A DNA stretch of 60,775 nucleotides, taken from the IMG/VR virus record IMGVR_UViG_3300030102_004656, positions 1 to 60,775 of that record; one strand, given 5' to 3'. The notes beneath the pieces are model-generated. The model was not told the DNA's origin. It did no database searches and worked only from the letters and a program-made list of their open reading frames with translations. The position numbers and the translations under genes were made by a program. The stretch is from a virus. Shown in pieces: positions 1 to 60,775 of this stretch (within the stretch, counting starts at the first letter, position 1; each line of letters opens with the position of its first letter).

Positions 1-690
1 AACGTTTACAAACATCTCGTTATCACCATCTAACTGTACTGCGTAATTTCTAGCAGTAGAGTTAGTACTATAACCTGTCTTAACTCCACCCAATGCAGAG
101 TTTGAAGCTACAGGTAACGTGTAAACTGTATCTGCATCCGTCCAAGGAACGTTTACAAACATTTCGTTATCACCATCTAACTGTACTGCGTAATTCCTAT
201 TAGTAGAATCAGTACTATAACCTGTCTTAACTCCACCCAATGCAGAGCTTGAAGCTACAGGTAACGTGTAAACTGTATCTGCATCCGTCCAAGGAACGTT
301 TACAAACATCTTCTCACCGTCTAACTGTACTGCGTAATTTCTATTAGTAGAGTCAGTGTTATATCCTATCTGAACTCCTCCTCTAGTCCCATCGGCAGCT
401 AGAGGTAACGTGTAAACCGTATCTGTATCTGTATCCGTCCAAGGAACATTTACATACATTTTTCCAGCATCTAATTCTACAGGGTAGTTTTTACCATTCT
501 CAGCATACCCTATTTTAACTCCGCCTAATGCAGAAGAAGATGCTGTTGGAAGAGTGTAAACTGTATCTGCATCCGTCCAAGGAACGTTTACAAACATCTT
601 CTCACCGTCTAACTGTACTGCGTAATTCCTATTAGTAGAATCAGTACTATATCCTATCTGAACTCCTCCTCTAGTCCCATTAGCAGCCAA
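1..690 (-). repeat. Tandem coding repeat of about 138-153 bp in the fibre gene
   Basis: Five diverged units of about 46-51 codons lie here, and a sixth begins at the right end of the window. Anchors are the near-identical stretch containing aacgtttacaaacat at about 1, 148 and 295, with variants near 448 and 586. Units encode TVYTLP, then ALGGVK or TRGGVQ, GY, NYAVQLDG, MFVNVPWTD. The window ends inside this array, so the copy number is not reliable. Confidence 0.85.
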
Positions 691-1821
691 AGGTAAAACA
701 TAATTATTAGCATCAGGATCAATATCATCTAGCTTTGCCCCATCAGCAGCTACATCCCTTCCATCTACGGTTCCGCTAACTGTAATGTTTCCTGTAATAT
801 CAACCCCCCCAGAGACGGTTTCAAATTTCTTTGAGTTGTTGTAGAAAAGTTCAACACTTCCGTCTTTAGTAAACTTCGCCTTACTTTCTCCAGCAGGTGA
901 TGAAATGTACGTAGCAGCATCAGCTAATAAAAACAAACCGCCAGTTCCATTATCTTTTATAATACTATTTGATCCATCATGGTAGATCTGAAGATCATTG
1001 GATTGTCCTAGCTGCAACTTAATGTTGTCTCCAAGATTTAAGTTGCCAGTCATCGTGCCACCCGCTAAAGGAAGCTTGGTCGCTATCGATGAAGTTAATG
1101 TACCCGCTAAGTCGTCATCATTATTTAATGACGTTGCTATCTCCGCTAAAGTATCTAAAGCTCCTGGAGCTGATGCTACCAACGCATCTATAGCGTTATC
1201 AACAAAAGCTGTTGTAGCAATACTAGTACTATCATTCCCTAATGGTTGAGTTGGGGCTGTTGGGTTGCCTGTAAATACAGGACTTGTAAACATTGTAGCC
1301 TTAGACTCATTCGTAACATTACCCAAGTTAACTTGAGCTGCGGTAACATTATGTGGGTTGCTAGTACTCCCTGTATGTGAGCTAAGTGTAGCTGCTGAAG
1401 CAATGTCTGCTTCGGCTAAAGTTTGGTTAATCCATTTAGAACTTGATGTATCATACTGAAGTATTTCATTGTCAGAAAGAGATGTCACATTGACATCATT
1501 CATTTCTCCCAACGTATTCTCTAAAGTTACCGCACTATCGACATAAGCCGTTGTTGCGATCTGAGTGCTATTAGTACCAGGAGAAGCAGTAGGAGCTATA
1601 GGAGTTCCTGTAAAAACAGGGCTAATCTTTGGAGCAAAAACACTATCTATTTTTAAACTCGATGATGATGGAGTTATTAAAACAGTAGTCGAACTTGAGG
1701 GACTCTCAGTTAAACTAATCGAGCTCCCCGAAGTAGATTTTAGCTCTAAACTATTCTGGGAAGTAGAATCGACAGTAACTGTATTAACTGTCTGTGTAAC
1801 AGTGGCTGTATCATTGGCCAT
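1..1821 (-). CDS. Giant tail fibre, N-terminal part (continues across the window join)
   Basis: This is the first 607 codons of a fibre gene that starts at 1821 and runs off the left edge still open. The N-terminal ~90 residues are Ser/Thr-rich. Two copies of a segment like SPVFTGTPIAPTASPGT followed by IATTAYVDSA are typical of phage fibre shafts. From about residue 370 it becomes a tandem repeat of about 45-51 residues (TVYTLP, GGV-IGY, NYAVQLDG, MFVNVPWTDAD). The VNVPWTD repeat is one I associate with fibre proteins of marine phages. It is expected at the virion surface in host recognition. The start ATG overlaps the stop of the upstream gene (TAATG). The rest is at 57364-60775; together they give about 1,736 residues if joined on the shared 24 bases. 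Confidence 0.8.
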   Translation of the reverse strand, partial: MANDTATVTQTVNTVTVDSTSQNSLELKSTSGSSISLTESPSSSTTVLITPSSSSLKIDSVFAPKISPVFTGTPIAPTASPGTNSTQIATTAYVDSAVTLENTLGEMNDVNVTSLSDNEILQYDTSSSKWINQTLAEADIASAATLSSHTGSTSNPHNVTAAQVNLGNVTNESKATMFTSPVFTGNPTAPTQPLGNDSTSIATTAFVDNAIDALVASAPGALDTLAEIATSLNNDDDLAGTLTSSIATKLPLAGGTMTGNLNLGDNIKLQLGQSNDLQIYHDGSNSIIKDNGTGGLFLLADAATYISSPAGESKAKFTKDGSVELFYNNSKKFETVSGGVDITGNITVSGTVDGRDVAADGAKLDDIDPDANNYVLPLAANGTRGGVQIGYSTDSTNRNYAVQLDGEKMFVNVPWTDADTVYTLPTASSSALGGVKIGYAENGKNYPVELDAGKMYVNVPWTDTDTDTVYTLPLAADGTRGGVQIGYNTDSTNRNYAVQLDGEKMFVNVPWTDADTVYTLPVASSSALGGVKTGYSTDSTNRNYAVQLDGDNEMFVNVPWTDADTVYTLPVASNSALGGVKTGYSTNSTARNYAVQLDGDNEMFVNV

Positions 1822-2252
1822 TAGATAATTTCTGGTACTATATCAAAAGTAAGTCGTAGTGAATGTAAAACCTCGTCAGGGTTAGTATCTGTGTCTGTAA
1901 TTTTTAAATCACCAACAATGGTAATATCTTCATTAGGAAGGGCTACAGCATCTGCGGTCTCCCACCTTAAAATAATGTTAGCATTATCTTCAGTCCCATC
2001 CGTCCTGTTATCCGCTCCTAATTGAGGGAATCTAATTCTACCTGAGGTGTTTTGATTTGCCCCACTAGTCACACTAGCTAATGTATCAATTTTTTCACCT
2101 GAAACGGAACTACCTGTCTTCTTTCTTAAAACTAAAGAAGCCGTATATTGAGCATCGTCAGTATAAAAGTTTCTTGTAGCAGAAATACCGTCAGGCTTAA
2201 ACTTAATTGAAACTTGAGTTTGTTGTCCTCTTTTGATTTGTATGTTAGCCAT
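1821..2252 (-). CDS. Unknown virion-associated protein, 143 aa
   Basis: I do not recognise this family. The protein starts MANIQIKRGQQTQVSIKF and has alternating hydrophobic and polar stretches that suggest beta structure, with a polar middle rich in Gly, Ser and Asn. It ends LRLTFDIVPEII. It lies directly upstream of the giant fibre gene and its stop overlaps that gene's start, so the two are probably translationally coupled. A fibre-attachment or baseplate-like role is possible from position only. There is no signal peptide or membrane segment. Confidence 0.75.
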   Translation of the reverse strand: MANIQIKRGQQTQVSIKFKPDGISATRNFYTDDAQYTASLVLRKKTGSSVSGEKIDTLASVTSGANQNTSGRIRFPQLGADNRTDGTEDNANIILRWETADAVALPNEDITIVGDLKITDTDTNPDEVLHSLRLTFDIVPEII

Positions 2253-2257
2253 AATAA

Positions 2258-3217
2258 TTAATACATTCCAGTCATTCCAGATCCTACCCCATTAGGGGCT
2301 ACTTTTAATGTCGGTTTAGATGCACCTCTATATGAATCAGTATCTGTCTCCAATAGTTGAGTTACTAAACCCCAATGATACGCTGCTCTCTGTATGTCTG
2401 CGTTATCTTCAGCAAGCTTACCTAATAAACCATGTTTAACGATGGCGTTAGAAGGCATGTAAACTAAATCAGAATTCCCATCTACATCTTCCCATCTCCT
2501 TTTTAAAAGAACGTGAGCAGTAGAAGTAGTGTTAACATTACCAATTCGATATCTTCGATAACGAACCACACCTGATTCACCTTTTATATCCGCTAAAGTT
2601 ATTGGATCAACTCCAGAACGTTTAGCTAAAACTCTTATTGAATGCCCATCGGGAATGTTTTTGTATACAATCTTATCAATACTTGACACATTGGGGTGTG
2701 GAGTTAATCCAATAGAAGATGTTGCTGATTCAGTTAAAGTAATATTATCAAACCCATCTCCTGTGCCCGACCCTTTATAAGAAATAGTTATGCTGTAATC
2801 ATTAGAAGGTAAAGATGAATTAACATCTGATATGGCTTGTAACTCAAAATAATACTGTTCAGCCGTTTCAATATCCCTGTATGTAGAAGCATAACCATCA
2901 TCAATAAAAGCTGATAAAACTGTGTCATCTTGATCATTAGTTCCAAAAAGTTTATAATCATGCCACACAGAACGGGTAGGTACTGGGTTATTGTCTATTA
3001 AACCTGCTACTATAGCATCAGTATCTTGCGGTAAAGATATGTATCCTAAAGAAGCATCCTGAGAATGTTCTAACAACATTTCTCGCCAATACCCCATTTT
3101 GTAGATACGGGGCATTATTTCATTCAAAGCTTGTCTAAAGGCATCAGGAGTATTATCTGATGCGTCAAGGTACTTTGAATGAGTTTCGTATAAATCAAGT
3201 GTAGTTAAAGCTGGCAC
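2258..3217 (-). CDS. Unknown virion protein, possible head-tail adaptor, 319 aa
   Basis: The N-terminus (LDLYETHSKYLDAS, then FRQALNEIMPRIYKMGYW) is helical. The middle is beta-rich. The C-terminal third is helical again (VKHGLLGKLAEDNADIQRA, YHWGLVTQLLETDTDSYRGA). A helical protein with an A-E-x-N-A-D-x-x-R-A segment in a late operon recalls tail-tubular or head-tail connector proteins, but the match is by impression only. It sits five bases upstream of the next late gene. Certain as a coding region; function uncertain. Confidence 0.72.
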   Translation of the reverse strand: MPALTTLDLYETHSKYLDASDNTPDAFRQALNEIMPRIYKMGYWREMLLEHSQDASLGYISLPQDTDAIVAGLIDNNPVPTRSVWHDYKLFGTNDQDDTVLSAFIDDGYASTYRDIETAEQYYFELQAISDVNSSLPSNDYSITISYKGSGTGDGFDNITLTESATSSIGLTPHPNVSSIDKIVYKNIPDGHSIRVLAKRSGVDPITLADIKGESGVVRYRRYRIGNVNTTSTAHVLLKRRWEDVDGNSDLVYMPSNAIVKHGLLGKLAEDNADIQRAAYHWGLVTQLLETDTDSYRGASKPTLKVAPNGVGSGMTGMY

Positions 3218-3261
3218 GGTCCATAAATATAAGGGATTTACAGATCAATTCAACCTACGAA

Positions 3262-3951
3262 CTAGTCCCAAATACGAGCTTCAAGCTCTGAATTACACAC
3301 ATCACTCATTCCTTCAGCTTGTCCTGCAAGCCACACTGGTGGGCAATACACATTCCACGCTAATTTTCGATGGGCTATTTCTAACTGATGATCTATATGG
3401 TGGTTCTTTTTACCTATATATTCTTCAGCATTGTTAATATGGGTGTAAAATAATTTAAATACTTTTCTATTTAAAGCATATGCATGCGTTCTATTTACTG
3501 AAATACCCCTCATAACCCTATCAATTCCTGTAGGTTCTGGTAAAAGCCTATGTTGCCCTCCCAAATAAATCTGATCCCAGTTTTTAGGAACAGCAGACAT
3601 AAATGCGTGTAACCTAAACAACGGTTTGGGTACAAACTCAACGTCATCTTCTAAGATAAGAACTGAATAAACCCTTATTCCTGTGTTTATCTGCTCTAAT
3701 AGTAGGTTTTCTATAATGTTACTATGAGATCTAAGGCATCCCCAAGCTCCATTACCACTCAGAAAATACCTAGGGCAAGCCGTTTTATCCCCCATAACCG
3801 CAGGATAAACAATGATTTTAGAAGGATCTGCTACTTTTGTATCTTCAATATTCTTATAAAACGCTTTTAACCTTTCTGGCCTGTCAGGTCGGTTAATGAC
3901 ATAAACACGTTCAAACCAGTCTGTAAGATTTTTTGGCTCTGTATAACTCAC
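3262..3951 (-). CDS. Glycosyltransferase family 25-like protein, 229 aa
   Basis: The opening WFERVYVINRPDRPERL is the usual start of GT25 (LPS-type beta-galactosyl) transferases: a beta strand with V-x-N-L/R-x-x-R-x-x-R. A central VLILEDDVEF (residues 98-107) carries the E-D-D motif that binds the metal/nucleotide sugar. WGCLRSH near residue 70 is also typical. The likely reaction is sugar transfer from a nucleotide sugar. The target could be fibre or capsid protein, host surface glycan or DNA. It is embedded between virion genes, with its start overlapping the stop of the upstream 403-residue gene, so it is expressed late. There is no membrane anchor. No sugar-synthesis genes are nearby, so the donor must come from the host. 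Confidence 0.85.
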   Translation of the reverse strand: MSYTEPKNLTDWFERVYVINRPDRPERLKAFYKNIEDTKVADPSKIIVYPAVMGDKTACPRYFLSGNGAWGCLRSHSNIIENLLLEQINTGIRVYSVLILEDDVEFVPKPLFRLHAFMSAVPKNWDQIYLGGQHRLLPEPTGIDRVMRGISVNRTHAYALNRKVFKLFYTHINNAEEYIGKKNHHIDHQLEIAHRKLAWNVYCPPVWLAGQAEGMSDVCNSELEARIWD

Positions 3952-5162
3952 TAAGTAGTATTAGAATATGATGTAGAGGTAGCTGAAGATGTGCCTCCTC
4001 CTGTAGGATCTTCAATTTGTTCTTCGTAAATCTCAGTTAATCCAGATATTGATCCAGAGTCTATATAGTCATCAGAATCTGTAGTTACTACTGGACCCCC
4101 ACCATGACCACCGAAAAAAGTGTCTCCTGTGTCTTGAGGAGGCACAGTCAGTTGCTCATCAGTCTCATCTTCAAAAACAGGATCAGGTTGTTGTGCGTCA
4201 ATCCCTAGACCCCCTACGGCATGAGTGTCTTTATAATTAGGTTGATTTGAAGACCCTCCTGTTGGGTTAGGTTGATTAGGCTGATCTACCGCAGTTGTTG
4301 GTATGAAAGGATTGTCAGGGTCTACGGGGTCAGGGGCTTTCGCTGCTGAAAAAGTTTCACCAGCAGGGGGAGTAGCTGTAGTAGTATATGAAAAACTAGA
4401 ACCATCTCCAGGAGAAGGTGCTTCACTATCTTCTACTATAGTAGTAGCATAATAAACATGGTCCTCTATCGACTGAGTTATTGGAATTGGTGTATCTTTA
4501 GGAGAATTAAAAGAACCTATCTTTAAGTGATACTTACCTTTTCTAGGGTTATCTCTAAGTAACTTATCTGTCCCCACACGCTTTAACTCACCTACGGGCT
4601 CCTCTTCTTCTAACTCTTCTCCTTTCTCTATAAACTGAACTTCAGCTTCGCTAACAGTTCTATTATTAGAATCAACATAAAAAACTAAATACACAGTCCC
4701 AAAACATTTATCAGGGGGATTGCCTCTTGCGTCTAACTTACCCCTACCAAGACCACAAAATTTTTTGTTGCTCCCATCATCTCTACTAATAAAACCAGCA
4801 GGGGTTATACTGCCAATTCCTGGTAGAACTCTCTGCCCTTTAATACCAAATCTTTTGTTATCATCACTAGTATCATTGTCATCAAAAGCCTCCAATTGAA
4901 TGCCTGTTATGGAATAATAAACAACCCCAAAATAACAACGGAGCTCTACGTTATTATTATCATCTACATGAAACTCTAACTCATAAGGATGGTAATCTTT
5001 ATTACCTTCGTTACCTTGAGGATAAACCTCTAATAAACCTTGGCCAGGGTATGCATTTTTAAATTGAGAATCAGAATGAGGACCGAAGGGATAAGGCCAA
5101 TTCTCAATATTGCCTACGCCCTCAATATTGCTTCTAATATTAGGATCTATCTCATCAGCCAT
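3951..5162 (-). CDS. Unknown virion protein with low-complexity C-terminus, 403 aa
   Basis: The first ~190 residues look folded and beta-rich (LEFHVDDNNNVELRCYFGVVYYSITG; CFGTVYLVFYVDSNNRTVSEAEV). The second half is disordered: Pro, Asp, Gly, Thr and Ser dominate, with PDPVDPDNPF, NQPNPTGGSSNQPNY and a Gly/Ser/Thr tail. This resembles minor tail or head-decoration proteins with flexible linkers, but I do not recognise the family. It abuts the glycosyltransferase gene; its Ser/Thr-rich tail would be an obvious candidate substrate, which is inference only. Confidence 0.72.
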   Translation of the reverse strand: MADEIDPNIRSNIEGVGNIENWPYPFGPHSDSQFKNAYPGQGLLEVYPQGNEGNKDYHPYELEFHVDDNNNVELRCYFGVVYYSITGIQLEAFDDNDTSDDNKRFGIKGQRVLPGIGSITPAGFISRDDGSNKKFCGLGRGKLDARGNPPDKCFGTVYLVFYVDSNNRTVSEAEVQFIEKGEELEEEEPVGELKRVGTDKLLRDNPRKGKYHLKIGSFNSPKDTPIPITQSIEDHVYYATTIVEDSEAPSPGDGSSFSYTTTATPPAGETFSAAKAPDPVDPDNPFIPTTAVDQPNQPNPTGGSSNQPNYKDTHAVGGLGIDAQQPDPVFEDETDEQLTVPPQDTGDTFFGGHGGGPVVTTDSDDYIDSGSISGLTEIYEEQIEDPTGGGTSSATSTSYSNTT

Positions 5163-5164
5163 TG

Positions 5165-6655
5165 TTAAAAAGGATCAGGTGCATATGTAGGATTTTGAGC
5201 ACTTATTGTTGGGGCATGTACAGTTATTCTTTCTCTAACATAACCACCTCTAAAAGGCTTTTGCGAATCTGATACAACTAACTCTTCAGGCCAATCAGTA
5301 TAATTAGTCCTACCATAGGTAAATACTGTTGAGGCATCATTATATATCGGATGATTGTTTCCTGTAGACATGCCTAATTGCATCCCTTTGTGTAGAGTGG
5401 GTTTAACACTTGCCCTTGCTAATGGAGTTATAAAGTTTATTGGAAGTGGTTGCATGGGCTGAAGATCAGTCAACTCTGACTCACTCCATTTTTTCTTTCG
5501 CCAAATAATTTCTCTAGTTGTTTTAGTTGGTCCTGTCCATGTATCCCTTTTGAAAGTAGGAAATACTACAGTATCAGCACCACCTTTTTTTCTTTTCCAA
5601 GAATACCCAACAACCCCGTTTTGATTACCATCCGCAGGGTCCATATCATTAAGTACTGCTGGCCATGTAAATGTTTCATTAGTGGTATATTTAGCTAACA
5701 TTATTTCACCAGGATTACTCTTACCAGAAATGTTAGTTATATCTACAGGTGGCACAACTTGTCTTTCTAGCAACACGAACCAATTTTCAGATATCTGCTT
5801 ACCCTCTCTTTCAATCCCTAACTCATCAGTCCCCCAAAAGTTTGAAGACCCTAAAGCAGTTACGTTTGTGCCAAAACTAAGATCAGGATCACGAAAAGCT
5901 TCCTCAGAAGTCACAGGATTATTTGAACCATCTACAACAGATATAGCCGTATCATTACCTGTTGAAGCAAACACAGTAGTAGCTTTGATCTGCTCTGTTC
6001 TAAAGTATAAAGTTTCTTTATCTAATAAAGCTCCTTTTGCAGGGTCAGCAGTGTTTCCTCTATCTACAGTAGAATCACTAGTATTCTCATGAGGGGTAAC
6101 ATCATAAGGGAAACTATCATCTGTCCGTATATTCCTAATAGGAACTTTCTTAACAAAGACCCTTCTCTCAATAACATACAATGAATCTAAAGACTCATCG
6201 CCAGCTCTTACCTGCCTCTTTTCAAAGAGCACATACTCATCTGTAGTAGCAAAAGGATCGCTAGTTGATATCGGCATAGCCGAATTGATAGCAGGTGTAG
6301 AGTCATCAAAAGAACTCCTTAAAGTTATATAAGTTCTTACAACAGTATCGTATCTTCTCCCTGAAGCAGAAGCCGATTGAAACTCCCAGTTGTAATCATC
6401 TTGGCTATCCCTATCAACTACATAATACCAAAACTGAAACTGCCCCTGCTCTCTGTCAGCATTTTTAATTAATGACAGTTTATGATTAGGGAAGTTTACA
6501 GAGTCAGGGTGGGCCGTCCCATAAGCAGTGTTGTCAGCAGCATCAGCAGACCCTAGATTCTTACTAGCATCAACTAACTCAATAACAACTAAGTCAGCTA
6601 CTTTAGGAGTAGCATACTCTAATATTCTCTGCCTTCTATTAGAAGAGACTGCCAT
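5165..6655 (-). CDS. Unknown virion structural protein, 496 aa
   Basis: The family is not recognised. The protein opens MAVSSNRRQRILEYATPKVADLVVIELVD and continues as mixed alpha/beta sequence. There are many aromatic and charged residues (QFQFWYYVVDRDSQDDYNWEF, FVLLERQVVPPVDITNISG) and a conserved-looking W-K-R-K-K-G motif near residue 355. There is no signal peptide, membrane span or enzymatic motif. Its size and position between the capsid region and the fibre genes suggest a tail or tail-tube component. It lies two bases from the downstream 403-residue gene and five from the upstream gene, so it is part of one late transcript. Confidence 0.75.
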   Translation of the reverse strand: MAVSSNRRQRILEYATPKVADLVVIELVDASKNLGSADAADNTAYGTAHPDSVNFPNHKLSLIKNADREQGQFQFWYYVVDRDSQDDYNWEFQSASASGRRYDTVVRTYITLRSSFDDSTPAINSAMPISTSDPFATTDEYVLFEKRQVRAGDESLDSLYVIERRVFVKKVPIRNIRTDDSFPYDVTPHENTSDSTVDRGNTADPAKGALLDKETLYFRTEQIKATTVFASTGNDTAISVVDGSNNPVTSEEAFRDPDLSFGTNVTALGSSNFWGTDELGIEREGKQISENWFVLLERQVVPPVDITNISGKSNPGEIMLAKYTTNETFTWPAVLNDMDPADGNQNGVVGYSWKRKKGGADTVVFPTFKRDTWTGPTKTTREIIWRKKKWSESELTDLQPMQPLPINFITPLARASVKPTLHKGMQLGMSTGNNHPIYNDASTVFTYGRTNYTDWPEELVVSDSQKPFRGGYVRERITVHAPTISAQNPTYAPDPF

Positions 6656-6659
6656 CTAA

Positions 6660-7238
6660 TTAAGATTTTGCTAAAACTAAAACCGTCAATGAATTAGAGT
6701 TATCTGCAAAAGTTATGGTAACATTAACATTCGAAGGGTCAGCCCTAGGCATAAATAAAGCAGATCTTGTATGAGCTCCTGTAATCCCAGAGCCCGTACC
6801 TCCCGCTAATGTTACAGTTCCAAACTTAGCATCGCTAGAAGAAATAACTACATTGCCTGTGTTCGTAGCATCAGTCTCATAAAGTATAGCCATTATAGTA
6901 GATGCTGTTGGAAGTACATCCCCGACAGCGTCTGTAGGCGTTCCTGGAGTGTTATTATTAGATGAGTAACCTGTATATGTATGACTAGCCCTGTCAAAAG
7001 CATTCGGACTATCACCTGAAGCTGCACTGAACTTATGTAAATCTAAGTCCCAAGATATTTGGTCAGAAGCAGCCGTAGAGGTGAACTTTACAGAATATAA
7101 AATATCCGCTTCAGTAGCACTAATTGATTTAGCAATATTTCTACCGATACGTATATCATTCTGAACATTCGTCCCTTGGCCTGCCATCGTGCCTATTACC
7201 TTTGAGGTAACTGAAATTCCTGATAATGATTGAGCCAT
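6660..7238 (-). CDS. Small beta-rich virion protein (decoration- or tail-like), 192 aa
   Basis: The protein is rich in Ser, Thr, Ala, Gly and Asp with almost no Cys or Trp. Its beta-prone stretches include KFGTVTLAGGTGSG, VTITFADNSNSLTVLVLAKS and ILYETDATNTGNVVISSSDA. This composition is common in head-decoration and minor tail proteins of marine phages. It follows the 86-residue acidic gene by two bases. Function is inferred only from position and composition. Confidence 0.7.
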   Translation of the reverse strand: MAQSLSGISVTSKVIGTMAGQGTNVQNDIRIGRNIAKSISATEADILYSVKFTSTAASDQISWDLDLHKFSAASGDSPNAFDRASHTYTGYSSNNNTPGTPTDAVGDVLPTASTIMAILYETDATNTGNVVISSSDAKFGTVTLAGGTGSGITGAHTRSALFMPRADPSNVNVTITFADNSNSLTVLVLAKS

Positions 7239-7240
7239 GA

Positions 7241-7501
7241 TTATTTAGATTCTTTAAATAGTTTCAAAGCAAGTTGAGATACAGTCATCTCTCCAGAAGA
7301 TAACGCTTCAGCTATCTCAGGGTTTTGCGAAAGAAACTCTTGTATTCCTGCCATAGCTACCGCATGGTTATCATTTGACTCATCTAACTCTTCCCCCACC
7401 ATTGCCTCAAAAAGCTCTATAAGAATTTCATTACTGGGCATGTTGCTTTTGTCCATGCCCATACCCATTTCTTCGGATTCAACTTCGTTTTCTTCAGCCA
7501 T
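7241..7501 (-). CDS. Small acidic protein, 86 aa
   Basis: A strongly acidic, Met-rich start (AEENEVESEEMGMGMDKSNM) is followed by a helical segment of about 60 residues (ILIELFEAMVGEELDESNDN; SGEMTVSQLALKLFKES). The family is not recognised. It is the first gene after the intrinsic terminator that follows the capsid gene, so it would be made from read-through or from its own promoter. A small acidic helical protein here could be a chaperone or assembly factor; this is inference. Confidence 0.65.
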   Translation of the reverse strand: MAEENEVESEEMGMGMDKSNMPSNEILIELFEAMVGEELDESNDNHAVAMAGIQEFLSQNPEIAEALSSGEMTVSQLALKLFKESK

Positions 7502-7520
7502 AATTTTTAATGTTATTTTT

Positions 7521-7564
7521 TAAAAAAATAACCCCGATCCCCTCCTTTTTCAAGAGGATCGGGG
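7521..7564 (-). terminator. Intrinsic terminator after the capsid gene
   Basis: On the minus strand, CCCCGATCC (7564-7556) pairs perfectly with GGATCGGGG (7540-7532), a 9-bp stem with four G-C pairs at its base. It is followed at once by TTATTTTTTTA. It sits 24 bases past the capsid stop. It would cut transcript levels between the abundant capsid and the less abundant genes after it. Confidence 0.85.
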
Positions 7565-7587
7565 ATTATTGTTATGATATATGCTAA

Positions 7588-8907
7588 TTAAGCAGCAAGT
7601 GTTGTAGACGTACGTCTGAACAAGATAGAATAACCAAAGTTAGTCTTAATTGGCTTAGAAGCAGAAGCCATGATGCCTCTGAAGAAACCAATTGTACCAT
7701 CAGGGTTAAGTGTCTGATCAGGTATGTTTGTCCACTTGAACTCACCTTTGTAATTCACAGGGTCAAATGTTAATCCATTTGCTCCTGTAATAGGTGCTGG
7801 GATTAATGACTCCATCACGTTATCAACAAGGATAAATGCTTCCTCAATTGGAGCAGTATCGTAATCAGGGTTGATTTCAACCTTGTCTGTTGATGTGTTG
7901 TGAATATAAGGCTGTACACGTACAAGCTTATCAGATCCGTCAACAGTGTCACTATAACGTGGAGCAAGGTCATCTACAAGATGGTAGTAACCTCTGAAGC
8001 TCTTCTCTACACCAAGTGGTGCAATGAGCTCAGATACTCTTGAGTTATTGTAGCGAATGTCATCCTTGATGGACTCACTCTCAGTCATGATCTGATAAGA
8101 AGCTTCAGATGAGCAAACAAGTGAGAATACTGGACGACCATTTTCACGACCGTACGCATTGAAACCTGCTCCTGCTCTTACAAGCTTGAAGTATAGATCA
8201 TCAAGAACTTTGTTTGAGATGTTAGCAGCAATCAACTCTGCTGAATCGTTGTTATCAGCGTCTACGTCTCCAGCAGAATCTGGAGTAGTGCTTCCTTCTT
8301 TACCAGTAGCTGGTGCAGTACCAGAAGCTTTACAAATAACGACGTTGTCGCAAAGTTTAGCGTACTCATCACGGTAACGCTCTTCCCATGAATTACGGAC
8401 AGACTCTTTAAGGAGGTCCATGATTGCACGAAGCTGCTCAGTGCGATGAGCTGCATAACGAAGATCTTCAACATTAATACGTGGAGATTCAACAACAGCT
8501 CTCTCAAGAGAATAGTTCTTAAGAGTCTTTGTGAAATCAATCACGTTAACGTTAGCTTTACCAGATCCCATACCATTAGTTTGATCTTGCTGACCGCCTG
8601 TAAAACCATTTGAGCCAGAGGCTTCTGTGGTTCCTAAAGCTGACCAAGAAACTCCAACAGTGGTTCCTGTTTCACTAAGGTCTTTGTTTACTGGTGACAA
8701 TGGAAGAGCACGGTCATAAACGAGCGTGTTCAACTGATAACCCATTCCTTCTGGAAAGGTTGTTTGTTTAATTAAGTCGATCCAAGGACTAGTATGAAGA
8801 GTCGCCTTATGTATATCGGAGCCAATTCTATTAGCCTCTTGAGTCAAGACTACGTCTACAGCTGATGCTGCATCGGTAGTTAGTGTACCTGGAGGTGCAA
8901 ATGCCAT
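7588..8907 (-). CDS. Probable major capsid protein, 439 aa
   Basis: Position (downstream of portal and scaffold-like genes, own terminator) and length fit an HK97-fold capsid protein. The N-terminal region (VDVVLTQEANRIGSDIHKAT, SPWIDLIKQTTFPEGMG) looks like the N-arm and E-loop region of capsid proteins. Acidic and aromatic blocks in the middle (FKLVRAGAGFNAYG; GRPVFSLVCSSEASYQIM) and VNYKGEFKWTN, then GYSILFRR at the C-terminus, resemble the A- and P-domains of large capsid proteins of this type. The start ATG is preceded by an A/T-rich leader with no clear Shine-Dalgarno sequence. The amount of open antisense frame across it suggests biased codon use, as expected of a highly expressed gene. 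Confidence 0.8.
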   Translation of the reverse strand: MAFAPPGTLTTDAASAVDVVLTQEANRIGSDIHKATLHTSPWIDLIKQTTFPEGMGYQLNTLVYDRALPLSPVNKDLSETGTTVGVSWSALGTTEASGSNGFTGGQQDQTNGMGSGKANVNVIDFTKTLKNYSLERAVVESPRINVEDLRYAAHRTEQLRAIMDLLKESVRNSWEERYRDEYAKLCDNVVICKASGTAPATGKEGSTTPDSAGDVDADNNDSAELIAANISNKVLDDLYFKLVRAGAGFNAYGRENGRPVFSLVCSSEASYQIMTESESIKDDIRYNNSRVSELIAPLGVEKSFRGYYHLVDDLAPRYSDTVDGSDKLVRVQPYIHNTSTDKVEINPDYDTAPIEEAFILVDNVMESLIPAPITGANGLTFDPVNYKGEFKWTNIPDQTLNPDGTIGFFRGIMASASKPIKTNFGYSILFRRTSTTLAA

Positions 8908-9163
8908 GTTATTTAATTTCTAATTGTTAAGTTAAGTAAGTGCAGACCGCTCCCTATTAGGTCGGTAAAGCGATCTAGTTTCAAAGTTAAGTGAATCTTG
9001 CTTACTAGAACTATTTAAGGCTAGAGCAACCTTACAAAATTCGTTTACATCGTCATAAAAAACTGAACTATTTAATGGCTAGAGCAACCGTTTCGTATGA
9101 CTCACTAAATTTACCCTTATTAATATATTTATGCAAATGGGGATTTTGTAAGTACCTTACTCA
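8908..9163. other. Intergenic region upstream of the capsid gene and plus-strand insert
   Basis: About 255 bases without a credible gene separate the capsid start (minus) from the plus-strand membrane peptide. It holds a duplicated 24-25 bp element (listed separately). The AT-rich stretch around 9110-9135 could hold a promoter, but I cannot assign -35/-10 boxes with confidence. Confidence 0.6.
9008..9089. repeat. Direct repeat of a 24-25 bp element upstream of the capsid gene
   Basis: The sequence gaactatttaa(t)ggctagagcaacc occurs at 9008-9031 and again at 9065-9089, differing by one inserted base. The two copies are 57 bases apart and both lie in the non-coding region. They could be binding sites for a late regulator or a trace of an insertion duplication bordering the plus-strand insert. 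Confidence 0.8.
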
Positions 9164-9250
9164 ATGAAACTACCTATAGATGAAATACCTATATGGGTTT
9201 TTATAATACTGATAATTATGACGTTATCAGTATTGCTTTTCTTGAAATAA
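9164..9250 (+). CDS. 28-residue single-pass membrane peptide
   Basis: A short plus-strand frame starts MKLPIDEIPIW and continues as an uninterrupted hydrophobic segment (VFIILIIMTLSVLLF) ending LK-stop. The segment is about 18 residues, enough for one membrane span with the N-terminus acidic. It lies 14 bases upstream of a lipoprotein gene on the same strand, inside a block where all other genes are on the minus strand. Too short for homology; the pairing and hydrophobicity make it plausible. Confidence 0.5.
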   Translation: MKLPIDEIPIWVFIILIIMTLSVLLFLK

Positions 9251-9264
9251 GGGTATAGTTACCC
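9251..9264 (+). promoter_or_regulatory. Hairpin abutting the lipoprotein start codon
   Basis: GGGTA (9251-9255) and TACCC (9260-9264) form a 5-bp stem with a 4-base loop. The right arm is directly followed by the ATG. It lies between the stop of the membrane peptide and the start of the lipoprotein. It could mask initiation unless ribosomes arrive from upstream, or be a small operator. Confidence 0.5.
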
Positions 9265-9456
9265 ATGAAAAAGAAAATTATAGCATTTGCAGGACTTCTT
9301 TTAATCGCAGCTTCAAGCGTTTCATGTAACACCACAGACGCTAAAGTAGGTTTACCAATTCCTTTTACAGATCCAGCGGTCAGGGTCAATCTTGAAACCC
9401 AAGTACAACCACTACCCCCTAAAATTTGTATAGGTCTTGATATAGTGGAAGACTAA
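9265..9456 (+). CDS. Small lipoprotein, 63 aa
   Basis: The N-terminus MKKKIIAFAGLLLIAASSVS then Cys21 is a textbook lipoprotein signal: a KKK n-region, a hydrophobic core and a lipobox (S-S-V-S-C, slightly non-canonical). The mature part is about 43 residues with VGLPIPFTDPAVRVNLET and one more Cys. It should be exported and lipid-anchored. The reversed strand, partner membrane peptide and flanking repeat suggest a moron expressed independently of the late genes. Possible roles are superinfection exclusion (as for T5 Llp) or an outer-membrane spanin; neither is shown. It is convergent with the 59-residue gene on the other strand, with a 1-base gap. Confidence 0.7.
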   Translation: MKKKIIAFAGLLLIAASSVSCNTTDAKVGLPIPFTDPAVRVNLETQVQPLPPKICIGLDIVED

Positions 9457-9457
9457 T

Positions 9458-9637
9458 TTAATATCCGCTTTTCTTTTTAAGCCTAGATTCAACAGCTTCA
9501 GTAAAAGATTTTTGGGGTTTATCATGAACAAACCCTTTCTTCTTTAACTCAAGGTGTTTCTCATATGTTTTAGCTTGTATGCCCTTCCCAGTTTTTGGGT
9601 CATACATCATATGTGGTTTGAAATCTTTCTTCTTCAT
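9458..9637 (-). CDS. Small basic protein, 59 aa
   Basis: The frame starts MKKKDFKPHMMYDPKTGKG and ends with a basic tail ESRLKKKSGY. Its ATG overlaps the stop of the next upstream gene (ATGA), the same coupling seen along this cluster. It has no cysteine and no membrane segment. It is the last of a run of lysine-rich small proteins downstream of the scaffold-like gene. Function unknown; nucleic-acid binding is plausible from charge. Confidence 0.65.
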   Translation of the reverse strand: MKKKDFKPHMMYDPKTGKGIQAKTYEKHLELKKKGFVHDKPQKSFTEAVESRLKKKSGY

Positions 9638-9900
9638 TTTTTCTTTTTAGTTTTCTTTTTCTTTGAAGCTCTTAAAAAAGCTCGCTTCTCAGCTTCTGTA
9701 TACTTAGCTCTTTGTTTACCTTGAGCCGTAGCTTTTCTTTTTCTACGGGTTCCAGCAGCGTATTGAGCAGCAGTTAAAGACTTTATTGCTTTCTCAGGTA
9801 AATATCTTTCTCCTGTCTCAGAAGATTTCTTACCTGATTTAGTTCTCCACTTCTGTTTAGTCCAATTTTTTAAGGACTTCTGTGACTTCTTTAGAGCCAT
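9634..9900 (-). CDS. Highly basic protein, 88 aa
   Basis: Lys and Arg dominate the protein. It begins MALKKSQKSLKNWTKQKWRT, contains YLPEKAIKSLTAAQYAAGTR and RAKYTEAEKRAF, and ends in an almost pure lysine tract. The YLPxxAIKSLTxxQYAAxxR stretch gives it a recognisable body that I recall from small proteins of other phages. It likely binds DNA or RNA, perhaps packaged with the genome. Start and stop overlap both neighbours by a few bases. Confidence 0.75.
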   Translation of the reverse strand: MALKKSQKSLKNWTKQKWRTKSGKKSSETGERYLPEKAIKSLTAAQYAAGTRRKRKATAQGKQRAKYTEAEKRAFLRASKKKKTKKKK

Positions 9901-10082
9901 TACCTATAACCTCCACCTCTTTTCTTATATTCTTTAGCAAGAAGTTGAGCTTTTCTAGCAGACCACTGACCTGGCCTACCACCTTTAGATCCAGCTTTTA
10001 TACGCTCAAATAAACGCTTACGCATTCCTGGTTTAGTATAATTACCAGCTTCGTTGACTCTTGATTTCTTTTTCATTACCAA
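9900..10082 (-). CDS. Basic protein, 60 aa
   Basis: The sequence contains YTKPGMRKRLFERIKAGSKG and GRPGQWSARKAQLLAKEYKK. Small phage proteins with the pattern KPxLRxRIxxxIKxGxKGGxPGQWSARKAQLLxxxYKxxGGGY are widespread next to capsid genes, and this protein fits that pattern throughout. Function is not established; it is probably a virion or nucleic-acid-associated protein. It overlaps the upstream gene by seven bases. Confidence 0.75.
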   Translation of the reverse strand: MVMKKKSRVNEAGNYTKPGMRKRLFERIKAGSKGGRPGQWSARKAQLLAKEYKKRGGGYR

Positions 10083-10363
10083 AGTTTCTTACACGCCCAG
10101 TAACGAGCACTTAGTTTATCTTTTGCAGTAGCACAATTATGCCTAGACCTAAAGTTTTTACGCCTCTTAGGGTCTTTATGTTGCCTAAAATCTTGGTAAT
10201 CCCGATGACCAAACCCAATCTTTCGGATTTTGTCCCCTTGTTTAGCTAGAACAAAAAACTTTTTCTTACTCCCTGATGGAGCTTTTTTAGGTTTATTAAA
10301 CCCGGGAAACTTTTCTCCTCGGTAACTAACACCACCTGATGGTAATCTCTTAAACTTGGCCAT
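10076..10363 (-). CDS. Conserved phage/virus small basic protein (RHNC motif), 95 aa
   Basis: The C-terminal half has IGFGHRDYQDFRQHKDPKRR, then RSRHNC and SARYWACKKLW. The pattern FG-x-x-x-Y-x-x-[FY]-x-x-HKD-x-x-RR-x-x-[FY]-x-x-RH-x-C, ending YW-x-C-x-x-LW, is one I know from small proteins of phages and of large algal viruses, of unknown function. The two Cys plus His residues could bind a metal. It is one of five small basic genes in a row. Confidence 0.8.
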   Translation of the reverse strand: MAKFKRLPSGGVSYRGEKFPGFNKPKKAPSGSKKKFFVLAKQGDKIRKIGFGHRDYQDFRQHKDPKRRKNFRSRHNCATAKDKLSARYWACKKLW

Positions 10364-10875
10364 TATAAATTATTAAATCGATCTGGTTGACCTATATCAG
10401 GATACAATTTTTTCATCATATCCTTATTTTTCTTATCTTCTTTGCTTTTATTAAACTGTGCCATGAGTATTTTACTCACAGTGCCTATATTTGGTAAAGT
10501 AAAACTAGTTGTCCCCAAAGGAATCGTCATTGTTTTAGGTAGATCAGAACCTTGAACATCTGTAGCAGAAGGCTTAAGATCTTCTTCATCTTCATCTTCA
10601 TCTTCTTCCTTTCCTAAATCAGGGTCATCTTCTTTTTTTGGTTTGGGTTGATCAACCCCTACTAAAATACCTCCTAACTTAGAAGCCGTTTCGTCTTCAT
10701 TACGATCAAAACTAATGTCTTTACCTACATTTCCAGCATCATACTGCCCAATAGTACCCAGTGTAGGGGCAGCTCCAGCAGTTTTTGCTTTGTTATCAAC
10801 CCCCATACCAACGGTACGGAAAAATTCTTCAGTGTCTTTACGACTTTTAACAGCTTGTGCGGATATTTTAGCCAT
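10363..10875 (-). CDS. Unknown protein with acidic linker, 170 aa
   Basis: The family is not recognised. The N-terminus is helical (AKISAQAVKSRKDTEEFFRT). The middle is a long acidic run of Asp and Glu. The C-terminus is helical and basic (KILMAQFNKSKEDKKNKDMM). Its place between the scaffold-like protein and the basic cluster suggests a minor head or assembly protein. The stop overlaps the start of the RHNC protein by one base. Confidence 0.65.
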   Translation of the reverse strand: MAKISAQAVKSRKDTEEFFRTVGMGVDNKAKTAGAAPTLGTIGQYDAGNVGKDISFDRNEDETASKLGGILVGVDQPKPKKEDDPDLGKEEDEDEDEEDLKPSATDVQGSDLPKTMTIPLGTTSFTLPNIGTVSKILMAQFNKSKEDKKNKDMMKKLYPDIGQPDRFNNL

Positions 10876-10909
10876 AGCCTAAAATAAGCTATGAATCTAA
10901 TCTTCGCAA

Positions 10910-12121
10910 CTAGCCTAATGCAGCAGCGATAGCTTCCTCAAAACTCAAATTAGCATTTGCCTTTGAAACATTACTTCCATCAGTAGCAGGAGCCCCCGAC
11001 ATTGTAGGTTCCGCCTCCTCATACTCAGAAAGCTTGTCCATTAGTGCTTCAACCTCTTTCTGAGAAGAAAAATACTGACGTACTATTTTGGGTAGTAACT
11101 CAGCAGCTACTGCCCCATATGCAAAATCTACAGGATGCACCACAGTGGGATCTAATTCTGCTGCTTTTTCTTGTATTTCAGACAGATTTACGTCATCTAA
11201 CCCACTAAGAAAAGGAAGTTTTTCTTTAACTCTGTTAACTACATTCTTTGTCACGTTCTGTCTTAACTGAACTCTTTCAGCTAAATCAGCTTTCTGGCGC
11301 TCTTCTTCAAGAGCTTTTGCCTCATTCAAAGCGACATCAATGTTTTCAAACATTTCTTCTCTCTGCTTTAAAATAGGGTCAATATCTTCTATCATTCGAT
11401 AGATTTTAGCTTTATCCCTAGTAGACATGTTAGGAAAATATTCTTCCAGAGCAGTATCTTGATCTTCCGCATTCTCTAATGCTAAAATATCAATTAATAT
11501 ATCTGGGTTAACATCGTAATGATCCGCCACAGAAGAAGCTGCGTCTAGTATTTCATTGATAGGCTCACTAACCGCTTGCTGATAAGCCTCAGTACTCTCT
11601 AAATCATTGAAAGCTCGGTCTTGCTCATAGGAAGCTAACTTCTCTTGCAAAGCTTCAATGTCTTTGTTCTCCACCATAGCAGACATTTCCTCCAACTTAG
11701 AGGTCTGCTCCTTCGTTAACTGCCTAAGTTCATCCAATTCTGAACGGCTAGTCTTCAATTCAGACTTGAGCTCTTTAAATCTATTAGCTGCTTTAGGGGT
11801 CCAATCGTCTCCAATAGACTCTGTTAAACTCTCAAGAGAGTCTACTTCCTCTTGAACTTCTTCTTTAGGTTCCTCTTTAGCCTCTTCAACTTTTGGCTCC
11901 TCGGTAACTGCTTCGGCTACTTCCTCCTCGGTTTTCGCGGGTTCCTCCGCTACGGGTTCTTGAGCCTCCTCTGTTGGTTTACCAATACTATCAAAAGCTT
12001 GGTCTATAGCATCCAAAAAAGATACATCAGTTGCTGATGACTCCTCTGGTATAGAATCTACAGGATTTGAAACCTCGGCTTCAGGGGCTTCTACTGTTGC
12101 GGTTTCTGTATGTGCATCCAT
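10910..12121 (-). CDS. Scaffolding-like protein, 403 aa
   Basis: The protein is very acidic and mostly helical. It has a Glu/Ala/Val-rich disordered N-terminus (EEPAKTEEEVAEAVTEEPKV), then a coiled coil (ELKSELKTSRSELDELRQLT; KLEEMSAMVENKDIEALQEK), and a C-terminal SFEEAIAAALG. That layout and the position between portal and capsid are those of phage scaffold proteins, which direct shell assembly and are then lost. There is no enzyme motif. It overlaps the upstream 102-residue gene by 31 bases. Confidence 0.75.
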   Translation of the reverse strand: MDAHTETATVEAPEAEVSNPVDSIPEESSATDVSFLDAIDQAFDSIGKPTEEAQEPVAEEPAKTEEEVAEAVTEEPKVEEAKEEPKEEVQEEVDSLESLTESIGDDWTPKAANRFKELKSELKTSRSELDELRQLTKEQTSKLEEMSAMVENKDIEALQEKLASYEQDRAFNDLESTEAYQQAVSEPINEILDAASSVADHYDVNPDILIDILALENAEDQDTALEEYFPNMSTRDKAKIYRMIEDIDPILKQREEMFENIDVALNEAKALEEERQKADLAERVQLRQNVTKNVVNRVKEKLPFLSGLDDVNLSEIQEKAAELDPTVVHPVDFAYGAVAAELLPKIVRQYFSSQKEVEALMDKLSEYEEAEPTMSGAPATDGSNVSKANANLSFEEAIAAALG

Positions 12122-12399
12122 TCTTCGGCTGTGGGTTGGGTGTTATTTGTGTTTTGTAACTTAGTTAGTTTATGTAAATCACTGAAAGCATCACGATATC
12201 CTGCGTACCATGCATGACGTGTGCTGTTAGTTCCTTGATCTGTGGCAATTGATCCGTAACTCGGTCCTGCTGACTCTTTAAGAGTTGCGGAGGCTTCCTG
12301 GAAAGTCTCAGACTCCAAGATATTTCGCAGCTCTTCAACTTTCTTAACATCCTTAAACCACCTATCCAACGGAATAGGCAACGGTATCTTTTTTGGCAT
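12091..12399 (-). CDS. Small head-region protein, 102 aa
   Basis: The protein opens MPKKIPLPIPLDRWFKDVKKVEELRNIL and is helical throughout, with HAWYAGYRDAFSDLHKLTKL near the end. Similar 90-100 residue proteins lie next to portal genes in several phages, but I cannot name the family. It is 2 bases from the portal gene and overlaps the scaffold-like gene by 31 bases, so the order portal, this gene, scaffold is tightly coupled. Confidence 0.7.
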   Translation of the reverse strand: MPKKIPLPIPLDRWFKDVKKVEELRNILESETFQEASATLKESAGPSYGSIATDQGTNSTRHAWYAGYRDAFSDLHKLTKLQNTNNTQPTAEEWMHIQKPQQ

Positions 12400-12401
12400 A
12401 C

Positions 12402-14627
12402 TTATGATTTTTCACGCAACTTCATCGCATTCTCTGCGTCCTTAATTGCTTGATCTTGCTCAAATTTGGCTTGTTTTATCTCCATGTCAAGCTTTGCTTT
12501 CTCCATTGTTATCTGATTTTTTAGCTCACTCTCCCTAATTTTAGCTTCTAACTCAGGATCTGCTTGTGGCTGACCCTCCTGAACAGGTTGTGCCTCCATC
12601 TGCTCACGTTGTAACTTCTCTACCTGCTTAGATGTATTGTAAATCATCTCTTCAGCAAACTGTAAAACCTGCTTAGTCTGCTTAACTAAACTCTCTTGAG
12701 ACGGATCTCCTGCCAAAAGCTGTGCCGTCTGACTCACATGCTGATAAAATGCTTGTACCGTAGCTAAAGACTGCACAGGATCAGATTGACCCATGTTCAA
12801 TTGCTCCAATAACTGCTGTAATGTAGGTAAATGTACAGATAAATGCGTCGCATGTAACTCATTAGCCACAACAGGGACCATCTTACCCTCCATCAAATCT
12901 TGATTCTCAAAGAAAGCTATCTTCGTATCCACTGTAGGCCTCTCCTGCTCCATCTGCGGTATATACCTGTCAGCTAAATCATGCCCCACACGAGTCGCCA
13001 CTATATCCCTAGTCAAATTCTTACGACCCACCTCATCAAATGAACCCGATATTGCTTGCAACTCCCTCAACGCTACCAACCTATTGGCATATGATCCGTT
13101 ACCTATGGACCTAACCGCCTTAGTACGGGCAACATCTAAACTCTTGATAAATGATTCTTGAACCCCTCTCGCAGCACAACGATTATAAAAATCCTGCACC
13201 ATACCATCACGCTTCTTATTGACCACCACCCTACGAACAATCTCCCTAAGTAAACGAGTCCACGATGCATAGAACAAGTTCAAACTCGCTCCAGATAATC
13301 TAGTGCTAACGTCCATGTCAGCTACCACCTGCATCTGATTCCTGTACGGTGAACTCTGCTGCGGTCCGTAAGTGCTCACCGTATCAGTGTTCAAGGCTAA
13401 CTGGTTCGAGATGTCCTCAAGTGCAGGGGTCACTGCGGTACTTAAATTAGGCACGGCTTTAGGTACAATGTTAATGTTCGGAGATAATACCGCATATGCA
13501 CCATAATAAGTGAAACTAAGCTCATCCAACGCCCTTTGGTTTTCGGGCTGAATCATAACGGCTGATCCTAACATAGCCCCATCAATCATCTGACAACGTA
13601 GTCGGTTGCTCGTCTGTATGTGGTTAAAGATTCTATGCCCCAACCCACGAATAGAATGGTAAGTACCATTTGATCCAACACCATATGTAAACATCACATA
13701 GGCTTGTTCAGGCTTTTCATAACGAGAAACCTTGCGGTACATAAACTTCTTAGGTCTTTCTTCAGCCGTAATAAAATGAGACACAGACCCATCCATCTCA
13801 CGTACCCAAAAATGAAGCACGGCTACAGTCGGATTCTGGTAACTCTCATAAATATCATTGTTCTTCATCTCCTGCTGAAGAGTCTCCCAATCAGTGTAGT
13901 TCCTACCTGTGTTCCGCCCCCTAGTCGTGGCGTTGTGCATAATAACACGTTTCACCTCTTCAACATCCCAACCTACACGAGCAGCAGCTTTCGGGTTTTT
14001 TATGAACGCAAATAATTCATGCAAGTGGTATTGTCTACGACCAACCGCAACATCAATAGCCCCTTCATTAGCAGGGGTTTGACGTGGTATCAAGATATCC
14101 GCAAAACTACCCACCCTAAACTTCCAGTCGTCGGGGGTGTCAAAATATGCAACGCCCGTGCCGTGCTTGACGAATGTAGTACAAAGTCGTAGGTAACTAC
14201 TGTGAAATTCAGGCCAACATCTCAACATATGAGTGATCTCTTCTGAGACAATGTCCTCTTGAACCTTGATCTCGGATCTCTGACCCTCTGTTCCACGTAC
14301 CTCAACTAGTGTTTCTAAGGAGGAATACAAGTCCACATAAGCAGACAAAGCGATATCTAGTAACCTTTGGGCTTCCCCAAAATTTAGGTTAGTCTTAAGT
14401 CCTTGCCCACTTTGATTGAGCTGTCCCTGACTATAGGGGTTAGCCCCATCGAACATTGCGTCAACACGGGCACGGTTTACCGACGATTTTTCATCGGCTT
14501 TACGTAAAGCTTCATAAATACCTATGGCACTCTTTACATCTTTAATACGGGCTTCTACAGGTTTGCCTTTGTCATCAAGACTGCCTAAACCTTCAAGAGC
14601 GTCAATAGAATATTTTTCGGTGGACAT
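12402..14627 (-). CDS. Portal protein, 741 aa
   Basis: Length, position upstream of scaffold and capsid, and sequence features indicate the portal, the dodecameric ring through which DNA enters the head. The N-terminal domain has VNRARVDAMFDGANPYSQGQ and LNFGEAQRLLDIALSAYVDL. The middle has FRVGSFADILIPRQTPANEG, and a helical crown is rich in Gln and Glu toward the end (QLLEQLNMGQSDPVQSLATV, EEMIYNTSKQVEKLQREQME). The C-terminal 60 residues are a charged coiled coil. At 741 residues it is larger than HK97-type portals and closer to podoviral ones. It follows the NUMOD4-like gene after 22 bases. Confidence 0.82.
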   Translation of the reverse strand: MSTEKYSIDALEGLGSLDDKGKPVEARIKDVKSAIGIYEALRKADEKSSVNRARVDAMFDGANPYSQGQLNQSGQGLKTNLNFGEAQRLLDIALSAYVDLYSSLETLVEVRGTEGQRSEIKVQEDIVSEEITHMLRCWPEFHSSYLRLCTTFVKHGTGVAYFDTPDDWKFRVGSFADILIPRQTPANEGAIDVAVGRRQYHLHELFAFIKNPKAAARVGWDVEEVKRVIMHNATTRGRNTGRNYTDWETLQQEMKNNDIYESYQNPTVAVLHFWVREMDGSVSHFITAEERPKKFMYRKVSRYEKPEQAYVMFTYGVGSNGTYHSIRGLGHRIFNHIQTSNRLRCQMIDGAMLGSAVMIQPENQRALDELSFTYYGAYAVLSPNINIVPKAVPNLSTAVTPALEDISNQLALNTDTVSTYGPQQSSPYRNQMQVVADMDVSTRLSGASLNLFYASWTRLLREIVRRVVVNKKRDGMVQDFYNRCAARGVQESFIKSLDVARTKAVRSIGNGSYANRLVALRELQAISGSFDEVGRKNLTRDIVATRVGHDLADRYIPQMEQERPTVDTKIAFFENQDLMEGKMVPVVANELHATHLSVHLPTLQQLLEQLNMGQSDPVQSLATVQAFYQHVSQTAQLLAGDPSQESLVKQTKQVLQFAEEMIYNTSKQVEKLQREQMEAQPVQEGQPQADPELEAKIRESELKNQITMEKAKLDMEIKQAKFEQDQAIKDAENAMKLREKS

Positions 14628-14649
14628 GTATTTGTAAATTTAAGCCTTT

Positions 14650-15156
14650 TTAAGCATCAGGCAAGGCTGAATCCTCGCCCCAGGTCTCCTCAACCAATGT
14701 ACGGACTCGCTTGTTTCTTCGGGTTCCGTCCGAATGGTAAAGGGTAACATAGGGGTGTCCACTCATCAAAAACTCTCGAAGCATGTATGCCCCACCTGCA
14801 TTACGCCCTCTTTTGGGTGGGTCAATACAATATACCGCCCCATAGGGGGTGATTACATACCTAGCCCAATCAGGTATCATCTTTACATCGAATAACTCAA
14901 GGATGTCTTGCTTTGTGTATTTTTGGATAGGTTGTTTGAATAAAGCTTGAGCTATTCGTTTAGTATCAAAAGACCAAGATCGGCCGTGGTCATTCCTGAT
15001 AGTGACATAAGTCTTAGAGCAAACTTCTCTAGTTTTAAGTTTCCGCAGGACACCTCTGTGGGTTTTGCGGTAGACATTCCCTTCTTCATCTACGGCATAA
15101 GCCGAAGCTCCGTAAAGGTTTTTGGTTTCAACTTCGCTTTCTTTGATTTCATTCAT
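14650..15156 (-). CDS. NUMOD4-like DNA-binding protein, 168 aa
   Basis: Two copies of a Y-x-V/I-x-x-x-G-x-V-Y unit (YAVDEEGNVYRK; YVITPYGAVYCIDPPKRGRN), each followed by a basic segment and a YVTI/YVTL strand (KTYVTIRNDHGRSWSF; GHPYVTLYHSDGTRRNKRVR), match NUMOD4-type modules usually fused to HNH homing endonucleases. I see no HNH catalytic motif, so it may be a DNA-binding remnant or a regulator. It is the first gene of the minus-strand late block next to the main control region, which favours a regulatory role. That last point is inference. Confidence 0.65.
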   Translation of the reverse strand: MNEIKESEVETKNLYGASAYAVDEEGNVYRKTHRGVLRKLKTREVCSKTYVTIRNDHGRSWSFDTKRIAQALFKQPIQKYTKQDILELFDVKMIPDWARYVITPYGAVYCIDPPKRGRNAGGAYMLREFLMSGHPYVTLYHSDGTRRNKRVRTLVEETWGEDSALPDA

Positions 15157-15259
15157 AAAACTCTTAGATATAGGTTAAGTAATTTACAACATAATGCTGT
15201 AATATGCTAAAGTAGTAGTAGAGAGTTTTAGGAATTGGTCAAGAGCTTTCTTTGTAAAC

Positions 15260-15351
15260 CCACATTTTTGCCCCCACATTTTATCCAGAAAAACCACATT
15301 TTAGGAAAAAAGTTAACTTACCCACACATTTCCCACATTTACGCCACATTT
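15260..15351. repeat. Iteron-like array, six CCACATTT-type repeats
   Basis: Exact CCACATTT occurs at 15260, 15274, 15294, 15333 and 15344, with a variant CCACACATTT at 15322. All are on the same strand and spaced 9-30 bases apart. Short same-direction repeats of this type are typical of initiator or regulator binding arrays. No such cluster was noticed elsewhere in the window. Confidence 0.8.
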
Positions 15352-15583
15352 CTCAGGGGGATAAAATGGCATTAATTTTTTTCTACGCATGTATATATAT
15401 GTATGGCCTGTTGAGAAAAAAAATAGTGGGGGTACGGGTGGTCTCCAGGCCTGAAGCGGTGATCCGTTTTCTATGGTTCATTAATCAATGTTAAATGTTT
15501 ATTGTTCATTATTAATTTTCAAAATGTGACAAAGTTAAGTTTTTTTAAATTTAGAAAATCCATTTTGATACACTGTAATTTTA

Positions 15584-15650
15584 AAAGGCTAATTTTAGAG
15601 AATTAAAAAAAAATTAAATATTAGTTGAAATAATAATACAATTAGCCTTT
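15584..15650. promoter_or_regulatory. 11-bp inverted repeat upstream of the first early gene
   Basis: AAAGGCTAATT at 15584-15594 is matched by AATTAGCCTTT at 15640-15650, a perfect 11-bp inverted repeat enclosing 45 A/T-rich bases. The right arm ends 12 bases before the ATG at 15663. It could be two half-sites of a looping regulator or a transcript hairpin covering the promoter or leader. Confidence 0.65.
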
Positions 15651-15662
15651 ATTAGTGGCACT

Positions 15663-16013
15663 ATGGCAAAGTCCACTAATACCACTGATAAGAACGCTAA
15701 AACTAGCGTTAAAACTATAAATGCAATTATTAGCCAAGTTAATAATCCTAAATCTACAGATTTAGAGATTTTATTGTATTTGTCTAATGAATGGCGGAAT
15801 ACAACAAAACCTAGGTTAATGAAGAAATATGGCATTTCTCATGACACCACCACTGATGATGTTAACAGTTTTAGAGATGCTCTAAATTCTAAAAGTGTCA
15901 TGATGACTGAAGGGGAAACGCTTCAATTTGAAGCCGATAAAATTATATCTAGCACTATTACAAGGGGATCTAGATTACAGAATAAATACGCTTCTAATAA
16001 AGTATTCAAATAA
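15663..16013 (+). CDS. Unknown first early protein, 116 aa
   Basis: The protein begins MAKSTNTTDKNAKTSVKTIN and is rich in Ser, Thr, Asn and Lys, with one helical stretch (DLEILLYLSNEWRNTTKPRL). The family is not recognised. It is the first plus-strand gene after the control region and is followed by its own intrinsic terminator, so it forms a single-gene unit. Such genes in phages often act on the host at once after entry; that role is inference. Confidence 0.7.
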   Translation: MAKSTNTTDKNAKTSVKTINAIISQVNNPKSTDLEILLYLSNEWRNTTKPRLMKKYGISHDTTTDDVNSFRDALNSKSVMMTEGETLQFEADKIISSTITRGSRLQNKYASNKVFK

Positions 16014-16037
16014 CCTCTAAACCATATTAAACCAATC

Positions 16038-16067
16038 GCCTCTAGGGTTTATTCCCTAGGGGCTTTT
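16038..16067 (+). terminator. Intrinsic terminator of the first early gene
   Basis: GCCTCTAGGG (16038-16047) pairs with CCCTAGGGGC (16054-16063) with one G-T wobble, a 10-bp stem around a 6-base loop. TTTT follows. It lies 24 bases past the stop of the 116-residue gene. Confidence 0.75.
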
Positions 16068-16079
16068 GTGGTGTAAAGA

Positions 16080-16289
16080 ATGAGAGTTTTTAACTTAGTA
16101 TTTAATAAAGTTAATCAAGGTCTATTTGAATTGATTAGCGTTTTTTATTTACTAGGAAACTATACCTTTAGAGGATTTAAAAGATGTCTAGAGGGGATAG
16201 AAAAACAGTCGCACTTATTGTTCATTGCCTTTAGGAATGAATTATATTCTATAAATGTTTCTTATTCTGTTTGCTCCTTTATATTTTAG
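16080..16289 (+). CDS. Doubtful hydrophobic protein, 69 aa
   Basis: The frame MRVFNLVFNKVNQGLFELIS continues with hydrophobic and aromatic residues (VFYLLGNYTFRGF). It has no clear ribosome site and starts just after a terminator. Composition is like translated AT-rich non-coding DNA (many Phe, Leu, Ser, Tyr). A small membrane protein is possible but weakly supported. Confidence 0.25.
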   Translation: MRVFNLVFNKVNQGLFELISVFYLLGNYTFRGFKRCLEGIEKQSHLLFIAFRNELYSINVSYSVCSFIF

Positions 16290-16333
16290 AAATAGAATTT
16301 TCTAATTCGATCAATAGCCGATTAGGGGAATTC

Positions 16334-16351
16334 CTCACTTGATCAAGTGAG
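16334..16351. promoter_or_regulatory. 18-bp perfect palindrome
   Basis: CTCACTTGATCAAGTGAG reads the same on both strands without a loop, as expected of a homodimer operator. It has a GATC at its centre, so a Dam-type methylase could affect binding. No single copy elsewhere in the window was noticed. Confidence 0.75.
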
Positions 16352-16502
16352 TTGTAATTACTTTAATTATGATTTTATGCTATCCTCTCCGCCATTTTGG
16401 GCGATTCAGTAAATAGAGAGAAAGTCTACGATTTGAACAATGAACGTTTATTGTTTGGATATAATAGACAAGTAAACTTGGTAAAGGGAATATGTGCCTT
16501 AA

Positions 16503-16551
16503 ATATGATCCATGATTCATGAGCTAATGAATCATTGTCTATGGATCATAT
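16503..16551. promoter_or_regulatory. Nested hairpin with 18 paired bases
   Basis: ATATGATCCAT (16503-16513) pairs with ATGGATCATAT (16541-16551). Immediately inside, GATTCAT (16514-16520) pairs with ATGAATC (16527-16533) around the loop GAGCTA. A 7-base bulge, ATTGTCT, interrupts only the right arm. It could be an RNA structure or a cruciform. Similar GATCCATGA and GAATCATGG words recur inside the terminator at 18052-18105. Confidence 0.7.
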
Positions 16552-16623
16552 CGCATAATATACGACCTTATAATGTATGGTGTAATTACCATGAGAAAGC
16601 AGGACAATATAATTTAATCGTGC

Positions 16624-16672
16624 CTGTATATACTAGCAATGCCATGCCATCAATTGATTGGAGTATATACAG
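16624..16672. promoter_or_regulatory. Inverted repeat with GTATATAC core just before the early operon
   Basis: CTGTATATACT (16624-16634) and AGTATATACAG (16662-16672) are exact reverse complements, 27 bases apart. The palindrome ATCAATTGAT lies between them at 16649-16658. The right arm ends 14 bases before the ATG at 16686. The GTATATAC core recurs in the palindrome between the terminase and HTH genes, so one regulator may act at both. Confidence 0.7.
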
Positions 16673-16685
16673 TAATGACTAAATT

Positions 16686-16880
16686 ATGAAAGCAAGACAC
16701 GACGAGCATCCGACTGCTCACAAACTTAGACCCATCACAGTTAATCATAAGTATGCGAGTCATATCCGCAAACTTTCACGGGTAGATAAGTCTACCTTAC
16801 GCAAAACAGAACCGTACAATGACATTGAAACCTTACGGGAGATATGTCGAGGTACTAACGATAAACTATCCAGAATATAA
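16686..16880 (+). CDS. Unknown early protein, 64 aa
   Basis: A basic, His- and Arg-rich small protein (MKARHDEHPTAHKLRPITVN; SHIRKLSRVDKSTLRKTEPY). There is no membrane segment and no recognised family. It starts 14 bases after an inverted repeat and opens the long early operon of small genes. Confidence 0.55.
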   Translation: MKARHDEHPTAHKLRPITVNHKYASHIRKLSRVDKSTLRKTEPYNDIETLREICRGTNDKLSRI

Positions 16881-16881
16881 T

Positions 16882-16947
16882 ATGAAAGCATCAGACTTAT
16901 TAGATATAGGAGAAGGTGAGGAAATCATCCAATTCACTAGTTTTTAA
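16882..16947 (+). CDS. Possible 21-residue leader peptide
   Basis: The frame MKASDLLDIGEGEEIIQFTS-F-stop begins two bases after the stop of the previous gene and ends just before a structured non-coding stretch. Its acidic, regular composition looks coding, but the length is too short for certainty. It could be a leader peptide coupled to the following RNA structure. Confidence 0.3.
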   Translation: MKASDLLDIGEGEEIIQFTSF

Positions 16948-16959
16948 CTCTCCGTCAGT

Positions 16960-17026
16960 GCGATAGACAGGCCTAGCCAAGGCTATGGTACTGTCTATTG
17001 CATTGTGGGAGCCTTAAAAACGGCTC
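16960..17026 (+). promoter_or_regulatory. Structured leader upstream of the 82-residue gene
   Basis: GCGATAGACAG (16960-16970) pairs with CTGTCTATTGC (16991-17001), an 11-bp stem with one wobble; a smaller GCC/GGC stem forms inside it. A second hairpin, GAGCC/GGCTC (17009-17013 with 17022-17026), follows. There is no T tract, so this looks like a 5' regulatory RNA or processing site more than a terminator. Confidence 0.5.
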
Positions 17027-17050
17027 AATTTAACCTTAACCCATAAACAA

Positions 17051-17299
17051 ATGGATAATAAAAAAGAGACTGTTGTATGGGAATCAGCCACGTCTAAACG
17101 ACCTGATCCTGCACACGACAGTAATGTTGCAACTGTAGAGTTTGCTTGTGAGCAAATCACAACAAGCCTTGAAGTAATTAAGAAGCGTTATGCTTCAACA
17201 CCGTATTCTAATAATACCGATTTCATACGGGATCATATCAGGGTAGTAAGAAATGCCCTCGCAAGAATTGAGAGTGAAGTAGACAGATTTACATCATGA
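17051..17299 (+). CDS. Unknown early protein, 82 aa
   Basis: The protein starts MDNKKETVVWESATSKRPDP and has a helical C-terminal half (RDHIRVVRNALARIESEVDR). It preserves an amphipathic pattern suggesting a coiled coil or small helical bundle. The family is not recognised. Its stop overlaps the start of the 56-residue gene (ATGA). Confidence 0.65.
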   Translation: MDNKKETVVWESATSKRPDPAHDSNVATVEFACEQITTSLEVIKKRYASTPYSNNTDFIRDHIRVVRNALARIESEVDRFTS

Positions 17300-17466
17300 A
17301 GAAAGTAAACCAAAACAAAGTAGTGACTAGAACGATAGGAGGCAAAAAAGTGACAGGCCCATATAAGTATTTTAGTCGGAAACAAATAAGTGAAACCTAT
17401 CATGACGATGACCGCCAGGATAGTTTCAATTCAATCAGTAAAGCATTAGACTTAATAGGAGAATAA
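17296..17466 (+). CDS. Unknown early protein, 56 aa
   Basis: The basic N-terminal part (MKKVNQNKVVTRTIGGKKVT) leads into GPYKYFSRKQISETYHDDDR and a helical end (SISKALDLIGE). The start overlaps the upstream stop in the ATGA arrangement and the stop is one base from the next ATG. This supports a real gene although it is short. Function unknown. Confidence 0.6.
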   Translation: MKKVNQNKVVTRTIGGKKVTGPYKYFSRKQISETYHDDDRQDSFNSISKALDLIGE

Positions 17467-17467
17467 T

Positions 17468-17653
17468 ATGGAAACAATTCAAATAGAGTTAGCAGCCGAG
17501 CCATTTATCTTGGCCATACTGTTATTGCAAACCCTCGCATTGGTTTGGTTCGTAAAGAATCATATCAGACTAACCCGTGCGAAAGATCACTGGAGGCGAG
17601 AAAGAGATATACAGTTTTATAAAAACAATCTACGGAAAGAAGATAAGAGTTAA
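17468..17653 (+). CDS. Single-pass membrane protein, 61 aa
   Basis: One transmembrane helix (FILAILLLQTLALVWFV, residues 13-29) follows a short acidic N-terminus. A strongly basic cytoplasmic tail comes next (IRLTRAKDHWRRERDIQF). By the positive-inside rule the C-terminus should face the cytoplasm. A host-membrane or superinfection role is possible. It abuts the upstream gene by one base. Confidence 0.65.
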   Translation: METIQIELAAEPFILAILLLQTLALVWFVKNHIRLTRAKDHWRRERDIQFYKNNLRKEDKS

Positions 17654-17686
17654 CCATACCAAGACCCCGAAAGGGGCATTCTATAT

Positions 17687-17881
17687 ATGAAGAAAGCAAA
17701 TGAAGGGACTCGTTCCCAGATAAAGAAAGCAACGTCTATTAAAGACATCAAGCAACTGTACAAAGTTGCTAAAAGGAAAGCGGACAATGGGGACTATGCT
17801 CATGCTAGTCCTAATTATATTGGCAAGCTGAAGGCATTAGCTGATAAACATATAACTAAACTAGAGAGGAGTAAGAAATGA
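17687..17881 (+). CDS. Basic helical protein, 64 aa
   Basis: Lys-rich and fully helical by appearance (RSQIKKATSIKDIKQLYKVA; YIGKLKALADKHITKLERSKK). The middle reads KRKADNGDYAHASPNYIGKL. No family is recognised. The last codons overlap the next gene's start (ATGA at 17878). Confidence 0.6.
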   Translation: MKKANEGTRSQIKKATSIKDIKQLYKVAKRKADNGDYAHASPNYIGKLKALADKHITKLERSKK

Positions 17882-18036
17882 GTGGATACTATTCAGAATC
17901 AGATGAAGAGGCCGATCATTTAGAGAGTGTCAAAGAGATACTTCATCAAGAATATCTTGAAGGTAATCTCTACAAAAAGAAAGGTAAGAGATATCTAAAG
18001 TTGACTACAGGCAACGGTAACCTGTACAAAGATTAA
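17878..18036 (+). CDS. Unknown small protein, 52 aa
   Basis: An acidic N-terminal half (MSGYYSESDEEADHLESVKE) is followed by a basic half with two similar GNLYK segments (LEGNLYKKKGKRYL; TTGNGNLYKD). The ATGA overlap with the upstream gene supports translation. A strong terminator follows after 15 bases, so this is the last gene of the first early sub-operon. Confidence 0.6.
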   Translation: MSGYYSESDEEADHLESVKEILHQEYLEGNLYKKKGKRYLKLTTGNGNLYKD

Positions 18037-18051
18037 ACTAAACTAAACCAT

Positions 18052-18105
18052 AACAAGGCAACCTGATCCATGAACTATGAATCATGGACGGGTTGCCTTG
18101 TTTCA
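18052..18105 (+). terminator. Strong intrinsic terminator in the early region
   Basis: AACAAGGCAACC (18052-18063) pairs perfectly with GGTTGCCTTGTT (18091-18102), a 12-bp stem. An inner TCCATG/CATGGA stem (18067-18072 with 18083-18088) extends it. The stem end merges with a T-rich tail (TTTCATTT). It separates two early sub-operons. Confidence 0.8.
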
Positions 18106-18125
18106 TTTACAGAGAGGAAATAAAA

Positions 18126-18563
18126 ATGGACAAGCAAAGAATAGAAGAAATGTATGAGGTGATTCACCGATGCCAAGAACTACTACATGAGAAGCATGGA
18201 GATGATGAATCAAAGTTCCCTAAAGAAGACGAACAGATCTTAGACGATGCAAAGTATGCAGTTGCAGTATTCCGTGAGGGGATAGGTTTACCTAACCTCA
18301 TTGATGAAGAGAACGACAAGCGGAGGATCATAGCGAGGCAGAACGTTGTGAGATCGGTGGATGATTTTGTTGACCACTGGGAGACTACTGAGCTATCAGA
18401 GGTATTACGACCATCACAACGGGAGATAAACGAATACATCTATGACGAAGCTATCAATGAGCTAGCCGAGATTGCTGGCAACTTTGAACCTGAAGTTGTA
18501 GAGAACGACGATAATCGGGTAGAGATCTTGAGAGAGATAGAAAGAAGAAAAAATAATAAATAA
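18126..18563 (+). CDS. Unknown acidic helical protein, 145 aa
   Basis: I chose the ATG at 18126 because an AGAGGAAAT ribosome site lies 5-13 bases upstream; an earlier in-frame ATG at 18084 lies inside the terminator. The protein is charged and helical (MDKQRIEEMYEVIHRCQELL, DEAINELAEIAGNFEPEVVE, ending EIERRKNNK). No motif or family is recognised. Confidence 0.65.
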   Translation: MDKQRIEEMYEVIHRCQELLHEKHGDDESKFPKEDEQILDDAKYAVAVFREGIGLPNLIDEENDKRRIIARQNVVRSVDDFVDHWETTELSEVLRPSQREINEYIYDEAINELAEIAGNFEPEVVENDDNRVEILREIERRKNNK

Positions 18564-18600
18564 ATCCTAGACAATTATTAATAATTAAATAACAATTTCC

Positions 18601-18620
18601 CTGATGCAATTCGGCATCAG
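18601..18620 (+). promoter_or_regulatory. 7-bp hairpin in the leader of the DUF932-like gene
   Basis: CTGATGC and GCATCAG flank the 6-base loop AATTCG. No T tract follows. It lies 33 bases upstream of the start at 18653, so it may affect leader stability or be a weak attenuator. Confidence 0.5.
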
Positions 18621-18652
18621 AAGAAAGCAAAACTAAACCTAGAAAAATAAAA

Positions 18653-19768
18653 ATGGAAACATTAATTGAAAGTAAGCCGTCAAAGCATGAACAAATCAGT
18701 TCAGTTATTAACAAAGGTCAGCGAGTCGATATCATTGAGTCGTTGGACAACGTACGTTTCGGGCGATCACCGAAGTGTAACGATGAATCAAGCAAGTTCT
18801 TGTTTGATATAACCGTACCCGTCAGCGATGGCAGACACCGCATGCGTTTTGAAGGTACGCCTCTGTTCTTGGATAACATGTACAGAGAGATTGGTGGATC
18901 GGGCTTCGCAAAGTATGCAACTTATCTGACAGATACAAGACAGATAGGGCTACTTGAGAAGAACGTCAATGAGCAGTTGAGTAGGAAAGCAAAGCACTTC
19001 ATGCTACGTGGATTGATTGGTCAAGATGGAAACACAACCATGAGGGCGTTGTTGTCTACAAAGTACAAGCGGATTAATGATGATACTATTCATGACCTTG
19101 TTAGTAAGATCATGGATAAGAATACGCATTTCAAATGCTTGGGTGGTGGTAGTTCGGCAAGACGTACCTATGTCAGATACGTAACAGTCGATCCTATCAT
19201 CATGGGTAACCGCAAACTATACTTTGGTTTTCAGTGGACTAATTCAGAGATTGGAGAAGGATACTTTGAGCTAGAGCTATTCGTTTGTGATGGCTATTGC
19301 GACAATGGTATGGTCTTCAATTCAGAAGACATTGAGTCAATCAGAATGAAACACAGTGGCAAGAACTACGTAGGGGGTACAGGCATCCTAAGTAAGGAAC
19401 ATGTGTATGGCCTAGACTACAAGATTGCTAGATCAGTTGAGTGGATGATATCTGATTGGAATATGCAAAGGCTTGAGGACATGGTCATCGGCTCATTCGA
19501 GAAGACCTTTGAGAGTGATGTGGAGAAAGATCAGTTGATCATTGAAGCAGTTGGTAAGCATTACAAGCTGTCAGAGGATTTGATAACTCAAGCAGTTGAA
19601 GACTTCGACAGGCGTGAGCGTCATGCTTATGGGTTGCAAGCTGCCTTTACATCAGCAGCACAAAAGCAACCATGCTTTGACTTGAGGGATCAAGTTGACC
19701 GCATTGGTGGAGAGATTGTCAGTAAAACAAAAGATGAGTTCGACAAGCTTATCGCATTGGCTGCATAA
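18653..19768 (+). CDS. DUF932-like phage/plasmid protein, 371 aa
   Basis: The layout matches DUF932 proteins. It has MRALLSTKYKRINDDTIHDL (residues 128-147 region), then FGFQWTNSEIGEGYFELELF, a Cys-rich VCDGYCDNGMVF and a helical C-terminal half that ends LRDQVDRIGGEIVSKTKDEF. Members are common in phages and plasmids beside replication or defence-related genes, and their biochemical role is not settled. Length is within the usual range of 270-400. It has its own leader with a hairpin and is followed by a stem-loop, so it is a single transcription unit that could be strongly expressed. Confidence 0.75.
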   Translation: METLIESKPSKHEQISSVINKGQRVDIIESLDNVRFGRSPKCNDESSKFLFDITVPVSDGRHRMRFEGTPLFLDNMYREIGGSGFAKYATYLTDTRQIGLLEKNVNEQLSRKAKHFMLRGLIGQDGNTTMRALLSTKYKRINDDTIHDLVSKIMDKNTHFKCLGGGSSARRTYVRYVTVDPIIMGNRKLYFGFQWTNSEIGEGYFELELFVCDGYCDNGMVFNSEDIESIRMKHSGKNYVGGTGILSKEHVYGLDYKIARSVEWMISDWNMQRLEDMVIGSFEKTFESDVEKDQLIIEAVGKHYKLSEDLITQAVEDFDRRERHAYGLQAAFTSAAQKQPCFDLRDQVDRIGGEIVSKTKDEFDKLIALAA

Positions 19769-19781
19769 CAAAAGAAACAAC

Positions 19782-19820
19782 GAAGCCACACCGCCACGCA
19801 GCCTTGGTTGGTGTGGCTTC
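19782..19820 (+). terminator. 11-bp stem-loop after the DUF932-like gene
   Basis: GAAGCCACACC (19782-19792) pairs with GGTGTGGCTTC (19810-19820), a perfect 11-bp stem. The following bases (ACTTATT) are only weakly T-rich, so termination may be partial. Alternatively it could stabilise the upstream message. Confidence 0.55.
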
Positions 19821-19840
19821 ACTTATTAGAAAGAAAGCAA

Positions 19841-20218
19841 ATGAAACTAACGTTTAATATAGAAGAACTAAAGAAACTAATAGAGTTTGAGGAGACCCAC
19901 ATGGAAACTGGGGAACCTACTCATATCCGTTTCGTCGGTGATGAAGGTGTATACTTTATGCCGAAGCGTGTCAGACGTGCTGGTGAAACAGCTAGGTCAC
20001 CTATCGTATACGCTGAAGAGTGTAACCCCAAGACAATGGAGTTTGACGATTGGTGGTATGTCAAAAGAAACACATGGGGTGGTGACGATGGAGGTGCTAA
20101 CGTACCTGTCAGAGGCATCAAAGATATGATCGAAGATCCAGAAGCCGTTGCACTAGTTGCAGAATTCAATGAAGACAAGAGCATTGACTTCATTACAAAA
20201 AAGAAAGGGGATAAGTAA
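19841..20218 (+). CDS. Unknown early protein, 125 aa
   Basis: I place the start at 19841 (MKLTFNIEELKKLIEF), preceded by AGAAAGAAAG. The upstream ATG at 19808 lies inside the stem-loop. Central beta segments (HIRFVGDEGVYFMPKRVRRA; FDDWWYVKRNTWGGDDGG) suggest a compact fold. No family is recognised. The stop overlaps the next ATG by one base (TAATG). Confidence 0.65.
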   Translation: MKLTFNIEELKKLIEFEETHMETGEPTHIRFVGDEGVYFMPKRVRRAGETARSPIVYAEECNPKTMEFDDWWYVKRNTWGGDDGGANVPVRGIKDMIEDPEAVALVAEFNEDKSIDFITKKKGDK

Positions 20219-20403
20219 TGAGTAAGCCTAAAGTATACAAGTTCTCATTCTACGCTTGTGAGAGTATCTATAATAAAGATAAGAAGACAAAGAAGCAACT
20301 TATAGAAGAGGTAGCTGAAGTTATCTGTTATTGTGATTCACTTACAATCGTTCGTGATATAGAAGTTGAGGCGTTTGAAATCAAAAAGAAAGGGGGCAAG
20401 TAA
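20218..20403 (+). CDS. Unknown early protein, 61 aa
   Basis: A small alpha/beta protein (KVYKFSFYACESIYNKDKKT; VICYCDSLTIVRDIEVEAFE) ending in a basic KKKGGK. The start and stop both overlap neighbouring genes by one base (TAATG), so the three genes form a coupled set. No family is recognised. Confidence 0.6.
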   Translation: MSKPKVYKFSFYACESIYNKDKKTKKQLIEEVAEVICYCDSLTIVRDIEVEAFEIKKKGGK

Positions 20404-20957
20404 TGGGATATACACACTACTGGTATACCAGAAAAGAGATACCTGCTAACAAGTGGAAAGCATTCACCGATGACTGTAAAGAGTTATTGGATTCTGATGA
20501 TGCTGAAGGCATAGTCTGGAGTAAAGAAGATAAGATCTTCCCATACATCACAGATGAATACTGTACCTTTGATGGTATAGGTAACAAGGGACACGAGACT
20601 TTCTCCATGTCTAGAAATCGTGGACGACGGGAGTCTGATGGCGAGGGCTTTGACTGTTGTAAGACTGCACACAAACCATATGATAAGTATGTAGTTGACG
20701 TTCTGATACTCGCAGAAAGACACTTCGGTGATTTCATACGGGTAAAGAGTGATGGTCACTGGCCTGATGTAAAGAGGGATAGAGAGCTAGAGAAAGAAAG
20801 AGAGAGTGAAAAACTATTCAGTACACACATTTCTCTTTCACTTCCAGGGGTACAGTTCCGATGTCATGAAGATGACCTAGAGGATTATGTTCATGAGTTT
20901 GTAAAGACTGAATTGAATAGGAATTTAGATTGGACTTATGAGGAGGTGTCAGAATGA
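20403..20957 (+). CDS. Conserved phage protein of the MGYTHYW type, 184 aa
   Basis: The N-terminus MGYTHYWYTRKEIPANKW, a central FNG-like FDGIGNKGHETFSMSR, and FDCCKTAHKPYDKYVVDVLI are hallmarks of a phage family of unknown function that I recognise by its MGYTHYW start and CKTAxxPYD motif. The C-terminal ~50 residues are charged and differ from the core. The stop overlaps the next gene (ATGA). Confidence 0.75.
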   Translation: MGYTHYWYTRKEIPANKWKAFTDDCKELLDSDDAEGIVWSKEDKIFPYITDEYCTFDGIGNKGHETFSMSRNRGRRESDGEGFDCCKTAHKPYDKYVVDVLILAERHFGDFIRVKSDGHWPDVKRDRELEKERESEKLFSTHISLSLPGVQFRCHEDDLEDYVHEFVKTELNRNLDWTYEEVSE

Positions 20958-21136
20958 ACATATCAGAAACATTATTTGATTTGCATGACATCAAAAGGTT
21001 CTTAGAACTACGCAAGTTAATGGATGAGCCAAAGGACAATGATGGGTCTGGGTTTACCATTGGGGATGTCATTGAAGATTTAATATATAAAATAGAAGAG
21101 GAACTCGCTGATGGAGTTCCTGTTTTACTAGAATAA
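20954..21136 (+). CDS. Unknown acidic protein, 60 aa
   Basis: The sequence MNISETLFDLHDIKRFLELR then FTIGDVIEDLIYKIEEELAD is helical and acidic. Its start overlaps the stop of the MGYTHYW protein. No family is recognised. Confidence 0.6.
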   Translation: MNISETLFDLHDIKRFLELRKLMDEPKDNDGSGFTIGDVIEDLIYKIEEELADGVPVLLE

Positions 21137-21140
21137 TCTT

Positions 21141-21974
21141 ATGAACAGAAAGCAACTAATGCAGTTTGCACAAATGATGCAGACTGAAAAGAAAGTATGG
21201 TCGTTACAACAATGGCTAGACGAAAACGTCCTTGGGGACATCACAAAGGTTGGAACGTGGGCCTATCACGCTCACAAGTTTCAACGTTTTTTAGATACAA
21301 GCAAACCAGAATTCTCTGTTTTTGCAAATGGTAATAAGAAGTTATCCTTCACAACATGGTCAGTGCTTCCACTAGTCACTTGTCCCGGCAAAGGTGAGTG
21401 TGGAGAATTCTGCTACTCATTGAAAGCATGGCGTTACCCTGCTGCGTTCTTCCGACAGGCACAAAACTTATGGCTCTTGAACCATGATCTCTGTACCATT
21501 GAACAGGAGTGGATGAGACTACCCCAAAACATTGTGGTAAGGTTGTACGTTGACGGGGACATTCACAACACAAAAGTTCTAGCCTTTTGGTTCAAGATGT
21601 TGGAGCAACGTCCAGATATCCTAGCTTATGGTTACAGTAAGAGTTGGGATTTATTTCTAGATTGGTTTGATTCAGGTCAATCCTTTCCAAAGAACTACAG
21701 GCTCAACCTTTCTAGTGGTAGTAAGTATAGCAAACGTAAGCGTGACAGGATGATGAAGTTACCTTGTTCGAGAGGTGATTATCTTGCCGTAACCATTAGC
21801 AAGCTAGCTGCAAAAGCAGGGTACAAAACAAAAGAGTACACGAGAGCCGTGCGAGAAGCAGTAGGTAAGCGAGTGTTTGTTTGCCCAGGAACCTGTGACA
21901 CATGCACACCGAAAGGTCATGCGTGTGGATTAGAATCATTTAACAACGTGCCAATAGCTATTGGCATACACTAA
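21141..21974 (+). CDS. Cysteine-rich GP88-like protein, 277 aa
   Basis: Two Cys clusters stand out. One is residues ~80-92, CPGKGECGEFCYSLKAWRYP; the other is near the C-terminus, CPGTCDTCTPKGHACG. Between them lie VVRLYVDGDIHNTKVLAFWF and LNLSSGSKYSKRKRDRM. The order (Cys cluster followed by SxKAxRxPxxxxRQxxNLxL, then a late C-x2-C-x2-C) recalls the phage GP88 family, whose function is unknown. The Cys residues suggest metal or Fe-S binding. It is not a known DNA enzyme. It starts five bases after the previous gene. Confidence 0.65.
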   Translation: MNRKQLMQFAQMMQTEKKVWSLQQWLDENVLGDITKVGTWAYHAHKFQRFLDTSKPEFSVFANGNKKLSFTTWSVLPLVTCPGKGECGEFCYSLKAWRYPAAFFRQAQNLWLLNHDLCTIEQEWMRLPQNIVVRLYVDGDIHNTKVLAFWFKMLEQRPDILAYGYSKSWDLFLDWFDSGQSFPKNYRLNLSSGSKYSKRKRDRMMKLPCSRGDYLAVTISKLAAKAGYKTKEYTRAVREAVGKRVFVCPGTCDTCTPKGHACGLESFNNVPIAIGIH

Positions 21975-21994
21975 ACAACAAACCCAAAAATAAA

Positions 21995-22342
21995 ATGAAA
22001 GCAGAAACTATGGACCTGTTAACGCACTTAGGAAACATTTACTCCGACGTGCAATTCTTACAAATAAGTTCTTATGATAAAGAGAAGAGACGGGAGATCA
22101 TGGATGAAATACTCTATGCTCAACACTTGGCTCGAAGAATAGAGAACTCACAGATTGAAGAGGTGACACCTGATTCCGCAATGGATCATGTATTACTTCT
22201 TATTGATGGGAGACTCTCTGATTTAGAGTGCAGAGAAGACCAGTGTGCGGATACCATAACTGAGATAGGCAAGCTGAACAAAGCCTCCCGTCTTGTGAAC
22301 AAATTCATAACTCAAAAAGCATGGAAAAAAGACGCAACCTAA
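21995..22342 (+). CDS. Unknown helical protein, 115 aa
   Basis: The start ATG follows CCCAAAAATAAA, an A-rich leader with no Shine-Dalgarno. The protein is helical (MKAETMDLLTHLGNIYSDVQ; EIGKLNKASRLVNKFITQKA) with no motif I recognise. Its end overlaps the start of the next gene by 22 bases. Confidence 0.65.
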   Translation: MKAETMDLLTHLGNIYSDVQFLQISSYDKEKRREIMDEILYAQHLARRIENSQIEEVTPDSAMDHVLLLIDGRLSDLECREDQCADTITEIGKLNKASRLVNKFITQKAWKKDAT

Positions 22343-22611
22343 AACAGATCCTTGATGATTTCGTTCAAGCCTTCCCCCAAGAAGGTGAGACATACGAGGA
22401 TGTCACCGCCCTTCTAGTAAAGCTAGATGAGGAATTGGAAAAACCAGACCCAACAAAGAAGATGATTAGCAGCACTTTAGGTGAGGTAATCATATTACTA
22501 ACGGGGTTTGTAACAGGAGAACCGCAGTTCCTTGAGGCTACCAAAGATGTAGACCTGGCCAGAAGAATACTGCAATCTCTCAAAGACAAACTGGAGTCTT
22601 CCAGTAATTGA
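22321..22611 (+). CDS. Unknown helical protein, 96 aa
   Basis: An acidic, helical protein (LKQILDDFVQAFPQEGETYE; DLARRILQSLKDKLESSSN). The start lies within the last codons of the preceding gene. No family is recognised. Confidence 0.6.
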   Translation: MEKRRNLKQILDDFVQAFPQEGETYEDVTALLVKLDEELEKPDPTKKMISSTLGEVIILLTGFVTGEPQFLEATKDVDLARRILQSLKDKLESSSN

Positions 22612-22642
22612 CAAAATATTAAAATAAATATATAAATTAATT

Positions 22643-22933
22643 GTGAGAATAGTAGACAAAACAAGAGTAGAAAACATAAAGAAAGCTGTGTCTGATATAT
22701 CATCATACAGTCAGGCCGAGCTAGAGTATAACCGTAACCATAACGTTACGCCTTGGGCAGCGATGGCTATGTACTTAATCAGTAAAGAAGGGGAGACTGC
22801 ACAAAGTGCTGCTTCTCATTACGGAAGAAAGTATGGAGCCGTTCATGCAGCAATCAAAAAGATAGATGCTAACATAGAAAGGTATACGCCTCATCTAAAC
22901 AAGATCTTAGAAAGAGCAGAGCAATGTGGGTAA
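22643..22933 (+). CDS. DnaA domain IV-like HTH protein, 96 aa
   Basis: The start is GTG at 22643. The middle (NVTPWAAMAMYLISKEGETAQSAASHYGRKYGAVHAAIKKID, residues ~37-78) follows the plan of the DnaA DNA-binding domain. It has A-M-A-x-x-L, a polar turn, S-x-x-x-x-G-R, then V-x-H-A-x-x-K-I, where the bacterial protein has GGRDHTTVLHACRKI. The RDHTT signature is replaced by RKYGA, so sequence preference may differ. The ATPase domains are absent. A stand-alone DnaA-type reader could mimic or compete with host DnaA at origin-like boxes, or be a regulator. Confidence 0.6.
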   Translation: MRIVDKTRVENIKKAVSDISSYSQAELEYNRNHNVTPWAAMAMYLISKEGETAQSAASHYGRKYGAVHAAIKKIDANIERYTPHLNKILERAEQCG

Positions 22934-23043
22934 TCGCTATCTTTTTATACATGTTAATCCTTTTATTTATCTGCCGATTTATGGGGATGAATAGCGATAT
23001 TAAAAAGAAAAATGTTAACGATAGTAAATCAAAAAGAAGTTGA
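22924..23043 (+). CDS. 39-residue single-pass membrane peptide
   Basis: MWVIAIFLYMLILLFICRFM is one hydrophobic helix, followed by a basic tail (KKKNVNDSKSKRS). The start overlaps the end of the DnaA-like gene and its own end overlaps the next gene's start. The hydrophobic-then-basic layout is regular enough to be real although short. Confidence 0.5.
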   Translation: MWVIAIFLYMLILLFICRFMGMNSDIKKKNVNDSKSKRS

Positions 23044-23206
23044 GTTCTATCCTTATAAAACTGTAGCCATCCTATACAATGGAGATCAGGATGTCTGGAG
23101 AGTCGTAGGGATTAGAGAGAAACAAATGAACACAATTCTTTTTGAGGGTGCTGAAGGGACTGCAAAGAAGTTCTATCAGATAATCCTCGAAAACGACAAC
23201 CAATAA
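23012..23206 (+). CDS. Unknown small protein, 64 aa
   Basis: A compact alpha/beta sequence (MLTIVNQKEVEFYPYKTVAI; FEGAEGTAKKFYQIILEND). It overlaps the membrane peptide by 32 bases and precedes the methyltransferase by 23 bases. No family is recognised. Confidence 0.55.
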   Translation: MLTIVNQKEVEFYPYKTVAILYNGDQDVWRVVGIREKQMNTILFEGAEGTAKKFYQIILENDNQ

Positions 23207-23229
23207 ACCTAAACAATAGAAAGCAAATA

Positions 23230-24306
23230 ATGTGGATACTACCAAAAAATATATCAGACACTTGTCCCTCTGTAGCGGATACGAGGGGATTGGGCTTGGA
23301 CTCAGAAGAGTTCTCCCAAATGTGCGAGAAGTCGCTCATGTTGAAATCGAAGCCTTCGCTGTGGCGAACTTGGTTGCGAAGATGGAAGCGAATCAAATTC
23401 ATCCAGCACCTGTGTTCACGAACCTTAAAGAATTCCCATTCGGAAAGTTTCGTGGATGCGTGGACATCATGTCAGGAGGGTTCCCTTGCCAACCTTTCTC
23501 CGCAGCAGGAAAGAAGAGAGGGACGGAAGACCCAAGACACCTCTTCCCCTACATACTCGAAGGCATCAAACAGTGCAGACCAGCAGTTGTGTTTCTCGAA
23601 AATGTTGAGGGAATCATCAGCAGTAAAACAGCCGATGGAGAATCTGTTCTCAAGTATGTCCTCCAAAGTTTGGAAGCAGTGGGTTATCGGGCAACGGCAG
23701 GAGTTTTCTCAGCGTCTGAAGTCGGAGCTCCACACCAGAGAAAACGAGTGTTCATTATGGGGTACACCATCGACAATGGACACCTTGCCTCCACGATCAG
23801 CCGAAGCATTAGCCAGAGCCAAGAAGAAAGGCGGATGCAAAAACTTGAGGGAAGAGGTAGCCAACTGGCCGACCCCAACAATTGCGGAAGTGTCGGGAGG
23901 GATGAGACTGAAACAGATACAAGAGGGGAAGTGGGGAAACATCCAACTGAGGGAAGCTATAGCCATGCAGAACTGGCCGACTCCTACGACGAGCGATCAC
24001 AAGGGTTCAGGTCCGACAGTGATACGGAAGGACGGGAAAGACAGATCGAATGGGAGGCTAGACTATGCTACCGAGACACACTCTGGCCAGCCTGTCAGAA
24101 CCAACAGCAGTACGACTGGGAAGAACCTCGAACAGTGGGGAACGCCATCAGCGAGCGATCACAAGGGACACCCTGGAAAGAACAGCAAGCAGAAGCGGAT
24201 CACGAAACAGGTGAGCAATCCGAACAGGCTGAACCCATCGTGGGTGGAGCAACTGATGGGGCTCGAAGTGGGATGGACCCAACTGCCAACCGAGTGGACC
24301 GACTAA
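23230..24306 (+). CDS. Overprinted W-P-T-P-T protein in the methyltransferase region, 358 aa
   Basis: This frame is open for 358 codons across almost the whole methyltransferase gene, shifted by one base. It starts at an ATG that shares two bases with the methyltransferase GTG (ATGTG). From about residue 150 it is not random: KVWKQWVIGQRQEFSQRLKS is followed by four related motifs, LWGTPSTMD, NWPTPTIAE, NWPTPTTSDHKG and QWGTPSASDHKG. The end reads LNPSWVEQLMGLEVGWTQL. I recall proteins with repeated W-P-T-P-T and a terminal LNP-x-WVE-x-LMG-x-x-x-GWT in phages and bacteria near cytosine methylases, without a known function. It may be a true second product, or a conserved shadow. The N-terminal ~150 residues look less structured, so an internal start is possible. 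Confidence 0.55.
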   Translation: MWILPKNISDTCPSVADTRGLGLDSEEFSQMCEKSLMLKSKPSLWRTWLRRWKRIKFIQHLCSRTLKNSHSESFVDAWTSCQEGSLANLSPQQERREGRKTQDTSSPTYSKASNSADQQLCFSKMLRESSAVKQPMENLFSSMSSKVWKQWVIGQRQEFSQRLKSELHTRENECSLWGTPSTMDTLPPRSAEALARAKKKGGCKNLREEVANWPTPTIAEVSGGMRLKQIQEGKWGNIQLREAIAMQNWPTPTTSDHKGSGPTVIRKDGKDRSNGRLDYATETHSGQPVRTNSSTTGKNLEQWGTPSASDHKGHPGKNSKQKRITKQVSNPNRLNPSWVEQLMGLEVGWTQLPTEWTD

Positions 24307-24380
24307 GAATGCTAGGCAATGGGGTGCTACCTCAAGTTGCTGCTAAAGCATTTCTTGAACTACATAAAAGAATGGTATAG
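23232..24380 (+). CDS. DNA (cytosine-5) methyltransferase, 382 aa
   Basis: The protein transfers a methyl group from S-adenosylmethionine to C5 of cytosine in DNA. Motifs in order: I, LSLCSGYEGIGLGL (near residue 11, with C in place of the usual F-x-G start); IV, GGFPCQPFS with catalytic Cys86; VI, FLENV with Glu123; VIII, QRKRVFI (~169-175); and a C-terminal LRMLGNGVLPQVA (motifs IX-X). The variable target-recognition region of about 190 residues is polar, Glu/Ser/Arg-rich and doubly coding. I choose the GTG at 23232, since the ATG at 23230 is in the other frame. No restriction enzyme is adjacent, so it is orphan and may protect the phage from host restriction or regulate expression. Local base composition is visibly richer in G+C than the neighbours. 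Confidence 0.9.
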   Translation: MDTTKKYIRHLSLCSGYEGIGLGLRRVLPNVREVAHVEIEAFAVANLVAKMEANQIHPAPVFTNLKEFPFGKFRGCVDIMSGGFPCQPFSAAGKKRGTEDPRHLFPYILEGIKQCRPAVVFLENVEGIISSKTADGESVLKYVLQSLEAVGYRATAGVFSASEVGAPHQRKRVFIMGYTIDNGHLASTISRSISQSQEERRMQKLEGRGSQLADPNNCGSVGRDETETDTRGEVGKHPTEGSYSHAELADSYDERSQGFRSDSDTEGRERQIEWEARLCYRDTLWPACQNQQQYDWEEPRTVGNAISERSQGTPWKEQQAEADHETGEQSEQAEPIVGGATDGARSGMDPTANRVDRLRMLGNGVLPQVAAKAFLELHKRMV

Positions 24381-24383
24381 TCT

Positions 24384-24566
24384 ATGGGTAAAACTATCAG
24401 AAAAATAAGCTGGTTGTTTGAACAGAAGGATGGTCTTTGGAAACTCTTTAGAGCAGACGATGCACCTAATCCTATAAAAGATATACCAAACATTCAAACG
24501 GCTAAGACATTAGCCAAACTACTAAACTATAAAATTGTAAAAACCGTATATTTAAAAGACCAATAA
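24384..24566 (+). CDS. Unknown small protein, 60 aa
   Basis: The start comes three bases after the methyltransferase stop. The protein is compact and basic (KTIRKISWLFEQKDGLWKLF; IQTAKTLAKLLNYKIVKTVY). It precedes an intrinsic terminator, making it the last gene of the methyltransferase transcript. No family is recognised. Confidence 0.6.
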   Translation: MGKTIRKISWLFEQKDGLWKLFRADDAPNPIKDIPNIQTAKTLAKLLNYKIVKTVYLKDQ

Positions 24567-24593
24567 TTTGCCGAGTGGTATTAGCAAAACATT

Positions 24594-24635
24594 CCCCGTC
24601 ATCTGTTTCTAGGTTTTACAGGTGGCGGGGTTTTT
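24594..24635 (+). terminator. Intrinsic terminator ending the methyltransferase transcript
   Basis: CCCCGTCATCTGT (24594-24606) pairs with ACAGGTGGCGGGG (24618-24630) using two G-T wobbles, a 13-bp stem, followed by TTTTT. It lies 27 bases past the stop at 24566. Confidence 0.8.
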
Positions 24636-24647
24636 AATTTATATATT

Positions 24648-24953
24648 ATGTTACTAAGAAAAATAAACAGAGGACTGTATGAAGTGATGGATACATTTGA
24701 AAATAACTACATCGTTCAAGACAGTAGAGTCCCATCCGCTAAAAGTTTACCTAACTTTTGTAAAACAAAAGATGGTTACTGGACCGTATGGTATGAGAAC
24801 CCTTATCAGATAAATGTAAGCACCTATGAAGATGAACGTATGGAATTAGATGAAGGCTATGTATTTATCAACAACGACAAAACTTTAAAAGACTGTTTGT
24901 TTTCTGTAGCTTTGTTAGAAGAGGCTCAAGAAATAATTACTAAAGAAGATTAG
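24648..24953 (+). CDS. Unknown protein, 101 aa
   Basis: The protein starts MLLRKINRGLYEVMDTFEN and has aromatic and acidic stretches (GYWTVWYENPYQINVSTYED; LKDCLFSVALLEEAQEIITK). No family is recognised. Its TAG stop overlaps the stop of the 2722-residue protein on the other strand by four bases, the shortest possible convergent join. It lies just after a terminator, so a promoter must lie in the 12 intervening bases or transcription must read through. Confidence 0.6.
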   Translation: MLLRKINRGLYEVMDTFENNYIVQDSRVPSAKSLPNFCKTKDGYWTVWYENPYQINVSTYEDERMELDEGYVFINNDKTLKDCLFSVALLEEAQEIITKED

Positions 24954-27900
24954 TCATTAATAAAGAACCCATCTTCATCTGCAATTTTTTGAACCTCCTT
25001 TAAAAACACTTCGTATTTCCCCAAGCTTTTTGAATCTAATGTTTCTTTTCTTTTATCACTTAGATCTCCAGAAAACCAACGACCTCTATTAATTACTTCA
25101 TCATATTTACCTTTGGTAAATGATCTCTTACCTGTCTCATCAAAGACATCAACATTAGCCCCGATTGCTTTCCCTGTGAAAGCCTTTCTATATTTGTTCA
25201 TTAGTTTAGCTGCGATCTTCCCTTGTTCTACTGAGTCTTTAGCAGCTTTAATGACATCCTCCTCAGTGTAGTTATCATTCAGGATAGCCCTGTTTAATTT
25301 AAATTGAGCAAGTTCTAAGTCTTGTTTAATACCTTTATGGAAAGTCCTCGCTGAATTATCAGGGTCAATAACATAAGGTTTAATTGGTGAGACATAATTC
25401 TTTAAGAAAGTTTTAAAGTCAAACTCCCCATCCTCCATAAAGTTTTCGCTCTTTCTCAAAACAGTAGGTGGTGTATAAGCTTCTTTAATAAAAACCTCTG
25501 CTTGTTTCCTGATCCTAGTAAGTACACTGTCACTGTTGAAAGCTATCTTATTCCCTCTAGAGTCTTCATTATTAATAAAGGCTCCCATATAAGCATTAAC
25601 TGCAATTTGAGGGTCCACAAAAGGAGCAACAAATTGTTTTAAGAAAGCTTCTGCTCCAGAAACAGCGATGTTTTCATCCGCTTTATAAGCTTTAACCATT
25701 GCTGATGGTACATCAAATACAGGAGAAAACGGATTCACATAAGTTAAATCCCACGAGTGCAGCTTCCCTTCTTTATCTTTTGAGTATAAGAAAGTATGGT
25801 CTCTTAAGAAAGAAGGGACTGCCAATTGCAAAGCACTCCTCTCATCATCTTCAAGTCCATCTACAAGGGTATGTCCGATAGGGGCTAATACTCCTAGATA
25901 AAATATTCTTTCCATCATTATGTCTGATAAAGACATGATAGCAGACGTTGTAGCAGCCCCTTTTAATCTGAGAGTGCCTCTACTTTTTATAATGGGGTTT
26001 TCACTAGCTCTTTCTTTTTTCGCTAGCATAAATGAGTTAGTTGTTATTCTCCAGGTTTCTAATCTAAACCGTAAGAAAGAACCAAAGACACCCCCTGCAA
26101 TAGAGTCTTTCCAATCATTGTATATCTTAGGGGATTGAGAATAATACTGAGCTGTTTGTTTAATCTTGTTAACAGCCTCCATATCTATAGCTTCATTAGT
26201 TAAACTAGCATACCCTGTGTCTCTAAGATTATCTTGATCCCATTGCCTTGCTCTCTCTAAGTAATTCCTTTCAATAGCAAATTGTCTTATCTTATAAAAA
26301 GCATCGGTAGCAAGAGAAAGTCTCTGTAAAGTTCTTACGCTCTCTTGGCTTATCCGTAAACCTTTTTTACCTAGCTTAGTAGCTATCTCTCCCATAACTT
26401 CTAAACTAAGCTCTTCTATGGCTCCTTTCTTTTTAAGAGAAGGTAAACCATTTTCTTCGTAGATTTTGTTTACAACATCAAAGAAGTCCTGCTCTAGTCT
26501 AGCTTCTGTGATATCACTAGATAACATATCTTGTATCAAAGCTGTTGTAATCTCAGGTTCTAATAAACCTATCTCAAACAAATATATTCTGAGGTCGTTC
26601 ACTGTGTTTTGTATACCCGTCTTTTGGGCGAGCGGTCCTTCCGCTCCCATAATATCACCTAGAACTTGGGGCACTCCCACTTCACTGAGTTCAGACATTA
26701 GCTCTTTGAAATTAGTTCTTGGAAGAGATACCCCCATAATTTTTCTTGGGTTATCTCCATCACGAGCAATAGGGGTTCCTTGCATAGCAGGGAAATAAGT
26801 AAGAGCACCTGCTATGTTACGTGTAAAATATGTAGAACTACCCAAAGTTTTCGTACCAAGAGAAGTAAAAACAAACCACCTAAAAACTTTGTCTATAGGA
26901 CCATGATGAGCTCTAGCCTCTTGTTTATTTTTAACGTTATAGAAATCAACTAAATCAGGGTGTATAAACCAACCTTTAGATGTATCCATAAATGGGTTAA
27001 AAGGTTTCTGGAATCTAGATGGGAAGATAGAAGACTTGTTGTTTTCTTTATCAAGGACAGGTTTAAAGTTAGCCCAACCAAGCTCTTCAAATCTAGCAGG
27101 ATCTTCTTCTTGCATAGACTGGTATTCTTCTGTAGTTACAGCCCACCAGTTAGACTCATCTTTATCCCCTTCAACACGGGACAACCTCATCAAATTTATA
27201 CCATCGTAGATCTGATTGACTTGAGCTTTTACAGTAGCCAATGAGTTAACTAAGTTAAACCTTGGGTCTTGTATCTCTCCTAAGAAGTCTCTAACTTCAG
27301 AAGAAAGAAGTTCATTCTTCCTCATCAGGACATCTGTCTCTGGATCATCCCCAAGTTTTTCTAAAAACCTTAACGCTTCTTTTTCATATTCAGTATCTGG
27401 GATAAACTTTTCAGCTTCTTTGACTTGCCTTTCAACCAATTCTCTTTTAAGAGCCTCAGATTTTAAGAGCCAATCTGTGTCTTCATTTTTGTAAGCTTCT
27501 TTATCTTTAGCTAGAAGTTTATCATTTATCTCTCTGTCAATTTTCTGTCTCTTAATTCTTTTACCAGCCTGTACTCTAAGTACTCGATACTTCTCACTCT
27601 TACTGTTCTCTATTTTATTCCTATACTTAGCATCTTTAAATGCTAAATAACTTCTGGTTAAATAGAACCCTTCGTTCTTGGAGAACTTAAGTTTTAAACT
27701 TCCATATTTACTTGGGTTAATTATACCAAGATCTTCAGCAATGATGTTAGCTGCTTCAGTTAATCTTTTCCTGGCCTCACGAATTAGTCTACTAAGTTCA
27801 GGAGAAGTCTTTTGTATATCTTTATGAGCTCTTTCTATATCTCTTAGGATAGCTTTCCTAATTCTTTCTTTCTCAATACTAATTCTTTCTCTCTCGTTAG

Positions 27901-30900
27901 CTCTGGCTTCTTTTATTTTTTCTTTTAATAAATCAACATCACCATTAAAATTCTTTTTTGCCCTATCTATTGCAGCGTCTCTCCTAGAAGCGACCTTAGT
28001 TCTAAACTCTTCTGAAGGGGTAGCCCCCTCAGTAGTCCCTGAAGCTACTGAAACTAAATCCGATGCATCATCCCAGCCATTCTCGTAATCTCTTTTAACT
28101 ACCTTATCTATATTTTTAACAAACATCTCCCCTTCAACTTTAATGGCTGCATAAAAAGACTGCCGTCTCTCCTGTTCTCTTCTCCATCTTGGATCAGCAT
28201 AACCCGCAAGAAAGTTCCAAAATTTTTGTAGCTGATTATCAAAGTTAAACTTCTCTAGTGACTCGAAGATTTTAGGCTTTTGATACCCTCCTTTTAATAT
28301 ACCTATAGGTACTTCTAACCTAGTCCGTAAACTAGGAGATGACTTATTAACAATAACATTCCTAATAAAATCTAAAGAGCTTTCAGTATCTGAATCATCG
28401 AAAGGAACTTCAAGCTCATCATTACTATCAAAGATCTTATTAGCTTTTAGGTTTGAAGCTGCTTCCTCAAGCATCTCATTATTAACAAGATCAAAATCAT
28501 CTGAGCTCTCTAAGAAACTGTTGTTGATACTATCAATAGATTTGATAGCAAGTCCTCTCAATCCTGAATAAGAACTTATGATTGAAAAGATATCTTCTAT
28601 ATCACTATCCGATAATACATCCGATGTGTACTTCCTTACTAAGTTCTTAACTATTTCTTCTGCAACTTCAGGAATGATATCCCCATTATCATCTACAATA
28701 TCAGCCTCACTCTTAGTCTCCGTACCTATTGAAGTGTTCAGTTCACTACTTAAGAAAGCTAGAATGCTTGGACCTAATTCGTTATAAGCTGATTGTAGTT
28801 CTTCACTTGAGACTTCATTTAAAAACTTATCTTCTGCAAGTTTAATATTAACTTGAGATACCCATTCATTTTTAGGAACTTTTACTAGGTTAGGTAAGGC
28901 ATAAACATTTAAAGTTATCTCACCATCAGATACCATAATAGGATCATTACCTGAAGTAGACTCATAATTTAAATTAACTACTCTACCCTGGAGTTCTGGT
29001 AAAGAATCAAAGAACTCAGTAGTGTCTAACACAAATTGATTTATCTCATTGATGTCTTCATCAGGATATTCTCTCTGAAGTTTTTTTGAAGAAGTGGGTA
29101 CGGGTCTTCTACTGTAAGACTCACTGGGGTTATTATTAAGTACAAACTCTTTCCTTGTGGAGAAATCTACTCCATTGATGTCCGCATCTAATTGAATCAA
29201 GAAGTCAGACAGCGTAGGTAAATAGTCCTCAGACTTTTTAGCATTTGAATAAGCACTTTTAAGTAAGTCTCTGACCCTTCGATCTATCTTCAAATCTGAA
29301 TCAGCAGAAGAGATATCTTTAACTAGTTGTTTACGGGTGGTGGTAGTACCATCTTCATTCTGTACCTCAATGTCTATTTCAAAATCAAACTTAACATTCC
29401 TTAAGTTCTTTAATTTCTTACCTAATACATTTGAGTTGTACCAACTAGCAATCAAATCTAGTTGAGCTTCATTTATATTGTATAAAGGATTAGCTAGTAT
29501 GTGTGCTCTAGCAACGTTACTTAGAGACTGCTCTATCTGATTCTCTGCAAACAAGTCATTACTCCATGAAGTAGCTTGCTCATATTCTGATAAGGCTTGG
29601 CTCCAAGAATCACCTAAAGCTCCTGCTTCAACAGGGGTTTCTTGAGGTGTGGTCTCAAGGTTTTCATTTGAAGCCGTCTCAAAAATTAATCTCCTGCCCT
29701 GTAAAGATCTCTTTAAAATTTCTACGTAAGAATCCTCTACTGAATTAAGGTGTGAAACTAATTGGCTATCTAAGGATTTGTATATTTCTTTTACATCTTT
29801 AGGGAAAGCTACATTCTCAGGCTTTGTAAACACACGGACCTTGGCGACAACGCCTTGTATAAATCTTAAGAAACTTTCAGGTATGCCTTTGAAGAAATCA
29901 GCTACTGATTTAGAAGAGTTAGATCCTTTTGATAACTCAACAAACTGTCGTGTCATCTCAGAAACTACTTCATCCATAGTCATACCAGAGGAACCTAATG
30001 CCTCTGCTGTTGGGAGCACTACCTCGTTGGTCTTAATACCTAAGTGTCTAGCTACTGATTCAACAGCTAACTTCTTACCTGCCTTCGTACCTACTAAGTC
30101 TAGATACATGTTACCAAGATATGATTTAGCGAAGTCAACAAAGTCGGTCCCTGCTTCTAAACCTTGTTCACTCTGTCTCCAAATACCTTTGAGATAATTG
30201 TTCTCTGATACGTGAATTAACTCATGAGCAATCAGGTTATCTAAAACTTCTTTCTTTAAGTAGCTTTCTTTAGTTGGCTCTAAAGCATTGAGTTGTTGAG
30301 CAATTGCAGCAGAGTCAATCTGCCAAACAATCTTTGGATCATTAGGGTTACTGCCTTTAGCAATACCTACTCGCATAGGTCTACCCTCTTCCAACTGCAA
30401 GAACTCTAATTGAATCTCTTGCTGACCTTCTTTAGAAGGAGCCCAACCTTGGATATACTTCCTAATAAGTTCTTCATCGAACTCTGATAAGTTATCAAAG
30501 TCTGGATTAAATACATTCTCCCCTTCTTCAAAGAGGGGTTCCTCTATCTTTATATCTTGAACCTGTGATCCTTGATCCTGTGGATCATTAACCATTCCTA
30601 ACTTAGCAGCTTCTTCTTGAACCACTTGTGCTGATTCAGGAGAACTATTCTCTTGAAGACCTTCTGCTGAATCTTCTAAGGCTTCTATCTTAAGAACCTT
30701 TTGTGGGTCTACATTGGTACTTTGTGCAGGAGTTTCTAGCTCCTCGAAAATGTCTACGTCTGGTCCTCTATAAGTAAAGAAGCCAACAGGTCCACCGATA
30801 AAAGCACCTAGCTTTCCTGCATAGAGAGCATTATTAATCCTCTCTCCCATTGGGACAAACTCATTTAGATAACTACTCTCTACGAATGAGTTGATAAATT

Positions 30901-33118
30901 CATCAGTTCCTTCTTCGATGCCCTCAAAAATACCTGATTTGAAGACAGCTCCTGGCCTTGTTTTAGTAGCGAAGATTTTTGCTTGTTCTTTAAACTGAGT
31001 AGCCAATGTACTCTTAACGAGTTTCTTTGTGGTATTATCATTAGCCCACGATGCTCCTTTAATATTATTGACACCATTTTTAAATCTTCTGAAAGAGTAT
31101 TTAGAAACAATATCTTCAACACCTCCCATATTAAGTTTACTAAAACCTACTGTAAGTCCACCAGTAATCGCACCAGATAGGAGGCCACCACCCAAAGCTT
31201 TATCATGCTTCTCCTCATGGGACATATCATCAGGTAGAGAACTATAGATTGTAGCATAAGTAGACCCACCAGATCTAGCAGCGGATGTTGCAAATAAAGA
31301 AACGGGTACGGCTAGCTTAGTAGCTATGTACTCATTGTTTTTGCTAATAGCTGCTTTTACTTTGGTTGAATCTTTTGATGACTCTTTAATAAGTTCTTTG
31401 ATTCTTTTCTGACTAGCTGATTCAAAATTAGTTTTAGGTTTAGAAGTCAGAGCATCATTAACAAAACCTTTTTGGAAATCAAGGAAGTTGACCGCTCCTA
31501 GATCAGGTAATTTGGATGCTATTGTAGTAGCTCCTTTTATTGCCAAAGCAGAAGCTGCTAAGTCAGAAAAGACTTGAGGTACTGCGGTAGCTAGATCATA
31601 CCCAAACCCAAAGTCATCGCCAAACAATGAGGCTACTCTTTTTCTAGCAGCTTGTTTGTTTTGAAAATCAGTTAGCTTTTTAGCTGAAACTTCATTACCT
31701 AATAAAGCCCCAACGCTATATCCTATGCTAGGCACAGCGTTGAATAGGCTTTCATTTATACCATACCAAAAGTTCTTACTTTTAGAATAGTTGCTTTTGT
31801 CCTTAACAAAATTCTCATAGAAAGCAATAGGGTTATTTTTATATTCACTAGGATTTTCTGTCTTAGCATCAACCCACTTTTTACCTACCGTATCCCCTAT
31901 GGTATTGAATATCACATCCATTGTTGGGATGTGTGTACCAATAATAAAATTTTCTCTGGTGTTTTTGAGTGCTTCCTTTTGACCATCACTTAGTCGCTTA
32001 TCTTCATTTACTATCTCATTAAAGTTAGGCAACTTCATGAGTTCAGGGTGAGCAACAGCAATCCCTAAAGGAGTTACTCTAATATTTTTAGAGAGATCCT
32101 CTTCTTCATATTTAAAAGCACCTTGGTTATTAGCATGGGTTATAGCGAGATCTCTTATTATCTCAAAGGCTCTTTTATTAGCTGACTTGTAATAACCCTC
32201 TGTATTTAATCCTGCCCCTTCGACATCACCTAAACCTTTTCTTTTAGCAATCTCTTTAACAATCAAAGGTTGTAGGTTCTTTAATTTCTCAGGGAACTCT
32301 TTAAGAATTATCTGATCAATATCTTCTGGCCTGTCAGCAAAAATTTGATCAATCAAAGAGCCTTCATCTCTGTATGATTCTAAATCTATGGTGCTTGTGA
32401 TAGCATCGTTTATTGCTTTAGATATCTCTGACCCTTGCTGTCCTAACAGATCCCTTACTAAAGCAATATCTTCTGAATCAGACATTGCTTGGAATCTATT
32501 ACGCCCAGTTATTGGTGATTCTCCAAGACCCTCTGTTACTTGCCAAAGATCCCTAGGATCTATAGCTCCAGCATACATAGCTTTCAAAGCATCCGCAGAG
32601 GACTTTACCTTCTGCGATTCTGATGTACCTGAAGAATCAAAGTTACCTGCATAAATACTACCTCTACCTTGTTCTTCTACAGAAGCAAAAGGTAACTGAC
32701 CTGAATTAACCAAAGCTTTTTTAGATCTGTTTAGATAATCTTGTTGAGCTTGTGGGTCAAGACTAGCCCAATCAATGGATGGAAATACTTGTGATACAAA
32801 GTTAGCTTGCCTTTGAGTACCTTGCTTAAGTGCTGTTGAGTTACTAGCTATATCAAAGAACTCATCGTCACTAACTTGATCTCCTCCCGTAAACCAATCT
32901 ACATAGTATGATTGTATTTCAGCTTCTTTATCTCTAGTTAACTCACCTCTCTTAAAAGATTCTCCTCTGTAGTAATCTAAGTAATTAGGTAAGTCATCCT
33001 CAACAGTATTTGAAATATTGCTATAAGACTCTTTCCATTCAGGATAAGTAAGTATTGAACCTAATTGACTAGGCTCTGATTTTTCAGGTTGTAATAAAGT
33101 AGAACTGTCTGTAGCCAC
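24950..33118 (-). CDS. Giant putative internal virion (ejection) protein with zinc-protease motif, 2722 aa
   Basis: One uninterrupted frame of 8.2 kb. Features in order: ~1-450 helical and charged; ~465-560 hydrophobic and Ala/Gly-rich (AVPSIGYSVGALLGNEV; VFSDLAASALAIKGATTIAS), perhaps membrane-interacting; ~700-770 more Gly/Ser/hydrophobic sequence; a zincin motif LIAHELIHVSENNYL with H965, E966 and H969; ~1600-1900 a long, very basic helical/coiled-coil stretch; and a hydrophobic/helical C-terminal third (FGSFLRFRLETWRITTNSFM; FYLGVLAPIGHTLVDGLEDD). Giant helical proteins with membrane-prone C-termini near the terminase are the ejection proteins of podoviruses. The HELIH motif could give a peptidase or a structural zinc site. 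I see no known RNA polymerase motif. Confidence 0.75.
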   Translation of the reverse strand: MATDSSTLLQPEKSEPSQLGSILTYPEWKESYSNISNTVEDDLPNYLDYYRGESFKRGELTRDKEAEIQSYYVDWFTGGDQVSDDEFFDIASNSTALKQGTQRQANFVSQVFPSIDWASLDPQAQQDYLNRSKKALVNSGQLPFASVEEQGRGSIYAGNFDSSGTSESQKVKSSADALKAMYAGAIDPRDLWQVTEGLGESPITGRNRFQAMSDSEDIALVRDLLGQQGSEISKAINDAITSTIDLESYRDEGSLIDQIFADRPEDIDQIILKEFPEKLKNLQPLIVKEIAKRKGLGDVEGAGLNTEGYYKSANKRAFEIIRDLAITHANNQGAFKYEEEDLSKNIRVTPLGIAVAHPELMKLPNFNEIVNEDKRLSDGQKEALKNTRENFIIGTHIPTMDVIFNTIGDTVGKKWVDAKTENPSEYKNNPIAFYENFVKDKSNYSKSKNFWYGINESLFNAVPSIGYSVGALLGNEVSAKKLTDFQNKQAARKRVASLFGDDFGFGYDLATAVPQVFSDLAASALAIKGATTIASKLPDLGAVNFLDFQKGFVNDALTSKPKTNFESASQKRIKELIKESSKDSTKVKAAISKNNEYIATKLAVPVSLFATSAARSGGSTYATIYSSLPDDMSHEEKHDKALGGGLLSGAITGGLTVGFSKLNMGGVEDIVSKYSFRRFKNGVNNIKGASWANDNTTKKLVKSTLATQFKEQAKIFATKTRPGAVFKSGIFEGIEEGTDEFINSFVESSYLNEFVPMGERINNALYAGKLGAFIGGPVGFFTYRGPDVDIFEELETPAQSTNVDPQKVLKIEALEDSAEGLQENSSPESAQVVQEEAAKLGMVNDPQDQGSQVQDIKIEEPLFEEGENVFNPDFDNLSEFDEELIRKYIQGWAPSKEGQQEIQLEFLQLEEGRPMRVGIAKGSNPNDPKIVWQIDSAAIAQQLNALEPTKESYLKKEVLDNLIAHELIHVSENNYLKGIWRQSEQGLEAGTDFVDFAKSYLGNMYLDLVGTKAGKKLAVESVARHLGIKTNEVVLPTAEALGSSGMTMDEVVSEMTRQFVELSKGSNSSKSVADFFKGIPESFLRFIQGVVAKVRVFTKPENVAFPKDVKEIYKSLDSQLVSHLNSVEDSYVEILKRSLQGRRLIFETASNENLETTPQETPVEAGALGDSWSQALSEYEQATSWSNDLFAENQIEQSLSNVARAHILANPLYNINEAQLDLIASWYNSNVLGKKLKNLRNVKFDFEIDIEVQNEDGTTTTRKQLVKDISSADSDLKIDRRVRDLLKSAYSNAKKSEDYLPTLSDFLIQLDADINGVDFSTRKEFVLNNNPSESYSRRPVPTSSKKLQREYPDEDINEINQFVLDTTEFFDSLPELQGRVVNLNYESTSGNDPIMVSDGEITLNVYALPNLVKVPKNEWVSQVNIKLAEDKFLNEVSSEELQSAYNELGPSILAFLSSELNTSIGTETKSEADIVDDNGDIIPEVAEEIVKNLVRKYTSDVLSDSDIEDIFSIISSYSGLRGLAIKSIDSINNSFLESSDDFDLVNNEMLEEAASNLKANKIFDSNDELEVPFDDSDTESSLDFIRNVIVNKSSPSLRTRLEVPIGILKGGYQKPKIFESLEKFNFDNQLQKFWNFLAGYADPRWRREQERRQSFYAAIKVEGEMFVKNIDKVVKRDYENGWDDASDLVSVASGTTEGATPSEEFRTKVASRRDAAIDRAKKNFNGDVDLLKEKIKEARANERERISIEKERIRKAILRDIERAHKDIQKTSPELSRLIREARKRLTEAANIIAEDLGIINPSKYGSLKLKFSKNEGFYLTRSYLAFKDAKYRNKIENSKSEKYRVLRVQAGKRIKRQKIDREINDKLLAKDKEAYKNEDTDWLLKSEALKRELVERQVKEAEKFIPDTEYEKEALRFLEKLGDDPETDVLMRKNELLSSEVRDFLGEIQDPRFNLVNSLATVKAQVNQIYDGINLMRLSRVEGDKDESNWWAVTTEEYQSMQEEDPARFEELGWANFKPVLDKENNKSSIFPSRFQKPFNPFMDTSKGWFIHPDLVDFYNVKNKQEARAHHGPIDKVFRWFVFTSLGTKTLGSSTYFTRNIAGALTYFPAMQGTPIARDGDNPRKIMGVSLPRTNFKELMSELSEVGVPQVLGDIMGAEGPLAQKTGIQNTVNDLRIYLFEIGLLEPEITTALIQDMLSSDITEARLEQDFFDVVNKIYEENGLPSLKKKGAIEELSLEVMGEIATKLGKKGLRISQESVRTLQRLSLATDAFYKIRQFAIERNYLERARQWDQDNLRDTGYASLTNEAIDMEAVNKIKQTAQYYSQSPKIYNDWKDSIAGGVFGSFLRFRLETWRITTNSFMLAKKERASENPIIKSRGTLRLKGAATTSAIMSLSDIMMERIFYLGVLAPIGHTLVDGLEDDERSALQLAVPSFLRDHTFLYSKDKEGKLHSWDLTYVNPFSPVFDVPSAMVKAYKADENIAVSGAEAFLKQFVAPFVDPQIAVNAYMGAFINNEDSRGNKIAFNSDSVLTRIRKQAEVFIKEAYTPPTVLRKSENFMEDGEFDFKTFLKNYVSPIKPYVIDPDNSARTFHKGIKQDLELAQFKLNRAILNDNYTEEDVIKAAKDSVEQGKIAAKLMNKYRKAFTGKAIGANVDVFDETGKRSFTKGKYDEVINRGRWFSGDLSDKRKETLDSKSLGKYEVFLKEVQKIADEDGFFIND

Positions 33119-33140
33119 AACAAAGTTTTAGTATTTTAAA

Positions 33141-34262
33141 TTATCTTGAGGGTATTCCTAAACTATTTAAAGTGCTCGGTCTTCTACGAATACTAGGGTC
33201 ATACCTGTTAAACTGCATAGCCCCAGGGATAGTAGAGTTGACGTTACCTAGCTCAAGCATTAGCTCACCAAGAGTTGAACGAGTAGAACTACCAGCTTTT
33301 GATACTTTAGATGCAACAGTATTCCCACTTTCCTTTGGAACAACACTACCCATATCTTTAATGTTCTTCTCAATTCGTTGCATTATAGAAAGTATCTTAG
33401 GATTATTACTCAGACCTAAATCTTTAACCCCATTAAGAATCACTTGAGCTCTGGTTTTAATATCATCATCTGTAGCAGTAGTACTATTTAAAGGAGTTAG
33501 GTAGCTCTTAAATCCTGATATCCTGTCAGTCATATTTTGACTGGATTGTTTAGCAGCTTCTTTTTGAGATTTTATTCTCATAGCTTGTTTAGCTGACTCC
33601 TTAAGAGGCTTCAGTTGTTCTGGTGTAGCCCCATAATATTTCAAAGCTTCATCAACAGCTTCAGTAGATCCTGACTCAAGGGCTTCTGTTAGTACCTTGC
33701 TAGCTACTTTAGGGATCTCAGGATTAATAGACTTCATTGTAGCATCGTTGAAGTTTGTAAGAGCTTGCTTACCAACATCAGATACCATAAACTGAGGGTT
33801 ATCAAAAAAGAATGAGTATCCTGCTGTGTATTTATCCTCAATACTCTTAGAAGGATCATTCATATTCTCACTAAAGAAGTCAGAAAACTCTTGGAGCTTT
33901 AGTAAATTATCTCTTTCATTCTTGTCAGCCCTAGCTCTCTGGGCAAAGTTTAACTTTTGAGTCTCAAACTCCATAAGACTTTTAGCTCTGGCCATAGCAG
34001 CATTAGCTTGACTAGTCTTTGCACGTTCTAGTTTATCTAAAGTAGGTATATATTTTCTACGAATAACTTCTCCATGCATCGGGGAAGTAGATGCTAATGA
34101 AAATATATTACTTTTTAACGCTTGTATATCTTGCGTTGTAAAATCAACAGCAGGGTCGGCTGCTTGTGTCTGTGCATTTGCAACTAAGAACTGGGCTGTT
34201 TGGTCTACAGAATCATAGGATCTTTTTTCCCTAGGACTCAACTTATTTCGATAAGGTTCCAT
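33141..34262 (-). CDS. Helical internal virion candidate, 373 aa
   Basis: Almost entirely helical and charged, with many Gln and Lys (EKRSYDSVDQTAQFLVANAQ; LMEFETQKLNFAQRARADKN; SAKQAMRIKSQKEAAKQSSQ), and a Ser/Thr-rich C-terminus ending RYDPSIRRRPSTLNSLGIP. It has the feel of internal core or ejection proteins of podoviruses and lies 22 bases from the giant protein. No family is recognised. Confidence 0.65.
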   Translation of the reverse strand: MEPYRNKLSPREKRSYDSVDQTAQFLVANAQTQAADPAVDFTTQDIQALKSNIFSLASTSPMHGEVIRRKYIPTLDKLERAKTSQANAAMARAKSLMEFETQKLNFAQRARADKNERDNLLKLQEFSDFFSENMNDPSKSIEDKYTAGYSFFFDNPQFMVSDVGKQALTNFNDATMKSINPEIPKVASKVLTEALESGSTEAVDEALKYYGATPEQLKPLKESAKQAMRIKSQKEAAKQSSQNMTDRISGFKSYLTPLNSTTATDDDIKTRAQVILNGVKDLGLSNNPKILSIMQRIEKNIKDMGSVVPKESGNTVASKVSKAGSSTRSTLGELMLELGNVNSTIPGAMQFNRYDPSIRRRPSTLNSLGIPSR

Positions 34263-34263
34263 A

Positions 34264-35832
34264 CTACTGATTCAATAAAGCACTGACGTTCTTATTCTTT
34301 TTCATTGCCTCAAGAGCCTTACGTTTTTTCTCTTCTGCTTCAGCTATTTTCTTTTGATTCTCATCTAATAATCTTTGATCTTCTTGGTTTTGAAAGTCAG
34401 TCTTTGAACTATCCGAAGGAGAAGGTATTCCATATCCACCCATGTTTTCTACTATACCTGTTTCATCAAACCCTTGATCTTTAAAACCTTCTTCTTTCTT
34501 TCTTTTTCCTTTGACCTTGTCCTCAATTCCTTTAATAAGTTCATCTGCCCTTTTGGTTTTTTGTTCATCTGCAATCATCCTATCAAGTCCTTTAAGAGCT
34601 CTTTCTTTTTGCTCTAAATCAGTAATTGCTTGTGTATCAATCTTAGGGATGCTCACAGGATCTAATAAATTACCTTCAGCATCTACTTTTTTCCGTGTCT
34701 GCTTTGGTCTTAGTATCTCTTGATAAGTTTTTAGATCGATAGGGTTAGGTGTGTTACCTAACCTATTAGCCATAGATATATTATCAGCAGCGATCTTCCC
34801 TTGAGGGAACATAAGTCCTTCTTTTGATTCTTTATTATATTCAGCTTCATCCATATACTTATTTACGACCCTAGAAAAGTCTTCAGCACCAAAAGAAAAA
34901 TTACCTAGCTTCCTACCAGCAGCTATAATCTCATTCTTTTCTTTTTGATTTTCAGGTTTACGCCAATAGTCTGGACCCTCTTGTAAAAGACGATCTCTAA
35001 TACGCTCTCCTAAAACTCTTCTAGTATCAATGTTTCTCCTGACTTCAGACTTACCAGCTTCCGCAGCTTTAGGTCTCAAAGCATTAATCTCATCAAGAAG
35101 CCTAGCTCTTTGTTCATTAAGAGGTAGTTCTTTAACCTTTCCACTAGCCCCTAGCTCAGTGCTTTCTTTAGGAATTCCTGTATCTATCTGATTTTCACCA
35201 TCTGTAGTGCCAATCTTAACTGTATCACTACCACTACCACCAGTACCTAAAGCTTCAGCAGGTGACTCCATCTCCATCTCTTCCTCATCAGTTCCTGTAA
35301 GTAGTCCACTTATAACCCTGTTAACAATCTGCTTAGATTTTTTAGGTGGTTTTGTTGTAGGGGGTTTTTGGTTAGGTAATGTCCTGCCTTCAACATCTCT
35401 TATATTACGACCTCCTGCTCGAGGACGGACACCTCCAACTTCAAACTTAGTCGGCTGACTCAACTTATTAGTTTTAGCTACATCCATAGGTCCATCAATC
35501 CTACGATTTATAGTTGGGTCTTGTTGTTGACGGGATGTAACCGTGCTAGTTTTAGTTTTAGGAGGTATAACTTCTCCTTCAACTACTTTAGATTTAGTAA
35601 TTGGGGCTTTATCAGTAGTTTTTGTGCCCTTACGTAATTTACCTAGTTTAGTTAGTTGTGCCCCAGGAATTATTTGTAAAGCTCTACTACCAGCAGCGTC
35701 CCAATCTCCTCTTACTAAAGAAATAGCAGTGTTAACTATGTCAGGGATAGCCCCAACTTTAGGTGCAGTACCTGCCCAGTCAAGACCGATCTGTAAATTG
35801 TCTACTAAGCTCCAGAATTTGTTTGATGCCAT
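34264..35832 (-). CDS. Virion protein with pretoxin-like N-terminal segment, 522 aa
   Basis: Residues ~14-60 (LDWAGTAPKVGAIPDIVNTA; SLVRGDWDAAGSRALQIIPG) match the D-x-x-G-x-x-P-x-x-G-x-x-x-D-x-x-N-x-x-I-x-x-x-R-G-D pattern of the pretoxin/PT-TG-type segment that precedes toxin domains in bacterial polymorphic toxins. I also know this pattern from phage virion proteins. The rest is charged, Pro/Lys-rich and low in structure (SQPTKFEVGGVRPRAGGRN; a Lys-rich C-terminus). No toxin domain is seen. It likely travels in the virion with the giant protein. It is one base from the 373-residue gene and 145 bases from the terminase gene. Confidence 0.65.
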   Translation of the reverse strand: MASNKFWSLVDNLQIGLDWAGTAPKVGAIPDIVNTAISLVRGDWDAAGSRALQIIPGAQLTKLGKLRKGTKTTDKAPITKSKVVEGEVIPPKTKTSTVTSRQQQDPTINRRIDGPMDVAKTNKLSQPTKFEVGGVRPRAGGRNIRDVEGRTLPNQKPPTTKPPKKSKQIVNRVISGLLTGTDEEEMEMESPAEALGTGGSGSDTVKIGTTDGENQIDTGIPKESTELGASGKVKELPLNEQRARLLDEINALRPKAAEAGKSEVRRNIDTRRVLGERIRDRLLQEGPDYWRKPENQKEKNEIIAAGRKLGNFSFGAEDFSRVVNKYMDEAEYNKESKEGLMFPQGKIAADNISMANRLGNTPNPIDLKTYQEILRPKQTRKKVDAEGNLLDPVSIPKIDTQAITDLEQKERALKGLDRMIADEQKTKRADELIKGIEDKVKGKRKKEEGFKDQGFDETGIVENMGGYGIPSPSDSSKTDFQNQEDQRLLDENQKKIAEAEEKKRKALEAMKKNKNVSALLNQ

Positions 35833-35863
35833 AAGAATAAGTTTGTAATTGATAAAAAAGATT

Positions 35864-35877
35864 CCTTAAATTTAAGG
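35864..35877 (-). terminator. AT-rich palindrome with T tract after the terminase gene
   Basis: CCTTAAATTTAAGG is a perfect 14-bp palindrome. On the minus strand it is followed by AATCTTTTTTATC. With few G-C pairs and almost no loop it would be a weak terminator between the terminase gene and the 522-residue gene; it could also be an operator. Confidence 0.4.
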
Positions 35878-35977
35878 TTTATTCTAATTAAGTCAACTCA
35901 CCACCTAAATCTCACAAGATCACTTAAGCCTTTTATTTCTATTTGCTGTAAATTGCTTAACTTGTATTTAAGAGATG

Positions 35978-37759
35978 TCAATCCATTAGCGAGTCAGTTT
36001 TCAAAATCTGTGTTAAACCCTTTAAAGTTTTTCTTTTTTGAAAAGAACCATCTTTATTTTTCTTTGGTGGGTCAACTGCGACAAGTCCATGACGTTGTCT
36101 GGCTAAATCAATACACAAAAACGCAGCGTCTGCTAAGTCAGGAGACTGCCCAAACCTCGCTTTATACTCTACTTTAGACTCTAACTTCATCCGTAAGTTT
36201 GATCCTGTCTTCACTATGTCATAATTCCTGTTAGTTATTTCTTTCACTAAATCAGCGGAAATGCCAAATAATTGACGTGTCCTACAAAGTTCTTTGCCAA
36301 TAAACCAAAGCTCGCTTACCCTGTTTACATATATTTCGTGACCTATATTTTTACTACGGACACTTACTCTTTTATCTGATGCCTTTCCTCCAAAAGAAAC
36401 CCGAAGAATATCCCCACCAAACTCTTGAGCAAGAACATCTGCAAGAGGTTGACCAGCTCCCGTTGCGTCAATCGCAAGGTTCGATGCAACAACCTCTCGT
36501 TTGTCGCACTCCTCCTTCACTAAACGAGCTATCTGATAAGAGCGTGGGACCGCTTTGTTGGTGGCATCGTCGTTAATCTGCACAGGTTTAGTTAGCTCAC
36601 AAACAAATTGACCACTGTCATCCATACCTACTTTACCAAAGTACAAGATAGACCTATCCCCATCTGTAGTAAAAGCAGGGTCAAATCCTGCAATATTAAC
36701 AGGTTTAGTTGACCATTGAACCGTGGACATTGAACCAGAGTCTATGAGCTCTGATTCAGTGTACACTGTTTCAGATTCATCACTATCAAAGAATACTGCA
36801 CGAACCATTCGCATGTACCCTCTACTCTTAGCACCAAGGAGTTCTGCATCCTCCTCTACTTTTTCAAGCGTAGGTAACCAAGGGTATTTATTCTCACCAG
36901 CTATAATATTAGGAGATCTTTCTCCATCGAGTCTTATATAAGTTCCTCCCCACTTTGTTTCCCAAGTATCATCTACTTCAGTGTTGATTTTTTCCCATGT
37001 GTCTTGAGGAGTACTCCACACACCAAACGCATCAAACCTACTAGAAGGGTTACTCATACCTACTAGTGAGAAGTAAGGGTTCTTAGATAAGTTGGAAAGA
37101 CCGGCCTGTAAGATAGCTTCACTCAATTCACTAAGCTCGTCAGCAATTAAGAACACTCTCTTTTGTTTGATACCAATAAATTTACCAACTGCTTCTCGTG
37201 TCTTTGACTTTTCAGCAGCGATTAAAGATAGCCCAGCTCTCTCAAAGAGAGTTCCATTCTCATCTATATAAGCAACATTACCAATAGAGTCTCTAATTTT
37301 AAATGGGGCTCCTCTCATTACACTTAGTAAACTAATTACTGATCCCCATATTCTTTTCCTGGCCTCCCGTAAAGTAGTCGACGTTAACAGGATCAAAGTT
37401 TCATCAGGTCTAGCTAACCAGTTTACAATCCCCCATGCAGCCATAGTATGTGATTTACCACTAGACGCAGCACCCCCAATCGCTACGTATTTATTTTTCA
37501 GAGCTGCTTGTATAATCTCTTCAGCCCAAGGATGTCTCACCATTAAAGGTTCGGCAACACCATCGTGATTCCAGAGCATGTCGCATATTCTCCAGAAGTA
37601 ATACTCTTTTTCTTTTAAAGAAGGGCTGTGGTAGAAACCAATTAAGTGATGGTTGAGGGTATTATCTTCGGGTATATTTTTTAAACTGTCTCCAATTTTG
37701 TATAAACCTGTCTTCTTATCAAACTTTGGTTCATACCTAGTTATTAGTTCTGTGTCCAT
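35978..37759 (-). CDS. terL: Terminase large subunit, 593 aa
   Basis: It is the ATP-driven motor and nuclease that packages DNA into the head. The ATPase domain has Walker A GGAASSGKSH (residues 95-104), a Walker B VFLIADELSEL (~202-212) and a coupling segment SNPSSRFD. The nuclease domain shows IAGFDPAFTTDGDRSILYF with the first Asp, a middle LAIDATGAGQPLADVLA, and SPDLADAAFLCIDLAR near the C-terminus with the last acidic pair. The length is typical. It is transcribed away from the HTH gene at 37805, with a palindrome between. The ends are probably generated by this enzyme, but cos or headful cutting cannot be decided from one copy of the sequence. Confidence 0.93.
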   Translation of the reverse strand: MDTELITRYEPKFDKKTGLYKIGDSLKNIPEDNTLNHHLIGFYHSPSLKEKEYYFWRICDMLWNHDGVAEPLMVRHPWAEEIIQAALKNKYVAIGGAASSGKSHTMAAWGIVNWLARPDETLILLTSTTLREARKRIWGSVISLLSVMRGAPFKIRDSIGNVAYIDENGTLFERAGLSLIAAEKSKTREAVGKFIGIKQKRVFLIADELSELSEAILQAGLSNLSKNPYFSLVGMSNPSSRFDAFGVWSTPQDTWEKINTEVDDTWETKWGGTYIRLDGERSPNIIAGENKYPWLPTLEKVEEDAELLGAKSRGYMRMVRAVFFDSDESETVYTESELIDSGSMSTVQWSTKPVNIAGFDPAFTTDGDRSILYFGKVGMDDSGQFVCELTKPVQINDDATNKAVPRSYQIARLVKEECDKREVVASNLAIDATGAGQPLADVLAQEFGGDILRVSFGGKASDKRVSVRSKNIGHEIYVNRVSELWFIGKELCRTRQLFGISADLVKEITNRNYDIVKTGSNLRMKLESKVEYKARFGQSPDLADAAFLCIDLARQRHGLVAVDPPKKNKDGSFQKRKTLKGLTQILKTDSLMD

Positions 37760-37785
37760 CGTATACTTGAATTTGTCTAGTTATA

Positions 37786-37799
37786 GTAGTATATACTAC
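37786..37799. promoter_or_regulatory. 14-bp perfect palindrome between terL and the HTH gene
   Basis: GTAGTATATACTAC occupies the middle of the 45-base gap between the divergent genes. It contains a TATACT -10-like box on each strand, so it may be both promoter core and operator. The GTATATAC core recurs in the inverted repeat upstream of the early operon (16624-16672). Confidence 0.65.
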
Positions 37800-37804
37800 A
37801 TAGT

Positions 37805-38308
37805 TTGGATAAAGACACTAGGAAAAGACTAATACAAGATGCTATTGATATGTATACCAAGAGCAATCTTGGAGTATCACTTATTGCTAAAAAGTTAGAT
37901 GTTAATCCTGAAACAGTCAGGAGATGGCTTAAGGCTAACGATGTTTGGAAAAAAGATTTAGTTGTCAAAAAACAAGATGAAGCTAAAGAGAACACAGAAA
38001 TTATTAGGGATAATGTGGAGATGTTTACAAACAAACAAAGTAACCCCCTACTAAATCTTTTATCTCCTCGAACACTTTCAAAAGCTGCTGAAAATGTAGA
38101 TGAAGGAATTCAAAACGCTGACCCTAGGAACCCAAAACACTCTACCGCTATCAAATCCAACATAGATATCCTTAAAGCTTTATCTGGATTAGATAGGGGT
38201 AGAGATTCTAATGGCAGTCTTAACATAAATGTTAGTTTGCTGAAAAAGAATTGGGGAGCAAATCAAGATGTATTAGACGCTGAAATTCAAGAAGAACCAG
38301 AAGAATAA
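37805..38308 (+). CDS. HTH protein, possible terminase small subunit, 167 aa
   Basis: The first 50 residues hold a helix-turn-helix (YTKSNLGVSLIAKKLDVNPE followed by TVRRWLKANDVW), as in terminase small subunits and Xre/phiC-like adaptors. The rest is helical and charged with a C-terminal acidic tail. The likely start is TTG at 37805 (LDKDTRKRLIQDAIDMY); the next ATG, at 37850, would cut into the helix. Adjacent to terL it is the best candidate small subunit, which binds the pac site. Its opposite orientation is unusual, and with the palindrome next to it an autoregulator is an alternative. It overlaps the next gene by none. Confidence 0.7.
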   Translation: MDKDTRKRLIQDAIDMYTKSNLGVSLIAKKLDVNPETVRRWLKANDVWKKDLVVKKQDEAKENTEIIRDNVEMFTNKQSNPLLNLLSPRTLSKAAENVDEGIQNADPRNPKHSTAIKSNIDILKALSGLDRGRDSNGSLNINVSLLKKNWGANQDVLDAEIQEEPEE

Positions 38309-38584
38309 ATGTCAACAAAAGAAGATGGTGATACCGCCCTGTTATTATACGATGGCCTACAAGATGCCTTTATTGGTAGCATTGAAAGAGTAGGTCAACC
38401 TCCTATCGCTTGTTATAGTAAGCGAATGGTCATTTCAGTCCTAGTAGAAAACTATGACCTAACAGAAAAAGAAGCTAGGGACAGGTATGCCTTTGAGCTT
38501 TTACTTAGTAATCACGGAGATGCAACCCCCTGTTTTCTAAATGATGATCCACCAAATGTTTCAGGAGAGATCAAGGGTAAATAA
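38309..38584 (+). CDS. Conserved-looking phage protein, 91 aa
   Basis: The sequence starts MSTKEDGDTALLLYDGLQDAF and runs IGSIERVGQPPIACYSKRMV, VENYDLTEKEARDRYAFELL. I have the impression of a widespread small phage protein with this D-G-x-x-x-A-x-x-G pattern but cannot name it. It begins directly after the HTH gene's stop and starts the replication block. Confidence 0.65.
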   Translation: MSTKEDGDTALLLYDGLQDAFIGSIERVGQPPIACYSKRMVISVLVENYDLTEKEARDRYAFELLLSNHGDATPCFLNDDPPNVSGEIKGK

Positions 38585-38594
38585 CCCTACAGTC

Positions 38595-38804
38595 ATGATT
38601 AGGTATGATCTGCCTAATAAAGACTTTCAGTTTAAGGCTGAAAAAAGGGTGGGGTCTTTTTATCGTGTTATCCCACGAACTGCTAAAGAAATTTTTTATA
38701 TACAAATGCTAGTCAAGAACATAGATGTTATGATCCCATCAGAAGGTGACGGGCTTATACTATCCTGTAAAGTGGTTGATCGGCTTCATGTACATCCAGA
38801 TTAA
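38595..38804 (+). CDS. Unknown protein, 69 aa
   Basis: The better start is the ATG at 38595 (MIRYDLPNKDFQFKAEKRVG), because the earlier ATG at 38541 overlaps the previous gene by 44 bases. The protein is compact and basic (SFYRVIPRTAKEIFYIQMLV; LILSCKVVDRLHVHPD). No family is recognised. Its stop overlaps the next start (TAATG). Confidence 0.6.
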   Translation: MIRYDLPNKDFQFKAEKRVGSFYRVIPRTAKEIFYIQMLVKNIDVMIPSEGDGLILSCKVVDRLHVHPD

Positions 38805-39289
38805 TGATAATAGGAATTGATAACGGTCTTGATGGTGGGTTAGCTGCTATTTCTAAAACAACAGGAGCATTAATAAATAAAACAGTAATGCCAACTCTTA
38901 AGCGTGGGAACAAGAGAGAAGTGGATGCTTATAAATTATATCAATGGATATTAGGTTTGGATGAAATGCCAAGCAATTTTGTAATCGCAATAGAAGAGCC
39001 TTTACATCATGCGAAATCTTCACAAGCCGTAAGATCAATGGCTATGTCTTTTGGTAAAATAAAAGGATTATGTGAAATAAAAGGATGGGAACACTGTTGT
39101 GTTTCCGTCCATAAATGGCAGAAGAAAATGTTAGGGCACGTCCCTAAAGGTATGACTAAAGAGGCAGCAGCTTGGAAGGCTGAGTGTTTAGCTCCTGACG
39201 AATGTTGGGTAAAAAGCAAAAGAGCTAGTAAAGCACACGATGGAATGATAGATGCTTTTTTGATTGCTCGTTACATTCGAGGAAAATAA
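38804..39289 (+). CDS. RuvC-like Holliday junction resolvase, 161 aa
   Basis: The RNase H-like fold is indicated by MIIGIDNGLDGGLA (Asp6), IAIEEP (Glu64) and HDGMIDAFLIA (Asp146, Asp150), the order of acidic residues in RuvC-type resolvases. It probably cuts branched DNA during recombination or before packaging. Length 161 matches the family. It lies in the replication block, overlapping the start of the previous gene's stop by one base. Confidence 0.85.
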   Translation: MIIGIDNGLDGGLAAISKTTGALINKTVMPTLKRGNKREVDAYKLYQWILGLDEMPSNFVIAIEEPLHHAKSSQAVRSMAMSFGKIKGLCEIKGWEHCCVSVHKWQKKMLGHVPKGMTKEAAAWKAECLAPDECWVKSKRASKAHDGMIDAFLIARYIRGK

Positions 39290-39330
39290 TTCTAGACGAA
39301 TTTAATTATCAATGGTATTTAAGGATCTGA

Positions 39331-40623
39331 ATGAAAGCATTGTTCCCAAAACAGCGTACCGCTGCCGACTTTTTTATTGATGTCTTAGGTCAAGGAAAGT
39401 CTACTATGGACACTTCGAGTGTAGGGACGGGTAAAACTGTAGTTGCTAGTTATGTAGCTAAAGAATTAGCCAGACCAGTAGCTGTAGTTTGTCCTAAAGC
39501 CGTCATACCTGCGTGGGAAAGAGAGCTAGAAGAATTTGGTGTAACTCCTTTATTCGTAATAAACTACGAAAAAATCCGTACAGGTAATACAAAATTTTTA
39601 TCTAAGAAAGGTAAGAAGATAATGAAGTGGGAGTTACCTGAGAATACTTTAATCTTGATGGATGAAATCCATAAAGCCAAAGGTCCATATACACAAAACG
39701 CTCAACTACTTATATCTTTAATATGCCAAGGGTTTCAAGTGCATGGCATGAGTGCAACTGCTTGCGAAGACCCAACTGAAATGAGAGCCATTGGGTATAT
39801 GCTAGGGTTACATAGTTTAAATAAATCTGAAGGGGGTAAACGAAGCTGGTATTCTTGGATGCTATCCAATGGGTGTATGCAAGATCAATGGAAGACATGG
39901 AAGATCATGAGCCGTAAGAAGCTCAAACCACTTAGAGAAAAATTATACAGTGAAACAACTTATAAACTTACTATCGAAGACTTCCCTGATTCTTTTAGAA
40001 ATAACAGAGTCTTTGTAGAACCAATAGAGTTTAGTGCACCTAAAAAAATTATAAAAGCATATGATGATCTAGGGATCACCCCTGATATTGTTGAAGAGTT
40101 TATTGATAAAGGGACTGTTGAAGATTCAGACTTTAATATAGTCAATATAATCAAAGCTAGAATGTTAGCAGAAAGCTACAAGGTTTTAGATCTCGTTGAT
40201 ATGGCAAAAGACTATGTGTCCCAAGGCTATTCAGTTGTTGTATTTTTAAACTATAAAGATAGTATTGATGCTTTTTGTGCCAAGATTGATTGTGGGTCTA
40301 TAGAAGGGGGGCAAACTACTGATGAACGACAGCTAGTGATTGACCGTTTTCAAAGTGATAAAACAAGAGTTTTAGCTGTGAATATAATGGCAGGAGGTAC
40401 AGGACTGTCTCTGCATGATACACAAGGTAAGCACCCTAGGGTTAGTCTAATTAGCCCATCATTCTCTGCAAAGAACCACCTACAAGTTCTAGGTAGGATA
40501 CACAGGAATGGTGCAAAATCAGATGCCCTTCAAAAGATTTTAGTGGCTGCTAATTCTGTAGAAGAAAAAGTCATGCAGTCTATAGATAAGAAAATTAAAA
40601 ACCTTGAAACTTTGCATGGATAA
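39331..40623 (+). CDS. SNF2-like superfamily 2 helicase, 430 aa
   Basis: Motifs in order: I, SSVGTGKT (residues 29-36); Ia, VAVVCPKAVIPAW; II, LILMDEIHKAKG with DEIH at 111-114; III, GMSATAC; V/VI, VAVNIMAGGTGLSLHD and QVLGRIHRNG near the C-terminus. The size (430) is small for Snf2 enzymes and common for phage DNA helicases of this group. The enzyme should remodel or unwind DNA at forks. The downstream nuclease overlaps its end by 8-20 bases, so the pair is coupled. Confidence 0.88.
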   Translation: MKALFPKQRTAADFFIDVLGQGKSTMDTSSVGTGKTVVASYVAKELARPVAVVCPKAVIPAWERELEEFGVTPLFVINYEKIRTGNTKFLSKKGKKIMKWELPENTLILMDEIHKAKGPYTQNAQLLISLICQGFQVHGMSATACEDPTEMRAIGYMLGLHSLNKSEGGKRSWYSWMLSNGCMQDQWKTWKIMSRKKLKPLREKLYSETTYKLTIEDFPDSFRNNRVFVEPIEFSAPKKIIKAYDDLGITPDIVEEFIDKGTVEDSDFNIVNIIKARMLAESYKVLDLVDMAKDYVSQGYSVVVFLNYKDSIDAFCAKIDCGSIEGGQTTDERQLVIDRFQSDKTRVLAVNIMAGGTGLSLHDTQGKHPRVSLISPSFSAKNHLQVLGRIHRNGAKSDALQKILVAANSVEEKVMQSIDKKIKNLETLHG

Positions 40624-41731
40624 TCCAGATCATAGTAGTAGAGGACACGCTGAGTTTTCGCCCTCAAGTCTTAAGTATGTAGCTTCTTGTCCAGGATTTA
40701 AAGGTCGAGGAGGAACTAACGAAGCTGCTGAGAAAGGCACTCGCATACATGAGGCACTAGAAATTAGAGACCCTTCTGCTTTGCACAACGAAGAAGAGTT
40801 AGAAATCTATGAACAAATCTGTAAAGATGAAGAGGCGTTCATGCAAGAGATTATTGGAGATGAAGAGTATGTTGAGCATAACGAAATGCTAACCCATGTT
40901 CAATTGAATGGTACTAGCACATGGGGTACTTGCGACAGGTTAATTATTTATGGTGATAAAGCAATCATGGGTGATTATAAAACAGGTATTTCAAATATAG
41001 ATTCACCACGAGATAACTGGCAAGCTAAAGCTTATACATTAGGAGCCTTCCAAAAGTTTAAGGATCTTAAAGAGATTACCTTTGTATTTTATGTGCCTGT
41101 AAGAAATGAAGTCTTGCATGATGTCTTCAAGAGAGAAGAGATGCCAGAAATGACAAAAGAACTTTCTTGGGTTATCCTCGAAGGCGAAAGAATAAGACCT
41201 CAGTGGGAGTATGGGACTCCACCCGTTGATGAAGTTAACCCCACAGTAAACTGTAGGTTTTGTGCTTTTGAAAGTAAGTGCCCTGCGTTAGGGGCTATAG
41301 CAATACAAATTGCTCAACGAGTAGCTGATCATCCAATACCTGATTCTGATATAGATAATCCTGAAGACATGGAAACTCTTGAACAGCTATGGGCTATTGC
41401 TAAAATAGTAACAAATTGGGCTACTAGAATAAAAGCAAAAGCTGTTGCGAAAGCTAAAGAAGGACATGAATTTCCCTCCCTAAAATTAAAATCAATGGGA
41501 GCCACTAAGAAGTGTAATAATAATAAAAAGCTTATGGAAATAGCTAAAGAGCACAACTTGGCGGATGAAGAATTACTCACGTTAGCAACTTTTCCTTTGC
41601 AAAAAGTTGCAACTGCTGTAAGTAAACAAGCCCCAGATGGGGAAAAGGGCCAAGCGAAGCAGGACTTTTTGAGTGCTGTTAGTGAGGCAGAAATCGTCGA
41701 TGTCTCTGAAACCAGATACACATTGACTTAA
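40604..41731 (+). CDS. Cas4/DUF2800-like PD-(D/E)XK nuclease with Fe-S cysteines, 375 aa
   Basis: The core is GTCDRLIIYGDKAIMGDYKTG: Asp111, Asp124 and Lys126 form the D...D-x-K nuclease site. One Cys lies early, in YVASCPGF (Cys29), and three lie late in VNCRFCAFESKC (Cys217, Cys220, Cys226). One plus three cysteines around a RecB-type nuclease is the signature of Cas4/AddB-type 4Fe-4S nucleases. The N-terminal FSPSSLKYVASC and KGTRIHEALE match the DUF2800-like phage family. The start could be 40604 or 40616. It probably resects DNA for recombination. It sits between the helicase and an SSB-like-position protein. Confidence 0.82.
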   Translation: MKLCMDNPDHSSRGHAEFSPSSLKYVASCPGFKGRGGTNEAAEKGTRIHEALEIRDPSALHNEEELEIYEQICKDEEAFMQEIIGDEEYVEHNEMLTHVQLNGTSTWGTCDRLIIYGDKAIMGDYKTGISNIDSPRDNWQAKAYTLGAFQKFKDLKEITFVFYVPVRNEVLHDVFKREEMPEMTKELSWVILEGERIRPQWEYGTPPVDEVNPTVNCRFCAFESKCPALGAIAIQIAQRVADHPIPDSDIDNPEDMETLEQLWAIAKIVTNWATRIKAKAVAKAKEGHEFPSLKLKSMGATKKCNNNKKLMEIAKEHNLADEELLTLATFPLQKVATAVSKQAPDGEKGQAKQDFLSAVSEAEIVDVSETRYTLT

Positions 41732-41752
41732 ATTAAACTAAAAAATAAATAA

Positions 41753-42424
41753 ATGAGCAAAACTAAAGCTAAAGAAGAGACAAATAAAGTTGTCGAAGTA
41801 GAAAAAAACGAACTAGCCCAAGAATCTAAATTCACTGTAGATAGTTCAGATATCCAACTCCCAAGATATTCGCTTAGACAAGCGAGTTCTAAATTTAAGG
41901 CAGGAGAAACAGGTGACTTGGTCAAAGATCAAGAGTACGTTGTGATCCCTGCTTCGAGTGAAACAGACATTGTGTTTGTGGATGTTAGGAAGAAGTGGAG
42001 AGAGCAAGCACCGTTTGGTTCACAGATCAGAGGTCGTGTTGCCTATACGGAACAAGAAAAAGAAGAGATTGAGAGTGATACAGAGTTTGAAGTCAAACCT
42101 GCTGCCGACCTAATCTTTCTAATTCCTGAAGGAAAAGGCACTGATGAAGATGCTTTTAACTATCCACTAGGAGACACTAATTATGCTTTAGGTATTTATG
42201 ATACAGGAAGTAAAGGGGCATACAGAGGAACATTTATGCAAATCGCTACTTTCCTCGCTACTAATCCTGCTGCTTCACCAGCTAATGTAATGTGGACATG
42301 GAGAGTCGTTGATCGTGAGTGGATGGGTAATGAGTGGGTTGAGCCCATGCTTAAAATATCCAGAAACAAAGTTGATCAAGATGTTCTTGAGTTTGCTACT
42401 AACTACAAAAATATCACCTCATGA
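41753..42424 (+). CDS. Unknown protein in ssDNA-binding position, 223 aa
   Basis: An acidic, mixed alpha/beta protein: IQLPRYSLRQASSKFKAGET, EYVVIPASSETDIVFVDVRK, WTWRVVDREWMGNEWVEPML. In many phages a Cas4-like nuclease is followed by an SSB-like protein (DUF2815 type) and then Pol I, and this gene occupies exactly that place. The sequence itself does not show me an OB fold, so ssDNA binding is inferred from order only. The stop overlaps the next gene (ATGA). Confidence 0.6.
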   Translation: MSKTKAKEETNKVVEVEKNELAQESKFTVDSSDIQLPRYSLRQASSKFKAGETGDLVKDQEYVVIPASSETDIVFVDVRKKWREQAPFGSQIRGRVAYTEQEKEEIESDTEFEVKPAADLIFLIPEGKGTDEDAFNYPLGDTNYALGIYDTGSKGAYRGTFMQIATFLATNPAASPANVMWTWRVVDREWMGNEWVEPMLKISRNKVDQDVLEFATNYKNITS

Positions 42425-42657
42425 CCGAAAGAGAAATCTTAATCAAAGAGATTGATACTGTAGAAACAAGTATTGCGGAGGTTAGAAAGAACTTAGAAGA
42501 TCTTACACAAATTTTGGGTAGGATGAATTTTCTCCACAATATTTTTAATGAGCATTTAAACACTCATTTTTCTGACCCTAATAAAGAAGTAGACAAAAAA
42601 GATAAGGAATCTAAAGGGTTTACTTTTAAAGAGTGGGGTACTGAAAAACCAGAATAA
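42421..42657 (+). CDS. Coiled-coil protein, 78 aa
   Basis: The first ~45 residues are an amphipathic helix (LIKEIDTVETSIAEVRKNLE; DLTQILGRMNFLHNIFNEHL), and the C-terminus is Lys/Glu-rich. The start overlaps the upstream stop. It probably acts as a small partner protein in the replication block. No family is recognised. Confidence 0.55.
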   Translation: MTEREILIKEIDTVETSIAEVRKNLEDLTQILGRMNFLHNIFNEHLNTHFSDPNKEVDKKDKESKGFTFKEWGTEKPE

Positions 42658-42686
42658 AACTTTCAGTAGGTTAGTTCGCCTTCTGA

Positions 42687-42748
42687 TGTGAGGGGAGCTC
42701 TAGTGGTCTTGGGTTTATGCTTTCTCCAAGACTGCTAGAGCCATCACA
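42687..42748. promoter_or_regulatory. Long interrupted inverted repeat upstream of polA
   Basis: TGTGA (42687-42691), GCTCTAG (42697-42703) and GTCTTGG (42706-42712) pair in order with CCAAGAC (42726-42732), CTAGAGC (42735-42741) and TCACA (42744-42748), with a small internal mismatch. The array sits 12 bases before the polymerase start. It may be an operator, a transcript structure tuning polA translation or a replication element. No T tract follows. Confidence 0.7.
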
Positions 42749-42759
42749 CACCTACCATT

Positions 42760-44586
42760 ATGAATACCTATGCCCTAGATTTTGAAACCTATTATGACAA
42801 GGAATGTTCTATTCAAGTCCTTGGTCCATTAGGTTATTTTAACCACCATGATTTTGATGCCTACCGAGTTTCTATATGGGGCGATGAAGGTACACAGTTT
42901 GTAGGACACCCAAAAGATTTTGAATGGGAAAAACTTAAAGATAATAGAGTACTAAGCCACAACGCATCTTTCGACGAAACTTTATATTTTGTAGGCGTTG
43001 AAAAAGGTTGGTGGCCTAAAGTAGATTTTGCTGAATGGCACTGCACTGCGGATCTAGCAGCTTACTGTAGATTGCCTAGATCACTTAAAGGATCTACAAC
43101 TGAGCTTTTTAATCTTGAGATTAGTAAAGAGACACGAGATAACATGTCTGGCAAAAAGTGGGAGGACATGTCAGAAGAATTTCAAAAAGAGGTAGATGAC
43201 TATGCTCTCAAAGACTCAGAGCTTTGCCTCAAGCTATGGGAAGAATTATCTCCTAAATGGCCTGACTTTGAAAGAGCTATTAGCTCTACGAATAGAAGGA
43301 TTGTTCAACGGGGTATCCCTATCGATATGCAACTACTAGAAGATAATAAGAATGTAGTGGCTAACAAACTTTTTGACGCTGAGAAAAGTATACCTTGGTT
43401 TGGCGAGAAACCAACGCTTTCCAGGATTGCCTTCAATGAAGAGTGTCGAAAAGTAGGTATCGAGCCTCCTGCTAGTCTTGCCCTTGCAGATGAAGAAGCT
43501 GAAGAGTTTGTTAATAAGTATGGTGAGAAGTATCCTTTCATACTTGCTGTCAGAGATTATAGAAGACTAAATGCATTGCTTAAAAAGATTAAAAGTTTTG
43601 AGAACGCTACGATAGAAGACTTGAGATATTACGGTGGGTGTCTTTATTTTGGGGCACATACAGGGCGTTATAGTGGCAGTGGAGGTAACCTCAACTTACA
43701 AAACTTACCAAGGGCAGAGCATTTTGGAGTAAACCTTAGACATATGTTAAGGGCTCCAAAGGGTTATAAGTTTATTATAGCTGATTTATCACAAATAGAG
43801 GTTAGGACTTTGTGTTGGTTAGCTAGGGATATGAAGGTTCTTGAGCAGATAAAAAAATCAGATGATATTTATGAGGTGTTTGCTTCACAACTAGGTTTTT
43901 GGGAAGAAGGTAAAGAAGGTTTTAAAAAAGCGGAGGGTGGTAAACTGAGGCATAAAGTTAAACAAATTGTCTTAGGATGTGGATATGGTGTATCAGGTAA
44001 AAAGTTTGCCATGATATCAGGGTTTGAGGAAGAACAAGCTCAAGAATACGTTGAGAAATACAGAAGTAATATGGATTCTGTAGTCCGTCTTTGGCGAAAA
44101 TACCAGCACAAGATGATTGCTGCTTGGCATGCTGAAGTAAAAAGAATTAAAGACAACGAAATTAAAAAAGCTAACAACCGACCTACCGATGATATACAAA
44201 GGGTATTTCAAATTAAATTACCTTCTGGTAGGATTCTGGATTATGGGGATGTTAAACTAGATGAAGGAGAAGAAAGGCAGAACTGGGTTGTGCATCAGTT
44301 CAAACATAACAAGAAAGTTCCTATGAGAGCATGGGGAGGTCTTCTTACAGAGAATGCTTCACAAGCTTTATCTAGGGATATCTTTTCCGACATGATGTTA
44401 AGGCTAGAAGAAGCAGGTATAAAAATAATTTTTCATGTCCACGATGAGTTCATTATCGAAGTGGAAGAAAAGAAAGCAGAGCAAACACTAGAACAAGTGC
44501 TTGATATAATGTCTACCGCTCCAGATTGGATCGCAGACATCCCCCTCGAAGCGGAAGGCAAAATAGTAAACCGATACCAAAAATGA
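42760..44586 (+). CDS. DNA polymerase I family with 3'-5' exonuclease, 608 aa
   Basis: It replicates the phage genome. Exonuclease motifs: Exo I ALDFETYY (Asp, Glu near residue 7-9), Exo II SHNASFDE (~69) and Exo III DYALKDSELC (~150). Polymerase motifs: A, IIADLSQIEVRTL with Asp342; B, RHKVKQIVLGCGYG with Arg397, Lys401, Leu405 and Tyr409; C, FHVHDEFIIEVE with Asp562 and Glu563. Leu405 lines up with E. coli Phe762, a site whose identity in marine viral PolA has been tied to replication lifestyle. There is no 5'-3' exonuclease domain, as usual for phages. The stop overlaps the next start (ATGA). Confidence 0.93.
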   Translation: MNTYALDFETYYDKECSIQVLGPLGYFNHHDFDAYRVSIWGDEGTQFVGHPKDFEWEKLKDNRVLSHNASFDETLYFVGVEKGWWPKVDFAEWHCTADLAAYCRLPRSLKGSTTELFNLEISKETRDNMSGKKWEDMSEEFQKEVDDYALKDSELCLKLWEELSPKWPDFERAISSTNRRIVQRGIPIDMQLLEDNKNVVANKLFDAEKSIPWFGEKPTLSRIAFNEECRKVGIEPPASLALADEEAEEFVNKYGEKYPFILAVRDYRRLNALLKKIKSFENATIEDLRYYGGCLYFGAHTGRYSGSGGNLNLQNLPRAEHFGVNLRHMLRAPKGYKFIIADLSQIEVRTLCWLARDMKVLEQIKKSDDIYEVFASQLGFWEEGKEGFKKAEGGKLRHKVKQIVLGCGYGVSGKKFAMISGFEEEQAQEYVEKYRSNMDSVVRLWRKYQHKMIAAWHAEVKRIKDNEIKKANNRPTDDIQRVFQIKLPSGRILDYGDVKLDEGEERQNWVVHQFKHNKKVPMRAWGGLLTENASQALSRDIFSDMMLRLEEAGIKIIFHVHDEFIIEVEEKKAEQTLEQVLDIMSTAPDWIADIPLEAEGKIVNRYQK

Positions 44587-46826
44587 TATTTAGATACAAA
44601 AAGAACTTCGTAGATACTACGGCTACAAAATGTGATGATATAGAAGCTTTAACTAAAGTTAAGAAAAGACCCCCTGAATTCTCCAACCCTACTGTAGAGC
44701 TAAAACCTAAATTTAAAGAGTGGTGTGGAAAACCAACAACTGATCATGCATTTATTACTTTATGCACAGGGGATAATCCAAACTTCCCTATAAGTGCTGA
44801 TAATCCTGTCAGAGAATTACATGGGTTGATAGCTGATTATGATGCTAAACCTGACAATGATGATTGGATGAAGATCATTGACATTAATTGTGGTGATGGT
44901 TTACGCCCTACTTACATATCTAAATCTTTCTCAGGTTACCCTAGGCTAGTTTGGCTTTGGGATAAGTCTGTGCTTACAACAGATAATACTTTTGCAGCTT
45001 TATATAAGAGGCTAGATGTTAAGTTGAAGGTTACAACCATGTTCCCTGAGTGGGATGAGGCTTGTTTAAATGCTTCACAAACCTATGAGATAGGTACTGA
45101 ATGGCAAAAGATTGGAGAACCTATTCCTCATGATGTTGTACTTGGAGCTTCTTATGCTGCTTCAGCAGAAACACCTGAAAGGACCAATGGACCAGAGATA
45201 CCTTTTGACGTTATCTATGACAAGATTCAAGAGAACTACCCTGATAGACTTGATGTGGCGAAGGATGATTTCGGTCCAGGACTTAGGTTGGCTGCCTTTA
45301 TGGTTGATCCTTTTAAGCCAGAAAGTGATAGCTGTTGTGTCGTACATGAAGAAGGTATTCATTGTTTTACTACAAGAGCACCTAAAGCTTTTTACTCTTG
45401 GTCTGATTTGTTTGGTAGAGAGTTTGTTAAGAACTACGAAGAGGATAGGATAACAGGTATATTGCGTAAGTATTGGACTAACGGGGAGAAGTATTTTAAA
45501 AGAAATGACCTAGGGACTATTGAGAAAATAAATAAGCAACAGCTAGAACTAGAACTTAAAATTGCAGGGTTTAGACCTAGGAAAGATAGAACAACAGGGG
45601 TTTCAGAACTCGATATAGCTATTGATAGAATCAATGTACTTAACAGGATCGACTGCATTGCTCCAATTATTTTCTCAAAAGAAGAGATGATTATTTTTGA
45701 GGGAAAAAGAATCTTAAATGATTCAAGATTAAATATTTTAAAAGCTGCTGAAAATGGAGATCCTAAAAACTTCCCATATATAGATAACTTTTTTAAGCAG
45801 TTCTTTGACAAAGACACAGAGGTTGACCAAAAGCATGCATTGTTTTCTTGGTTACATGTTGCTAGAAAATCTTTGATGGTAGGAGACCATAGGAAGATAA
45901 TACAAAGCTTGTGCTTAATAATATCTGGTGGGCCTGGTGTAGGTAAGTCACTTACGTCAGGGGGTATAATATCTCCGTTACTTGGAGGGTCAGCACCTGC
46001 ATCAAGGTTTCTTTCAGGTAAGACACCCTTTAATAGTGAGCTAGCTCATTATGGGTGTTGGATACAAGATGATAATGTGAATGCTGGTAGCCAAGTAGAT
46101 CAAAAACGTATGGACGAAACTGTAAAAGCTTCAATAGCTAATAGGTATTTAAACTGGGAGGCCAAATATTTTGAGCCTTCAAAGATTCCATATTCACCAA
46201 AACTAGTTATGACTTTGAACACTGATCCTGCGAGCATGGCCAGTGTGCCTAATCTTGACCAAGCTACGGCTGATAAGCTTCTTGGTTTAGTAGTCTCAGA
46301 AAAAGCTACGATAGATTTTCCTGATGACTTAGAAGACATTTTGGAAAAAGAGTTACCTTTCTTTGCCAAGTTTATTGATGATTACGTGATTCCTGCATCT
46401 CTTAAAGGTACACAAAGATATGGTGTTAAACCATATATACACCCTCAGATTGCTAGAGCCACCTACGATAACTCAAGGAAGGCCCATGTATCAGAGTTAG
46501 TAGATATATTTATTGAGGGTATCCGTGATACTTATCCTGACCCATCTACCAAAGATTTCTCTAATGAGTGGTGGAGTGGTACTGTTACTGCTTTTCAAAA
46601 ACAATTTTTAGCAAATAATGGAAATGCTCACTTCGGATGTTCTGCTCACATTGATTCTATAAAAGAAGGCTTACAAAATATTGTTCAACAATCTAAGATG
46701 GATGATGACATCAGACCAATAAGATCTATTAGTTCAGGTAGTGGTACTAGATTCTCAATATCCTTATCAAGGAAATATGACTTTTGTGAAGAAAATACTA
46801 GTGTAGAGGAGTCTTTAGAGGTATGA
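44583..46826 (+). CDS. Primase-helicase, PrimPol/DUF5906 type, 747 aa
   Basis: I choose the ATG at 44583, overlapping the polymerase stop, over the in-frame ATG at 44526. The N-terminal region has HGLIADYDAKPD (a DxD-like metal motif typical of archaeo-eukaryotic primases) and YPRLVWLWDKS. The C-terminal half is an SF3/DUF5906-type helicase: ISGGPGVGKSLTSGG (Walker A, residues ~449-456), then ELAHYGCWIQDDNVNAGSQV (Walker B/acidic) and LVMTLNTDPASMASVPN. It would make primers and unwind DNA next to Pol I. Fused primase-helicases of this kind are known from marine phages such as NrS-1. Confidence 0.8.
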   Translation: MIFRYKKNFVDTTATKCDDIEALTKVKKRPPEFSNPTVELKPKFKEWCGKPTTDHAFITLCTGDNPNFPISADNPVRELHGLIADYDAKPDNDDWMKIIDINCGDGLRPTYISKSFSGYPRLVWLWDKSVLTTDNTFAALYKRLDVKLKVTTMFPEWDEACLNASQTYEIGTEWQKIGEPIPHDVVLGASYAASAETPERTNGPEIPFDVIYDKIQENYPDRLDVAKDDFGPGLRLAAFMVDPFKPESDSCCVVHEEGIHCFTTRAPKAFYSWSDLFGREFVKNYEEDRITGILRKYWTNGEKYFKRNDLGTIEKINKQQLELELKIAGFRPRKDRTTGVSELDIAIDRINVLNRIDCIAPIIFSKEEMIIFEGKRILNDSRLNILKAAENGDPKNFPYIDNFFKQFFDKDTEVDQKHALFSWLHVARKSLMVGDHRKIIQSLCLIISGGPGVGKSLTSGGIISPLLGGSAPASRFLSGKTPFNSELAHYGCWIQDDNVNAGSQVDQKRMDETVKASIANRYLNWEAKYFEPSKIPYSPKLVMTLNTDPASMASVPNLDQATADKLLGLVVSEKATIDFPDDLEDILEKELPFFAKFIDDYVIPASLKGTQRYGVKPYIHPQIARATYDNSRKAHVSELVDIFIEGIRDTYPDPSTKDFSNEWWSGTVTAFQKQFLANNGNAHFGCSAHIDSIKEGLQNIVQQSKMDDDIRPIRSISSGSGTRFSISLSRKYDFCEENTSVEESLEV

Positions 46827-46833
46827 GTTATGT

Positions 46834-47022
46834 ATGACTACAAAACAAGTTATGCGTCAAAGAGATGAGTTAATTGATCTAGTTAAAGAAGTTTTGGACA
46901 AACTAGATCAAGTAGCTAATTACTCTAATGATGATAGCCTTTTAGAAGAAGCTGAACAGTTTCAAGAAAGACTAGATGCTTTAATAGAGCTAGATTCTAA
47001 TGCGTCTAGTAATTACTCTTAA
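46834..47022 (+). CDS. Coiled-coil protein, 62 aa
   Basis: An acidic amphipathic helix covers most of it (RQRDELIDLVKEVLDKLDQV; EEAEQFQERLDALIELDSN). It is the last gene of the replication block and its TAA overlaps the convergent nuclease-like gene's stop by four bases. No family is recognised. Confidence 0.55.
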   Translation: MTTKQVMRQRDELIDLVKEVLDKLDQVANYSNDDSLLEEAEQFQERLDALIELDSNASSNYS

Positions 47023-47546
47023 AAATTTTTAGGAGAGTTTAGTTTCTTGATTGATATATGTAGTCCAGAAGATCTAAATACAAACCCATCTTTATCAGAG
47101 TCACCTTTTTTAACAAACTTTGCTTTTTTAAGTAACTGAGTTGTGGGTAACCATCCTACTAACCATACCTGCATTAAATCTCTGCGAACTCTGGTGAAGA
47201 AATAAACATCATTATTTAGTACGGGGTTGTTCTTGCAATTAACAAAAGCACTATATTCAGGTTTAGGTACTGAACTACATGTTTTAGACTTAATCTCTAT
47301 TTCTTTCTTTTTGTAAATTAAATCAAAACAGTAAGAAACGTCTCCAACATATTTACTCCTAGGAAGGTATTTATTCACTGCTATTTCTCCTAAACAACCA
47401 GCCATCCTACCTAACCCTCTTGTGTAAGAATTAGGAAGCACCCCCATTTGTTTAGCCCTTTCATGAGCTAAACAAATATCTTTGCCAGAGGGAGTGAATT
47501 TAATAAACTCATCAGAGGTATTAAATTGCTTCTTTTTAGATTTCAT
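47019..47546 (-). CDS. PD-(D/E)XK nuclease-like protein, 175 aa
   Basis: The ATG at 47546 overlaps the upstream stop (ATGA), so I use it instead of the in-frame ATG at 47603. Catalytic pattern: GCLGEIAVNKYL (Glu54), YCFDLIYKKK (Asp75), EIEIKSKT (Glu84, Lys86). This is the E...D...E-x-K layout of Holliday/restriction-type nucleases. The rest is basic with several Cys. It could be a host-DNA or branched-DNA nuclease, or a protein that modifies host restriction. It is the last gene of the late minus block. Confidence 0.6.
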   Translation of the reverse strand: MKSKKKQFNTSDEFIKFTPSGKDICLAHERAKQMGVLPNSYTRGLGRMAGCLGEIAVNKYLPRSKYVGDVSYCFDLIYKKKEIEIKSKTCSSVPKPEYSAFVNCKNNPVLNNDVYFFTRVRRDLMQVWLVGWLPTTQLLKKAKFVKKGDSDKDGFVFRSSGLHISIKKLNSPKNF

Positions 47547-47842
47547 TGATCTATCTTTTTCAAGAAAGTTTCCCATGCAGGAAAGAATATTTCTTCCATG
47601 CATCGGACAACGGCTTCTTGATCGTAGTTTTCAAGCCACCCTACACCGCTTAAAAGCAAACTTGCCTCCATCATTTCATGTCTGATGGTCTGTATAAGGG
47701 CTTTACCTTTGAGGTTTTTATTTATTTCAATGGTTTTCTTGTCATGTAAATACAATCCATAGTCGGGGCTATCACCATTAAAGGGGACTAAGGCAAGCTT
47801 TACTCTTCTGCCAGCAATAGAAATTGTTTTTGGAAGTTCCAA
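47543..47842 (-). CDS. Zincin-like small protein, 99 aa
   Basis: The segment ALIQTIRHEMMEASLLLSGVG has His55-Glu56 followed by Glu59, an HExxE variant of the zincin HExxH motif on a hydrophobic helix. A third ligand could be Glu near residue 76-80 (DQEAVVRCMEE). Phage proteins with such degenerate HExx motifs beside endolysin genes are frequent. The enzyme may be inactive. It lies one base from the amidase start and overlaps the downstream gene (ATGA). Confidence 0.6.
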   Translation of the reverse strand: MELPKTISIAGRRVKLALVPFNGDSPDYGLYLHDKKTIEINKNLKGKALIQTIRHEMMEASLLLSGVGWLENYDQEAVVRCMEEIFFPAWETFLKKIDQ

Positions 47843-47843
47843 G

Positions 47844-48398
47844 TTACCACCTTCCTGAAATATCTTTATAGAGTTTTAATCCACTTGATATAGCTTCAGC
47901 TATTCCAAGCTTGTGATTTACTGCTAGATCCCAATCTTCTTTATTTGTCCCAAAGAAAGGCTCTATGATGCAAGCTGGCATACTTGTCGTTCTTAAAAAC
48001 ATGGCTCCTCGACTACCTTTATTTCTAGGCTTGATGCCCCTACTGGCCAATTGAGGAAAATGATCCTCAAATGAATCTCTTAGAGCTCTTGATAAGAGCC
48101 TTCCTTGGTCACTAGAATGCCAATACAACCACTCATGGCCTGTAGCTTTAGGTGTAGCAGCGTTAAAATGAAACTCAATTGCTGTGTCTACTCGATCTTC
48201 ATCAAGCTTTCGAGCTAACCATCTCATAGCACTGACATACCCGTTGCCTTTATAAGTACTATAAACTTTAGTTTTTTCTTTGAGCTTATCAGCAACCATC
48301 TCAGCAAGCTCAGAATTGTAATCCCACTCAGTAACGCCCGTTACTGAAGAAGCTCCTGAATCATTTGGTCTACTGTGCCCTACGCAAAGTGCTATCAT
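47844..48398 (-). CDS. N-acetylmuramoyl-L-alanine amidase (endolysin), 184 aa
   Basis: An Amidase_3-type fold: MIALCVGHSRPNDSGA with His8, TEWDYNSELAE with Glu24, IEFHFNA with His77, and CIIEPFFG with Glu146. These are the zinc ligands and catalytic Glu in their usual order. It would cut the lactyl-amide bond of peptidoglycan at lysis. It has no signal peptide, so it needs a holin, which fits the downstream small membrane genes upstream on the same transcript. The C-terminus has no extra wall-binding domain. Confidence 0.9.
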   Translation of the reverse strand: MIALCVGHSRPNDSGASSVTGVTEWDYNSELAEMVADKLKEKTKVYSTYKGNGYVSAMRWLARKLDEDRVDTAIEFHFNAATPKATGHEWLYWHSSDQGRLLSRALRDSFEDHFPQLASRGIKPRNKGSRGAMFLRTTSMPACIIEPFFGTNKEDWDLAVNHKLGIAEAISSGLKLYKDISGRW

Positions 48399-48439
48399 AT
48401 GCTATAAATATAGCACATTTTAGTCTAGAAATCATGGGG

Positions 48440-48745
48440 CTAATCTACGTCCTCAAAAAACTCTCTTAGTTTTTCTTGGTATTTTTCTTCTTCCGTCATT
48501 TTAGCTGCGGAAACAGGGTCTCCTGCTCTTTTGTGGTCCATATCTCTTGGGTTGTCTGAATATTCCCAAGGCTTCACTCCTCCTGTAAGTCTCATAATAC
48601 CTCCAGCCCCTTCATAGTTAAATCTACTGGGGTATGTAATTTTCACCACAGGTACTTCTTCTTCTTCTTTTTCCGCACCAAGTTCTGCCCTAGAGGGACG
48701 GTCCATTTTACGGATCTTTTTAAGTATTTCTTTTTTACTAGGCAT
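48440..48745 (-). CDS. Unknown protein, 101 aa
   Basis: Charged and partly disordered (MPSKKEILKKIRKMDRPSRA; EKEEEEVPVVKITYPSRFNY; EEKYQEKLREFFEDVD at the end). A Gly-rich middle (GAGGIMRLTGGVKPWEYSD) may fold. No family is recognised. It follows the 172-residue gene after six bases. Confidence 0.6.
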   Translation of the reverse strand: MPSKKEILKKIRKMDRPSRAELGAEKEEEEVPVVKITYPSRFNYEGAGGIMRLTGGVKPWEYSDNPRDMDHKRAGDPVSAAKMTEEEKYQEKLREFFEDVD

Positions 48746-48751
48746 TACTTA

Positions 48752-49270
48752 TTAATCGAAGCCCATTTCATATAGCTCTGACATAGAAAACTTCTCAGAC
48801 AAAATATCTTTGGCTTTTTGTATAGCTTCTGTAATATCTTTTTCCTGCTTATCCAATTCAGAAATACCCCCTTTAATAGTCTTTTCCATTTTACCCAAAT
48901 TTTTACTTGCTTGCCCTAAAGCCTCTCTCTTTGTCATAGGCTTATTTACTTTAATATCTTTTATAGAACTAAGCTCTGTCTGACCTCCCATATCTTTTCC
49001 TTTGTAGGAAATATTATCTAACCCCCTTTCGACAGATTCTTGAAAAGATTTGGGCTCTTCTAGCATGGGGGCTTCTTTAGGGGCTTCAATAATACCTCGC
49101 CTAATAAGATCTTTTTCTGAATCTTCAAACAGCTTAATTTGTTTTTTAATATCTTCTCTAGTCTGTTTATTAAGCTTATTTAGAGAGCTTTGAGAAAGAC
49201 CTTTAATATAGTCTATTTTCTTTTTATTACTCTCATAAGTTTTTAGAATGTCTTCTAATTCGTTAGGCAT
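48752..49270 (-). CDS. Coiled-coil protein, 172 aa
   Basis: The protein is helical and charged (MPNELEDILKTYESNKKKID; SLNKLNKQTREDIKKQIKLF; AIQKAKDILSEKFSMSELYE) with no hydrophobic core beyond heptads. It may be a structural or scaffold-like protein. It is four bases from the lipoprotein gene upstream, so it belongs to the lysis transcript. Confidence 0.6.
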   Translation of the reverse strand: MPNELEDILKTYESNKKKIDYIKGLSQSSLNKLNKQTREDIKKQIKLFEDSEKDLIRRGIIEAPKEAPMLEEPKSFQESVERGLDNISYKGKDMGGQTELSSIKDIKVNKPMTKREALGQASKNLGKMEKTIKGGISELDKQEKDITEAIQKAKDILSEKFSMSELYEMGFD

Positions 49271-49274
49271 ATAA

Positions 49275-49505
49275 TTATTTTTGGTTACCTATAATTATAG
49301 CACGTCTATACGAATAATCACTGTGAAACTTCTGTCCACGACCCATGAGGTTGCCCTCTTCAAACGGGTAATCATACCCTTTTATTAGGGTAACTGTAGG
49401 TGGGTCATAAAGACTGCTTTCGTTCAATTTGGAGTCTCCTGCTAAGTCTTTCAAGGCGCAGCTTGGCAGCAGGAGAACCATCAGCAGCGAGGCGATCAAC
49501 TTCAT
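49275..49505 (-). CDS. Lipoprotein, possible outer-membrane spanin, 76 aa
   Basis: I use the ATG at 49505 (MKLIASLLMVLLLPSCALKD), giving a clean lipoprotein signal with the lipobox L-L-P-S-C. The longer start at 49556 adds 17 residues that spoil it. The mature part has VTLIKGYDYPFEEGNLMG and a basic end. Its first 101 bases are in a different frame from the 63-residue gene that overlaps it, the arrangement of Rz/Rz1 spanin pairs. The o-spanin role is inferred from that arrangement and the lipobox. Confidence 0.65.
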   Translation of the reverse strand: MKLIASLLMVLLLPSCALKDLAGDSKLNESSLYDPPTVTLIKGYDYPFEEGNLMGRGQKFHSDYSYRRAIIIGNQK

Positions 49506-49596
49506 CTTCAAGGTCATATACGTGCTTCCTATGTTTATAATTTGTATAGGCAGCATATGAACTCAAAGCTGCTTTTATTAACTTTAAGAAGGTCAC
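49405..49596 (-). CDS. Possible inner-membrane spanin, 63 aa
   Basis: The frame starts at a GTG that overlaps the previous stop (GTGA). The N-terminus is mildly hydrophobic (FLKLIKAALSSYAAYTNY), followed by a charged helix (YDLEDEVDRLAADGSPAAKL, ending LSRRLQIERKQSL). An i-spanin needs an N-terminal membrane segment and a periplasmic coiled coil; the first is weak here, so the identification rests on the overlap with the lipoprotein gene. I have seen similar small proteins in other phages. Confidence 0.55.
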   Translation of the reverse strand: MTFLKLIKAALSSYAAYTNYKHRKHVYDLEDEVDRLAADGSPAAKLRLERLSRRLQIERKQSL

Positions 49597-49700
49597 TTCT
49601 TTTTACGTTTCCTCTCAGACTTAAGTATGTCTTTTTTAGACATAGACTTTTTCTTTGATTTCTTTTTGCCGTAAGATTTGCTGTAAGATTTTCCGTACAT
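49593..49700 (-). CDS. Very basic peptide, 35 aa
   Basis: The frame reads MYGKSYSKSYGKKKSKKKSM then SKKDILKSERKRKKK. Its ATG overlaps the holin's stop and its stop overlaps the 63-residue gene's GTG, giving an unbroken chain of overlaps. That chain is the main support. Lys/Ser/Tyr-rich, no membrane segment. Function unknown. Confidence 0.5.
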   Translation of the reverse strand: MYGKSYSKSYGKKKSKKKSMSKKDILKSERKRKKK

Positions 49701-49864
49701 TATTTCTTTTTAGATAAAATTGACCATATAACGCCCACAAGAGTGACTGCTGCTGACACACCAGTAGTGACCTCACTATCAGTTGCGATACCATTTTGAG
49801 TCATAAAACCCCCACCAAATGTAAGGATATGACGAATTATTCCTAAGATTGATTCTTTGTTCAT
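49700..49864 (-). CDS. Pam3-gp28-like putative holin, 54 aa
   Basis: The sequence MNKESILGIIRHILTFGGGF, then MTQNGIATDSEVTTGVSAAV, then TLVGVIWSILSKKK has two hydrophobic segments joined by a polar turn and ends in KKK. This pattern (I-x-R-H-x-L-T-x-x-G-G ... V-x-x-x-W-S-x-x-x-K-K) is one I know from the Pam3-gp28 putative holin family of phages. It would form lesions in the inner membrane, letting the amidase through. It overlaps the upstream gene by four bases (ATGA) and the downstream by three. Confidence 0.8.
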   Translation of the reverse strand: MNKESILGIIRHILTFGGGFMTQNGIATDSEVTTGVSAAVTLVGVIWSILSKKK

Positions 49865-50034
49865 TTCTTTTTCTTAATTAAATTATATAAAGTTATTATA
49901 GCTACAGTGATACCTAAAAGACCTCCAACGACCTGGATGCCCCATTGGATAACTTCCGCATACGGAATCGTGACTGCTATCAGAGAGCCAGTCACTCCTG
50001 TAACACCTTTAGCTACTATTTCGCTATTGCTCAT
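49861..50034 (-). CDS. Second small membrane protein, holin-like, 57 aa
   Basis: Two hydrophobic stretches, GVTGVTGSLIAVTIPY and VVGGLLGITVAIITLYNLI, lead to a KKKK end, the same overall layout as the neighbouring holin. It could be a paralogue, a partner holin or an antiholin. The start is ATG at 50034; its stop overlaps the next ATG (ATGA). A gap of 21 bases separates it from the repeat-protein gene upstream. Confidence 0.7.
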   Translation of the reverse strand: MSNSEIVAKGVTGVTGSLIAVTIPYAEVIQWGIQVVGGLLGITVAIITLYNLIKKKK

Positions 50035-50055
50035 AAAGCGAGCAATATACCATAA

Positions 50056-50667
50056 TTACTCAATAATACCAAACTCCTTGGCGTAGGACTCAGCAGCTTT
50101 CTCAATAACCCACTTCATGTAGTCTTTATCTTCTGTAAAGCCTTCATCATCAATCATGGGTGGAAGGTCTGGAGTGCCTTCTGTATAATCAGGGTTATCA
50201 ATTAAAGGTTCGCCAACTGCTTCTACATAATCGGGATTCTCAATCATCGGCTCCCCTTCAGCCTCAGTAGCTGCTACATAATCAGGGTTTTCAATCATCT
50301 CTTCCCCTACAGCGTCTGATGCAGGAACGTAGTTAGGGTTGTCTATGAACTCTTCAGAATCCTCATCTTCCTCATCATAATCAGGATTAGGTATCTGTGG
50401 TTGGCCTACAGCTTCAATTGCTTGTACATAATCGGGGTTCAATATGAGAGGCTCTCCTATAGCTTCTGTAGCTGGCACATGGTCAGGATTTTCAATTAGT
50501 GGATCACCTTGAGGTGGTTCATAGTCAGGATTTTCTACCCACTCCCTAAGATCAGGTTCCACATAGTCAGGGTTATCAATCTGAGGTAAGGCTGCATTAT
50601 ATGCTTCCCTAGCCTTAGTGATCCCAGCTATGTGGTTCTCATCATCTATGTCTACGTAAAAACGCAT
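50056..50667 (-). CDS. Repeat protein with nine NPDY-type motifs, 203 aa
   Basis: Between residues ~30 and ~165 the pattern [I/E/D]-[D/E]-NP-[D/N]-[Y/H] occurs nine times, often as ENPDYVxAxEAxGEPxI. The repeat spacing is about 10-22 residues and the protein is very acidic. The N-terminus (MRFYVDIDDENHIAGITKAR) and C-terminus (DYMKWVIEKAAESYAKEFGI) are non-repetitive. It sits next to the fibre genes and is coupled to a 67-residue gene upstream, so it may be a fibre-associated chaperone or linker. I recall similar NPDYVPA repeats in other phages; no function is known to me. Confidence 0.75.
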   Translation of the reverse strand: MRFYVDIDDENHIAGITKAREAYNAALPQIDNPDYVEPDLREWVENPDYEPPQGDPLIENPDHVPATEAIGEPLILNPDYVQAIEAVGQPQIPNPDYDEEDEDSEEFIDNPNYVPASDAVGEEMIENPDYVAATEAEGEPMIENPDYVEAVGEPLIDNPDYTEGTPDLPPMIDDEGFTEDKDYMKWVIEKAAESYAKEFGIIE

Positions 50668-50870
50668 TACTCAACTACTTCTACTTGAGCCTCTTCAGCT
50701 TCTGGTTGCTCTGGTGGAGCGACAGTCTCGCCTGTTTGCTCAGATATTGTTTTGGCTAGAACTACTAGAGCTTCAGCACCATTTAAACCGACAGCTTTAA
50801 CAGCGATATCGATAGCTTGGATGTTTAATTTGATTAGATCCTTACTTAGTTTAAGTGTAACTTCTTCCAT
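50667..50870 (-). CDS. Small acidic protein, 67 aa
   Basis: A short helical protein (MEEVTLKLSKDLIKLNIQAI; EALVVLAKTISEQTGETVAP) with an acidic Glu/Val tail (PEQPEAEEAQVEVVE). The stop overlaps the start of the repeat protein by one base. It is the first gene after the second giant fibre. No family is recognised. Confidence 0.65.
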   Translation of the reverse strand: MEEVTLKLSKDLIKLNIQAIDIAVKAVGLNGAEALVVLAKTISEQTGETVAPPEQPEAEEAQVEVVE

Positions 50871-50915
50871 AATATAGTTAGGATATGCAGTAAATACGTA
50901 GATTCAAGTGTTTTA

Positions 50916-53900
50916 TTAGCCTATATACCAGTATGCTCCATCACACCATACTGGCACTGTATATGAACCTGATCCATATCCTGCAATAGTAGCTCCAAAG
51001 TTTCCAGATGCTGACATCTGAGAATCACTTACAAAGGCTCTAGCCCCTGCTGCTGAAGAGTTTGCTGTCGGCAATGTGTTAACTGTATAGATCTTACTCT
51101 TTATAGCACCATCGACATCCAACTTCTGTTGTGGGCTTCCTACAGCAATTCCTATATTTCCATTATTATGAATCCTTAATCTCTCCTGACCAACTGCATA
51201 CGTTGATGTATTATTAGAAGCTGTGTAGAATACGATATGTGTCGCTGTATTATAGCTTGATGACCCTCCTCCAAAGCTAATAAAATTAGTAGAGCTTGTG
51301 CTTATTGAGGAGAAGATATTAACATCCTGCTCCGCATTCGTGTAGTGCCTACCCAACATCCTATGCAGTTTGTTGTTAGCGTTGGTCGTATTATCTGAGA
51401 TCCTGTAGGTTCCGACAACATCCAGCCTATGTGCTGGGCTTGTGGTTGATATACCTACGTTACCACTTGAGTTTAGGTAGATAGAGCGATTAGCAGCAGT
51501 GCTGTTATTAGAACTTAATTGTAAACTTGATTGTGCTTTAATAACCGAGCCTGTGCTACCTGCATCGGAGGCATATATATCAAGATATGTTGTACCTGCT
51601 TTTTGGAGTCTTAATTCACCTCCAGAAGTTCCATCTAAATCTAGCCCGCCCCATCCAGCACCATTATAAATATCAAGTAAAACTGATGGACTCGTAGTGC
51701 CTATCCCCACTTTGCCATCACCCTTAATACGCATGGCTTCAGTGGAAGTAGTACCATCAAAAGGAAGGAAATAAATGTCCTTAGTAGACGACCCAGAACT
51801 ATTGTGGCATGAAATCTGTATATCACTAGCCCAAGACTGCATTCTGAAAACACTAACATCATGGGTAATAGCCCCATTATAGTTCATGTCATTGCCACCT
51901 ATCTGAACTTGATTGCCATGCCATGAAACTCTTGGTCTACCTCCAACCCCTACAGCAAAGTCTGCCTTGTTACCATTATCATTAGCCCCATTGATTAGGA
52001 CATGACCATCTGGCTCTATTTGCAGTTTAGTATGACTGCCTACAGAAAGCCTAATCCCACTTAGGGTTCCTGTACCTAAAGCTCCCGTATCAATCTCAAA
52101 ATACCCACTGGAGTGTTTAAGCTGTGTTAATTCATAATTGTAAGTGTCTGAGTAAGATTCATACAGATTTATTTTAGTAGCCGTCGTACCATCACGGGTC
52201 ATTATATTTCCTGCAACCTCTAACTTTTCTACTGGGCTTGTAGTTCCTATACCAACATTACCATTAGAGGCGATTCTTACAGTATGGGTACTACCTGAGT
52301 AAAAGTCTAACGGATGTTGTGAAGTACTACTATTACCTGTCCTTGAATAAATCTTATTAGAAGTGCCATCAGGAGAAACCAACATACCTCCAGTCGGAGA
52401 TGTTGCGGAATTGTCTATACCTATTTGCCCTACAACGTTAAGGCTTCTGTTAGGAGAAGGATTTAGGATACCAATTTTTCCATTTAAAGTTTGAGCAAAA
52501 GCATCTGTATCAACTGTTGACCCAATAAATAAAGTACTTGCTGAATCTTTCCATATCCTATGAGAATTAGCATGAGAACTCGTTATTGAAATACCATCAT
52601 TGGAAGTGTTTCCTTTCTGCCTAACTACTACAGTCCCTCCAGCACTTGCAACACCTGTACCACCATTTACTTCTAAAAGAGTAGAAGGAGCATCAGTACC
52701 AATACCGACATTATTTCCAAAATGTGTTTCTAAATATATCTGTAGATCATCAGTGCCTGGTCTTGCCATTAGAACGGCATCCGCTCTTGGTGCGGTTATA
52801 CTAGTTCCAGAGTTACTGTACCCCGTTGACATCCAGATGTAGTTGTCATTACCAGAATAAAGACCTGTAAACATTTTAGGACTGTTATTCCTCTTATATA
52901 CAGTCGCTGCCCATCCTGAAGGATCGTCTATTATCAATCCATCATTCCAACTACCGCCATTTACTCCAACTAAAGATAATGGAGCTTGAGGATTCGTTGT
53001 CCCTATACCGACTCTTGTATCACTGTCAGGCATCAACACATGGTATGTCTGAGCATTCACCCTAAAGATATCATCGCCATTGTTAGCTTCGACCTTCAAC
53101 ATGTCGAAGTTTCCAGAAGAACCCCCACCTTTAATGTGTACAATGTCTTGAGTTAAAGAACCATCATCTCGTATAGAAAGCTTTGCTGTTATATCAGTAC
53201 CTCCTATGTGGACATTCCCCCTATCAAATACCATTACATCATCGTAAGCAGTGCCATTATTCTTCATGTTCCAGTGGTATCTGACCACACCACCTGCTGG
53301 AATTTCTGTGTCTAATGATAAATAATAACCACTCGGAGAAGGCGAATACGACCACCTCATCGCTTCTTGATCAAGTCCACCCCCCTGATCGCTAAATAAA
53401 GGGTTTAACATTCCTTTAGTGATTTTTATATCACCTCTTTCATTTCCAATTTCAACACCACCTGAATTGTGCTTCAAGAAGAACTGGTCTGGTGTTCCTG
53501 TAGCGGATGAGTTCCCACTTTGGATAATGGTTCCATTATCGCTAGTATGTACATCAATACCTGAACTGGTATTAACAAGAAGCTTGGCGTTTGATTGGAT
53601 TTGAGTGTGGTTAATAATAAACGAATTAGAAGAAGCACCATTTGCTCTAAACTGAATTTCCCCTGCACCTAAAATTGAGGCATTGGTAGTTCCAAACTGG
53701 AACTCTAAATTAGAGTTATTATGCCTTTCAAATCTTATGGTTGGCCCTGCTGAATCTACTATATGTAATGTGCGACTTGGAGTTGTAGTTCCTATGCCTA
53801 CATTTCCTCCATGAGGCAACATAGCAATCCTTCCATCTTTAGTGTCAGGGCTAATTACTTCAATTACCATTTGTTCAGTTAGCCCATAATCTGTCCCTAC

Positions 53901-56900
53901 TCCGTGAGTCGGTATTTGTATGGATAACTTACCCGTTGGGGCATAAGAACTTGAAGAACCTATTAAAGCAGCCCCATAGTATGTGCTTGTTCCTCCTAGA
54001 AAGACTCCATTAGCAGTACTGCTTCCAGAAACACCAAATGCACCATTGCCACTTGTGTGTAGCTTTTGTGATGGAACAGAAACACCTATACCTATATTTC
54101 CTCCAGCCCTCATCACGAGCCTCTCATGAAAGGTCGTATCATTACCATCAACGGCAGACCAAACTAAGTCACCATATCTATGCTGACTCGAACCGCCTGT
54201 AGTAGAAGCCCCATCAGTTCTTAAAACTACTTTCCAATAATCTTTATTTAAACCTCCATAATCATCGATGGTTCTATCGGAACCAATAGTTAAAGCTGTG
54301 TAGTTTTGGCTTGATACAATATTGTGAGTCGAACGTATAGTACCATCAACATCGAGTCTGTGTTGAGGGCTTGTAGTACCTATTCCAACTCTGCCAGTCG
54401 AGCCGTCGAGTCTCATTAACTCGTTAAGAGTAGTTGCGTCTTTTGCTGAAAAAATAACATCTGAATTAGCACCGTTTGCTTTTAGATGTATGCCCCCAGA
54501 TCCATTATTTTGAACAGTTAACTGACTGCCAGTGCTTGCTACCCAATTAGCATAATTTAGGAAATTGTGATTGTTATCTCTCCATAGAAAAATGTTTGTT
54601 CCATTGCCAACTCTTAAATTGCCATTTGTATCTAATCTAAAACCCTCAAAAAATGTATTACCAAAATCTTTTCCAAAAAGTAAATCTGAATTGTTAGCTG
54701 AAATTATTCCATTAAGTCCTGAGTTGTTGCCTAAAAATAATGCAGCCGTATCGCTGTTAGGACGATTAACAGCAACAATTTGATGGGATGCGCTTGTTGC
54801 TCTAAGAGCTAATGGATAGCTTGGGCTAATAGTTCCTACCCCAATTTTACCATCAACTACCAAGTTAGAAGACTCAGTACTTCCATCAGTACCACCAAAC
54901 CTGAAACCTTCAGTAGCAGTGTGTACATATTCTGTACCTGTGTAATTAGGATCTGTGGTTGTAGGCGTAACCGTTTCCTGTGCTCTTGGAAAGATACAAA
55001 CTTCTATTGGTGTAGTCGTGCTACCATTGTGTTTAGCCTCAATAGAAAAATCTTCATTATTATCACTGGTTATCCTTAGTGTGACTTCTTTGTAATCGCC
55101 ACTTATAGATTTTACATGGATGTCTTGATGATGGTTTACTAGTATTTCAAAAGAAGAATTTAGGACTACATTACTACTAGTTCCCGTGATCGTCATATCA
55201 ATGATCGATGCAAGGCGATCTCCAGTCACAGTGCAAAGCATTGTATATGTAGAGTTGTTTATTCCTTCTCTCGTGAATCTTACCTCTCCTGCTTGTGGGC
55301 TGCCATTCATTGTGATGCTATCAACACTCAAATCCCCTGTTACTTTAGCCCCATCATCTGTAGTCTCGAACTTCTTAGAGTCATTGAACCGCAGCTCCAC
55401 CCTTCCATCTGGCACATAAATTAACCCCTTATTGGCATTGTGCCCTATGATGACTCCATCATTACTGTTGTTTCTAATAAATAGGTCACCAGTAACATTA
55501 TCTATGTAAGAGTTATTACCCGTAGTTGTGTGGTAAATGGCTAAATCATAACCATTTCCAAACCTAGCTCGTCCGTTATCAGGTAAATCTATATAACCAT
55601 TTCCATATAACTGAATCCCATCAACCGTGGTAGCGAATCTAACTGCCCCATCATAATACAGAGTTGTGGCTCCATTAGCTACTGACTGGAAGGCTGGTTC
55701 AAATGCGTTTCCAGTTGGGTTATGATGCCTGATATTAAAAGAATTACTGTCAGCTAATGTAGAAACGTCTATAAATTTATTACCATTCGTTACGAAGTTT
55801 AGCTCGCCATCTAAATTTATACTTGTTGTGCCCAATGTACCCGATACATCAGCTCCCCCTTCCGCAGTGGATAGTTTGAGAACACCATCGTGGTAAAGCT
55901 GAACTGCTCCATCAGGTATGAGTTTTATCCCTTCTTCGCCCGTTTTAGGTCTTAAAAGAATCTGACCTCCTCCTGTGTTTCTTATGTATAAATTACTACC
56001 TGAAGATTGTGAGGATATATAATTATGAGTCCCTGATGAAAACAGCTCCAAGCTGTTTGCATAACCTGTGGCAATGGAGTCAGAGGTCATCTTTCCAGTG
56101 ACAAAGATGCCACCTGCACCAGTTTGAAGTTTTGCTGTTGAGTTACCCCCATGAAATAATTTTACTGCACCACCACTCTCAGCAGTTAACATATCCTGAC
56201 CAGAAGAGTTTTCTAGTTGGATAGTATTAGCCGTCTGAATGTACAAACTACCTCCAACATTATTCTTTATGTAGCCATGTGTACCGTTGAATTCTAGCTG
56301 TAGATCGTTTGAATTACCTATTGAGAACTTTGTATTGTCTCTAAGGTTTAGCCTGTCCTCTGCTTGATTCCATTTTAAATATCTATTTGATGTAGCCCCA
56401 TAAAAAATAACATCATGCCCTGTGTCATTCTCCCCAACTGTAATCCCTTGATTAAAATGCCATGAATCAGTGGAATTACTCCAGTTGATTGTGTAATCTT
56501 CACCTCCTTTAAGAGTAATACCACCCCCATCAGCAGTTAAATCTGTTGGGGTAGCAACAGAACCTAATTCAATGTTCTTATCATCAACAGAAACAGTTGT
56601 ACTGTTTATCGTTGTGGTCGTTCCTTGTACCGTCAAACCTCCCGAAATAACAACATTTCCAGAAAAGGTGGCTGCTAAATTAGATATGGCTAATCTTTCT
56701 ACACCCGCTGTATAAAACTTTAAATAGTTAGAACCATTACTTCCTTGGATTCTAACATTAGCACTACCAAACTGCACATAATGAGCAGAGCTAAGTTTTA
56801 AATTTGATGAGGCTATTGTTAGGTCTTGGTAAAAAGCTGAACCATTTGCATCTAGTATTGCGATAGTGCCAGAACTATTTTCAAACTGATATCCAGAACC

Positions 56901-57362
56901 AGTAGTTGTGCTTGTAAACTTATGGGGCTGCCCACTAACTGCTGGAACGATATCTAAGTGTCTAGCATTTACACTTTCTTCAATTCGTAAAGCATCCCCT
57001 TTGATGTGGAGCTTATGGTCTGGAGTTGTAGTTCCAATACCAACATCACCAATATCCTTTATATAGAGTCTTGATGACCCTGCTGACGTTGGCGTACCTG
57101 AAAGAATATTAAGCTGCACCCCATCCAAATACATCTCACCCATTCCTCCAGATGTTGAATCAAACCATATCCTTGGTGATTGACCTCTAAGAAGTAACTC
57201 CGCTCCATTAGTTGTGTCACTAACAGCTAAAGTCGTAGTTGATGGAGTATAACCACTTACTAACGCTGATGGGCCAACATGTAGTTTTGCCGTAGGATTT
57301 TTAATCCCAATTCCAATATTACCTCTTAAATTCTTTATTGATGGTATAGTTTGATCTGCCAT
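50916..57362 (-). CDS. Giant fibre/adhesin protein with GIGT-x-x-P repeats, 2148 aa
   Basis: Opens MADQTIPSIKNLRGNIGIGI and contains about 15 copies of a V-G-I-G-T-T/S-x-P-x-x-x-L-x-V unit, typical of long fibre shafts and adhesins. Between them are beta-rich blocks with LYH, YISS, LFIRN, NFLY segments. Residues ~700-810 hold a distinct non-repetitive domain (FTREGINNSTYTMLCTVTGD). The C-terminus (TVNTLPTANSSAAGARAFVS; YTVPVWCDGAYWYIG) looks like a receptor-binding tip rather than a self-cleaving S74 chaperone. It starts one base from the other fibre's stop. A ~70-residue block is shared with that fibre, so the two are paralogous. Confidence 0.85.
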   Translation of the reverse strand: MADQTIPSIKNLRGNIGIGIKNPTAKLHVGPSALVSGYTPSTTTLAVSDTTNGAELLLRGQSPRIWFDSTSGGMGEMYLDGVQLNILSGTPTSAGSSRLYIKDIGDVGIGTTTPDHKLHIKGDALRIEESVNARHLDIVPAVSGQPHKFTSTTTGSGYQFENSSGTIAILDANGSAFYQDLTIASSNLKLSSAHYVQFGSANVRIQGSNGSNYLKFYTAGVERLAISNLAATFSGNVVISGGLTVQGTTTTINSTTVSVDDKNIELGSVATPTDLTADGGGITLKGGEDYTINWSNSTDSWHFNQGITVGENDTGHDVIFYGATSNRYLKWNQAEDRLNLRDNTKFSIGNSNDLQLEFNGTHGYIKNNVGGSLYIQTANTIQLENSSGQDMLTAESGGAVKLFHGGNSTAKLQTGAGGIFVTGKMTSDSIATGYANSLELFSSGTHNYISSQSSGSNLYIRNTGGGQILLRPKTGEEGIKLIPDGAVQLYHDGVLKLSTAEGGADVSGTLGTTSINLDGELNFVTNGNKFIDVSTLADSNSFNIRHHNPTGNAFEPAFQSVANGATTLYYDGAVRFATTVDGIQLYGNGYIDLPDNGRARFGNGYDLAIYHTTTGNNSYIDNVTGDLFIRNNSNDGVIIGHNANKGLIYVPDGRVELRFNDSKKFETTDDGAKVTGDLSVDSITMNGSPQAGEVRFTREGINNSTYTMLCTVTGDRLASIIDMTITGTSSNVVLNSSFEILVNHHQDIHVKSISGDYKEVTLRITSDNNEDFSIEAKHNGSTTTPIEVCIFPRAQETVTPTTTDPNYTGTEYVHTATEGFRFGGTDGSTESSNLVVDGKIGVGTISPSYPLALRATSASHQIVAVNRPNSDTAALFLGNNSGLNGIISANNSDLLFGKDFGNTFFEGFRLDTNGNLRVGNGTNIFLWRDNNHNFLNYANWVASTGSQLTVQNNGSGGIHLKANGANSDVIFSAKDATTLNELMRLDGSTGRVGIGTTSPQHRLDVDGTIRSTHNIVSSQNYTALTIGSDRTIDDYGGLNKDYWKVVLRTDGASTTGGSSQHRYGDLVWSAVDGNDTTFHERLVMRAGGNIGIGVSVPSQKLHTSGNGAFGVSGSSTANGVFLGGTSTYYGAALIGSSSSYAPTGKLSIQIPTHGVGTDYGLTEQMVIEVISPDTKDGRIAMLPHGGNVGIGTTTPSRTLHIVDSAGPTIRFERHNNSNLEFQFGTTNASILGAGEIQFRANGASSNSFIINHTQIQSNAKLLVNTSSGIDVHTSDNGTIIQSGNSSATGTPDQFFLKHNSGGVEIGNERGDIKITKGMLNPLFSDQGGGLDQEAMRWSYSPSPSGYYLSLDTEIPAGGVVRYHWNMKNNGTAYDDVMVFDRGNVHIGGTDITAKLSIRDDGSLTQDIVHIKGGGSSGNFDMLKVEANNGDDIFRVNAQTYHVLMPDSDTRVGIGTTNPQAPLSLVGVNGGSWNDGLIIDDPSGWAATVYKRNNSPKMFTGLYSGNDNYIWMSTGYSNSGTSITAPRADAVLMARPGTDDLQIYLETHFGNNVGIGTDAPSTLLEVNGGTGVASAGGTVVVRQKGNTSNDGISITSSHANSHRIWKDSASTLFIGSTVDTDAFAQTLNGKIGILNPSPNRSLNVVGQIGIDNSATSPTGGMLVSPDGTSNKIYSRTGNSSTSQHPLDFYSGSTHTVRIASNGNVGIGTTSPVEKLEVAGNIMTRDGTTATKINLYESYSDTYNYELTQLKHSSGYFEIDTGALGTGTLSGIRLSVGSHTKLQIEPDGHVLINGANDNGNKADFAVGVGGRPRVSWHGNQVQIGGNDMNYNGAITHDVSVFRMQSWASDIQISCHNSSGSSTKDIYFLPFDGTTSTEAMRIKGDGKVGIGTTSPSVLLDIYNGAGWGGLDLDGTSGGELRLQKAGTTYLDIYASDAGSTGSVIKAQSSLQLSSNNSTAANRSIYLNSSGNVGISTTSPAHRLDVVGTYRISDNTTNANNKLHRMLGRHYTNAEQDVNIFSSISTSSTNFISFGGGSSSYNTATHIVFYTASNNTSTYAVGQERLRIHNNGNIGIAVGSPQQKLDVDGAIKSKIYTVNTLPTANSSAAGARAFVSDSQMSASGNFGATIAGYGSGSYTVPVWCDGAYWYIG

Positions 57363-57363
57363 T

Positions 57364-60300
57364 TTATGATACTGATGTTGCGTCTCCCATTACGTGGTAA
57401 GTTATTTTTGCTGATACTGGTAGTCCTGTTGAGCTTGATGATACCGCTTGGAATTGGATTTCAAAGTCATCTGATGTGCCGTCTACAATCTTTGCTGCAA
57501 CTCGGTCACTTGTTAAATTATCGTATTCTGTTAGTATAATTCCTGGTTCATTGTACGTGCCTACATTGCCAGTGTTCTGTATAAGAAACTCACCAACATA
57601 AGCGACTGAACTGTGATTACTCCAATCACCTGATATAAATACTTTTACATGACATGCTGTGTGGTCTACTAACGTAACTGTTAAACCTGTTGTAAAACTA
57701 CCAGTTAGTGAATATCCTTTACTACCTATCAAATGGCAATTAGTTGTCGAGTTACTGCCTATCTTAGCAGTTCCTTTAACGTCTAACTTCTCTGATGGAG
57801 TTGTGGTTCCTATACCAACTTTACCTCCATTAAAGTAACTATCTCCGTCAGAATGTAATTGCACTCTTGTTACACCACCATTCTGATTAATTACTATATT
57901 TCCATTCTGTGATCCATCATTTTGAAGATATATTAATCCAATAGCTGAATCACTACGGGTTTTGAGAATTGTTCCCTGAACTTGGAGTTTTTGGACTGGA
58001 TTAGTAGTTCCTATACCTACATTACCGCCTCTGGCAATCGTAACTCTCGGTGATGATTGTGTATGGAAATTTATTCCACCAGTAGAGGCGTTGTTAGTTC
58101 TAAGATTTAGCGAACCATCACTAGGCTCATAAAGTTCAATTTCAGAAATTCTCGTTACGCCCCCTGACGATAAATCCACACCAATTTTATCTCCTGCTGC
58201 ACCAAGTTGAAGTTTATAAGTATCAGGACTTGTATTTCCTATACCAACATTACCTCCAGTCTGGATCGTAAACCTGTCGCCATTTAATCCATGTTCTACG
58301 ATTGTGAAATCAGAGTTAACACCATTATTAGTAACTTTGAAGGCATACCCCCTATTTGGGTAACTAGCGTTCTTAACACCTAAATATAAACCATCATTAC
58401 CACTGTCCGTAAATATAGCAGCCGTGCCAGTTACAGATTGGTTTCCATTAGAACCTACTGTGTACTTATCTACTTGTAGCTTTGACCCACCAACATCTGT
58501 AGTAAGCATTGAGGTTCCTATACCCACCTTGCCCCCTCCAGTTGTCATGAATATATTCCCTCCCCCTCCTGCCATGAATATAGTATGGCTACTTAGAGAA
58601 TTCAGATATAATGCCCCATGAGAATTTGCAATTGATGACTTGCCTTCAATATGTCGGACACTCATGTATCCATTAAGAGAACCACCTACACTTAATATAT
58701 TATTGCTTGATGAAGAGTTTCTGCTTTCAACAGTGACAAGACCACCAGCATCTAATCTTAGTGCTGTTACACCTTTAGTTTTAAACTTAATTCCACTCGC
58801 TGTTTGCGCTCCTGATCCTAGACCTTCAGTTCCTATCTCCAAGAAGCTAGAAGCATGTTTGAAGAAAGATCTCTCGTAATTAGAGGAGTCTGAGTAAGTT
58901 TCATACAGATTAATGTGCCTACTGCTTGTGCCGTTGCGTATTTCAAAGTTGGCTGATGAAACTATCTCTTTAGAACTAACGCCCCTTAACCTAAATAATT
59001 CCGCAGTGCCTCCAGAAGAAGTAACTTGCAGAACCATGTCTTTTCCAGACCCAGTGTTCCTGATGATAAGATCTTTAGAAGTATCTTGAGAGGATATGTA
59101 ATTTTTCGTATTATCTGTATGAAGAACTAAACTACCACCAACCGTCACATCACTATCAAAGGTAGCCTCATAAAAAGAGCTAGCTACTTGAGTGTCTTGA
59201 TGAAAGCTTGTGCCAGTAACAGTTCCAGCAAATGTCGCATTGCCACTATTGAAACTATAAGAAGCAGCCTTAAATGATAAATGTCTGTTACTTGTCCCAT
59301 TTTGCTGTGCATTAATATGAGCAGTACCTCCACTGCTATCAAACATCAAATGCAATCCATTAACTCCAGTAGGCGAAGATGATCCTCCTCCTGTTAAAGA
59401 AACAAGACCAGAACCTACGATATCACTAGCTGTCAAAAGTGAATTTACAGTTAAATCATCAGTAGCTGTTATGTTCGCTGCTGATAAATTACCAGCAGTT
59501 AAAGTACCCGTAACTGTAGCTCCAGCGGTAGTAGTAGCTATCTTAGCTGCTCCAGCATAATATAATTCAGCAGCTCCTCCCGAAGTGAAATTAGCATACG
59601 CTTGTTCTTGGTCGGTTCCAATACCTGTGATTCTTTTTAATTTAAGTGTGTCAGCAGCTATTGTGTACGTGTTGTTTGTTGCAGTTTCTACTTTGGTTTC
59701 ATTGTTATCACCATCATGTAAACATGTTGTTTCGTTTCCAGAACCAAAAGTTTGCCTGTGATCAGCAGCCCCTGAAGAACCCGTAAAAGAGGGGATTTTA
59801 ATTGCAGTAAAATTAGAAGTAACAGCAGTATCAGTAAGAACCTTTCTTTCAACTATCTTAGTTGTCGTATTATAGACTAAAACCTCATCCGAACTAGAAG
59901 TTTGCACATCATCAATCCTCAGATTTCCATGAACGTCTAGTTTGGCTAAGGGTTGAGTTTGGACATTATCAATACCAATACCTACGTCTTGGGAATCATT
60001 GATAAAAATCCCATTACCAGCAGTAAAATTACCAGTAGTTATGACCAACCCATTAGCAGTCCCATCATAACCAATCGTTGCTTTGTTTACTTCAGTAGAA
60101 CTTTTATCTCTAAATCTTATAGTGGTATTAGCATTCGCTGTCGTTGATACAAGGTCTGCTATTACATTATTAGCTCCTTCTATATCTAGATTAACTGAAG
60201 GTTCATCCGTACCTAAACCTACATTACCACCGTCTTTGATGAAGAAGACAGACGTATCATCATCTTTAAAATTAACTATAGGTTGTGATCCTTTTTGATT

Positions 60301-60775
60301 AGCTAAAATAGCTGGGCCAGTTCCATCATTAGTTATGGATAACCTCTCCGTCGTATTTACGTTTTCATGTACGATTGTAGTGTTTCCAGCAATACTTAGG
60401 TTTCCAGAAACAGTAAGATCATTTGTAACAGTGAGGTCGTTTTGTATTGTTATATTGTGAGCTAACTTAGCACTAGTTACTGCGTCATTAGCTATCTCGT
60501 CAGTAGCTACCCCACCATCTTTAATTGTTACAACACCTTGAGATACATCAAAATTGTCAGCGTGATGGCGAGCTATTCCTTTAGCAGTTGTACTAGCATC
60601 AGGAAGCTGCACAAACATTTTACTGTCACCATCCAACTGTACTCCAAAATTTGGTTGACTCGAATTGTACCCTACCTTAACTCCACCCAATGCAGAGCTT
60701 GAAGCTACAGGTAACGTGTAAACTGTATCCGTGTCTGTATCCTGCCAAGGCACGTTTACAAACATCTCGTTATCA
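57364..60775 (-). CDS. Giant tail fibre, C-terminal part (continues from the gene at 1-1821)
   Basis: This frame is open to the right edge and continues into the N-terminal part through the window join. After the last VNVPWQD repeat it has a HNITIQNDLTVTNDLTV block, then many GIGT-x-x-P repeats like the other giant fibre. It ends with a non-repetitive domain (HLIGSKGYSLTGSFTTGLTV; FEIQFQAVSSSSTGLPVSAK). Like its neighbour it should be a virion surface fibre. The ATG at 60765 is only an internal methionine in the repeat, so it is not the real start. The stop at 57364 is one base from the 2148-residue fibre's ATG, so the two giant genes are consecutive in one transcript. Confidence 0.82.
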   Translation of the reverse strand, partial: DNEMFVNVPWQDTDTDTVYTLPVASSSALGGVKVGYNSSQPNFGVQLDGDSKMFVQLPDASTTAKGIARHHADNFDVSQGVVTIKDGGVATDEIANDAVTSAKLAHNITIQNDLTVTNDLTVSGNLSIAGNTTIVHENVNTTERLSITNDGTGPAILANQKGSQPIVNFKDDDTSVFFIKDGGNVGLGTDEPSVNLDIEGANNVIADLVSTTANANTTIRFRDKSSTEVNKATIGYDGTANGLVITTGNFTAGNGIFINDSQDVGIGIDNVQTQPLAKLDVHGNLRIDDVQTSSSDEVLVYNTTTKIVERKVLTDTAVTSNFTAIKIPSFTGSSGAADHRQTFGSGNETTCLHDGDNNETKVETATNNTYTIAADTLKLKRITGIGTDQEQAYANFTSGGAAELYYAGAAKIATTTAGATVTGTLTAGNLSAANITATDDLTVNSLLTASDIVGSGLVSLTGGGSSSPTGVNGLHLMFDSSGGTAHINAQQNGTSNRHLSFKAASYSFNSGNATFAGTVTGTSFHQDTQVASSFYEATFDSDVTVGGSLVLHTDNTKNYISSQDTSKDLIIRNTGSGKDMVLQVTSSGGTAELFRLRGVSSKEIVSSANFEIRNGTSSRHINLYETYSDSSNYERSFFKHASSFLEIGTEGLGSGAQTASGIKFKTKGVTALRLDAGGLVTVESRNSSSSNNILSVGGSLNGYMSVRHIEGKSSIANSHGALYLNSLSSHTIFMAGGGGNIFMTTGGGKVGIGTSMLTTDVGGSKLQVDKYTVGSNGNQSVTGTAAIFTDSGNDGLYLGVKNASYPNRGYAFKVTNNGVNSDFTIVEHGLNGDRFTIQTGGNVGIGNTSPDTYKLQLGAAGDKIGVDLSSGGVTRISEIELYEPSDGSLNLRTNNASTGGINFHTQSSPRVTIARGGNVGIGTTNPVQKLQVQGTILKTRSDSAIGLIYLQNDGSQNGNIVINQNGGVTRVQLHSDGDSYFNGGKVGIGTTTPSEKLDVKGTAKIGSNSTTNCHLIGSKGYSLTGSFTTGLTVTLVDHTACHVKVFISGDWSNHSSVAYVGEFLIQNTGNVGTYNEPGIILTEYDNLTSDRVAAKIVDGTSDDFEIQFQAVSSSSTGLPVSAKITYHVMGDATSVS

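Follow-up and report, generated by a model that had tools for sequence, protein, structure and literature searches.

A phage gene that probably encodes both subunits of a DNA cytosine-5 methyltransferase in overlapping same-strand reading frames

Bacteria and phages are believed to have few long genes that overlap on the same strand. A viral gene in which one frame specifies a recognizable cytosine methyltransferase, and a second frame of the same strand stays open over nearly all of it, raises the question of whether a single stretch of DNA encodes two proteins here, or whether the second frame is merely a shadow of the first. The window, i.e., the whole stretch of 60,775 nucleotides analyzed from IMG/VR record IMGVR_UViG_3300030102_004656, carries the first frame (f1) at 23232..24380 (plus strand, GTG start, 382 amino acids) and the second (f2) at 23230..24306 (plus strand, ATG start, 358 amino acids). 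A preliminary description had reported both open reading frames there, with starts sharing the nested sequence ATGTG (23230..23234, plus strand), in which the ATG of f2 is followed two bases on by the GTG of f1; both were recovered as described. We conclude, with a probability of about 0.8, that the two overlapping same-strand frames of region 23230-24380 encode a heterodimeric DNA cytosine-5 methyltransferase, one subunit each, the translation of f2, the dimer and its activity being inferred.

The methylase frame had been credited with clear motifs, and this holds. Profile searches matched f1 to PF00145 (2.5e-38) and phrog_363 (1e-54). The putative alpha subunit comprises the large domain of a C5-cytosine methyltransferase (motifs I-VIII), a variable connector and motif X, with, all on the plus strand, motif I (GYEGIGLG, 23277..23300, conserved in the f1 alignment), motif IV (GGFPCQPFS with the catalytic Cys, 23475..23501), motif VI (ENVEG, 23598..23612), motif VIII (HQRKRVFI, 23733..23756) and, shortly beyond the end of f2, motif X (GNGVLPQ, 24315..24335; R354, D356 and L361-N363 conserved). 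A motif search found motif IX to be absent from f1; it is located in f2.

The putative beta subunit, f2, shares the coding DNA of its N-terminal region with the catalytic domain of f1; W-x-T-P recognition modules and motif IX follow, again all on the plus strand. Residues 24-83 (23299..23478) form a helical region in the AF2 model that overlaps f1 5' of motif IV (K41, T47, W48, R64 and S69 near-invariant), and residues 145-171 (23662..23742; VWKQWVIGQRQEFSQRL; W148, V152, R156 and R162 near-invariant) form a helix that is the most confident part of the model. The module array (23755..24228) has four W-[PG]-T-P units and corresponds in f1 to the variable connector with its LAD repeats. Motif IX (LNPSWVEQLMGLEVGWT, residues 334-350, 24229..24279) comes next, with N335, P336, W338, E340, L342, M343, G344 and W349 near-invariant. 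The four [NLQ]W[GP]TP[ST] motifs previously read in this frame are present at residues 176, 212, 248 and 302, as is LNPSWVEQLMG, starting at residue 334 (nt 24229); two of the four, both W-P-T-P-T, coincide at the DNA level with L-A-D-[PS] repeats of f1. The most conserved segment of f2 is LNPxWVEQLMGxPxGWT, in the place of motif IX, and the recognition modules are shuffled between relatives, in which the arrays vary. Tandem recognition domains, each reading a target of its own, are the mark of multispecific phage C5 methylases. f2 matches phrog_1008 ‘DNA methyltransferase’ (1.7e-21), which also matches 12 of 12 members of A1. A profile search gave no Pfam match for f2, and searches against Pfam, NCBIfam and PDB sequences returned nothing informative.

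The 358 open codons of f2 had been called unusual in AT-rich DNA. Their openness does exceed chance, but the gene itself is not AT-rich: the GC content of 23232-24380 is 0.511, compared with 0.389 for the window. This high value may simply reflect the shunning of AT-rich stop codons in two frames; the composition of the gene on its own could mislead scans for horizontal transfer. Permutation of the synonymous codons of f1 itself produced 5.3 f2 stops on average, and 5 of 20,000 permutations had none; f2 was open in none of 5,000 re-encodings of f1 with phage codon usage (mean 17.8 stops). Over motifs IV-VIII of f1 in 262 loci, f2 contains 6 stops compared with 414.5 expected under synonymous permutation, and 258 of the 262 loci are free of stops where about 65 would be expected. 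The depletion persists at GC <0.45 (0 vs. 79.8 expected), and in the f1-based set of the window family (72 loci) a single f2 stop was observed vs. 116.6 expected. Four Firmicutes phage genes considered as ‘ordinary’ methylase controls were dropped, since they carry a +1 overprint of their own, and Blautia-type and Dcm-like methylases therefore served as negative controls; the former had 51 +1-frame stops vs. 52.8 expected, i.e., no depletion, and the latter 14 vs. 26.4, a mild depletion. The loci are kin by descent, and only those with identical catalytic regions were removed as duplicates; the numbers of stops and changes should be taken as effect sizes, not as exact probabilities.

Positions 1, 2, and 3 of f1 codons are positions 3, 1, and 2 of f2 codons; owing to this register, changes silent in f1 nearly always alter f2, and those silent in f2 usually alter f1. 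Where f2 starts late, the f1 stretch ahead of it is single-coded and serves as an internal control. Disjoint pairs of such loci showed 0.50 position-3 changes per f1 codon before f2 (95% range 0.44-0.55) vs. 0.29 (0.23-0.34) inside the overlap, and the ratio of position-3 to position-1 changes was 3.2 before f2 and 1.6 inside the overlap; where f2 co-starts with f1, the dual-coded pattern is seen in both parts (ratios 1.8 and 1.8). A synonymous-site analysis, suggested earlier as a check for selection on f2, bears it out, with f2 stops depleted and f1 position-3 changes lowered inside the overlap. In the recognition region, changes at f1 positions 1, 2, and 3 numbered 49, 20, and 19 between the window and a relative (L010), 57, 26, and 27 between two further relatives (L007 and L008), and 306, 132, and 148 over nine close pairs. 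Because changes concentrate at f1 position 1, the wobble position of f2, f2 is the dominant and more constrained frame in this region. The preliminary description had left two options open. One, in which the second frame merely follows from the methylase target domain as a fixed shadow, has to be reversed there: the genuine recognition modules and motif IX belong to f2, and in the target domain f1 is mostly a connecting shadow. The other, that the DNA codes for two proteins, is supported by the conservation and selection of both frames, with expression of f2 not demonstrated. f2 is a real second gene, both frames being open, conserved and selected; its translation is an inference.

Searches of IMG/VR, of phage records and of contigs from bacterial genomes yielded relatives whose identity falls to roughly 25-35%. 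In all, 284 distinct ORFs with motif IX were found, and 277 of them overlap the catalytic domain of a methylase, invariably in frame +1; in 84 distinct loci of the f2-based set, f1 is complete and f2 extends into the catalytic region, again always in that frame. A search based on f1, with no selection for f2, yielded 43 new distinct loci, 35 of them with both frames open, and in bacterial contigs the overprint was seen in 77 of 80. The same double-coded gene is thus recurrent in hundreds of phage and bacterial loci, usually annotated as a single protein; several depositors have already annotated both frames without comment (K1ind2; Tadhana). With few exceptions, f2 is found only on a methylase. 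A candidate for a free-standing f2 gene (L072) was rejected, its f2 sitting on a second methylase of the same contig. Just downstream of a complete overprinted pair, one contig (L081:2120-2350) has an extra f2 C-terminal unit, with a W-P-T-P module and motif IX and without a catalytic domain, which suggests module duplication or exchange. In two loci (L017, L223) one indel, either real or an assembly error, swaps both frames in mid-gene; these look like single indels and were set aside as evidence for fusion.

The nested start is also shared. ATGTG occurs in register in 91 of the 182 loci whose f2 reaches that point, and [AGT]TGTG in 107, the frequency of ATGTG in control stretches of the same genes being 9.5%. 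The position of the first f2 start codon relative to motif IV is bimodal, either 200-300 nt upstream, co-starting with f1, or 25-75 nt upstream, and in only four loci does it lie downstream of the motif. Shine-Dalgarno-like 4-mers precede 52 of the 91 ATGTG starts. We envisage that ribosomes would start at either the ATG (f2) or the GTG (f1), so that one message would yield both chains.

Why f1 should stay open across a region in which f2 dominates is suggested by the loci where it does not. In 250 of 262 loci no stop interrupts f1 in the recognition region, compared with about 14 expected if f2 alone mattered; in the other 12, f1 is broken after motif VIII, with f2 intact. Stop counts in the broken f1 frames are mostly near-neutral relative to an expectation based on f2 alone (17 vs. 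19.1, 22 vs. 24.6, 15 vs. 18.7, 9 vs. 9.7), with one lower (L055, 10 vs. 18.6). Motif X lies inside the f2 ORF in 10 of the 12, where f1 ends after motif VIII, directly or with a variable-length tail; the other two, L033 and L211, have motif X on a separate f1-frame ORF. The simplest reading is that access to motif X is the main reason why f1 is kept open, and that f1 decays after f2 has taken over this motif. A Pfam search with the ten f2 proteins that also carry motif X gave no methylase match, indicating that the C-terminal half of f2 is too diverged for PF00145. The f1 connector is not featureless, since an element WPSRPxExQxxWExPR is conserved in the frame 1 variable region. The form WPARPGExQxxWExPR was seen in f1 between motifs VIII and X (e.g., L059, L063, L145, L147), and in several loci with a shortened f1 it is the last part of that frame.

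Structure predictions (AF2; two rows from annotated public records were left out of the input alignments) gave f1 a pLDDT mostly >80 over about residues 10-210 and over 361-382, the motif-X helix, and <50 over most of the connector (218-361). The f1 model aligns with M.HhaI over about 198 of 327 residues (Z 21.8, rmsd 2.7), and roughly 198 residues is the size of the large domain of M.HhaI alone. Prediction of the W-P-T-P-T protein, f2, which had been proposed as a check, succeeded only in part: some helices are confident, but the single-chain model is poor overall (mean pLDDT 57.3, pTM 0.25), and consequently neither the fold of f2 nor its docking is established. Its pLDDT is about 78-84 over residues 31-60, 56-62 over 61-80, about 92 over 141-160 and 71 over 161-170; the motif IX helix is confident, and the modules are not confidently folded alone. 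A structural comparison of this low-confidence model was uninformative (best Z 2.7).

Divided cytosine methylases have precedents. M.EcoHK31I, which recognizes YGGCCR, and likewise M.EaeI are two-polypeptide cytosine methylases, and in M.EcoHK31I the alpha gene also encodes the beta chain, in a different frame. In M.EcoHK31I the larger chain has motifs I-VIII and X together with the predicted recognition domain, and the smaller chain only motif IX, while M.AquI is split after motif VIII, its small subunit having the recognition region and motifs IX-X (PMC3404938). The window shares the motif distribution of M.EcoHK31I, with I-VIII and X in f1 and IX in f2 alone. It differs in that the W-x-T-P modules, several of them, are in the smaller chain, even if f1 keeps the conserved WPSRPxExQxxWExPR element, that the f2 ORF co-starts with alpha and overlaps nearly the whole gene, and that no restriction enzyme was recognized among the neighboring genes examined. 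With M.AquI it shares a small subunit that has the recognition region and motif IX, and 10 window relatives also have motif X in f2; in the window itself, however, motif X is in the large chain (f1, 24315-24335).

Other phages hold further arrangements. Two proteins, gp4 of Gordonia phage Jabberwocky (444 aa) and gp65 of Mycobacterium phage DLane (464 aa), have motifs I-VIII, several L-P-T-P modules, IX and X in one chain, motif IX (RLNAAFAEWMM / RLAAAFPEWMMGWPAGW) being followed by motif X in the same frame; these actinophage methylases resemble the window in their L/W-P-T-P modules, IX and X, but use one frame and one chain. Andrew gp43/gp44, Anthony gp80/gp79 and Broseidon gp79/gp78 pair a catalytic chain with a +1-frame chain holding modules, IX and X, and differ from the window in their short overlaps (239, 215, and 23 nt, respectively) and in having motif X in the second chain. 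The Kagunavirus ‘C-specific methylase’ and ‘Mte8-like protein’, as well as twin ‘DNA-cytosine methyltransferase’ ORFs of a Paenibacillus phage, are the same overprint annotated as two overlapping genes, with a second frame that starts later. A present-day series of single chain, split, partly overlapping and fully overprinted forms can thus be seen, its direction being inferred. In the open literature searched, which left most subscription papers and REBASE outside its scope, the overlap was not described beyond the split-enzyme precedents; the arrangement has known precedent, while its breadth, the nested start and the dual-coded N-terminus of beta appear unreported in that literature.

A second overprint was found in Firmicutes phages. 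In four methylases with motif IX in frame 1 (L367, L368, L370, L372), a +1 ORF is open over motifs IV-VIII, and a search of the Firmicutes family (L373-L436) gave 55 distinct loci with 2 +1-frame stops vs. 255 expected, an explicit motif IX pattern being recognized in f1 of 26 of the 55. The short +1 ORF has about 140 codons in the examples read, and its tail (SLSDILEDDVPEKYFLS, ILEDxVPEKYFLS) resembles an in-frame segment of other methylases, with weak E-values. Per f1 codon, 0.40 position-3 changes were counted ahead of the overlap, 0.20 inside it and 0.30 beyond it; the ranges of the last two values overlap. This overprint supports a function of the +1 protein beyond carrying motif IX. A tentative proposal, which we hold to be possible with the balance somewhat against it, is that C5 methylases have in the +1-frame protein over motifs IV-VIII a partner under selection in its own right, and not only the carrier of a displaced recognition domain; if it is true, methylase overprinting would be a recurrent way to obtain an enzyme and its partner from one locus. 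L367 (OL774867) and PP978606 are phage C5 methylases labeled ‘IS1595 family transposase ISCco3’, a propagated misannotation.

Several other explanations of the locus have to be weighed. It is hardly credible that f2 goes untranslated and merely mirrors base composition and the constraint on f1: some alternative frames do stay open in GC-rich genes, and the Dcm-like controls are mildly stop-depleted (14 vs. 26.4), but a depletion of 6 vs. 414 that holds at GC <0.45 (0 vs. 79.8) goes far beyond this, Blautia-type controls show none, f2 is intact where f1 is dead, and its C-terminal half is found in frame in the single-chain enzymes. Given that f1 is open through the recognition region in 250 of 262 loci and keeps the WPSRPxExQxxWExPR element, it could be imagined as a complete enzyme with a recognition region of its own, f2 adding a second specificity to the same catalytic domain. 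Such an f1 would, however, be without motif IX, and in close pairs most changes in its variable region fall at positions silent in f2; this region is also not confidently folded by AF2, and decays near-neutrally where f1 is cut after motif VIII. We regard this reading as very improbable.

A programmed +1 ribosomal frameshift after motif VIII, joining the catalytic part of f1 to the modules and motif IX of f2 in one chain, with f2 not made alone, would fit both the order seen in single-chain relatives and the nearly constant +1 position of the second frame. Yet it has no need for an open and conserved f2 with a start codon upstream of motif IV, and leaves the upstream half of f2 unexplained; the layout of the window would require a second shift back before motif X, and no obvious shift-prone context is common to the f1 stops of the 12 broken loci and of three actinophages. 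We consider it quite unlikely. It also seems unlikely that f2 is translated for a separate role, e.g., regulating or inhibiting the methylase or a host restriction system, with motif IX as a relic. Conservation of the N-terminal half of f2 apart from the recognition half points that way, as does selection for a short +1 ORF in Firmicutes phages that already have motif IX in f1 (examples read), but motif IX is the most conserved stretch of f2 in the window family and is absent from f1, and motif X moves into f2 in 10 loci, as expected of the subunits of one enzyme. Several points count against the two-subunit reading that we prefer: there are no expression data for f2; its single-chain AF2 model is poor; the f1 variable region, with its conserved element, is not purely a connector; the recognition domain is placed on the larger chain of M.EcoHK31I, in contrast to the window; and the +1 frame of the second family is open over motifs IV-VIII although f1 there has motif IX (examples read), so the N-terminal part of f2 may serve some purpose other than carrying motif IX.

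We suggest that, in the two-subunit enzyme, the alpha chain (f1) would provide cofactor binding and catalysis through motifs I-VIII, together with motif X, reached via a variable and probably flexible connector. The beta chain (f2) would be the small domain, with exchangeable W-x-T-P recognition modules and motif IX; it would dock on alpha and supply DNA recognition, the two chains folding together as one enzyme. Among the neighboring genes examined (GP88, DnaA-C-like, DUF3085) no restriction enzyme was recognized, and an orphan methylase protecting phage DNA is therefore the likely role. By inference, the enzyme would mark the DNA of the phage, its target site and the protection of the phage likewise being inferred. 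Elsewhere in the window there are very long ORFs at 24950-33118 (minus strand, 2722 codons) and 50916-57362 (minus strand, 2148 codons), and at 40604-41728 (plus strand), between a helicase and a family A DNA polymerase, a protein matching DUF2800 (2.1e-23) and a PD-(D/E)XK nuclease (1.3e-8).

The locus represents a same-strand overlap of about 1.1 kb conserved across phages and bacterial genomes of several phyla, with visible intermediates from the single chain through split and partly overlapping forms to the fully overprinted gene, including loci in which motif X has passed from one frame to the other. Genes now annotated as one ‘DNA cytosine methyltransferase’ may in many cases yield only half of the enzyme if cloned alone, which would be of consequence for the assignment of methylation specificities, and the modular recognition half offers a natural set in which to study sequence recognition.
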